Assembly (NCBI GenBank): GCA_021850805.1
Contig: JAJZKO010000009.1
Location: 1 to 33,497 of the forward strand
Reading direction: 5' to 3'
Length of the DNA stretch: 33,497 nt
From: Microcaldota archaeon
Lineage (GTDB): Archaea; Micrarchaeota; Micrarchaeia; Micrarchaeales; CABMGC01
In this document: piece by piece, positions 1-33,497 of the stretch
Layout of the letters: each line of letters begins with the position of its first letter
Numbering within the stretch: position 1 is the stretch's first letter
Program-made: the position numbers and the translations under genes
Notes under the pieces: generated by a model
The model's input: only the letters and a program-made list of their open reading frames with translations
The model's database searches: none
What the model was told of the DNA's origin: nothing

Positions 1-33
1 CTAATCACGCCAAAGGGAGGAGTCAAATTATAA

Positions 34-106
34 GGGGAGTTCGGCTAGCTTGGTAGGCTTCCAGATTCGGGTTCTGGAGACACGTGTTCAAATCACGTAC
101 TCCCCG
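34..106 (+). tRNA. tRNA-Pro (anticodon CGG)
   Basis: Cloverleaf folded by eye: acceptor GGGGAGT(34-40)/ACTCCCC(99-105); D arm 43-59; anticodon stem CCAGA(61-65)/TCTGG(73-77) with loop TTCGGGT, anticodon CGG at 68-70; T arm ACGTG-TTCAAAT-CACGT (82-98). No encoded CCA; position 106 is G. Confidence 0.93.
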
Positions 107-130
107 TCTTGTTTATGGGGTTATATACAG
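102..130 (+). repeat. Left arm of a 29-bp inverted repeat starting at the last 4 nt of the tRNA-Pro acceptor stem
   Basis: CCCCGTCTTGTTTATGGGGTTATATACAG; its reverse complement occurs at 3344-3372 with one mismatch. Confidence 0.93.
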
Positions 131-168
131 AATGGGAAAATGTCCCCCCTTAAATGATTTTGCACCCC
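117..168 (+). repeat. Copy 1 of a 52-bp perfect direct repeat, about 11 bp downstream of tRNA-Pro
   Basis: GGGGTTATATACAGAATGGGAAAATGTCCCCCCTTAAATGATTTTGCACCCC is identical to 3372-3423. Confidence 0.95.
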
Positions 169-193
169 ATTCTTATGACATAATTATTCCTTC

Positions 194-1303
194 TTATTGT
201 AATATTATAGAAAATACATCAGAGAGAATATCTTTTTGAGTTTTAAGCAAGAAGTCATAATAGGTTTTGGGTTCTTCTTTTTCAAAATTGATATTCAGAA
301 AAGCCACATTTGCCTCTTCGACAATATTAATATTAGAGAGCATAAACCATACCAACTCATTTAATTTACTGTTTTGCTTTTTAAGGTTCTCAACTATCTC
401 TTTCCTCTTCTTATCGAAAAAGGCTTTATATGAAGCTATCAATTTTTCTTTATTCTTTGTTTTTAATTCCAGAAGACCGAACTTTATCCCATCATCAAAC
501 GTTGGCACATTCAGAGTAATATAAGACTTTGAAGCCCCACCCCTTCCAACAAACTGCCCTATATCTTGATAGTTAATATCAGCCAGCTTATTTGTTTCAT
601 TCTTAATATCTGAATGTTGGCCATCCCCTCCGATGAATTCTTTAAACTTATCAAAAGAAAATTGATCTGTTGGGAAAACCATATTTGTGAAATAAGTTAC
701 AAGTTTCTGTTGAACTTTTTCTTCATGTCTACTGAAATAATATTGTAAAAGTCCAAAGATCACCCCTAATACTGTAACAACTGATGCGAATATACTTAGA
801 TTTCCAGTTAAAGTAATAATTTTCAGAGTCCAAGCCCCTCCCAAAAAAGCTAACCATATAAAGAATAATGGGAATAGCATGTAAGAAACGTTAAAGAATA
901 TTGTTCTGCTTGCAGATATTAAGAACATAACCCAATTTTTCTTTATAATCTGTAACCCTTCGCTTATATCCATACCTTCTTTTTTATTGCTTTTACCTTT
1001 TTCTTGTAGGGCATAGATTAAGTATACAATAAACAATATCAGAGCCAATACTATTCCAACATACCAGATGTAGAGACTTAATGTGGTTATGGCTAAGAGA
1101 CTAAGATAGCTTTTCCATCTCGGTATCTCACCAATGATAATAAAAGTAAGAATACCAATTAAGGGGAAAGCCCAAATATTTAATGTTGTAAAGAGTGTAA
1201 AGAAGTAGTATAAAGCAAGATCAGCCAGAATAAAAGATAAACCCCATGCAAAACTAAGGGAATCGTATCCTATCTTTGATTTTATTAATCCAGTTATGTC
1301 CAT
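194..1303 (-). CDS. Multi-spanning membrane protein with cytosolic C-terminal domain, unknown function
   Basis: 369-aa ORF; N-terminal half has several long hydrophobic stretches, C-terminal ~180 aa hydrophilic and Lys-rich. Confidence 0.75.
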   Translation of the reverse strand: MDITGLIKSKIGYDSLSFAWGLSFILADLALYYFFTLFTTLNIWAFPLIGILTFIIIGEIPRWKSYLSLLAITTLSLYIWYVGIVLALILFIVYLIYALQEKGKSNKKEGMDISEGLQIIKKNWVMFLISASRTIFFNVSYMLFPLFFIWLAFLGGAWTLKIITLTGNLSIFASVVTVLGVIFGLLQYYFSRHEEKVQQKLVTYFTNMVFPTDQFSFDKFKEFIGGDGQHSDIKNETNKLADINYQDIGQFVGRGGASKSYITLNVPTFDDGIKFGLLELKTKNKEKLIASYKAFFDKKRKEIVENLKKQNSKLNELVWFMLSNINIVEEANVAFLNINFEKEEPKTYYDFLLKTQKDILSDVFSIILQ

Positions 1304-1362
1304 GTTTTCAGCAATTCATTAGTGTTTTCTTCTTTAATATTATTCGCCTTCCAGCATATTAG

Positions 1363-1992
1363 CCGTTTTTCTTAAAGTACTCTACTTCTGCTAACCTAAA
1401 GATAAGGCAATATGAAGCCTATTCTAACGCAAACAAGAAACGTGGCATAGCAGAGGCTATAGTCAAAGAGAAGGTTAGGCATTCGTTGAATCTACTTAAT
1501 CAGTTATCAGCATATTACCCAGAAATACAGCCCAATGCGTTTAAAGAACGTGTTATAGCTGAAAGTATGCTAACTTATGAGGGGAATATGGCGATTGCTT
1601 ATTGGCATGAAATAGGCAAGGTATTCAACAAGCTATATCCAGAGTTTAGGTTTACGGATAGGAACGGCAGAAGGCATTCATGGAATATGAATGCAAGCGA
1701 TGAAATAAACGCTCTATTGAATTATGGTTATGCCATTCTCGAATCTGAGATCAGAAAGGGCATTAACGCTATAGGGCTTGATTCTTCAATAGGCTTTTTG
1801 CATGAGCTTAAAGATGGCCGATCATCGCTTGTTTATGATTTGCAAGAGCTTGGTAGATGGCTAATCGACCTATCAGTTATACAACTTTTAGAGGAAAAGA
1901 AGCTAAAGAAGTCAGATTTTATTGTAACTGAGAATTACAATATAAGATTAAGAGAAAGTACAGCAAAGGCACTTATAGAGAAGGTAAGGTAA
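1363..1992 (+). pseudogene. cas1: Truncated Cas1 endonuclease/integrase: C-terminal catalytic domain intact, N-terminal beta domain missing
   Basis: Cas1 pattern YEGNMAIAYWHEIGKVF...NASDEINALLNYGYAILE...AIGLDSSIGFLH...SLVYDLQE. The frame is open back to a TAG at 1360-1362 (…SANLKIRQYEAYSNANKKRGIAEAIVKEKVRHS…), but no ATG and no N-terminal domain is present; the track ORF starts at TTG 1486. Confidence 0.85.
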
Positions 1993-2345
1993 AAAGAGCC
2001 AATCGAAGAAGAGCTAAAGAAAAATAAGGAATTTGTTGGTAAGTTGATAGAGTGGGGTACAAAGCAAGAAGAGAAGAAGGAAAGGGTCAATATACTGATT
2101 GATGAATGGCCAATTATTGAGCTTGCAAGAATAGGCTATAAGAGTTCTGGTATCTCTGTTTATCTGCCGAAAAGAGTATCAAAGGCACTCAGACTGGATA
2201 AGGGTACAATAAATCGCTCGTTATTATGGCCGATAGATCTTATAGCATCTTATTAATGAAAGATACAAAGGTTGCAGAGATGCGTAAGCCACTCGTTTTG
2301 GATATGCGTAAGGCTTTAGGAGCTAAGTTAGATAAGTTGCCTTAG
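1993..2345 (+). pseudogene. SpoVT-AbrB-like protein gene disrupted by a frameshift
   Basis: Frame 1 encodes ...GISVYLPKRVSKALRLDKGTINRS; the continuation SLVIMADRSYSILLMKDTKVAEMRKPLVLDMRKALGAKLDKLP* lies in another frame from about 2214 to the stop at 2343-2345. No clear start codon near 1993. Family call from the ISVYLPKRVxxAL pattern only. Confidence 0.5.
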
Positions 2346-2358
2346 AGTCTGGAGAAGG

Positions 2359-3276
2359 TTAAGTTAAATTTTTCTTATAAGATTGCTCTATCAAACTCAT
2401 CAAGTAATCTAAATTATGTTCGTCTTTAACATCTATCTCATAATCTCCATTACCCCAATGCCCTATTTCGGAGACGTCTCTGGTTAGGTGTTGTGGATCG
2501 TTAAGCTCACCTTTTTTAACATTAAGCCAAACTTTTAGTTTACCTTTTGAAAAATATATATCTACAAAATTGGTAGACGCTATAAAGCCAATATAATTCT
2601 TACGAGATCTTATTACTATATTTTCATCTATTGCTAAAATATGCTCTTTTATATATTGATATATACCTTTTAATTCGTTAGAAGTTTTCTCTAAATGGTA
2701 GTCTTCATTATAAAATTTTACTTCCCTACTCACTTTCTGGATCACTGAGCTTTTTAAAACTGGTTCTATTGAGGCAGTTCCCTTTTGCTTCTTAACTTCA
2801 ATCCTATTCAGTACTAAAGAGCCATTTGCGTACTTGTGTATTTCTATTAATTCTATAGGCAGGTCAATATTCAAGGCTCTTACAGAATACTTAGTAAATT
2901 CAGGTGAAATAAAAAGAATTCTTGTAGCAGACCAATCTACATCATCCTTCTTCAAGTCTTTCCCTGTCTGTTCCCTATAAAGTAGAATAAGATCAGCTTT
3001 CTTATCTAATAGTAGATTGAGATATGCATAACCCTGATCAACTACACTGAAATTAGCGGTGTTCTTATATTCGATTATAACAAAGGCATTGTTATTTGAG
3101 TCGAAAGCGACTGTATCCATACGCAGATCTTCAAGAGTATATTGTGGTTTAACCAATTCTAATCCAAATATCTCCTTTAGATTATTATCTATAAGATTTT
3201 GCAGTTCATTCTCATTTCTAAAGGGAATCTCCTTTGTATCCTCTAATTTACCCACGCCTATGTGAAAGACTTGCAT
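2359..3276 (-). CDS. DUF5655-type protein with N-terminal PD-(D/E)XK nuclease-like domain
   Basis: 305-aa ORF, SD-like AAGGAGAG upstream. N-terminal D-TVAFDSNNNAFVIIEYK; C-terminal GFIASTNFVDIYFSKGKLKVWLNVKKG...RDVSEIGHWGNGDYEI...DLDYLMSLIEQSY is typical of DUF5655. Confidence 0.75.
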   Translation of the reverse strand: MQVFHIGVGKLEDTKEIPFRNENELQNLIDNNLKEIFGLELVKPQYTLEDLRMDTVAFDSNNNAFVIIEYKNTANFSVVDQGYAYLNLLLDKKADLILLYREQTGKDLKKDDVDWSATRILFISPEFTKYSVRALNIDLPIELIEIHKYANGSLVLNRIEVKKQKGTASIEPVLKSSVIQKVSREVKFYNEDYHLEKTSNELKGIYQYIKEHILAIDENIVIRSRKNYIGFIASTNFVDIYFSKGKLKVWLNVKKGELNDPQHLTRDVSEIGHWGNGDYEIDVKDEHNLDYLMSLIEQSYKKNLT

Positions 3277-3343
3277 TCTGCTCTCCTTTTATAAAGTATT
3301 ACAGTAAGCCTTTAAATTTGTTTGGAGGGTGCAAAAAGTCGTT

Positions 3344-3372
3344 GCTGTATATAACCCCATAAACGAGACGGG
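3344..3372 (-). repeat. Right arm of the 29-bp inverted repeat
   Basis: CTGTATATAACCCCATAAACGAGACGGGG, reverse complement of 102-130 (28/29). Both ends also carry a subterminal TTTTGCACCC motif (158-167 on +; about 3327-3336 on -). Confidence 0.92.
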
Positions 3373-3423
3373 GGGTTATATACAGAATGGGAAAATGTCC
3401 CCCCTTAAATGATTTTGCACCCC
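3372..3423 (+). repeat. Copy 2 of the 52-bp perfect direct repeat
   Basis: Identical to 117-168 (constant offset 3255); flanking sequence diverges on both sides. Confidence 0.95.
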
Positions 3424-3497
3424 CTCTCAAACCTAAACCAGTCAAATTTCCCGAAAAACAGTTAATTCTATGTATACAAATATTAAGAGAGGTTAAT

Positions 3498-4190
3498 ATG
3501 GGTAAAACTATGAGAAACTTCGGTAATAATCTTGGCCTATTCTTAGCCATACTTGCCTTTTTAGGATTTGGAACCATCTATGTTCTATGGCATTCTATAG
3601 TTGGAGTATTCCAGCCACAACCAATTGCGTACATAACAATAAGTAATTCAACAATTACTGGAAGTTTTAATGCTACTGGAAATGGTACATCCATAGACCA
3701 AATTACATTGTATGGTGAAAATAAAACCCAGTATCACGCTTTAATATCTGGCTCTTCATTCACTGTTACGTTACCAAACAAAAACGCCTCGTATAATGTT
3801 ACTGCAACATGGAATGGAATATATAGTTGGGAAAAAGGAACTGTAGCAAGCACGTCGCCTTTTACATTTAGTACTTCTGACATCTATGCGTCGCAAAGAA
3901 TTATTTTTCAGACACAAGATTCATTTATTATTTCTACAGGGACTGCTTCTACCAAATGGTTTCCGCTTGCATGGGCTTCATCAATAGAGTTTACTCCAAC
4001 AAATGAATCTTTTCAACCAATTACAGCAAATGTAAATTACGGTAGTTATATCGCTAAACTTCCAAACTTTGTAACCTATTCAGTTACAGAGTATTATGCT
4101 GGTGTCCCGAGCGGTAACTGTTCCGAAGGGACTTATCAAGTAAAAGTTACGAATGGCGCTGCTTTCCCTAAAGGGAATTGGACTTGCTAA
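3498..4190 (+). CDS. N-terminally anchored extracellular protein, unknown function
   Basis: ATG at 3498 (MGKTMRNFGNNLG...) preceded by GAGAGGTTA; one N-terminal TM, Ser/Thr/Asn-rich exterior, C-terminal Cys (GNWTC). The track start at 3387 lies inside repeat copy 2 and is unlikely. Confidence 0.7.
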   Translation: MGKTMRNFGNNLGLFLAILAFLGFGTIYVLWHSIVGVFQPQPIAYITISNSTITGSFNATGNGTSIDQITLYGENKTQYHALISGSSFTVTLPNKNASYNVTATWNGIYSWEKGTVASTSPFTFSTSDIYASQRIIFQTQDSFIISTGTASTKWFPLAWASSIEFTPTNESFQPITANVNYGSYIAKLPNFVTYSVTEYYAGVPSGNCSEGTYQVKVTNGAAFPKGNWTC

Positions 4191-4693
4191 CTTAGACTAT
4201 CTTCTATTATTTTCTTCCCATCTTCGTTTATATCATAAATTTTGTAAACGATATTGTTAATATCTCTCTCAATTTTAACGATATTTTCACTTATACTATC
4301 CCGTTTAGTCGCACTTCCATTAATATTCTCATTTAGAGAATTGTACAGGGAGACTAATTTCTTAGCCAGATCAGATAGCTTCGCTTTCTCATTATTAGAG
4401 CAATTCTTTATAGGCAATATCTTTAGTTGCGGCGCTTGGAATTGGAAATATCCACCACCCATTCTTAATCCTGCAAACAATTCAGAGTATACGAAATTCA
4501 TAAGTTTTGAATTAAGAATTGCAGTTAAATATTCCAGATCGTATCCTGCTTGAGGACTATACACACAATTCGTATTTAGAGATGCATATTCACCTTTAAT
4601 ATCAAGAAACCCTTCAGGATTCAATGCAATTTTTGCAAATATTATCTTAGGGGTGTTATACAAAACCTTTCTATTTTCACTGACCTTATCCAT
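4187..4693 (-). pseudogene. C-terminal fragment of an adenine-specific methyltransferase / type IIG restriction enzyme (TaqI-like specificity domain)
   Basis: TPKIIFAKIA...NTNCVYSPQAGYDLEYLTAILNSKLMNFVYSELFAGLRMGGGYFQFQAPQLKILPI resembles the TaqI-like C-terminal specificity domain. No methyltransferase NPPY domain upstream; upstream frame closes at about 4727. Confidence 0.65.
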
Positions 4694-4843
4694 GGCATAA
4701 CCATAAACTTTTAACCCCTTTTCCTTTCTTTATCTTTTTCTTCAACCTGAACAACTGCCTCTTCGATAATCCAATGCATAGCGCCTTCTGTTGTCATGTT
4801 CCTTATAACTTCTGTATCTTTTGCTATGTTTTGTTACCATATC

Positions 4844-5632
4844 TCAACCCCCCTGCAATACCATGCCAGAATTTGTCATGCTAAAATTGATAGAATTGCC
4901 GATATTCCCCGTGATTACAACAACATCCGCATAGAGCGGCACATCGTATCTAGCCGAAAGGCACGTGTAAAAAATAAACGTTCCAGGAGCGTATCCAGTC
5001 TGGTTAAATAACTCCTCGTTAACCATGACTGTTCCAGCTCCAGCTACCGAATAACAAGGCTGTCCACCAAAACTGCCCACCCCGTAATGGTCCGTACTTA
5101 CGTTGCCAATGCTTGTCAAATTAAATAGGTAACCAAGGACTGTTGTGTAAGCAGAGTATGGATAAGAAGAATTCTTGCATATCGACGTCGACGTACCGTT
5201 CTGATTGTCAAAGTTGTATATCACACACCCACGCCCATTTCCTGAGGTCTGGTTCAGATACGTCGTCGCTTCAAGGTCTTCAACATTTGACATATTCATT
5301 AATTTAAGGTCAGACCACGACTGGCTGCCATTCTTGCTATAGAGGAAGCTAAACTGCGGATCGGTTTTATTTATTACTATGGATCCTGAATATGAAAGGT
5401 TTGCAACGGCTGCCGAATTGATTTTCTGCGCCATTATCGAGATAAGAGTGCTTGAATTGAGGTTTTTTGCTGTAATTATTGCATAAGGCAGCGATCCATA
5501 CGTGAAGAAAAGGTATGCGCCTGCGATGATGATTAGTGCGAACAGTGCCAATATAATCCACTTGACCGAACCCCTCCTCTTCTTCCTGACATTCGCATCT
5601 TTTCTAGCCATATAACCGTACAGAGTGTCCAA
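4844..5632 (-). CDS. Membrane-anchored extracellular protein, unknown function
   Basis: 262-aa ORF; likely true start at the internal MARKDANVRKKRRG; basic N-terminus, one TM, many N-x-S/T sequons. Confidence 0.75.
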   Translation of the reverse strand: MDTLYGYMARKDANVRKKRRGSVKWIILALFALIIIAGAYLFFTYGSLPYAIITAKNLNSSTLISIMAQKINSAAVANLSYSGSIVINKTDPQFSFLYSKNGSQSWSDLKLMNMSNVEDLEATTYLNQTSGNGRGCVIYNFDNQNGTSTSICKNSSYPYSAYTTVLGYLFNLTSIGNVSTDHYGVGSFGGQPCYSVAGAGTVMVNEELFNQTGYAPGTFIFYTCLSARYDVPLYADVVVITGNIGNSINFSMTNSGMVLQGG

Positions 5633-5759
5633 TAAGAGTTTATAACCATTGCGATAGTGCGTTTACTTCTGGATAGTGCGACGTTTCGCGCGCAGAATCA
5701 ATAATGGCATTCTCCTCAGAGCCATAAATTATATTAATGAGTAAGAAATACACTGGGTA

Positions 5760-7013
5760 ATGGCAATTTCTATAAGGGAACTTAAGGATCATCAAAGAGC
5801 CCGCCCTGATCCTATAATTACAGAATTTCCTAAGCCCGAGCAGAAGATCCACAAAAAGAGCCTCCTTACAAAGCTTAAGCGCGGAATTGCTGTAGCTGCA
5901 GTGTCTTCAATAGCACTAATATCTCCATCCACCTCCACCCTTGCTCCGCGAGGTGACGTCCCATTCGAGTATACACAGGAAATAACATCCCCTCCGCTAT
6001 CAAAGGCTGAGACTGGCATAGCCGTGCTGCAGCAAAGCTATGATCCGTCATCCGGGCTGTGGAATGGCGCAAGCTGGTGGCAGGATGCAAGGATATTCAA
6101 CACAATAGTAACATATGCAGCATCTATCGGTAGCAGCAGATATGACTGGGAGATACGCAACACATTCAACATAAATTCCTGGCCAGGTTTCGCGGATAAT
6201 TACAGCGACGATAACGGGTGGTGGTCTATTGCCTGGGCCAACGCATATTCCCTTACGGGCAAAGAAGCATATCTGCAAGAGTCGGAAGCGCTATTCAGGC
6301 AGATGGAAAGCAATTGGACGGGATCGTGCGGCGGCGGCCTTGTATGGAGCCGCGGCACAGGGTACAAGAATGCGATATCAAACGAACTCTTCCTTAAGGA
6401 TGCAAGTATCCTCTACATAAAAACAGGCAGCACATATTATCTGGACTGGGCCGATCGAGAATACAAATGGCTTATGGGAAGCGGGATGATAAACAGAAAC
6501 GGGCTGGTAAATGACGGGCTTACTGCCTCATGCAGGAACAACGGCGGAACGGAGTGGACATATAACCAAGGCGAACTCATAGGCGCGCTTTCATATTTCT
6601 ATGTTGCTGCAGGAAACCAGAAGGCGCTTCAAGTTGCCGAATCAGTGGCAGATTCAAGCATGGAAAACCTTACTTACAAGGGCATCCTCTCAGAGCCAGC
6701 ATGCACCCCTGCAAGTACCTGCCATTACGGCCAGGGACTCTTCAAAGGAGCATACATAGACAATCTCTACTACCTATTCTCGATAACCGGAAAAGAAAGA
6801 TACGCCGGGTTTATACTCAGAAATGCAAGATCCATATGGAGCAGGGACAGAAATGGCAATTATCAGTTCGGGTTCTCCTGGAATGGGAGAAATACATACT
6901 ACTCAATCAGCACAGAGGATTCAGGCACAGATGCTGAGATTGCAGCAAAGGAAACATCCGGGCAAGTTCTTACCACAGCATCCAATCCTGGAATTCTTGG
7001 ACAAAAAAATTAA
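5760..7013 (+). CDS. Secreted/anchored GH76-like (alpha-1,6-mannanase family) glycoside hydrolase
   Basis: DDNGWWSIAWANAYSLTGKEAYLQESEALFRQMESNWTGSCGGGLVW...NAISNELFLKDASILY...GMINRNGLVNDGL...WTYNQGELIGALSYFYVAAG matches the GH76 pattern including the DD pair; hydrophobic segment near residues 42-57. Confidence 0.85.
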   Translation: MAISIRELKDHQRARPDPIITEFPKPEQKIHKKSLLTKLKRGIAVAAVSSIALISPSTSTLAPRGDVPFEYTQEITSPPLSKAETGIAVLQQSYDPSSGLWNGASWWQDARIFNTIVTYAASIGSSRYDWEIRNTFNINSWPGFADNYSDDNGWWSIAWANAYSLTGKEAYLQESEALFRQMESNWTGSCGGGLVWSRGTGYKNAISNELFLKDASILYIKTGSTYYLDWADREYKWLMGSGMINRNGLVNDGLTASCRNNGGTEWTYNQGELIGALSYFYVAAGNQKALQVAESVADSSMENLTYKGILSEPACTPASTCHYGQGLFKGAYIDNLYYLFSITGKERYAGFILRNARSIWSRDRNGNYQFGFSWNGRNTYYSISTEDSGTDAEIAAKETSGQVLTTASNPGILGQKN

Positions 7014-7048
7014 ATAGGGAAGCAAGGCAATACAAATGAGGGAAATGC

Positions 7049-8329
7049 ATGCCTGTATTATTCAAACCCAGAAAAAGCACGCCACCGAAGGTCAGCGCAG
7101 ATGTAACTGAGACATTCGAGAAGGCACGCAAGGTGCTAATAGACAATTCAACTGAGCATGGCATAAAGGCTGCGAGCACCCTGTACAATCAGATATGGTC
7201 CAGGGACTCATTCATAACTTTCATAGGCTCAAACATGCTTGGTGAGGAACGGCTCCTCGAAGCAGCAAAAAGAACCCTGACCACGCTAGGGAGATCAAAG
7301 ACCAGCACGGGGATGATCCCTGTAAACTTTGACCTCTCGAGAGGAAAGCCTCGGCTCTTCTTTGCAGGTGCAACTGACGCGTCTGCTTGGTACATCATAG
7401 GCCTGGCCAACCTTTACCATACGACGCAGGACAGATCTCTTCTTGGCGAGAACCTCGATCATGCTATTGATGCTTATATCTGGCTGAGGTACCAGGATAC
7501 TACAGGTGCAATATTGATAGACAGCCATCCTGCTGCGGACTGGATGGACAACACCGTGATCAGGCAGGGCAAGACGCTTTATAACAATACCCTTTTCCTT
7601 ATCGCAACAAAATGCATAAACTACCTCTGCGAAGAATCAGGCAAGGCAATTGATAAGAGGTTCTCGCTTGATTTTGAGACCCTGAAGCAGCGTTTCAATA
7701 TGCTCTTCGCTCCCGATGAGGAATTCATGCGAAGCGGCCACTGGCCGAACATCGCAGACAGCGACAAGGATTACATAACCAACCCGCCGAGAGGCAAGAT
7801 GCCATTCTACCCTAACTTCATAACGTTTAACCATGTTGACATGCATTTCGACACGCTCTCCAACCTCCTCTGCATAGCCGCTGGCATAAGCGACAAGGAT
7901 ATGGCATCAAGCATACTCTCATACATAGAGTCCAACAAAGTCGCAAGCCCATATCCGATAAAAGTACTGCACCCGAACATGCGCGAGGGTGATAAGTTCT
8001 TTGACAAGGCTTATACCGATGCGAAGCCTAAGCACTGGAGGAACGACGAGTACTGCTACCATAACGGCGGCATATGGCCTTTCGTAGGAGGGTTATACGT
8101 AATCTCTTTGTTGGGAAGAGACAATGGCGCAGCCGGCAGGGAGCTCAAGAATCTAGCCGCTGCTAACTCGATAAAGCGCACAGCAGGAGAAGTCGGGTTC
8201 AACGAATGGCTGCATGGATTGTCAGGAGAAGCCCTCGGTCAGGACGGCCAGTCATGGAGCGCAGGCATGTATGTTGCTGCGTATCTTGCTGCAAAGGGCA
8301 AGGATCCATTTGCGTTCCTCAAAGCATGA
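7049..8329 (+). CDS. (alpha/alpha)6-barrel glycoside hydrolase, glycogen-debranching (GDE_C)/MGH1/GH100-like
   Basis: YNQIWSRDSFITFIG, TGMIPVNFD, DASAWYIIGLANLYHTT, DSHPAADWMDN, HNGGIWPFVGGLYV, GQSWSAGMYVAAYLA. Confidence 0.75.
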   Translation: MPVLFKPRKSTPPKVSADVTETFEKARKVLIDNSTEHGIKAASTLYNQIWSRDSFITFIGSNMLGEERLLEAAKRTLTTLGRSKTSTGMIPVNFDLSRGKPRLFFAGATDASAWYIIGLANLYHTTQDRSLLGENLDHAIDAYIWLRYQDTTGAILIDSHPAADWMDNTVIRQGKTLYNNTLFLIATKCINYLCEESGKAIDKRFSLDFETLKQRFNMLFAPDEEFMRSGHWPNIADSDKDYITNPPRGKMPFYPNFITFNHVDMHFDTLSNLLCIAAGISDKDMASSILSYIESNKVASPYPIKVLHPNMREGDKFFDKAYTDAKPKHWRNDEYCYHNGGIWPFVGGLYVISLLGRDNGAAGRELKNLAAANSIKRTAGEVGFNEWLHGLSGEALGQDGQSWSAGMYVAAYLAAKGKDPFAFLKA

Positions 8330-8350
8330 GCGCAACGCCATCCGGAAGCT

Positions 8351-9562
8351 CTAAACCATCTCTTCCTTGAATAAGCTCTTCTCCACAGTCGCCTTTATCT
8401 TATCCGCAGGATAGACGAGCTTTATGAGTTTGGTATGCCCGCGGATGCCCTTGCCGGATTCATAAGTGGATACTATCCCCTGCATCTCAAGGTCTATGAT
8501 GCATTTCCTGTACCAGCGCGTCGTCTTGAACTCCTTCTCCATGCTCTGCGCAAGCGAAGCATATCTGCTGTACACCTCCCCGCTGAATATGTACGTATCC
8601 GTGCCCTCTATAAGCCTCTTGTATTTGCTCCCCTGCATGGTGAGTATCGCAACCGCGTATATGACCAGCTTCTCGTGTTCCGGCAGGGTGTTCAGCAGCT
8701 CATAGGCTATATCCTCTTCTGCGCTCTTTGCCGCCTGCGATACATCCTCTGCAGTTACGCTCTTCGCCTTCTTGCTCTCGGCCAGTTCTCCCGCCACAGA
8801 GATAATCTTTAGCGCCAGCCTCGCATCCCCGCTCTCCCTGGCCGCTATTGCTGCAGCGAGGTTTATCGCCTCCTGGTCTATCCTTCCTTCCTTAAATCCT
8901 GCAGCAGCCCTGTCCTTGAGTATCGCGGAGAGCTCGTTTGAGTTGTAAGGCGGAAAGACAAGCTCGTTCTCGTAAAGGGTAGACAGGCTCCTGGGGTCAA
9001 GCTCGTCCTTAAATGATATGTTGTTCGATATGCCTACTATGGTAACCCCTCCCGACTTGATGTCGCTGTTTGAGCGTGTAAGCGTGTATATCATGTCGTC
9101 AAGGTCCTTCACCATGTCCACCTCGTCCAAGACGACTATGAGTATCTTTCCGTCTTCCTCTACCCAGTTTATGAGCCTCTCGTAGATCTCGGTTATCCCG
9201 TGGCCCCTCTTGGCGTACATTGGAAGATGGTCGCTCATCAGCTTGTAAAAAACCCTGTACCTGGAATTGTATATCCTGCAGTTTATGTACGATATTCTGG
9301 ATTTGGATATGGGGAGCTCCTTTATCTTGCCTATGATATTAAGCATGCATGATGTCTTCCCAGTGCCTGTCTTCCCGTAAAGGAAGAGGTTCCTCCCCCT
9401 CTCGCCTCTCAGCGACGGAGTAAGTACCTTGACTATGGCATCAATCTGCTTCTCCCTGAAGAGAAGCGTCTGCGGTATGTGGTGCTGTGACAGAACCTCG
9501 CGGTTGGCAAAGATCTCAGATTCCTTGAATACCTCAGAAAAAAGCTCATCCATCTTTGCCAC
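8351..9562 (-). CDS. cdc6: ORC1/Cdc6 replication initiator
   Basis: Walker A GKTGTGKTS, Walker B VVLDEVD, sensor GISNN, ORC1-type ELSAILKDRA...GDARLALKIISVAGELA, C-terminal winged-helix region. Confidence 0.93.
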   Translation of the reverse strand: MAKMDELFSEVFKESEIFANREVLSQHHIPQTLLFREKQIDAIVKVLTPSLRGERGRNLFLYGKTGTGKTSCMLNIIGKIKELPISKSRISYINCRIYNSRYRVFYKLMSDHLPMYAKRGHGITEIYERLINWVEEDGKILIVVLDEVDMVKDLDDMIYTLTRSNSDIKSGGVTIVGISNNISFKDELDPRSLSTLYENELVFPPYNSNELSAILKDRAAAGFKEGRIDQEAINLAAAIAARESGDARLALKIISVAGELAESKKAKSVTAEDVSQAAKSAEEDIAYELLNTLPEHEKLVIYAVAILTMQGSKYKRLIEGTDTYIFSGEVYSRYASLAQSMEKEFKTTRWYRKCIIDLEMQGIVSTYESGKGIRGHTKLIKLVYPADKIKATVEKSLFKEEMV

Positions 9563-9569
9563 CTAGGAG

Positions 9570-10367
9570 TCAACGATTTGTTATTTTCTTTATTATGTTT
9601 ATAAACTCTTGTCTTATCCTCTCATCCTCGAGCACAGGCACCTTTCCCTCATCGCTGAGCGTGGAGAGCGCAGGGTCGTTCTTTATTGTGCCAAGGAAAT
9701 CGCATCCAAGCACCTCCGCGGTCTCCTTCCCGCCCTTAGGATCTCCAGAAGACATATTCTCCACAACCCCAAGTATGGCGACCCCAAGCCTCTTTGCCAT
9801 CATGCCCGAGCGCATAGCATTTATGGAGGCAATCTTTGGCGGCGTTGTAACTATCACGAAGCCGTCAAGCTCCAGCAGCTGTATTATGGACAGGGGCGCA
9901 TCACTTGTCCCAGGGGGAAGGTCTATTATCAGGTAATCAAGCTCGCCCCACTCAGTGTTCTCGAAAAACTCGCTTATCATCTTCGCTATGAGCGGCCCCC
10001 TCCATATTATGGGCTTCTTTGCGTCATCGGTAAACATCGCGGTAGAGAGAACCTTCACCCCGTTAACCTCCTGGGGCTTGAGGGGATAGCCCTGCTCAAC
10101 GTAATCGCTTATCCCGAGGAAGAGGGTGACATTCGGGCAGTCTATATCCGCATCCAGAAGCCCCACTGAATAGCCCTGCTCCTTCATCGCAAACGCGAGA
10201 TTAACCGCCACTGTCGTCTTTCCGACACCGCCCTTGGCGCTGTATACCCCTATCTTGTGCTTTATAGCCGCGAGCTTTGTCCTTATCTCCTTCTTCTGGT
10301 TTATTATCTTAAGTATGGAGGGATGCATCTTGGGCATCTGCTCCTGGTTTGCCTCTTCAGTAGCCAT
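9570..10367 (-). CDS. mrp: Mrp/NBP35-family Fe-S cluster carrier ATPase
   Basis: SAKGGVGKTTVAVNLA deviant Walker A, DADIDCPN, IIDLPPGTSDAPLS, GVVENMS. Confidence 0.92.
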   Translation of the reverse strand: MATEEANQEQMPKMHPSILKIINQKKEIRTKLAAIKHKIGVYSAKGGVGKTTVAVNLAFAMKEQGYSVGLLDADIDCPNVTLFLGISDYVEQGYPLKPQEVNGVKVLSTAMFTDDAKKPIIWRGPLIAKMISEFFENTEWGELDYLIIDLPPGTSDAPLSIIQLLELDGFVIVTTPPKIASINAMRSGMMAKRLGVAILGVVENMSSGDPKGGKETAEVLGCDFLGTIKNDPALSTLSDEGKVPVLEDERIRQEFINIIKKITNR

Positions 10368-10425
10368 ATAATCATATAGCTATGGCGATAAAGTGTTATA
10401 AAATCTGTTGAAAATTGCTAATATG

Positions 10426-11325
10426 TCAGTCACGCTTCTGGAGCATCCTCTCTATCCCTATCAGGAGGTCAAGTATGAGACCGGATACGACAAGGAATAT
10501 GCCCGCTATTATCAGCATTATCGAGAGCAGCGCCCTGCCTGGCTCTGAGAGTACTCCAGTATTTGCAAAATTGAAGACAACGAAGAGACCAAGCACTACC
10601 CCTATAACCGCCATCGCACCCCCTATCCCGCCGAATACCATCAGCGGGCTGTAATCCCTTATCTGCCTTATGAGATGCGCCCCTACATTTATGCCATATG
10701 CGAACTTCGAGGATGTGAGCTTTGATTTGCCGTAAGCCCTCTTATAATAGCGTATTCCTACCTCGTCTATTGCCCAGCCCCTCCTTGCGAGCTCTATCGC
10801 GAAGAATGCTATTCCCGCCCTGTACGGGTCCACCTTCCTTATCTCGTCAAACGCGTCCCTGCGCATCACGAAGAGGCCGGTAAGCACGTCATGCACCCTC
10901 GTCCTGTACAGCTTGCTGAATATGTAGCTAAGGGACTTGTTGCCGAACCTCAGGTAAAAGCTCATGGATCCTCTCTCGAGCCCGGCCAGCCTGTTCCCCA
11001 GCACAAGCCCTACGTCTCCCTTCTCGATTATCCTTACGCCTTCCTTCAGGCCTTCCGGATCGTGCGTTCCATCGGCATCTATGCTTGCGAGTATATCCCC
11101 GTGCGCTGCGCGCAGCCCTTCTACTATAGCGTTCTCCACTCCCCTGCTGCGCTGCCTTATTACAATAACCCCTGCCCTCTCAAGCCTCTTTCTGTAAGCC
11201 TCGCTGCTCTTGTCCACTACTATTATCTCCACTCCGTTGCCGAACATCCTGCGTATGCTGCGTATAAGGCCGAATACGCTCTCCTCCTCTATTGTAGGTA
11301 TCACGACGCTGATATGCTTTGGCAT
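10426..11325 (-). CDS. Family 2 glycosyltransferase (dolichyl-phosphate mannosyltransferase-like) with C-terminal TM segments
   Basis: SVVIPTIEEE...IIVVDKSSE...ASIDADGTHDPEGL...DVLTGLFVMRRDAF; two C-terminal hydrophobic segments. Confidence 0.9.
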   Translation of the reverse strand: MPKHISVVIPTIEEESVFGLIRSIRRMFGNGVEIIVVDKSSEAYRKRLERAGVIVIRQRSRGVENAIVEGLRAAHGDILASIDADGTHDPEGLKEGVRIIEKGDVGLVLGNRLAGLERGSMSFYLRFGNKSLSYIFSKLYRTRVHDVLTGLFVMRRDAFDEIRKVDPYRAGIAFFAIELARRGWAIDEVGIRYYKRAYGKSKLTSSKFAYGINVGAHLIRQIRDYSPLMVFGGIGGAMAVIGVVLGLFVVFNFANTGVLSEPGRALLSIMLIIAGIFLVVSGLILDLLIGIERMLQKRD

Positions 11326-11347
11326 GTCCTCCAGCTATAAAACTATT

Positions 11348-12274
11348 TTAAACACTTTTAACCCTTTCTGTGAGAGCTTCCTCAACAGAGCCGCCTGCGA
11401 ATATGCGCGGAGACTGGCCTCCCTGCCTGAAGAGGAGAAACTCATCGCCTTTCTCTATGGGAATATCCTTCATGAAGGAAAGAACCGCTTCCGAATCCGA
11501 GCATGACTCTATCCTGGTTTCCGTATAGGAGAATCCCGAGACAAAACCGTATACCCTGCCCCTCTCCATCTTCTCATTAGCAAGCGAATTCATCCTAATG
11601 CTGCATCTCGCGGAAGGTATCTTCGGCACTCGCACAGCGCAGAGGCTGTCGCCCTTCTCAACCTCGTCGCTCTCGATGCCTTTCAGCGCAAGCCCTACCC
11701 TTGTTCCAGGCCCCGCTTCAGGCATATCCTCGTCCTGAGCCTGTATGGACCTTATAAGTACCTCTTTTCCGGAGTTATGGTAAAGCTTGTCATGCACCTT
11801 TACCGTGCCCCTTGCAACTATCCCGAGAACTATGCTCCCCACGCCCTTTACCTGAAATGATTTGTCTATATCTATCTTCACCGGCGCTTCGGAAGAGGCC
11901 CCTTCATATTCCGCAATGGCCTCAAGAACCTTCTCCTTTCCCGTAACCAGGAAATCGCTTATCTTAAGGTTTGAGACAAATCCCGAGACGTCATTTTCAT
12001 CGGTGAATATCGCCCTTCTCCTGACAAGCGAGAGGGCTATGAGCACCTCCCCAAGATCCTTGTCCACCGCAGCGGTGCTCACTACTACAATCCTGGAGAC
12101 GAGTATGGATTCGCAAAGGCCATAAAACTTGTCAGCGATGCTGGAAGGGGCAAGCGCGACTATTACATCATCCCCCGATTTCCTGTTGTAAAAGACTATG
12201 CCGTTCCGCGAGCCCTCCTTGCCAACAAAAGATGCGAGCGAAGGATCCAAAGGAACAGAGACTATCCTATGCAT
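11348..12274 (-). CDS. EF-Tu/SelB-like protein with translation-factor domain 2 but no recognisable GTPase motifs
   Basis: Domain 2: SFQVKGVGSIVLGIVARGTVKVHDKLYHNSGKEVLIRSIQAQDEDMPEAGPGTRVGLALKGIESDEVEKGDSL. No GxxxxGK[ST], DxxG or NKxD in the N-terminal part. Confidence 0.7.
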   Translation of the reverse strand: MHRIVSVPLDPSLASFVGKEGSRNGIVFYNRKSGDDVIVALAPSSIADKFYGLCESILVSRIVVVSTAAVDKDLGEVLIALSLVRRRAIFTDENDVSGFVSNLKISDFLVTGKEKVLEAIAEYEGASSEAPVKIDIDKSFQVKGVGSIVLGIVARGTVKVHDKLYHNSGKEVLIRSIQAQDEDMPEAGPGTRVGLALKGIESDEVEKGDSLCAVRVPKIPSARCSIRMNSLANEKMERGRVYGFVSGFSYTETRIESCSDSEAVLSFMKDIPIEKGDEFLLFRQGGQSPRIFAGGSVEEALTERVKSV

Positions 12275-12315
12275 ATGCTACACCCTCCATCTCCACTGCC
12301 ACGCATAACATCTTA

Positions 12316-12678
12316 TCAAACCTCATTATACTTCTTGTTCAGGCCCTTGAAGACCCTTACCGGATACTTCTTCCTGTTCTTCTCAAGCTTCCTTACGAAA
12401 GCGGATGCTATATCGATACCTGCAATATTCGCAAAGGCTATCGCACCGAATATCACATCGGAGAGCTCGTCCTCCACCTCCTCCCTCTTCTTCCTGTCCC
12501 TCATTATCTCACTCACTTCCCTCTCCGACTTAAACCTGAAGTGCTCAAGAAGCTCTGCTGCCTCTATGGATATGTCGAGCGCAAGGTCCTTCTCATTGTG
12601 ATACTGCTCCCAATCACGCTCCCTGACAAACTCGCTTACCAGCGCGCGCAGCTTCCTGATGCTTGTTCTATCGTCCAT
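12316..12678 (-). CDS. MazG-like / dCTP pyrophosphatase (DCTPP1-like)
   Basis: FVRERDWEQYHNEKDLALDISIEAAELLEHF...EVEDELSDVIFGAIAFANIAGID. Confidence 0.88.
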   Translation of the reverse strand: MDDRTSIRKLRALVSEFVRERDWEQYHNEKDLALDISIEAAELLEHFRFKSEREVSEIMRDRKKREEVEDELSDVIFGAIAFANIAGIDIASAFVRKLEKNRKKYPVRVFKGLNKKYNEV

Positions 12679-12682
12679 AAAA

Positions 12683-13849
12683 TTACTTGCTCGTGTTCCC
12701 GAAGAGTTCGAGAAGCTTCTCCTTCTCTCCGATGAACTTGTCCCTGACTGGTGATATAAGCTTTATCATTGCCCTTGATACTGCGCCCTTCAGATCTACC
12801 GGATGAAGCTTCTTTGAGGCGTACAGCGTCTCCAGCTCCTGATAGCTCAATATCTCGATGTCGCCTCCATACTTCGCATCTCTCTCAACCTCAAGCCTCC
12901 CCGCAGAAGGTATTATCAGGTATCTGCAGAGCTCAAGCAGGGGATTATGCTCAACAACCCCGGCAGGGCACCAGCTGCCGCCTATTGCGGAGCTTATCTC
13001 CTCGTCGGTATATAATATTCCTATCGCGGATCCAGGCTTCGACTTGCTCATCTTCATCTCTGCCACAATCTCCTCCTTGTTCCCGTCCCACATGTTTTTA
13101 GGCGGCTCCGAGAGGGATGGAAGAAGGTGATGATGTATGGGGACTATCTTCCGCATTCCCATCTCGCCGAAGAGCTCCTTCGCAAGCATGTGCACTTTCC
13201 TCTGGTCCATTCCTGCATGGGGTATATCCACGCCAAGCGCCTCTATATCCGCAGACTGCATTATTGGGTATATGTACTGCGAGACGTGGAGCGTATCCTT
13301 CTCGCTCCGTCCCTCTATTATAAGCGTCCTGGTTGCCCTCGCGACTGTAGTCCGCGCCGCCATCTTCATAACAAGTTTCCAATACCCTGGGTCTTCCTCA
13401 TAAAGCTCAGAGCCCAGCACTATCTTTGTCTTGGGCGATACCTCCTTGAAGAGCCTCCTATAAAATCCAGAGGCCTTTATTATTCTCTCCCAGTCCCCTC
13501 CAAGCTTGTTGTTCGCAACAGTATGCCAATCGGCGAGCAGCACCTGTGTCTCCACGCCTGCAGCCTCAAGGTCCTTCAGCTTCTTGCCAGCTACAAGCAC
13601 ATGCCCTATATGCGGCATGCCGCTTATCTCAAGCCCTATGTAATGCCTGGGCCTTGATTTTGTCTCCAGAAGAGTGCGGAGCTCGCCCTCTGTTACTATC
13701 TCCTCGACAGGCTCCGATCTTATCAGCCCAATGCGCTCCTCTATATCCAATCCAACACTCCTTAAAAAGTAACCCGCATTCTTAATCGCGTTTAGCGCTG
13801 CGGAGGCGCCTCGCCCTAATCCTATCCTGCGCCCTGTTAACCAGCGCAA
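12683..13849 (-). CDS. tyrS: Tyrosyl-tRNA synthetase, archaeal type (true start probably internal, below about 13760)
   Basis: [52 protein letters not shown]-like, [41 protein letters not shown]. Confidence 0.9.
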   Translation of the reverse strand: [388 protein letters not shown]

Positions 13850-13934
13850 CCCCTGCCTTCTCTGCTATCCTCACACAGGCACCTGCAGCCACCAGCCCTG
13901 CCACTGCGGTCCATTCGACCTCATTCTTTGGCAC
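13782..13934 (-). CDS. Possible 50-aa small protein (GTG start)
   Basis: MPKNEVEWTAVAGLVAAGACVRIAEKAGVALVNRAQDRIRARRLRSAKRD*: short hydrophobic segment then basic tail. Below the ORF-track cutoff; overlaps the annotated N-terminal extension of TyrRS. Confidence 0.4.
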   Translation of the reverse strand: MPKNEVEWTAVAGLVAAGACVRIAEKAGVALVNRAQDRIRARRLRSAKRD

Positions 13935-14068
13935 ATGCGAGTGCAGAACAGAATGAACTAATCTCGTAAAAACACCAGATACACTATATCTGAAGCCAAT
14001 AATATTAATTATTTGCCCTATCTCTATATAACCGTAAATGTGCTAAAGTCACGCAATGGCGATACTCA

Positions 14069-14422
14069 ATGAATCCACAGGACATAAAGAGGGCAGAGAA
14101 GCTCAAGAAGCTGCTCGAGAGGGTTGCATTCGCTTCTCTCATAGTCGACATATCAATAGCGATAGTCACCCTGATATCCATAAACTTCGCGAAGCTCAAC
14201 CTCCTGCAGCTCCAGCTCATCCTGAACTATGTCCTGACATTTATAGTCATAATAGCTGTAGGGCTCTTCGCGATACTCCTCGCGATATCCCATTACCAGA
14301 GACTTCTCGACAACTTCGAGATCATAAACAACAAGGTGGTAAACTCTTTCCGCAGGCCTTTCGGCAGGTCTCCGCCTCCAAAGAAGGAACCTGAGCAGGA
14401 GCAGAGCGAGGTGCAGCACTGA
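14069..14422 (+). CDS. Small two-TM membrane protein, unknown function
   Basis: 117-aa ORF with two hydrophobic segments and a Pro/Glu-rich C-terminus; stop overlaps the next start (TGATG). Confidence 0.7.
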   Translation: MNPQDIKRAEKLKKLLERVAFASLIVDISIAIVTLISINFAKLNLLQLQLILNYVLTFIVIIAVGLFAILLAISHYQRLLDNFEIINNKVVNSFRRPFGRSPPPKKEPEQEQSEVQH

Positions 14423-15111
14423 TGAAAGCAGTAATACTCGCCGGTGGATACGGGAAGAGGCTGATGCCCCTAACCGCGACTCTCCCAAAGCCGCTCGTGG
14501 AAGTCGCCGGGAAGCCGATAATAGAATGGCAGATACTCTGGCTTAAGGGACTCGGGATAAACTCGTTCGTCCTCCTTGTCGGCCACCTGAAGAACAAGCT
14601 CATAGAGCACATGGAAAAGAGAGCAACGGAGCTGGGAGTCAGGGTAGAGTATTCCGAGGAGCCCGAGCCCATGGGCACCGCAGGCGCGCTAAAGAATGCG
14701 AAGAGGCTCCTCTCAGAGGAGAAGGAGTTCATGATGCTGAATGGAGACAATATAACAAACATACACCTTGATCCGCTGCATATCAATGGCTCGATAGCAT
14801 CGATAGCCCTGGTCCCATTAAGGAGCACCTATGGGATTGTGAAGACGGAGGGGGAGAAGGTAATCAGTTTTGATGAGAAGCCGCTTATAAAAGATTACTG
14901 GATGAATGCAGGCGTGTACATGATGTCGCATGAGGTATTCAGGTACCTTCCAGAGAAGGGCAACCTTGAGAATACAACATTTACAGAGCTTACCAAGGAG
15001 GGCAGGCTAAGCGCGGTGAAATTCCCGGAAGCTTATTTCAAGGGCGTGGATTCAATAAAAGATATAGATGAGGTCTCGCATGACCTGCTCTCCGGCAGGG
15101 TATACGGCTAA
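14422..15111 (+). CDS. NDP-sugar pyrophosphorylase (nucleotidyltransferase family)
   Basis: MKAVILAGGYGKRLMPLTATLPKPLVEVAGKPIIEWQI...EEPEPMGTAGAL...MLNGDN...FDEKP...NAGVYMM. Confidence 0.92.
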   Translation: MKAVILAGGYGKRLMPLTATLPKPLVEVAGKPIIEWQILWLKGLGINSFVLLVGHLKNKLIEHMEKRATELGVRVEYSEEPEPMGTAGALKNAKRLLSEEKEFMMLNGDNITNIHLDPLHINGSIASIALVPLRSTYGIVKTEGEKVISFDEKPLIKDYWMNAGVYMMSHEVFRYLPEKGNLENTTFTELTKEGRLSAVKFPEAYFKGVDSIKDIDEVSHDLLSGRVYG

Positions 15112-15755
15112 GCCTGCTTCCTCGCCTTCCTTAGCTTGTCTATCATCTTGCCGTAAGAATCCTTTCTCTTCGATATGACTCTTACCCTGCGGTTCTTCCT
15201 TGATACCATATCCTTCATCTCCGCAAACCTCCTTCTGCGTATGATCCTGACAGGAAGGAAGCTGTATCTCTTCAGTTCCTTGGAGAGGCTCTCCAGCTCC
15301 TTCGCTTCAGTCGCATATAGCTCCTCCGCCTTCTCCTTCTTGGAGAGAAGATCGAGGAGCGTTATGTTGTAGTATTTGTCAAGCGCATCCGGTGTATTGG
15401 ATTTTGTCACAAGGCCGTATATGAGAGGCATGGTGAGCCTGCTGCCTATCTTCATTGCATATATCTCCGCAAGCACCTCAACAGTATTCATGTACCTTAT
15501 CATATCTGCGCTGTGCATATCCTTGGATCTGGCAACTATCTGGTTCAGGCATGTGAGCTCGTAATCCAAGCCGCCGAGTATGCCGCGCATCTTCCCTATG
15601 TGATTCTGCAGTTCCTCCCTGCTGTGCTCGCTGCTGCTTATCTTGAAGCTCAGGTCATCCTCGACTATCTTCCTGAATGCTGCAGCTACCAGATCACTGC
15701 CCAAAGATGCCTTATTGAGATTCTCGTCGCCTTTTCCAAGTTTTACCTGTTCCAT
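15108..15755 (-). CDS. Helical/coiled-coil protein of unknown function
   Basis: 215-aa ORF, charged and predicted mostly helical, basic C-terminus; no family recognised. Confidence 0.65.
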   Translation of the reverse strand: MEQVKLGKGDENLNKASLGSDLVAAAFRKIVEDDLSFKISSSEHSREELQNHIGKMRGILGGLDYELTCLNQIVARSKDMHSADMIRYMNTVEVLAEIYAMKIGSRLTMPLIYGLVTKSNTPDALDKYYNITLLDLLSKKEKAEELYATEAKELESLSKELKRYSFLPVRIIRRRRFAEMKDMVSRKNRRVRVISKRKDSYGKMIDKLRKARKQA

Positions 15756-15803
15756 AAATCCAACCCTGCTCCCGTGGGAAGAGCAGCTGAACCAAATATG
15801 ATT

Positions 15804-16001
15804 TTACGAATAAACTATTAAACTTATCACTCCGGATATTATAAACGCAAGAATTCCCATTACAAGTATGCCGAGCAGGACTATCTTAAGTGTCCTCTTG
15901 AATGTATCCATATCTGGCCTGTAGCTCACCGACATTATATGCCTGGCATCGGAATTAAACCTCCTGAGCTTCTTTATGGGATTAAGTTCCAGAAAAAACA
16001 C
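15804..16001 (-). CDS. secE: SecE/Sec61-gamma translocase subunit
   Basis: 65 aa with one C-terminal TM, PDMDTFKRTLKIVLLGILVMGILAFIISGVISLI; located directly after ftsZ as in many archaea. Confidence 0.82.
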   Translation of the reverse strand: MFFLELNPIKKLRRFNSDARHIMSVSYRPDMDTFKRTLKIVLLGILVMGILAFIISGVISLIVYS

Positions 16002-16003
16002 CT

Positions 16004-17080
16004 TTAGTCAAAGATCTTATCGAGATCGGCAGTCGCTTCAAACTCCTCATGCTTTTTCTTCATCATGCCGAATTCCGTATACTCGGGGAACTCTACCCCG
16101 CTCATGACTACCATCAGCTTTATCGCACTCTTCTGCATTGACGGCTCTATCCTCGCCCCCCACTTGAGCAGTGCATCCTCGCTTATCCTTGACGAGACCT
16201 CCTGGAAAATGCTCTGCGCCTCCCTGAGCGTGAGGTCCTCCCCTCCCACTATGTTTACCAGAGCCTTCTTCGCCGTTGATATATCAGCATCCAGCAGCGG
16301 GCTCTTAAGCGTATTCTCTATCGCCACCATCGCCCTGTCATTAGTCTGCGAATTTGACTCGCCAATGCCTATCACCGCATACCCCGAATCCTTGAGCACA
16401 CCGCGTAGGTCTGCGAAGTCCAGATTAACCATGCCAGGCTTCGTGACCATCTCCACAATTCCTTTTGTGGCATTGGCAAGCACCTCGTCGCTTATCTTGA
16501 AGGCCATGTTAAGCGGAAGATCCGGCGCTACGGAGAGGAGTTTGTCGTTCGGTATTATTATTGTTGTATCGGTAGCCCTCTTCAGCCGCGCGAGCCCCTC
16601 GAGCGCATTCCTCATCCTTATCCTCCCCTCCCCTGAGAACGGGAGTGTCGTTACGCCTATGGTAAGCGCACCGGCTTCCCTTGCCTCGTGCGCAAGCACT
16701 GGCGCTGCACCAGTACCAGTCCCGCCTCCAAGGCCGCATGTGACAAAGACAAGCTGCGCGTCGCTTATTATATGCTTGACGTCCTCCTTGCTCTCCATTG
16801 CCGACTCCTCCCCGAGCTTCGGGTCGCTCCCCGCGCCCATCCCCCGTGTCGACTTCTTTCCTAGGAGAACTTTCCTATGCGCCCTTATCCTTGCGAGGTG
16901 TGCAGCATCCGTATTAGTGGCTATGAGTGTAGCACCGTCTATATTGAGCTCCGTCATGCGCGCGACGGTATTCGAGCCTGACCCTCCGGCACCAAGAACG
17001 TATATCTTGGGCTTGGCCGACTCTATGAACTTAAGCAGATCCTCGTCATCCTGCGAGAGGAAGTTTTCAGGCATGCGCAT
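16004..17080 (-). CDS. ftsZ: Cell division protein FtsZ
   Basis: GAGGSGSNTVARM, NTDAAHL, tubulin signature GLGGGTGTGAAPV, PFSGEGRIRMRNA, NDKLL. Confidence 0.96.
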   Translation of the reverse strand: MRMPENFLSQDDEDLLKFIESAKPKIYVLGAGGSGSNTVARMTELNIDGATLIATNTDAAHLARIRAHRKVLLGKKSTRGMGAGSDPKLGEESAMESKEDVKHIISDAQLVFVTCGLGGGTGTGAAPVLAHEAREAGALTIGVTTLPFSGEGRIRMRNALEGLARLKRATDTTIIIPNDKLLSVAPDLPLNMAFKISDEVLANATKGIVEMVTKPGMVNLDFADLRGVLKDSGYAVIGIGESNSQTNDRAMVAIENTLKSPLLDADISTAKKALVNIVGGEDLTLREAQSIFQEVSSRISEDALLKWGARIEPSMQKSAIKLMVVMSGVEFPEYTEFGMMKKKHEEFEATADLDKIFD

Positions 17081-17116
17081 ACCTCATACTAAATTCCCTG
17101 ATAAAGCATATAAGAG

Positions 17117-18121
17117 TTACCATTCTACCTTTATGTAATTGGTCCTTATGTCAAGGTTCCTGAAAGGAAGGAGCCCCTTTATTACTCCAGTTATCCCTGC
17201 ATATGATATCTCTATATCCTCTTTATTGAAGATCCTCTGGTGATGCTTCACTGCTCCCTCGAGAGCCGCCTCCTTTCCCTTAAACAGCGCTATTCCAAAC
17301 GATCTGTAGCTCCCGCTGATCGGCGCAACGAACTGGAAGGTATTCAGCAGAGGATTGTGGTCATCAGCATTCATATAACTCTCCCGTGCAAACGCAAATC
17401 TTGTCGATGTGGTTGTCTTGTTGAACTTGTAGTTTATGAAGTACGACATCGGGTATAAGCCGGCAGGCTCCTGCACTGCAATGGTGAAGCGCCTTATGAC
17501 CTCGCTCTTCCGCAGGGTGAATATCCTGTACCTTATCGTGTCCTCCTTCATCTTTAGCTTCTCAGCCATCTCCCTGTATCCCATCCTGGAATCCTGGTTG
17601 AGCAGGCCCAATATGCGCTTGTCATCCTCGTCTATCTGCTTGTTGTGCTTGTCTATGAAGCCTACGAAATCGTTGCTGAGCGGCATGTACCCAAAGTGCG
17701 CGAATACGTATTCCGACGGACGTATCACAACCCCGTATTCGGAGAGCTCGGAAGCCACCTTTGTCTCCCACCTTATGTAGTCGATAGGATTCCCGGTTAC
17801 CGCATATATAAGCAGGTCGTAATCCCCTTCGGTAAGGTAGACATTCTGGGAATACATATCTGCGCCGAAGAAGTCCCTGAGCACCTTCTCCTCCGGTTTT
17901 CTGGCAAACTTCACCATCACTATATGCCTCTCGCTTATCCCCAGCCTGGATGTGTTGAGTTCCAGAGTGAACCTTATCTTTAGCTTCTCCGTCAGCCTGC
18001 GCAGCAGCCTTGAGGTTGTTATCCGCGAGCATCCTATCTGTTCTGAGAGGTTGGTAATGGTGGACCTTGAATTATTGCTAAGTTCCCGTAGGAGCATGCG
18101 CTCCTTCTCATCGATTTCCAT
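17117..18121 (-). CDS. Lrp/AsnC-like regulator with two winged-helix segments
   Basis: N-terminal ERMLLRELSNNSRSTITNLSEQIGCSRITTSRLLRRLTE and a second DEDDKRILGLLNQDSRMGYREMAEKLKMKEDTIRYRIFTLRKSEVI. Confidence 0.75.
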   Translation of the reverse strand: MEIDEKERMLLRELSNNSRSTITNLSEQIGCSRITTSRLLRRLTEKLKIRFTLELNTSRLGISERHIVMVKFARKPEEKVLRDFFGADMYSQNVYLTEGDYDLLIYAVTGNPIDYIRWETKVASELSEYGVVIRPSEYVFAHFGYMPLSNDFVGFIDKHNKQIDEDDKRILGLLNQDSRMGYREMAEKLKMKEDTIRYRIFTLRKSEVIRRFTIAVQEPAGLYPMSYFINYKFNKTTTSTRFAFARESYMNADDHNPLLNTFQFVAPISGSYRSFGIALFKGKEAALEGAVKHHQRIFNKEDIEISYAGITGVIKGLLPFRNLDIRTNYIKVEW

Positions 18122-18228
18122 GCTAATATATGCATCTCAAAATATAAATACCTTGACAGAATCCTAAAAAATTTCAAACATTATTCTATAATGCTCTTAT
18201 TTTAAATATTATCTTAGGCGTAAAATAA

Positions 18229-19317
18229 ATGTACCTATTTGTGGTCTTTATGCAAGATGCACCCAACAACATGGAATTAGTTGGAGCCATGACAGAAGGC
18301 AGTTATGGCGGCAACGCACAGGGCACTGCTTCTTCCCAGGAGCTCTCCAGCCTGAAGAGCCTACACCGCAACGATGACAAATGCGCTGCGTGGGATTCTC
18401 TTGACGCGTACTCGAGCCTTAAGAGCGTAAGCATGTTCTTCTCAAGGCATGCGAAGGCAGTCAGCGGCAGCCCTTCTATAATCTTCCTCGACAACTCAAG
18501 GAGGAAGGATAAGCTAAAGATGAAGCTGGGATTCTCCGTGAAATATGACTACAGGGACAACGCGATATACATAAACCCAAACACATGGAAGAAAAACAAC
18601 TATACTGAAGTACTCTCCTCCAAGATATCGAGCTATTCGTCCTACTACTCCATATACCGGAACACCAACGCAGGGCTTATCGCAAGGGAGTACTTCAAGT
18701 ACATACTCAAGAATCACTATTCCGGCCCCGATTCTGCGCTAAGCAAGGTATTCTCCAGCGTAAGGAAGGTAAAGAGCGTAGCAAAGATAGGTGCCCCAGA
18801 AGTGGACGTAATAGTGCAGGGAGCCGGCGCGAGGTTCTTCGAGCTTGCATTCCGCGTATCTGAAGAGTTTGATATGCTCGATGCCGCATACGGGATAATG
18901 AGCAGGATGGGCATGCATCCAGTCTCAAACCTCACCATGGTAAGGGCGATCGCGATGGGCAAGGAGAAGACCAAGAGCTTCGAGGATTTCAGGAGCTACT
19001 TCACCAGGCTGCACAGGATGCGCAGGATAGAGGCAGAGGAGATACTCGCCACACTTGCCTTCATAGAATCTGACCTGGACATAAGCCAGACGATAAAGAC
19101 GTTCCTCAGGCCTCCGGAGGAGGCATTCAAGAGGATCTACTACCTGGCAGTTGCGAAGAGCGACAGGGTAAGCGAGCTTGCGGAGCGCATACTAGAGCAC
19201 AGGCACAACCAGAGCAGGGACATATACTCTGCAGAGTTCAGGAGGCTGACAGAGGACGAGTTCGACTACATGCACAAGTTCGTCAGGCTGCACCTCCATT
19301 CCAAGAAGCAGTACTGA
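18229..19317 (+). CDS. Hypothetical protein (likely start at an internal Met)
   Basis: 362-aa ORF with consistent codon use in a stretch otherwise lacking sense ORFs; C-terminal half helical; no family recognised. Confidence 0.65.
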   Translation: MYLFVVFMQDAPNNMELVGAMTEGSYGGNAQGTASSQELSSLKSLHRNDDKCAAWDSLDAYSSLKSVSMFFSRHAKAVSGSPSIIFLDNSRRKDKLKMKLGFSVKYDYRDNAIYINPNTWKKNNYTEVLSSKISSYSSYYSIYRNTNAGLIAREYFKYILKNHYSGPDSALSKVFSSVRKVKSVAKIGAPEVDVIVQGAGARFFELAFRVSEEFDMLDAAYGIMSRMGMHPVSNLTMVRAIAMGKEKTKSFEDFRSYFTRLHRMRRIEAEEILATLAFIESDLDISQTIKTFLRPPEEAFKRIYYLAVAKSDRVSELAERILEHRHNQSRDIYSAEFRRLTEDEFDYMHKFVRLHLHSKKQY

Positions 19318-19349
19318 AAGGATCATATTCACCACGCGCAGGCACTGAC

Positions 19350-20639
19350 ATGAGATTGAAGACCAAAGGGTATATTGCAATAGCCATAGCCGTAATAGAG
19401 CTGGCATTTCTCCCCATAATGATAGAGATAGGCGCCAGCGGCATAGGCAACATTCCCCTCGCCTTCTACATATTCATGTTCTCCTCTGTAGCCGCACTGG
19501 CGATAGGCTACAGGCACGACAAATTGAGCGGAGTGAAGAAGATAATAACCTCGCGCAACATGCTGATCATCATACTCATCACAGGCCTTCTTAATGATGC
19601 AATATCGCAGATATTCCTTGGCGTAGGCACTCTGGGCACGAATCCCAGCGTTGCAGCAATAGTCTTCAGGAGCTGGGTGATATTCGTGGCCCTTCTCTCC
19701 CCTCTGGTCCTAAGGCAGAGGATAACAGGGAAGCAGCTATTCGCCACGATCCTGGGATTCTCAAGCGTATTCCTGATAATGGCAACAGGCCCTTCACTCT
19801 CCCTTAACCTGACCCAGCTTCCGTTCATAGCTGCGCTCCTTATCGCTGCATTATGCGCCACATCCTCAAATCTCCTCATGAAGGTCTACAACGCAGATCC
19901 CGTGTCTTCGGTGGTGCTCTTCAACATCGTCTCCTTCGCCTTCCTCGGGCTATTCGCCATATCCTCAGGCGTAAATCTGGCAATAAGTCTTAACGCAACC
20001 GATATCCTTACGATAGCCTTCCTCGGCGTAGTGAGCTACGCGATAGGATCCAGCCTCTATTTTTACGCCCTGAAAATATTCGGGCCCGTATTCCTAGGCA
20101 ATGCGATACTCTCCGTGCCATTCCTCACCATAGCGTTCTCGGCTCTGACCCTAGGCACTCCTCTCTCACCTATATACATCGGCGCGGCAGCCCTGCTCAG
20201 CGCAGGGATAATACTGCAGAGGCGCTTCAGCTCCAATGCGCCTAGCTACATAAGCTCGAAGGGCCGCTCTTCCTCAAGCAACAAGTCATACGGGAAGATA
20301 TACGACATAAGCGGCGCCTTTGTGGGGAACAGGGGAAGTGAGATAAGGATGAGTCTGTCCAGCACCAACAAGGCCCTTGCGATGCGCCTTCCTGCAGATA
20401 CCACATACGATATAAACGGCAGGATAGGCAACCTGGGCGAGTACGACTGCATACTATTCACTACCGCCTCACCCCATTCTGAAGTAGCCCCCGAAGAAAT
20501 CGAATTCATAAACAATGTAGTGGGCCTCTCAGGCAACGAATACGCATTGGTAGGGATCGGGAATGCCAGCGTAGTGGAAGACGCATTCGATTATATTGCA
20601 GGCGAGGCAGCAAAGAAACCAGGTGAAGCTGGAGCATAA
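19350..20639 (+). CDS. EamA/DMT-family transporter with a cytosolic C-terminal domain of about 130 aa
   Basis: About ten hydrophobic segments with EamA-like internal duplication (VFRSWVIFVALLSPLVLRQRITGKQLFATILGFSSVFLI; SYAIGSSLYFYALKIFGPVFLGNAILSVPFLTIAFSALTLG), then a Ser-rich linker and soluble domain. Confidence 0.78.
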   Translation: MRLKTKGYIAIAIAVIELAFLPIMIEIGASGIGNIPLAFYIFMFSSVAALAIGYRHDKLSGVKKIITSRNMLIIILITGLLNDAISQIFLGVGTLGTNPSVAAIVFRSWVIFVALLSPLVLRQRITGKQLFATILGFSSVFLIMATGPSLSLNLTQLPFIAALLIAALCATSSNLLMKVYNADPVSSVVLFNIVSFAFLGLFAISSGVNLAISLNATDILTIAFLGVVSYAIGSSLYFYALKIFGPVFLGNAILSVPFLTIAFSALTLGTPLSPIYIGAAALLSAGIILQRRFSSNAPSYISSKGRSSSSNKSYGKIYDISGAFVGNRGSEIRMSLSSTNKALAMRLPADTTYDINGRIGNLGEYDCILFTTASPHSEVAPEEIEFINNVVGLSGNEYALVGIGNASVVEDAFDYIAGEAAKKPGEAGA

Positions 20640-20644
20640 TGCCG

Positions 20645-21391
20645 CTACCTTGCAGGCTTTCTGGATGTACTCCTCTTACCAGAAGTTCTGCGGCTGCCGC
20701 TTCTCTTTCTCGAAGGCCTTCGCGTGGCCCTGCTTTTTCCGCGTGCACTGCCTTTATTCGCAGCAGCTTTGCCAGTTGAACTTCTATTAACATCCCTCTT
20801 TCCAGCAGCAACAGATGCTGGCGCTTTCTTCTCAGATTTCGTGGAAGCATGTTTCCTGCTCCTTGTGTAATACCATGCAGCGGCAGCGAGTATAATCAGC
20901 AGCACCACTAATATAACATAAGGAACTATGCTCCCAACCGGTTTGGATGCAAGTATGGAGATATTTTTTGCGACACCGGCCTGCAGATAAGCCCCGCCGC
21001 CTATGGGCGTCGAATTGGATACCTCCGCTACGGAGACTATGCCTATCCATGACGTTCCCGGTGTGTCAGTAGAAGGCATACGTACGGTTATTGCCAGGGT
21101 CTCTTGCGTATGCCCTGCAACAGTGCCATTTGAAGGGCTGATGGTTATGTTGGGCGCTGTCTCGTTAAGGACGGTGCTTAAGTATCCAAGCGTGGCCACA
21201 AATTTTACTGCTGAATTGCCGGTATTGACTATGGTCATGTTCAGAGTCTGCGATGAACCAAGTGTCACATTGAAGTTTACCGGACCAGCAACCTCTCCAA
21301 ACTGCGCATAGCTAAGGGAAAAAATGGAAAATGCAAGAAATAAAAATGGCGCAAGCCTCAAGCCTGCGCTGCCATGCTTCATCTGGAACAC
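20645..21391 (-). CDS. Secreted NEW3/CARDB-like beta-sandwich protein with TM and highly basic C-terminal tail
   Basis: Signal peptide, NFNVTLGSSQTLNMTIVNTGNSAVKFVATLGYL..., TM PVGSIVPYVILVVLLIILAAAAWYY, then ~70 aa Arg/Lys/Ser/Ala-rich tail. Confidence 0.75.
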   Translation of the reverse strand: MFQMKHGSAGLRLAPFLFLAFSIFSLSYAQFGEVAGPVNFNVTLGSSQTLNMTIVNTGNSAVKFVATLGYLSTVLNETAPNITISPSNGTVAGHTQETLAITVRMPSTDTPGTSWIGIVSVAEVSNSTPIGGGAYLQAGVAKNISILASKPVGSIVPYVILVVLLIILAAAAWYYTRSRKHASTKSEKKAPASVAAGKRDVNRSSTGKAAANKGSARGKSRATRRPSRKRSGSRRTSGKRSTSRKPAR

Positions 21392-21398
21392 TCTGGGA

Positions 21399-21914
21399 TC
21401 AGCAGCTGTTCTCCAGTATTATGTTCTGGGTGTATGTTCCTGCCGCCTGGGCTACTGGCACATTAACGCCGAAGTATATACTGTTAGAATTTCCTGCTGG
21501 AACAACGGAGCTTGCGACAGGAGTGAGCGTGTTGCTAAGCTGCACGCCTGTTATTGCTGAGCTGCTGGAGACCATATTGTAGGTTGTGTTTGAGACGCCG
21601 AAACCCACAGAAGCCGTGAGTATCCAGTTGGTCCCTTCTATATCTATGGAATTTGCATTTGCATTGCCATTGTTTGTATCAGTAACCAAGACGTTTGTAG
21701 GGTGGAACGTTCCCGGAGCCACATTGCCGAATGTTATCGCATTAGGTGCGAGAGATATCTCGCAGACAGAGCTTACCACTACATTTGCCAGCACGTTGCT
21801 TGTGCTGCTCGTCGCGAATACGCTCCCTACCTGAGAATAAATCAAGACAAGCAATGTAAATGCCGTAAGGCCTATCTGCATTATCAATAACCTTATGCCG
21901 CTTCCTATTTTCAT
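21399..21914 (-). CDS. Secreted protein homologous to the C-terminal module of the 2188-aa protein
   Basis: Likely start MKIGSGIRLL at 21914 rather than the track start 21959; TATA-like TTTATATATT about 35-45 nt upstream; aligns with the last ~130 aa of the neighbouring giant protein and ends ILENSC. Confidence 0.75.
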   Translation of the reverse strand: MKIGSGIRLLIMQIGLTAFTLLVLIYSQVGSVFATSSTSNVLANVVVSSVCEISLAPNAITFGNVAPGTFHPTNVLVTDTNNGNANANSIDIEGTNWILTASVGFGVSNTTYNMVSSSSAITGVQLSNTLTPVASSVVPAGNSNSIYFGVNVPVAQAAGTYTQNIILENSC

Positions 21915-21980
21915 AATCTGCACCAGATGTATCTCATGAGCAAAATATATAAATACCATGTCAGGTATGCCACAAATCCA

Positions 21981-24900
21981 TCAGCAGCTGTTCTCTATGG
22001 TTATGTTCTGCCCGTATGCGCCCGCCACCTGTGCATTTGGCACTCCAACCCCGAAATAGATGTCATTACTGGCTCCGGCTCCTACATCTATAAGAGTGTT
22101 GTAAGGAACCGAAGTGAGAGGGTTAGCAGAAGAGTAACGCGTTCCCGATACGGCATCCCATACGGTATTGCTAACTCCGAAGCTGTTGCTGCCGTATATC
22201 CAGTTGGAGCCGAATACATAAATGTAAGAAGGTGCAGTACCTGTGTTTGTATCTATTATTCCCTTATTTGTTGCTTCAACCCCACCAGGGACAAGAGTGC
22301 CGAAATTAATCTTTGTGCTATTCAGCGATATGGTGCATGTAGCTGAGGAAACAACAGGCGCAGCGCCGAAAGATGTTTCCGGCATCACCCCATTAGGAGG
22401 ATAGGCCCTTACTCTTACCCACTGGAAGAGCGTGGAGAAGGAACCTACTGCATCAGGCCCTTCCACCTCTACCCCTACAGGTTCGCTTGAGATGCTAGGT
22501 GCAGGAGACGTGCTGAAGATGGCCTTATGGTAATCAAAGAACTGCCTCTCGTTTCCCGTGCCCAGCCAGGCGCTGCCCATTATGCCATTTACCGTCTCAG
22601 AGCTTATGTTGCTGGCAACATATCTGGTGCTATTGGTAAGTATATAATATGGCCTCTGGTTCACGCTGAGGTTCTCTATATTATATGCATATCCTGTATT
22701 AACTCCATCGACAAGACCCGAGACCGCACCGGTTCCTATAAACGGTCCAAGCTCGTCAGCAATTATGTTCATATCAGTTGACTTTGCATAAATCTCTACC
22801 ACTGACGGGTTTGAGATTGTAGTTAGAGACTGGACATATGTATAGTTTAATTTCCCTGTTGCCGTCGGCGCCTCTGTGAGAGTAAGCCCATTGTCCACAG
22901 AAAGTGATCCATAAGAACCTATGCCTTCTTTCCATTTGCTCGTATTTAGCGCCGTGCCTGTAAAATTATCATAAAGCGCAAAGACATTCGCCCCGTTGTC
23001 ATATTCTCCGTAGGAGGGGCTGAGCTGCGGCGCCTCGCCCGTAAGATGCGCATTCAGGAGATTGTTCGAAGATGAGATGACGTTGCCCGCAAAACCCATA
23101 AAGAGTTCCAGCGAGCCCCGTGCAGGTACCCCGTTCTTAATCTTAAGCCAGTAGACTATGTCATTGCTCGTATAGAGATTGGAACCCTGCATCATGTTCG
23201 ATGAATTTCCTTCCATCCAGCTTGGTATTACGGATCCGCTTGCGTTGAAAAATTCCACATTGTTTAAGTTGCTAGTTGCGTAGAGCGAGTAATTAAGGCT
23301 GTTTACTACAAGCATCTGCTGGAACGGCGCAGGCGTGGAAGAATTCTGGAGATTGCAGAGCGTCAACGGGAAGTATTTGACTATGCCTGAAGGAACGGAA
23401 GAGGGTGCGGAGACGGTGCTTCTGCATGAGAAGACAGAGGCGAATGTGGTATTCCCTGCCCTGAGCGTTCCGCTCTGCACCTTTGCAGACTGCAGGATAG
23501 TACTCTCGGATACGTTAGGTATCGAGAACTGGTAAGATCCAGGCGCAGTAGAGAATACTATGTTGTTGGGCACCACCGCGCTCTCCGTGACCCCATTATA
23601 TGTTACGCTCCACGTCTCCCCATTATCAAAGAGCCCAAATTCCCTGAAGCTTGTAAGAGGCGAGGATGATACTACAGTGCCGAAGCGTGCGCGAGGCATT
23701 ACCCCATTAGGGGGATACGCCCTTACCCTCACCCACTGGAATGTCGCATACCAGGGGTTTGTAGAGCCTCCGCTTACTCCTGTTGCCTCTACCCCTATCG
23801 GCATAGGCTGAAGTTTGTTGCCTGTATTGTCCCATGTGGTGACCCTGCTGTAGTTATAGTACATCGCTTCACTGCCTGTAGCCAGCCAAACGCCGCCCAG
23901 TATTCCGTTGAGCGAGAAGATAGGCGCAGGATACCTGTCCATGTATGTTGTATCGTTCGCAAGGAACCATGTAGGTGCGAATGTATATGCGGGATTGGCC
24001 GAGGTATTCGTCAGAAACAGATCCCAGTAAGCGTATCCTGAGCTAATGCCATCCCCGGCGCCGCTGTATCCCACTCCGGTAAAAGGCGCAGCTCCCTGAT
24101 AGTTGGTAGTCATTATGTTCGAATTCACATCAGTCTCTACAATCTCCGGATTCGAGAAACTTGTCAGTGACTGCACAAAAGTAATGTAATTATCCTTCTC
24201 CCCTATTGTCAGTCCATCATTCACACTGTAGCTCCCTCCAGTTCCTGTAGTCTCAGACCACTTGCTGGTATTGAGTGCCGTGCCCCGGAAGTCGCTGTAG
24301 AAGTTGAAGACCCTGTAGCCGCTGTCATATTCCGCGTAAGTGGGAGAGAGCTGCGGCGCCTCTCCTATATTATTCCCGTTGAAAAGGTTAGTCGCCTTAG
24401 ACGCCCATCCCATGAAGACTGTTGAGTTTGCATTAGAAGGTATGCTGGCCGAGAGCCTGAGCCAGTAAATGGTGTGGTAAGAGCTGTTTGTATCGTTGGT
24501 CTCAAGCCACGAGGGCACTACAGTCCCATTCCCGTAAAAGAACTCCACATTCTGAAGGTTCCCTGCCTCATAAGCAGAGTAGTTTGAGCTGTTTACTACA
24601 AGCATCTGCTGGAACGGCGCAGGCGTTGCAATAGTTTGGTTGTCTGTGAAATTTATCGGAACATATGCCGATATGCCTGAAGGCACAACCACCGCACTCT
24701 TCGTGAAAGTCACGTTTGTCGTATTGCCTGCTACGAGATACCCGCTGCTCACTGACGGTGTGTAAAGGAATCCCCCTATGCTCCGATCGGGTATGCTGAA
24801 AAGATAATTTCCAGGCGCCGTGGTGGTTCCTACTCCGCCAGGTGAGATCCCATTAAATATCTCAGAATCGTAGGTCACGCTCCATTTGTATCCACTGGGA

Positions 24901-27900
24901 AGGCCTACCTCATTGAATATGCTCTTCACACTTGGTGCTTCTACTGCAGCAAGCTCTGAAGCCGCGCTACCAGCAGGTCCTGGAACTGCAGTCGCAAACC
25001 CGGAACTTGTGAAATTTATTGAGTATGTTCCCGCGCTCTGGTTTAGGCACTCTACAGCCCAGGCACCTGCGAATCCAAAAGAACCTGAATAATTCGAATT
25101 AGTTATAGAATTGCATCTGTTGTTAGGCAGCTTTACTGGCAAAAAAGTGGAATTGCCTGTCGATGCAACTATATATACATCGCTGCCAGAGGTTGCAACA
25201 GTATACGTAAGCACGGAGTTGTAAGAGCCTGCCGCATTTCCGTTTCCGGTATAAAATGTAAGGCTGCTAGGGCTTGCGTTTATCGCAATTCCGCTGATTG
25301 CGAATCCCTGCGCTGCGGAAGGCGAGCTTGCATTGCCGACATTATATGTAGAATATCCCACACTTGAATTATCATAATAGTCCGTTGTTGTACGCCCCTT
25401 AGTAGTACTTCCGGAAACTACCGAGTCTGAAGCCTCAACAGTCCAGTTTACGCCCATGCCTGCGCTTCTATTGTTCCCTCCGTCACCTGCCGCATAGATG
25501 TATGTTTTGTACCCTGTAGGGAGCCTAAGTGAGATGCTGCCCTGTTCGACAGAGCTGTTCGTGCTATTGGCATATGAAATATAAGACTCCGTGCCTCCGT
25601 TTAAAGTGTATAACTTCACGAGACTGCTCAAAGCGGGATAAGCCCGCAACCTCACCCACTGAACTTCGTAAGTGCTGTTCTGGGCAAATCCCCCTATATT
25701 CAATGGGAATGCAGGTATTCCCGAATTCGAGGTTATAAATCCAGTATAATTCACCGTTGCATTAACCGTAGCAGTATTGTTCGCCGCAACCCTTATGGAA
25801 TAAAGCCGGTATCCGCCAAACGCCAATCCCGTAACCCTATGGATAGTAACAGAGTTCCACGTCAAAATGCCATATACTTCGGGGTTAAGCCCCGTCCCCC
25901 CAATGACGCTGAGATTTGTATTTCCGTTAGATGGATTGGGGGATGTTGACATGTAACCAAATGTGCTCCATTGGCAGCATGGTTGTGACGGGGAGAAATT
26001 CCCGAAGAAGTCAAGTACTCCCTGCCCAAGCTTCTTAACTGAGTAAATCTCAGGCGTGTTGCCAATCGCACCTGTCTTGCCGCTCTTTACAACCGTAAGC
26101 CCGTTGTCCACAAGGATCTTGCCGTATCCTGTATTTACCGTATTGTTTACCCACTTGCTGGTATTGAGTGCCGTGCCCCTGAAATCGCTGTAGAAGTTGA
26201 AGACATTATAACCGTCATCGTATTCCGCATAGGACTTGCTTAGCGTTGGGTTCTCGCCTGTAGTTATGTTATTCAATAGATTGGTGCCCCTATAAGCGAA
26301 GCCCATGTATACCGTTTCTTTGCTATTCGCAGGAAGCCCATTCGGAAGCTTTATCCAGTATGTGGTATTCCACGATTTGTTGAGATTTCCGGATTCAGAA
26401 TAATTGTATATATAATTTCCATTCTCAAGCCTTCCTGATTCCAGCCAGGAATTTATCACCGTGCCGTTCCTGTAGAAAAACATGACATTCTGCATATTTG
26501 GGGCTTCCCAAGGGGTGTAGTTCAATCCGTTCACAGCCACCCGCTGCTGGAACGGCGCAGGCATTGCGTTATTGTTTAAGTTCACTATCTCTATCGGCAC
26601 ATAGTACACTATCGGTACAGGGACCACGAAAATGTTCGGATCCTCCGCGCTATAATTCTGGCTTGAAGATGAGCTTAGGTATACGGAGATATTGTCCCCT
26701 ACCGGTATGTTGGTGTAATTTAGGTATTCGGAGAGATTGCCTGTCGTGTTGGAGCCCTGCCCGGCAATACGGGAGCCTTCAAAAGCACTCCAGGAATAGC
26801 CAAGCTTATTTCCTGCTTCAATAGTCGAGTATAAGTGCAGGCTTATGCTGTAGGTACGCTGCAGAGGGTTTACCGGGATGTAAATCTTCCCTGTCGCATT
26901 AGGCGCCCCGAATCCCGCGCTATCTACATTTACCATAAGATGCGGAATTCCTTTAGCAACATCTACCTGCTCCATAATCTTTCTCCCAGTTCCTGGATTC
27001 ATTACAGTAATGTTATATGTTCCAGGCGTGAGGCATGTCTGCGAACCTCCAGAACAGACGCCATATTCCACAGTTCCATTCCCAGTTGCGACCATCGCAC
27101 CGTCAATCTTTATAATTACGCCCGCATTCCGGTTGGATGCCCTTGCCCTTATAGCGAATACCTCCCCATACGCGGCATACGCCGGCAGCTGTACGCTTAA
27201 TGATGGGACGGCGCTTGCATTGCCTATGTACTCATGCGGCATTACTCCGTCAGGAGGGTAGGCTCTGGCGCGAATCATGGCAAAATATGCAGGGTTTGTA
27301 AGACCTGCCCAGGTTACTATACCTGCATACTTGTCTTGCGTTCCTATCAATGAACTGCTCGTTGTGCAGTTTGCAACAATGGCACCTCCCTCCTCAGGGG
27401 TGCGATTGTAAATGTAAGAAGCCAGGTCAGTGCCATTCACTATTCCCTCTATCCAATACCAGCCTGGCTGCCTGCTTCCAGTGTTGCAGAGCGCAGTGTT
27501 GGCTCCTGAAGAAAGATAAGCCACTATCGCCTCGTCCCCCATCCACCCGTCCCCTATTATATAATTGCTTAGCGATGAATCTGAGCTCCCTCTAACAGAG
27601 AAGAGCGCATTCAGGTTGGTTCCTATATTGCCCCAGCCTTCAACGACAAATGAGTTGTAACCCAGTGGCACATTACTCCATGCTACTGTCTCAGGCGACT
27701 TTGATGTAGACCCATTTCCGGTTATCTGTATAACGTTGGAAGGAAACCCGTAAGGGCCAGTCATGGATATGCTGCTTAGCATGCCTCCATTTGCAAGCGA
27801 GAGGTTTCCCGTGCCGCTGCCATTGTAATACATGCTGAATACCGATGCTCCGTTGTCATACCTCCCATATACCTGCGAAAGCTGCGGCGCCTCGCCAGTG

Positions 27901-28547
27901 CCCTGCCCATTCATAAGAACTTCGCTGAGATTTGCAAAGCCCATGTATACAGTCAGGTTAGAATCTGCAGCAATACCTGAACTTATGTTCAGCCAGTATA
28001 CGGTATCCGTTGATGTATTCAGTCTGCTTGCATTCTGCGGGTCATTGAGTCTTATATTCGAGGCGCTTCCTTCGAGCCATGAGTTTATCACGGTGCCATT
28101 ATAATAAAAAAATTCTATATTACTCAGGTTCCCTGCCTCCAGATAAGCATACTTTGAGCTATTTACGTAAATCTCCTGCTGGAATGGCGCCTCAGTGCTT
28201 ATGTTCTGTGCATTGTCCAGCCTTATCGGTATATAATATTCCACAGCAGGCGGAAAGCTAGCTGCAGCCTGTGCGCCTGAATTGCTATAGTATACCGTGC
28301 CGTTTGAATATCCTGGAGATACCTTTATCGATGAGCTGTAGTCCTTCCCATTCGGCGCAGTAACTCCGTAAGCGGTGTACGCGCCTGCAGAAGTATAATT
28401 ATTGCTGGTATTCTGGAGAGAATTGGACGTTCCAGAGAAGTAATATACGCTACCATGCCAATCATGCCTGACATTCACCGCGCCAAGCAAGAAAGCGGCT
28501 CCAAAGGTAATCACAAGAAGCATTACCAAAGCGGTATACCTTTCCAT
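21981..28547 (-). CDS. Giant secreted surface protein (2188 aa) with four DUF2341 modules
   Basis: N-terminal TM/signal; four modules start YYIPIRLDN, YYVPIEIVN, AYVPINFTD and KYFPLTLCN, each followed by APFQQ...NVEFFYxNGTVxxSWLE...VYMGFA...GEAPQLSxxYxEYDxGxxVF and mostly ending VRVRAYPPNGVMP; linker with NEVGLPSGYKWSVTY. Confidence 0.92.
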   Translation of the reverse strand: MERYTALVMLLVITFGAAFLLGAVNVRHDWHGSVYYFSGTSNSLQNTSNNYTSAGAYTAYGVTAPNGKDYSSSIKVSPGYSNGTVYYSNSGAQAAASFPPAVEYYIPIRLDNAQNISTEAPFQQEIYVNSSKYAYLEAGNLSNIEFFYYNGTVINSWLEGSASNIRLNDPQNASRLNTSTDTVYWLNISSGIAADSNLTVYMGFANLSEVLMNGQGTGEAPQLSQVYGRYDNGASVFSMYYNGSGTGNLSLANGGMLSSISMTGPYGFPSNVIQITGNGSTSKSPETVAWSNVPLGYNSFVVEGWGNIGTNLNALFSVRGSSDSSLSNYIIGDGWMGDEAIVAYLSSGANTALCNTGSRQPGWYWIEGIVNGTDLASYIYNRTPEEGGAIVANCTTSSSLIGTQDKYAGIVTWAGLTNPAYFAMIRARAYPPDGVMPHEYIGNASAVPSLSVQLPAYAAYGEVFAIRARASNRNAGVIIKIDGAMVATGNGTVEYGVCSGGSQTCLTPGTYNITVMNPGTGRKIMEQVDVAKGIPHLMVNVDSAGFGAPNATGKIYIPVNPLQRTYSISLHLYSTIEAGNKLGYSWSAFEGSRIAGQGSNTTGNLSEYLNYTNIPVGDNISVYLSSSSSQNYSAEDPNIFVVPVPIVYYVPIEIVNLNNNAMPAPFQQRVAVNGLNYTPWEAPNMQNVMFFYRNGTVINSWLESGRLENGNYIYNYSESGNLNKSWNTTYWIKLPNGLPANSKETVYMGFAYRGTNLLNNITTGENPTLSKSYAEYDDGYNVFNFYSDFRGTALNTSKWVNNTVNTGYGKILVDNGLTVVKSGKTGAIGNTPEIYSVKKLGQGVLDFFGNFSPSQPCCQWSTFGYMSTSPNPSNGNTNLSVIGGTGLNPEVYGILTWNSVTIHRVTGLAFGGYRLYSIRVAANNTATVNATVNYTGFITSNSGIPAFPLNIGGFAQNSTYEVQWVRLRAYPALSSLVKLYTLNGGTESYISYANSTNSSVEQGSISLRLPTGYKTYIYAAGDGGNNRSAGMGVNWTVEASDSVVSGSTTKGRTTTDYYDNSSVGYSTYNVGNASSPSAAQGFAISGIAINASPSSLTFYTGNGNAAGSYNSVLTYTVATSGSDVYIVASTGNSTFLPVKLPNNRCNSITNSNYSGSFGFAGAWAVECLNQSAGTYSINFTSSGFATAVPGPAGSAASELAAVEAPSVKSIFNEVGLPSGYKWSVTYDSEIFNGISPGGVGTTTAPGNYLFSIPDRSIGGFLYTPSVSSGYLVAGNTTNVTFTKSAVVVPSGISAYVPINFTDNQTIATPAPFQQMLVVNSSNYSAYEAGNLQNVEFFYGNGTVVPSWLETNDTNSSYHTIYWLRLSASIPSNANSTVFMGWASKATNLFNGNNIGEAPQLSPTYAEYDSGYRVFNFYSDFRGTALNTSKWSETTGTGGSYSVNDGLTIGEKDNYITFVQSLTSFSNPEIVETDVNSNIMTTNYQGAAPFTGVGYSGAGDGISSGYAYWDLFLTNTSANPAYTFAPTWFLANDTTYMDRYPAPIFSLNGILGGVWLATGSEAMYYNYSRVTTWDNTGNKLQPMPIGVEATGVSGGSTNPWYATFQWVRVRAYPPNGVMPRARFGTVVSSSPLTSFREFGLFDNGETWSVTYNGVTESAVVPNNIVFSTAPGSYQFSIPNVSESTILQSAKVQSGTLRAGNTTFASVFSCRSTVSAPSSVPSGIVKYFPLTLCNLQNSSTPAPFQQMLVVNSLNYSLYATSNLNNVEFFNASGSVIPSWMEGNSSNMMQGSNLYTSNDIVYWLKIKNGVPARGSLELFMGFAGNVISSSNNLLNAHLTGEAPQLSPSYGEYDNGANVFALYDNFTGTALNTSKWKEGIGSYGSLSVDNGLTLTEAPTATGKLNYTYVQSLTTISNPSVVEIYAKSTDMNIIADELGPFIGTGAVSGLVDGVNTGYAYNIENLSVNQRPYYILTNSTRYVASNISSETVNGIMGSAWLGTGNERQFFDYHKAIFSTSPAPSISSEPVGVEVEGPDAVGSFSTLFQWVRVRAYPPNGVMPETSFGAAPVVSSATCTISLNSTKINFGTLVPGGVEATNKGIIDTNTGTAPSYIYVFGSNWIYGSNSFGVSNTVWDAVSGTRYSSANPLTSVPYNTLIDVGAGASNDIYFGVGVPNAQVAGAYGQNITIENSC

Positions 28548-28637
28548 ACTCTATTACTCTCATCCCTTTCTAGAATGCGCCTCTACTCGCACCTACCTGG
28601 TATATACACAGCAAAAAATTAAACCCATACGCATAAC

Positions 28638-29399
28638 TCATCTGGTAAACCTTCCCATAATCCTGGAAATAAATCCGCCTTCAGCCCCTCCTTCCTTTCC
28701 AGAAAATCTCAATGCCATCTGCCTTATGTCTTTGCAGAACCTCGAATTCTTTTTCATCGCATAGGCAGCAATTCTCTCAGAGACGCTGATAGGCACAATA
28801 CTATCCTCTCGGAGTACGCAAAAGACTTTATTGCCGTATATCTCCTCAATCTCGCGTATGGTGAGCTCATAGCTCATGTTCTGCACCCTGTTTACCACCA
28901 GCCTCTGCCTGATGCCAAACTTCCTGTAAACCTTCGCAAGCCTCATCGCACTGGTGCATGAGGGAAAATCAGGAGTGGTAAGTATAAATGCCTCATCGTA
29001 GGACCTTACTGCTTCCTCGGATATTATCCCAGGTGCGGTATCTATAATTACAAAGTCAAAGTTTGTGCTCCTTAGGTTCTCTGCAAATGCGTGCACATCC
29101 CTGTCATTCAGGCTGACCTGTCGGGCGCTCAGTCTTCCGGGAAGGACTATCAACCCAGTCCTTCTGTCCTTTACCACAGCCTCGGAAATCTTCGTTCTGC
29201 CCCTTATCACTTCCAGAGATCCTGCCTCTATATCCTCAAGCCCCAAGTCTATCCCTATGGAAGGATTGGTAAAATCCGCATCCACGAGAAGGACGCTCTT
29301 CCCGATCTGCTCCAGGGCAGCAGCGAAATTAACTGCTACTACCGTCTTCCCAACGCCTCCTTTCTGTGATGATATCCTTATAAGATACGGTTTTCCCAT
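28638..29399 (-). CDS. MinD/ParA-family ATPase
   Basis: ISSQKGGVGKTVVAVNFAAAL, LLVDADFTNPSIGIDLGL, FVIIDTAPGI, LVVNRV; C-terminal amphipathic GGFISRIMGRFTR. Confidence 0.9.
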   Translation of the reverse strand: MGKPYLIRISSQKGGVGKTVVAVNFAAALEQIGKSVLLVDADFTNPSIGIDLGLEDIEAGSLEVIRGRTKISEAVVKDRRTGLIVLPGRLSARQVSLNDRDVHAFAENLRSTNFDFVIIDTAPGIISEEAVRSYDEAFILTTPDFPSCTSAMRLAKVYRKFGIRQRLVVNRVQNMSYELTIREIEEIYGNKVFCVLREDSIVPISVSERIAAYAMKKNSRFCKDIRQMALRFSGKEGGAEGGFISRIMGRFTR

Positions 29400-31412
29400 C
29401 TACTCCCCTCCATCCTCCATCTCTCTCTTTATCTTCTCAAGCCTCTCAACCCTCCACTTCCTGTATACGGGCCTGCTGCGAATCTTAATTATGCTCGCCA
29501 CTATGATCAGGAGCCCAAGCGCGGCCAGAATGCCCCTGTAAGCATATCCAAGGAATCCGGAGTAGCCTACGTTCACGGTCGGCTCCACAGGTATAGTTGT
29601 AGTCGTAGAAGTGTATACCTGCCTTGCAAGCACATCCTCAGTAACAGTGTAGCTCTTTGTCCTATTCCCTATGGTAATGTTGATATATGCGGAGTATGAT
29701 CCCGGCGAATATCCTGCAACGAATGGGAATCCTCCATCCACCGCGCTGTCAGGTGCAAGATGGTATTCTTCCGCACCCTTGCTTAGGTATATCCCACTAG
29801 GGGCATACGCCGATATCAGCACGTTTGCTTCAGACGCACCAGTATACACGAAGGAGAAATTTATGGAGCCATCTGCGCCAGTATAAACAGGCACAGAGGC
29901 AAAACTTACAATAGCCGCAGAAGACGAGAAAGTGAGGCTGCGCTGGTACTCAAGCCTCTCTGTGGATTGCTCGAGGAGATAGGGGTCTGAGACATTGGAT
30001 ATCGAATAGTATACGTACTTATCAGCCGCTGCTGCAGGAATGCTCCAGCTTATCACATAAGAGCCGTTGCTGTAGCTCACATAGTTCGGGAATCCGTACG
30101 CCTTTATGTCTGAAGCTGAATTTGTGATTGCCTTAGGGATATACACCATCAGCGTGTAGTTGTACAGGCCTGTCGAGTTTACGCTAAGGTTAACATTTAT
30201 CCTTCCCGAGACATTCGTATAGCTGTTTGAGGCGCTCAGCTCCTCTGTTATCGCATGCCCCGTAGTGCTGGAATTGTACATGTAAAATTCATAATATGAA
30301 GTCGAGTTGTAAGATGATCCGTAAGTGCCCCTTGCAGATACTGTTATAGGCACACTGTATACTCCCTGCACATCCCTGGAAGCTGTGAAGGCGATGCTTA
30401 CAAACAGCCTCTCCCCCGGCGCAAGGTAGCCCCTCCCTGAAGATATGTTGGCTACATTCCTGTATCCGAATGGGGTACTGACATTTATGTACTCTCCTAC
30501 CGTACCGTTGTTCTTAATCTCCATCTGCGAATACACAGTCTGCCCAAACGGCGCAGATACGTAAAACGGCACATACAATATCTCAATATGCGGCGGAGGC
30601 GGAGGCGGCGAGCTTGGCTGCTGCGGCTGATTGCTGAAGACCGTATACGAAGAGGTAAAATTATTGCTTCGCAGCCTCAGCCCTCCTGAAGAGTAATTCA
30701 TGTAAATGATCATGGTATAGGTGCCTGTGGCACCACTGACTCCGTTAAGCACAAAATCCTGGGATCCGCTGCTTCCAGGCGCCAGACCATTAACCGGAAA
30801 AGAGTAATCCCTGCTGATAGGCCCCCTTACCTGTATATATAATGTATCGTTTACGGAAGAAAGGTTTCCCCTGTTACTCTCGTTTACCTGCAATCCAATC
30901 TGCGATCCCTGTAGTATGCTCTGCTGCATCTGCACGGGCCCTATAATCATATTCGCAGGCAGGAGCAGCGCGAATCTTGCAGTACTTTCATTGTGATAGC
31001 CCACATACGAGACGTTAAAGACCGCTGTATAATTCCCGTATTCAAGCGTTGACGTGTTCACCTCTAACGTATTGGACTGCACCGCTCCAGAGGCAGGGGG
31101 AAGAGGAAACTGCTTGTAATACACGAGCGAGTCTGCAGGCTGACGGTACAGGCTTATGCTTCCGTTTAGCTCTGACGTAGTGCACCCTCCGATGGAATTG
31201 TACGAATACGGAAACGATGCGTTAGTCCCTATCACATAAAATGCATTCGCAGAGACTGAGACATGAAGCCCGCAGAATACCGTCACGTTAGCGGCTATGC
31301 TACTTCCGCTGCTGGCAAAACCCGAGCCAGAAAAGAACAAGAGAAAAGCAATAATGCAAAGCGGTAAATGCGGATTGCGATGTCTATTACAATGTATGCC
31401 TGCACCCATCAT
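29400..31412 (-). CDS. Large surface protein with C-terminal TM anchor and short cytosolic tail
   Basis: 670 aa, signal peptide, repeated beta-sandwich-like segments, PPPPPP linker, C-terminal TM GILAALGLLIIVASIIKI then basic tail; its TAG is directly followed by the MinD-like ATG. Confidence 0.82.
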   Translation of the reverse strand: MMGAGIHCNRHRNPHLPLCIIAFLLFFSGSGFASSGSSIAANVTVFCGLHVSVSANAFYVIGTNASFPYSYNSIGGCTTSELNGSISLYRQPADSLVYYKQFPLPPASGAVQSNTLEVNTSTLEYGNYTAVFNVSYVGYHNESTARFALLLPANMIIGPVQMQQSILQGSQIGLQVNESNRGNLSSVNDTLYIQVRGPISRDYSFPVNGLAPGSSGSQDFVLNGVSGATGTYTMIIYMNYSSGGLRLRSNNFTSSYTVFSNQPQQPSSPPPPPPHIEILYVPFYVSAPFGQTVYSQMEIKNNGTVGEYINVSTPFGYRNVANISSGRGYLAPGERLFVSIAFTASRDVQGVYSVPITVSARGTYGSSYNSTSYYEFYMYNSSTTGHAITEELSASNSYTNVSGRINVNLSVNSTGLYNYTLMVYIPKAITNSASDIKAYGFPNYVSYSNGSYVISWSIPAAAADKYVYYSISNVSDPYLLEQSTERLEYQRSLTFSSSAAIVSFASVPVYTGADGSINFSFVYTGASEANVLISAYAPSGIYLSKGAEEYHLAPDSAVDGGFPFVAGYSPGSYSAYINITIGNRTKSYTVTEDVLARQVYTSTTTTIPVEPTVNVGYSGFLGYAYRGILAALGLLIIVASIIKIRSRPVYRKWRVERLEKIKREMEDGGE

Positions 31413-31485
31413 AATCCCATGCCCGCCAATTAATATATATCTTGCAGATTGATAAAATACTGCATCTTTCTGTCGCGGTGGTATA

Positions 31486-32718
31486 TTGAGGCTTGCGATA
31501 ATATCGGACCTGCATATAGGCTATGAGCGCTTCAGCGATGATGCTCTCCTCCAGGCCCGCAGAGCCTTGGAGGCTGCGCATGCAGATGCCGATGCTGTCC
31601 TGATACCTGGCGATATATTCGATAACCGCACCCCAAAGCCAGAGGTTATAGCATCCGCAATGCGCCTCTTCAGGGAGTTCTCCGGAATGGAATGGACAGC
31701 GAAGCCTGCGGAAGCTGGAGAACCGGGCGCAAGAGCGCCGATTGTAGTAATTCCAGGCACCCATGAGCGCCGTGCCCAGGACATAGAGAATCCTGTAAGC
31801 CTTCTTTCCATCGCAGGATTCGTAGTAGATGCAAGCAACAGGCGCGCAACACTTGAAAAAGATGGGGAGAAGGTTAGCATATTCGGTATAGCCGGCGTCT
31901 CTGAGGAGCGCTTTGGAGAGATCCTTTCCAAACTCAATCCGGAACCAGAGCCGGGCGCATTCAACATACTCATGTTCCACCAGTCTCTATACGAGCTTCT
32001 GCCATTCAGTGATACCTTCCTCAGGATGGATATGCTGCCGAAGGGATTCGACCTATATGTCTGCGGCCACATACACGGGAGGGTCGAGAAGAAACTCCAC
32101 GGGAGCGACTTCCTGATCCCGGGAAGTACAGTACTAACACAGCTCAAAGAGGGCGAGCAGGAGGGCAAGGGATTTTACATATATGATACATCATCACGCA
32201 CATTCTCCTTCAGATACATAGACTCAAGGAAATTCGTCCTCATAAAGGAGGATGCATCAAACCGCTCGGCTCTCGATGTAAGGCATGCCATAGAGGAGAA
32301 GGTGAAGGGCATAGCCTCGTCTTCAAACTCAAAACCAATAATAAGGGTTGAGATAACCGGAAAACTAAGGGAAGGTTCAGTGAACCTGGAGCTGCAGCCC
32401 AAGAGGATAGCAGAGGAGCTCAAGGATACTGCGATAGTGGAGATAGGGAGCAAGATAGACGCCGAAGAGATAGGGAAAGATGCCGAGGCCCAGGAGCTCC
32501 GCAGCGGGAAGCTGAAGGACATGTCGATAAAGGATTACGGGATGGAGCTCTTCCTCGAGAATCTGCGGAAGAAGGGATATACGCTTTCAATAAAGCCTTC
32601 AGACCTATTCGAAGTCCTCGCGCAGGAAGGCTCAAGCAGGGACAAGGCAATATCGGAAGCCATCGCGCTGCTCTATTCCTCATTTCCAAGCGCTTCAGAA
32701 TCCATGGAAAGCTCCTGA
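31486..32718 (+). CDS. Mre11/SbcD-like DNA repair exonuclease (TTG start)
   Basis: ISDLHIGY, IPGDIFDN, VVIPGTHERR, MFHQSL, VCGHIHG calcineurin-like motifs. Confidence 0.85.
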   Translation: MRLAIISDLHIGYERFSDDALLQARRALEAAHADADAVLIPGDIFDNRTPKPEVIASAMRLFREFSGMEWTAKPAEAGEPGARAPIVVIPGTHERRAQDIENPVSLLSIAGFVVDASNRRATLEKDGEKVSIFGIAGVSEERFGEILSKLNPEPEPGAFNILMFHQSLYELLPFSDTFLRMDMLPKGFDLYVCGHIHGRVEKKLHGSDFLIPGSTVLTQLKEGEQEGKGFYIYDTSSRTFSFRYIDSRKFVLIKEDASNRSALDVRHAIEEKVKGIASSSNSKPIIRVEITGKLREGSVNLELQPKRIAEELKDTAIVEIGSKIDAEEIGKDAEAQELRSGKLKDMSIKDYGMELFLENLRKKGYTLSIKPSDLFEVLAQEGSSRDKAISEAIALLYSSFPSASESMESS

Positions 32719-32727
32719 CACATAGCT

Positions 32728-33426
32728 TCAGGAGTCCTTGCGCAGAAATTCTTCCTTCACCATCTTCCCGTCCATTATGTGTATAACATGGTCGCACTTC
32801 CTTGTTATATCCGGATTGTGCGTCACCATCACTATCGTAACCCCGTGCTTCTTGCATATGCTCCTGAATAATGCTATTACCTCATCCCCGGCCTTGCTGT
32901 CAAGGTTGCCCGTAGGCTCATCGGCAAGGACAAGCGAGGGATTGTTCACCAGTGCTCTGGCTATCGCAACCCTCTGCTGCTGCCCTCCGCTGAGCTGCAT
33001 CGGCTTAAGCATTACCCTGTTTCCAAGGCCCAGGTCGTTAAGGAGCGCATCTGCCCTCTCCTTCCTCTCATAATCAGGCATCGGATCAACCATTAGCGGC
33101 AGCGCCACATTCATCTCGGCGTTTATGCCATTGACCAGGTTGAAGGCCTGGAAGACGAACCCCAGCTTCTTGTTCCTGAAATCTGCAAGCTGGTTCTCGT
33201 TCATGTTGGAAGTGGGCACTCCGTCTATGTACACCTCTCCGGATGTTGGCTTGTCTATTGTGCCAAGGAGGTGCATAAGCGTGGACTTGCCGCTGCCAGA
33301 AGGCCCTACAATAGCGACGAACTCTCCTTTCTTAAGTGAGAAGGATACGTTTATCAGCGCATCTACCTCGACCGAGCCGGAGAAGTACTTCTTTGAGACA
33401 TTCTTAGCCTGAACCGAATATTCCAT
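32728..33426 (-). CDS. ABC transporter ATP-binding protein, MacB/LolD type
   Basis: GPSGSGKST, LSGGQQQRVAIARALVNNPSLVLADEPTGNLDSKAG, VTHNPDI; FVFQAFNLV Q-loop. Confidence 0.95.
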   Translation of the reverse strand: MEYSVQAKNVSKKYFSGSVEVDALINVSFSLKKGEFVAIVGPSGSGKSTLMHLLGTIDKPTSGEVYIDGVPTSNMNENQLADFRNKKLGFVFQAFNLVNGINAEMNVALPLMVDPMPDYERKERADALLNDLGLGNRVMLKPMQLSGGQQQRVAIARALVNNPSLVLADEPTGNLDSKAGDEVIALFRSICKKHGVTIVMVTHNPDITRKCDHVIHIMDGKMVKEEFLRKDS

Positions 33427-33497
33427 AAAACCTTACTGCAAACTAAGATTACGATAATATTTAACTGCTGCCTTTATTTTAGGTTTGCAAACATGGA

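Follow-up and report, generated by a model that had tools for sequence, protein, structure and literature searches.

The window, that is, the whole stretch of DNA that was analysed (33,497 nucleotides of contig JAJZKO010000009.1 from a Microcaldota archaeon), carries a tRNA-Pro gene close to its first nucleotide, followed by inverted and direct repeats that enclose a fragment of a Cas1 gene and other reading frames. The features are listed below by coordinates and strand, with the basis of each call in brackets.

34-106, plus strand: tRNA-Pro (CGG), the insertion target (ARAGORN)
88-94, plus strand: TCAAATC, the leader motif, within the T-arm and spanning -15 to -9 as counted from the target copy (sequence; spacing from PMC6614799)
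103-116, plus strand: target copy 1, CCCGTCTTGTTTAT, 14 bp, partly within the tRNA 3' end (placed by reference to GGGGTTATATA and TCAAATC)
117-168, plus strand: left TIR of element 1 (sequence 'X'), GGGGTTATATACAG...TTTTGCACCCC (repeat search, comparison with relatives)
117-3358, plus strand: element 1, 3242 bp, casposon-derived and non-autonomous (TIRs at both ends; GC)
117-3371, plus strand: unit of 3255 bp between both 52-bp copies, comprising element 1 and one target copy
194-1303, minus strand: 369-aa cargo ORF for a predicted membrane protein that lacks clear relatives
1375-1989, plus strand: relic of a casposase (Cas1), corresponding to residues 83-287 of the full-length enzyme in the relative G018
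2359-3276, minus strand: cargo ORF, 305 aa, DUF5655 with a NucS_C-like region (Pfam)
3327-3358, minus strand: right TIR of element 1 (sequence 'Y'), GGGGTTATATACAGCAACGACTTTTTGCACCC (repeat search, comparison with relatives)
3359-3372, minus strand: target copy 2, reverse complement (ATAAACGAGACGGG, the reverse complement of CCCGTCTCGTTTAT), 13/14 against copy 1
3372-3423, plus strand: left TIR of element 2, 52/52 against 117-168
3498-4190, plus strand: element 2 ORF, secreted or membrane-like, of no family
4187-4693, minus strand: type II/IIG methyltransferase relic, TaqI_C specificity domain only (Pfam 8.7e-11; PADLOC REase_MTase_IIG 4.2e-15)
4721-4808: region with 82% identity to an internal part of the element at the same tRNA-Pro in G047 (L022, 4168-4257)
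4808-4843: zone in which the array ends on the right (contig C11 of the sister strain can be aligned from ~4843 onward)

The repeat search of the window returned an inverted pair at 99-130 and 3345-3376 (32 nt, 94% identity) and the 52-bp direct pair; both had been reported in an earlier sequence-only reading, with coordinates that were right within a base or two. Within positions 1-4850, no 20-mer was directly repeated outside the 52-bp pair, and the only inverted 20-mer belonged to the inverted pair. The inverted repeat was composed of two joined parts, the 14-bp TIR sequence GGGGTTATATACAG and a reverse-complemented target copy of 13-14 bp. When inverted, the 14-mer past the right end matched the tRNA-side 14-mer at 13 of 14 positions (P ~1.6e-7 for one given position); chance was excluded on the basis of this match and because the same ends were found again in relatives. 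The target duplication of ~14 bp that had been suggested as a check was recovered as a second copy, but in reverse complement and not as a direct repeat, and the last G of this copy is shared with the left TIR of element 2. The TIRs of element 1 were perfect over 14 bp and belong to the same family as the ends of complete casposons; the subterminal sequence that had been noticed at both ends, TTTTGCACCC, was present near all three, 41 nt inside both left ends and 22 nt inside the right end. Further copies elsewhere in the genome, for which a search had also been proposed, did not appear: the 63-bp end sequence had none in its own genome apart from one at the terminus of contig C3, which is due to assembly overlap.

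At the left end, exactly one 14-bp target copy lies beyond the tRNA-Pro recognition motif TCAAATC, and its length equals that of the exact duplications found in relatives. Deletion of 117-3371 restores an ordinary junction of tRNA, target copy and TIR. The GC content was 30-38% in the element 1 region and ~50% beyond position 5000-6000. Since the right TIR and the outer target copy of element 2 were not found in the region searched (3423-6000), the array is open on the right.

Casposons are Cas1-driven transposons that are thought to be ancestral to CRISPR immunity and have been proposed as the source of the CRISPR integrase; few examples are known. The Cas1 gene on which the sequence-only reading had relied was found in element 1, but only as a fragment: its product matched PF01867 (2.6e-35) over profile positions 148-281 of 283 and was 79.5% identical to the G018 casposase, the N-terminal and C-terminal (HTH) parts being gone. 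Searches with the element proteins of relatives (tblastn) gave no PolB (family B DNA polymerase) match in positions 1-6000, and no intact casposase was found in the window genome (84% complete). The 369-aa cargo ORF had no Pfam or PHROG match, and the 305-aa ORF was a full-length match to the PADLOC candidate defence family PDC-S18 (E=2.3e-112 over 1-300). The window copy is a casposon-derived element and not an autonomous casposon, its Cas1 being the relic of a casposase; element 1 would once have been mobilised by a casposase, its own or that of another copy, and would now be immobile alone. The earlier proposal of a casposon-like transposon at tRNA-Pro thus holds for the origin of the element, given the relatives described below, but not for an intact transposon.

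Complete casposons with the same ends were found in three Micrarchaeota relatives, G006 (8505 bp), G043 (10738 bp) and YP3.bin43 (10308 bp), each at tRNA-Glu with perfect 14-bp direct target duplications and each with a full-length casposase, PolB and HNH inside the TIRs (blastp across the casposons). Their casposases had the C-terminal HTH of family 2, as judged by alignment and by a full-length match to residues 19-412 of 6opm; for the G043 casposase, the best PDB match was the M. mazei casposase 6opm (5.7e-80; residues 2-400 aligned, the C-terminal HTH among them) and the next-best Cas1 match was 1.2e-27. The PolB proteins had no match in Pfam, PHROGs, NCBIfam or phmmer searches and their fold was therefore predicted; the assignment was supported by the predicted fold (Foldseek 2e-12 to archaeal PolB) and by profile, and the HNH proteins were matched in PHROGs. 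Short non-autonomous relatives with exact duplications were also found (G001, 4151 bp; G031, 899 bp), and in G001 both TIRs of one element were identical over at least 75 bp. In G004, G031 and YP3.bin43 the target copy at tandem junctions had the ordinary orientation. An apparent second reversed target copy on contig C17 of G043 was considered and rejected, this contig not being anchored to its tRNA and the junction being ordinary when read from the other strand.

The tRNA genes of the order were scanned for the T-arm sequence TTCAAATC followed by GGGGTTATATA at a spacing of 20-26, which gave 0 control matches. In total, 109 tRNA-linked ends were obtained from 75/165 genomes, 100 of them with a spacing of exactly 22, and tRNA-Glu was as frequent a target as tRNA-Pro. 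Most of these ends had no detectable partner. Where ends were paired, the 14-mer was duplicated past the partner, exactly or with 1 mismatch, in six independent cases in which the ends lay 18 bp to 10.7 kb apart; the sequence of the target 14-mer varied freely and its length was fixed. The casposon family of the order thus inserts 22 bp downstream of the T-arm TTCAAATC, duplicates 14 bp and has TIRs that begin with GGGGTTATATA, and the ends in the window are members of this family. In IMG/VR, neither the tRNA-linked end pattern nor the flipped junction pattern was found.

Family 2 casposons comprise AciBoo-C1 (Aciduliprofundum boonei), MetMaz-C1 (Methanosarcina mazei) and NitNCS1-C1 (Nitrosotalea). 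Like these, the complete Micrarchaeota elements carry a casposase with a C-terminal HTH, PolB and HNH, and insertion takes place at tRNA 3' ends with a 14-bp target copy; TCAAATC at -15 to -9 and CC at +1/+2 are shared at tRNA-Pro (PMC6614799, PMC6563490). The parallel with A. boonei that had been drawn for tRNA-Pro holds down to the motif spacing, TCAAATC occupying the position that the A. boonei casposase requires (PMC6614799). The host, in contrast, is a DPANN lineage, for which no casposons were found described in the searchable literature. The window element also differs from family 2 in its casposase relic, the lack of PolB and the reversed second target copy, as do the Micrarchaeales ends as a whole in being mostly without a partner and in using tRNA-Glu as often as tRNA-Pro. 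Tandem casposons in Methanosarcina and Nitrosopumilus adriaticus NF5 are adjacent elements at one site with one target copy between them (PMC6563490, PMC9939771), an arrangement that recurs in the three ordinary tandem arrays above; the window junction, unlike these, is reversed relative to the target. It resembles instead the tLEU2 translocation products of M. mazei, in which a reverse-complemented copy of the casposon's own target lies beside its TIR (PMC10359463), although those were PCR products from a population, whereas here the arrangement is fixed in an assembled contig and involves the original kind of target. In G043 and G105, an 18-bp remnant, GGGGTTATATATAACCCC, sits between two target copies; this scar may be read as a deletion between TATATATA common to both TIRs. 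Krupovic in 2016 reportedly described comparable solo TIRs (isolated casposon ends) in M. mazei.

We interpret window positions 103 to ~4840 as a decayed array of two adjacent casposon-derived elements at the tRNA-Pro 3' end that was secondarily rearranged (probability roughly 0.85); the casposon origin of the repeats is near certain and the rearrangement likely. An ordinary tandem pair does not yield a reverse-complemented target copy (13/14) between its elements. Read from the opposite strand, the junction has the ordinary order of right TIR, target copy and left TIR; the segment that carries it therefore runs backwards with respect to the tRNA and would have been flipped after insertion. 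The nested insertion considered earlier was right in calling for a second element, but the two elements lie side by side, and the unit enclosed by the 52-bp copies appears flipped together with its target copy.

Inversion inside an ordinary tandem array, with end points inside the two elements or in outer TIRs that are identical, has a little under an even chance of being the route. The starting order would have been tRNA, target copy, element 2' (both TIRs being X), target copy and element 1' (left TIR being Y), and the inner segment of right TIR, target and left TIR would have been inverted, e.g. by recombination between identical X ends. Ordinary-orientation arrays do exist in relatives, identical TIRs of the G001 type would make the 52-bp repeat the flipped ends of one element, and re-inversion of the inner junction gives an ordinary one. 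However, this route predicts that the right edge carries rc(X), i.e. rc(GGGGTTATATACAGAATGGGAAAATG...), and after it a target copy CCCGTCTTGTTTAT in direct orientation, and none was present in 3423-4850; the exact end points cannot be named. N-terminal Cas1 remnants, expected if the inversion ran through Cas1, were not found elsewhere in 1-6000, and a search for homologues of the 369-aa ORF in the pre-inversion arrangement gave only weak matches within the family. It is also conceivable, with odds of perhaps one in three, that a 3255-bp circle of element 1 and one target copy was integrated by a crossover through the 52-bp TIR shared with a resident element 2. This single step predicts all observed junctions, both the 52-bp direct repeats and the reversed target copy, and in M. 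mazei casposon excision leaves a single target site, and at a new site the casposon's own target copy was seen in reverse complement next to a TIR (PMC10359463). A circle with a target copy was proposed by the authors of that study, but they did not detect it and caution of a possible artefact; moreover, 52 bp is short for homologous recombination (~800 bp is cited for M. mazei in PMC10359463), and the genome lacks an intact casposase at its 84% completeness. Both routes fit, and we make no firm choice between them. No empty site was recovered from a close relative.

An assembly chimera, in which reads of two strains or two states of the array were joined and the flipped junction is absent from the cells, is improbable. 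The metagenome bin does hold two strains, the contig starts within the tRNA repeat region, contigs C2 and C3 (85% identical) both end at the window tRNA, and C3 and C24 share an overlap of exactly 121 bp at that point, a sign of a branching assembly graph; the only repeats in 1-4850 (52 bp direct, ~32 bp inverted) are nevertheless well under this overlap, and the junction is a well-formed casposon junction that is short of just one G. That the repeats belong natively to the 3' side of tRNA genes (as a terminator or promoter) and are not element ends is very unlikely: GGGGTTATATA does lie downstream of tRNA genes in many genomes of the order, mostly without a partner end, but the 14-mer is duplicated around partner ends in six independent cases with a free sequence and a constant length, and this reading was rejected on the exact 14-bp duplications. 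We give scarcely any credence to a tyrosine-recombinase island with an att duplication, to which the direct repeat had formerly been referred. Although tRNA 3' ends often serve as att sites and a few relatives have longer tRNA 3' repeats (on contig C21 of G057, two identical 84-bp copies lie 8.1 kb apart), the direct repeat here contains no tRNA sequence, begins 10 nt past the tRNA, is flanked by the reversed target copy and is the TIR common to complete casposons, that of the second element in the window; a search of the annotated neighbours yielded no integrase gene.

Across one DPANN order, family-2 casposons thus occur in complete form and also as many passenger ends, and more than 100 sites keep the leader-target rule known from the A. 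boonei enzyme. A wider scenario, which we regard as doubtful, is that a casposon exited as a target-copy circle and re-entered reversed via a shared TIR, and that ends of this lineage seeded tRNA genes across the Micrarchaeales (~45% of genomes), mostly as casposase-less passengers and some with defence-type cargo. The flipped target copy touches the question whether casposons excise as circles that retain a target copy; re-entry of a circle, if true, would be a genomic record of a route for which M. mazei has given hints but which has so far not been captured. The ends of the order provide a natural data set for target choice, for decay and for tandem growth, in which leader, repeat and insert follow one another as they do in CRISPR arrays.

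The tRNA-Pro(CGG) gene near the left end of the window adjoins an array of casposon-derived sequences. The window makes up all of contig C24 (33,497 bp), which is part of an 882 kb genome (84% complete) whose best-named relatives are Candidatus Micrarchaeota MAGs. Within the window, GC content is 30-38% up to approximately position 5000 and around 50% past 6000. The inverted and direct repeats claimed by the sequence-only reading were both recovered, at 99-130 / 3345-3376 (94%) and at 117-168 / 3372-3423 (52/52), respectively. Element 1 was delimited at 117-3358, and the left terminal inverted repeat (TIR) of element 2 starts at 3372.

Features of the tRNA-Pro end of the window
34-106: tRNA-Pro(CGG), position 1 of the window being just upstream
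Between tRNA-Pro and the array's right edge: ORF, 369-aa membrane-type protein
1486-1992: Cas1 fragment ORF, profile match
Between tRNA-Pro and the array's right edge: ORF, DUF5655 protein
After 3423: ORF, 230-aa protein
4187-4693 (minus strand): methyltransferase specificity-domain relic

Elsewhere in the window, a 2188-aa ORF (21981-28547, minus strand) with internal repeats (period ~1.3-1.9 kb) probably encodes a large surface protein.

Related elements were detected with the pattern GGGGTTATATA...TTTTGCACCC in 11/79 family genomes (0 control matches), and the anatomy was consistent across these loci: a tRNA, 14 bp, then the GGGGTTATATA end. Perfect 14-bp direct duplications bracketed the elements of relatives G001 (4151 bp), G006 (8505 bp), G043 (10,738 bp), G031 (899 bp) and YP3.bin43 (10,308 bp); the duplication around an 18-bp remnant in G105 had one mismatch. 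A casposase, a PolB of 880-892 aa and an HNH protein were found together in G006, G043 and YP3.bin43. The G043 casposase matched the M. mazei casposase 6opm over its full length (5.7e-80), including the C-terminal HTH, and its next-ranked Cas1 match was at 1.2e-27. PolB was not detected by Pfam; its predicted structure (nine-sequence model, mean pLDDT 72.5) matched archaeal PolB over the whole chain at 2e-12, with low TM-scores (0.3-0.4), and a profile search matched Pol alpha at 3.6e-4. Because the relatives' MAGs are 52-97% complete, a genome lacking a casposase is weak evidence. No description of casposons in Micrarchaeota or DPANN was found in the openly licensed papers searched.

The window ORF matched the Cas1 profile in its C-terminal half only. 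In tblastn searches with the relatives' full casposases, residues 83-287 were retained (79.5% identity to the G018 enzyme), but both the N-terminal region and the HTH at the C terminus were missing; the relatives' PolB and HNH proteins had no tblastn match in window 1-6000. The window Cas1 is a relic, and element 1 is predicted to be unable to move by itself. Along its whole length, the DUF5655 protein matched PDC-S18 (2.3e-112), a PADLOC family whose candidate defence role is that library's prediction. The TaqI_C fragment matched type IIG/II methyltransferases (PADLOC), and the G043 casposon bears an Eco57I-type methyltransferase.

The A. boonei casposase requires TCAAATC at -15 to -9 and CC at +1/+2 of its 14-bp target (PMC6614799). 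The window target has the same leader spacing (TCAAATC at 88-94, target copy CCCGTCTTGTTTAT from 103) and the same CC. The leader-to-end pattern TTCAAATC-N{20,26}-GGGGTTATATA gave 52 sites in the 79 family genomes, N being exactly 22 at 50 of these fetched loci. Order-wide, it gave 109 sites in 75/165 genomes and 35/54 genera (0 control matches), with N = 22 at 100/109 according to the printed coordinates. The family targets were tRNA-Glu (22), Pro (19), Ile (3) and Arg (2), a further six sites having no complete tRNA. Since tRNA-Glu targets carry AG at +1/+2, the leader motif alone is general.

Element 1 closes at 3358 with its right TIR, beyond which lies ATAAACGAGACGGG. This sequence matches the target copy at 2/14 positions directly and at 13/14 as reverse complement; the 52-bp left TIR of element 2 starts directly 3' of it. 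Among the examined sites, this reversed copy occurred in the window only. A G043 junction (contig C17), considered as a second case, turns out to be ordinary on its opposite strand. The minus strand of the window junction gives the order usual for tandem elements (right TIR, target copy, then left TIR) and lacks just one G, so part of an array lies reversed with respect to its tRNA.

Two routes could have produced this order, and we lean only slightly towards the first, inversion of a tandem-array segment, with a probability of roughly 0.4. It needs one element with identical 52-bp TIRs: the flipped segment would comprise the right end of that element, the target copy and the left end of its neighbour, giving the observed order. 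Identical TIRs exist in G001, over 75 bp; however, the expected outer right TIR with target copy was not found, although element 2 is decayed. Only slightly less probable is that a circle of element 1 carrying one target copy entered through the 52-bp TIR that it shares with the resident element; a circle with a target copy has been proposed for M. mazei (PMC10359463). A single crossover would then yield the 52-bp direct repeats, element 1 and the reversed copy, and removal of 117-3371 restores an ordinary tRNA-target-TIR junction. In M. mazei, one target site remains after excision, and the element's own target copy was found reverse-complemented at a new location, but those authors never saw the circle and caution of artefact (PMC10359463).

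For most tRNA-linked ends, no partner end was detectable within 7-15 kb. For some, the contig stops first; the others are probably remnants. Order-wide, the examined tRNA-linked left ends mostly lacked a recognisable right end, and could be solo ends, one-ended insertions or ends retained for function. The 18-bp palindrome GGGGTTATATATAACCCC lies between two target copies at L067 1951-1968 (G043 C22), L138 (G105 C17, adjoining tRNA-Glu) and L144 (G034 C5). It is a casposon of which just the two extreme ends are left; a deletion between the copies of TATATATA that both TIRs contain would explain it. One such scar is common to G043 and G034 (same genus), and GGGGTTATATATGACCCC was seen in L135 and L142. 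Locus L175 (G057 C21) carries an 84-bp identical direct repeat (3493-3576 / 11593-11676, 8.1 kb apart) comprising the tRNA-Glu 3' part, target copy and casposon end. This is a longer att-like duplication and may mark an island of a different type at that tRNA. In G018 (C4), a tRNA-Pro 3' fragment lies 0.76 kb after the tRNA. The 3059-bp element of G047 C4 (L022 2960-6018) has both TIRs at the same tRNA-Pro as the window, and its right side lacks a target duplication (5/14), another sign of post-insertion rearrangement.

Two other contigs of the window's own genome, C3 and C2, both terminate at tRNA-Pro. Their identity over 6 kb is 85%, which means that two strains are present in the bin. C3 and C24 overlap by exactly 121 bp, ending in GGGGT, five bases into the TIR. 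The assembly suggests, and we infer, that different cells hold different elements at the tRNA-Pro site. The end of G047 C4 (L022 6024-6120) and that of C2 (L021 5942-6038) are identical throughout 97 bp, although the two genomes are assigned to separate genera; G047 C4 may continue the sister strain's sequence and have been placed in the wrong bin. Because sister-strain contig C11 aligns with the window only from 4843 on, and window 4721-4808 has 82% identity with the interior of the G047 element, the right edge of the array falls within 4808-4843. The breaks in contigs C2, C3 and C11 coincide exactly with the array's two boundaries (window 1-121 and 4843), which suggests that the content of the array differs between cells.

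Follow-up and report, generated by a model that had tools for sequence, protein, structure and literature searches.

A conserved pair of surface-protein and MinD-family ATPase genes in a candidate archaeal attachment module

This locus raises the question of what a MinD-family ATPase does among genes for surface proteins. The window (the whole stretch of DNA that was analysed, 33,497 nucleotides) carries five genes on the same (minus) strand, in the order: P2, MinD, a giant DUF2341 protein, a small ENSC protein and a PapD-like transmembrane (TM) protein (Table 1). An earlier note on this DNA had placed the ATPase start directly after the stop codon of the surface-protein gene and the giant gene 90 bp further downstream, and both junctions were found as described: the TAG of P2 immediately precedes the ATG of MinD (gap 0), and the giant open reading frame (ORF) begins 90 bp downstream of MinD. 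Features added here to those in the note are a conserved cytosolic tail of P2, a domain common to the giant and the 186-aa protein, matched N-terminal strand motifs and a PapD-like fifth gene.

Table 1. Coordinates of the five genes and of the features discussed (positions in the window)
Feature	Position	Strand	Basis or description
P2, 670-aa surface protein	29400..31412	-	signal peptide, Ig-like (CARDB/NEW3-type) ectodomain, TM helix, cytosolic tail
P2 mature N-terminal strand motif ASSGSSIAANVTVFC, candidate donor strand	31272..31316	-
P2 TM helix, about residues 622-643	29484..29549	-	hydropathy
P2 cytosolic tail, residues 644-670 (27 residues), candidate MinD docking peptide	29403..29483	-	conserved
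MinD-family ATPase, 253 aa	28638..29399	-	Walker motif, family profiles, PDB matches
MinD C-terminal membrane-targeting-like segment GGFISRIMGRFTR	28641..28679	-
Giant secreted protein, 2188 aa, DUF2341 domains, presumed adhesin	21981..28547	-	DUF2341 2.9e-13
Giant C-terminal ENSC domain, C2071 to terminal C2188	21984..22337	-	homologous to the 186-aa protein, without the N-terminal strand motif
Small secreted ENSC protein, 186 aa, Ig-like beta sandwich	21399..21959	-	invariant C66, C186
248-aa protein with PapD/ASH/WxLIP-like domain, TM helix and basic cytosolic tail	20645..21391	-

Conservation of the locus

The same five genes were found on a second contig of the same assembly (G000:C8, locus L055), which aligns to the window over its entire 19.9 kb at 85.3% identity. 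Comparison of the two contigs gave dN/dS values of 0.07-0.15 for all five genes, which indicates purifying selection. Because the gene order recurs in relatives and all five genes are under purifying selection, the arrangement lies beyond chance. The five genes may constitute one surface-attachment module with a dedicated MinD; for this model taken whole (strand exchange, docking and positioning included), we consider the chances evenly divided.

Linkage was assessed in two ways. In a first set, MinD homologues were found in 59 relatives and their surroundings were read. P2 was also used as an independent bait, with 90 P2 matches versus 142 MinD matches in the 164 genomes of the order. Order-wide, a MinD match was located directly downstream of 75 of the 90 P2 matches (67 genomes, median gap 17 bp). 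At the 40 loci picked by P2 alone, MinD followed 32/42 P2 genes by ORF calling and 34/42 after addition of two MinDs that were missed by the caller and found by HMM search; genes of the relatives were called by ORF length, on contigs of which many are short, and the related genomes behind these counts are not independent. The usual order in relatives was P2, MinD, giant, one to three small ENSC proteins and a protein of the 248-aa type. Distant P2 proteins (E 1e-46 to 1e-22), encoded in other families of the class, were also followed by MinD at nearly all loci where neighbouring sequence was available. In these far families the giant and the small gene lie upstream of the P2-MinD pair, and since the pair itself is kept there, it is the most constant unit of the locus. 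The synteny comparison proposed in the earlier note, which had named a lack of conserved linkage as the outcome that would speak against its reading, therefore returned strongly conserved linkage.

Two variations of the locus were recorded. At seven far-family loci (L201-L206 and L210), a gene of 300-375 aa, encoding a lipoprotein-like or membrane-anchored product, lies between the small secreted gene and P2. On contig G017:C5, a 5658-aa open frame contains a P2-like module (8516-10288) and immediately precedes another P2 gene with its MinD.

The distribution of P2 bears on another reading, namely that the module builds or anchors the S-layer instead of an adhesin. The secreted proteins are Ig-like and rich in N, S and T, and S-layer anchoring in Micrarchaeum is unknown (PMC8975820), both of which would suit that reading; however, the module is patchy (strong P2 in 74/164 genomes of the order) and the giants differ greatly in length and sequence among relatives, unlike a constant lattice protein. 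A role in the S-layer is accordingly regarded as improbable.

Several features of the surrounding sequence were also noted. Positions 1-5000 of the window have a low GC content (34-36%, versus about 50%), begin at a tRNA-Pro gene (34-106) and contain a DUF5655 gene (2359-3276) and a TaqI_C-type specificity domain (4187-4693); the region resembles an integrated element that retains remnants of a restriction-modification system. Adjoining glycoside-hydrolase-like genes occupy positions 5760-8329, the first being of the GH76 (alpha-mannanase) type, and its product possibly acts on surface glycans. Homologous contigs (G000:C8, L055; G000:C2 and G000:C3, L057 and L056, respectively) are 85-86% identical over their whole length, so the assembly seems to be a mix of two closely related species. 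The FtsZ protein is 100% identical between the homologous contigs (dS 0.61), and the surface genes differ.

The ATPase and its putative membrane partner

The ATPase of the window carries the deviant Walker A motif KGGVGKT with its signature lysine, and residues K13 (signature lysine), K18 (P-loop) and the switch residues D42 and D120 were invariant in all 29 aligned relatives; its active site is complete. The protein matched the Pfam families AAA_31, ParA and CbiA, the NCBIfam model minD_arch (2.7e-35) ranked ahead of minD_bact, and among solved structures those of the MinDs 1ion and 1g3q were matched at 4e-23; CapA/CapB chimeras were among the weak PDB matches. With the model of the archaeal cell-division MinD (TIGR01969), it scored 121.8 bits, below the curated cut-off of 201.75. 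Of the earlier label "MinD/FlhG-like", the first half is retained, the best models being those of MinD; the likeness to FlhG is unspecific.

In the MinD tree, a well-supported orphan clade (14 rows, support 100/98) stands apart from the operon MinDs. The genome of the window carries both kinds, an operon MinD and a second MinD of the orphan clade; the cell thus has more than the operon MinD to rely on. This separation within one genome upholds the earlier proposal of a dedicated ATPase in the surface-protein operon. A MinD that serves cell division or general functions and belongs to the operon by position alone would be compatible with membership of the MinD family and with the FtsZ gene present in the same window. 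This reading is poorly supported and very improbable: the distinct orphan clade exists alongside (own genome included), most P2 genes across the order are directly followed by MinD, no MinE was detected in 30 relative genomes (control genomes were positive), and none of the four Haloferax MinDs affects division (PMC11588486).

Two unusual arrangements of MinD genes were observed in relatives. Six adjacent MinD-like genes (L066 6159-11061, G017:C40) form one clade (100/99) that is not beside P2, and its members mostly have no C-terminal membrane-targeting block. At L043 5743-7128 (G045:C21), MinD and the next ENSC protein share one 461-aa open frame, which is either a fusion, or the product of a lost stop codon or sequencing error; the joint protein would tether MinD by a TM helix.

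The C-terminus of MinD had been likened to the amphipathic membrane-targeting helix of this family. The block was scored as hydrophobic-hydrophobic-(K/R)-hydrophobic-hydrophobic within the last 24 residues, and was present in 39 of 61 P2-linked MinDs (64%; 7.5 expected in shuffled tails and 1.8 in body segments), in 5/24 orphan MinDs (21%) and in 7/8 P2-linked MinDs of the far families; the strict block is absent from one third of the operon MinDs. By hydrophobic moment alone the MinD C-termini could not be separated from shuffled tails, which the motif count does achieve. The likeness is therefore a sequence feature enriched in operon MinDs, of which the window copy, GGFISRIMGRFTR, is itself a weak example; relatives end, for instance, in GIIAFLKRLFRLGG or IASFLKRLFGLRLR.

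The putative membrane partner, P2, had 28-30 relatives in the first set, and CARDB was matched in 14/28 members (best 1e-07). Its TM helix lies about 45 residues from the protein end and is followed by a short tail of the type RYxxxRAxxLxxIxExIKR within the order and YSxERLxYxxSLxKL in the far families. By column conservation, identity was 0.30 in the tail versus 0.19 in the TM helix and 0.14 in the linker, about equal to that of the ectodomain; some ectodomain blocks surpass the tail, which is therefore not the best-conserved region of P2. A narrow regular expression for the tail caught 30 of 82 sequences, and the case for a conserved tail thus rests on alignment and column conservation.

Two genomes are informative about a link between tail and ATPase. 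In G115 (L087 14168-16096, G115:C4), P2 ends right after the TM helix and the cytosolic tail is missing; there is no MinD between P2 and the giant (gap 152 bp), and the sole remaining MinD of the genome belongs to the orphan clade. In G112, the P2 tail is retained though MinD is located elsewhere in the genome, where it groups outside the orphan clade, and this counts against docking of the tail to MinD. On balance, we consider it somewhat probable that the P2 tail docks MinD.

A tail of this kind could also transmit a signal. CapB, a MinD-like BY-kinase, is activated by the cytosolic tail of CapA, and P2-MinD resembles this pair in that a one-TM partner with a short cytosolic tail is translationally coupled to a MinD-fold ATPase; the short P2-MinD gaps moreover suggest a fixed stoichiometry. 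The ATPase cycle of MinD, read through the P2 tail, might then gate the assembly, display or turnover of the adhesin rather than its place. We hold this to be rather unlikely, as neither a tyrosine-rich tail nor a Wzz domain is present, the best-matching family is MinD, and the membrane-targeting-like C-terminus is typical of positioning MinDs. Clustering or positioning of the complex by MinD is the reading followed below, and it could go either way with equal probability. The polarised placement or export of an attachment apparatus suggested in the earlier note stays at the level of a proposal.

Secreted proteins and matched N-terminal strands

The final domain of the giant corresponds to the small protein in its entire mature form: both are the ENSC domain, which opens with a cysteine and has another as its last residue. 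In the far families too, the giant C-terminal domain resembles the small protein, and the small proteins of those families do not align with ENSC as one family. The structural model of the small protein (pLDDT about 90 in the domain) is an Ig-like sandwich, with GH123 N-domains, the TasA fibre (E 1.4e-03), a Csu pilin (4.4e-03) and PapD-like domains as top matches; its Z-scores of 7-8 to pilins are tied with those of unrelated Ig folds. Searches of ENSC against PDB sequences returned nothing meaningful, and the families to which ENSC members matched did not include WxL. From its size, its DUF2341 domains and its secretion, the giant is probably an adhesin. A role of the module in attachment to a host or a surface is inferred.

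Both P2 and the small protein carry, immediately behind the signal peptide, an alternating hydrophobic motif, (V/I/L)xAx(V/I/L)x(V/I/L)...C. The motif was detected in 43/60 P2 and 31/47 small proteins, in 0/35 giant C-terminal domains, in 0/39 proteins of the PapD-like 248-aa type and in 8 of 276 further ORFs whose starts are hydrophobic. Profile comparison of P2 with the small protein aligned exactly these 14 columns, i.e. the N-terminal strand only. The far families have different motifs that are still matched within the operon, such as ADFASTRVFFIL with SDFAGSRAYFIN, or TTTLTYF with TTTQTYL. Overall, the N-termini of P2 and the small protein were more alike within than between operons (p = 0.0002). 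Cognate pairs in the far families scored 31.3 versus 22.8 for shuffled pairs (p = 0.0002); within the order the difference was weak (27.0 versus 25.6, p = 0.09), and the pairs are phylogenetically non-independent. Such a distribution of the motif is what one would predict with the giant as an acceptor-only tip, the small protein as a connector and P2 as the base. Complementation of the ENSC domains by the N-terminal strands is proposed on these grounds, at slightly less than an even chance.

The PapD-like protein encoded at the end of the locus has one TM helix and a basic tail. The model of its PapD-like domain gave Z-scores of 11.0-12.0 to chaperones of chaperone-usher systems, to the Enterococcus faecium WxLIP structure 9i1y and to eukaryotic ASH domains; the match to 9i1y (Z 11.7 over 115 residues) is tied with many PapD-like folds. 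Ig-like folds are common, and GH123 N-domains and eukaryotic ASH/MSP domains score equal to pilins and chaperones. The PDB matches of the 248-aa protein are eukaryotic Ig domains of the HYDIN/CFAP65 type, which were set aside as a resemblance at the level of the fold. Profile comparison of the 248-aa protein with P2 gave no real match.

The N-terminal motif could be understood differently, as a signal by which a common export factor processes or sorts both proteins, in which case ENSC would bind the PapD-like protein or the S-layer in a WxL-like manner. The position of the motif directly after the signal peptide would suit such a signal, the layout equals that of a WxL cluster (a small protein, a large protein ending likewise and an Ig-like TM protein; PMC10599100), and WxLIP_PGBD (PF06030) matched 4/18 members of the 248-aa family (best 2.5e-05), with the window protein below the cut-off. 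In a processing signal, however, hydrophobic residues would not have to alternate along an entire strand, the absence of the motif from the giant C-terminal domains is as expected of an acceptor-only tip, and no WxL domain (PF13731) was found in the own genome (the Lactococcus control was positive). The sorting-signal explanation is therefore judged unlikely, and strand complementation is carried forward.

Relation to known systems and proposed mechanism

TadZ/CpaE and FlhG are MinD-like ATPases encoded in pilus and flagellum loci. The present locus is like these in that a MinD-like ATPase is encoded with a surface appendage, and unlike them in its cargo, which would be an Ig/DUF2341 adhesin module. 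The neighbouring genes in the window were seen to include neither a secretion ATPase nor a platform protein nor a type IV pilin; the three T2SSE ATPases of the genome are located on other contigs. In Haloferax volcanii, the archaeal MinD2 and MinD4 place archaella and chemosensory arrays, not the division site (PMC11588486), whereas here the MinD gene is physically linked to those of a putative membrane partner with a conserved tail and a presumed giant adhesin.

Outside the cell, three systems offer comparison. In the Gram-positive WxL/WxLIP cluster, WxLIP is predicted to contribute a strand that completes the WxL sandwich, and this cluster likewise combines a small protein, a large adhesin with the same C-terminal domain and an Ig-like TM protein (PMC10599100); our locus differs by the additional P2 base and MinD, and no peptidoglycan target is expected in an archaeon. 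In TasA/TapA fibres and archaeal bundling pili, Ig-like subunits are joined by N-terminal donor strands, and the base protein TapA carries the same strand sequence (PMC9674648). P2, the candidate base at this locus, has its N-terminal motif in common with the small protein, and a shared donor strand was argued for TapA and TasA by the same reasoning (PMC9674648). No sequence homology was found, the tip would be a giant adhesin and MinD is added. Chaperone-usher pili (FimH/FimG/FimC) also have a tip adhesin whose pilin-like C-terminal domain carries no donor strand, and a PapD-fold partner; unlike them, the present system has no usher or outer membrane, its PapD-like protein is a TM protein, and the resemblance is at fold level only. 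Given the MinD score, the results for MinE, WxL and secretion ATPases, and the unspecific fold matches, the module was not placed in any known system. It is best called a MinD-type system with new cargo, inside like archaeal MinD2/MinD4 and outside like WxL, TasA or chaperone-usher systems. Among open-licence papers, none was found on a MinD-coupled adhesin in these archaea.

The proposed mechanism is as follows. Outside, the giant DUF2341 protein would act as the adhesin, and the ENSC domains of its C-terminus and of the small protein would be incomplete Ig-like sandwiches, each completed by a donor strand: the N-terminus of the mature small protein would fill the giant, and the matching N-terminus of P2 would fill the last ENSC domain, which would make P2 the membrane base. 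The PapD/WxLIP-like TM protein may chaperone the ENSC domains or help to anchor them. Inside, the short basic tail of P2 would dock ATP-bound MinD, which would bind the membrane through its C-terminal amphipathic segment; ATP-dependent dimerisation and membrane cycling of MinD would cluster P2, and hence the adhesin, or position it in the cell. The locus might then specify a new archaeal surface organelle, a donor-strand adhesion fibre or tether with a base clustered or moved by its own MinD, inherited across a class that is probably host-dependent; this wider proposal is held to be less likely than not.

The small genome, the archaeal gene set and the kinship within a single class suggest a DPANN archaeon, probably of the Micrarchaeota. 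If so, it belongs to a group whose known members are found attached to other cells, and the module would bear on how such cells build and place their attachment sites. Filaments and remodelled sites of contact have been observed in a Micrarchaeum co-culture (PMC8975820), so localisation would be testable there if the organism carries the module. The module offers testable parts, i.e. an ATPase, a membrane base with a putative docking tail, strand-linked connectors and a giant adhesin. If the model is true, the adhesin would be a new class of cargo for MinD, and the logic of strand assembly would be common to these archaea and bacterial biofilm fibres.
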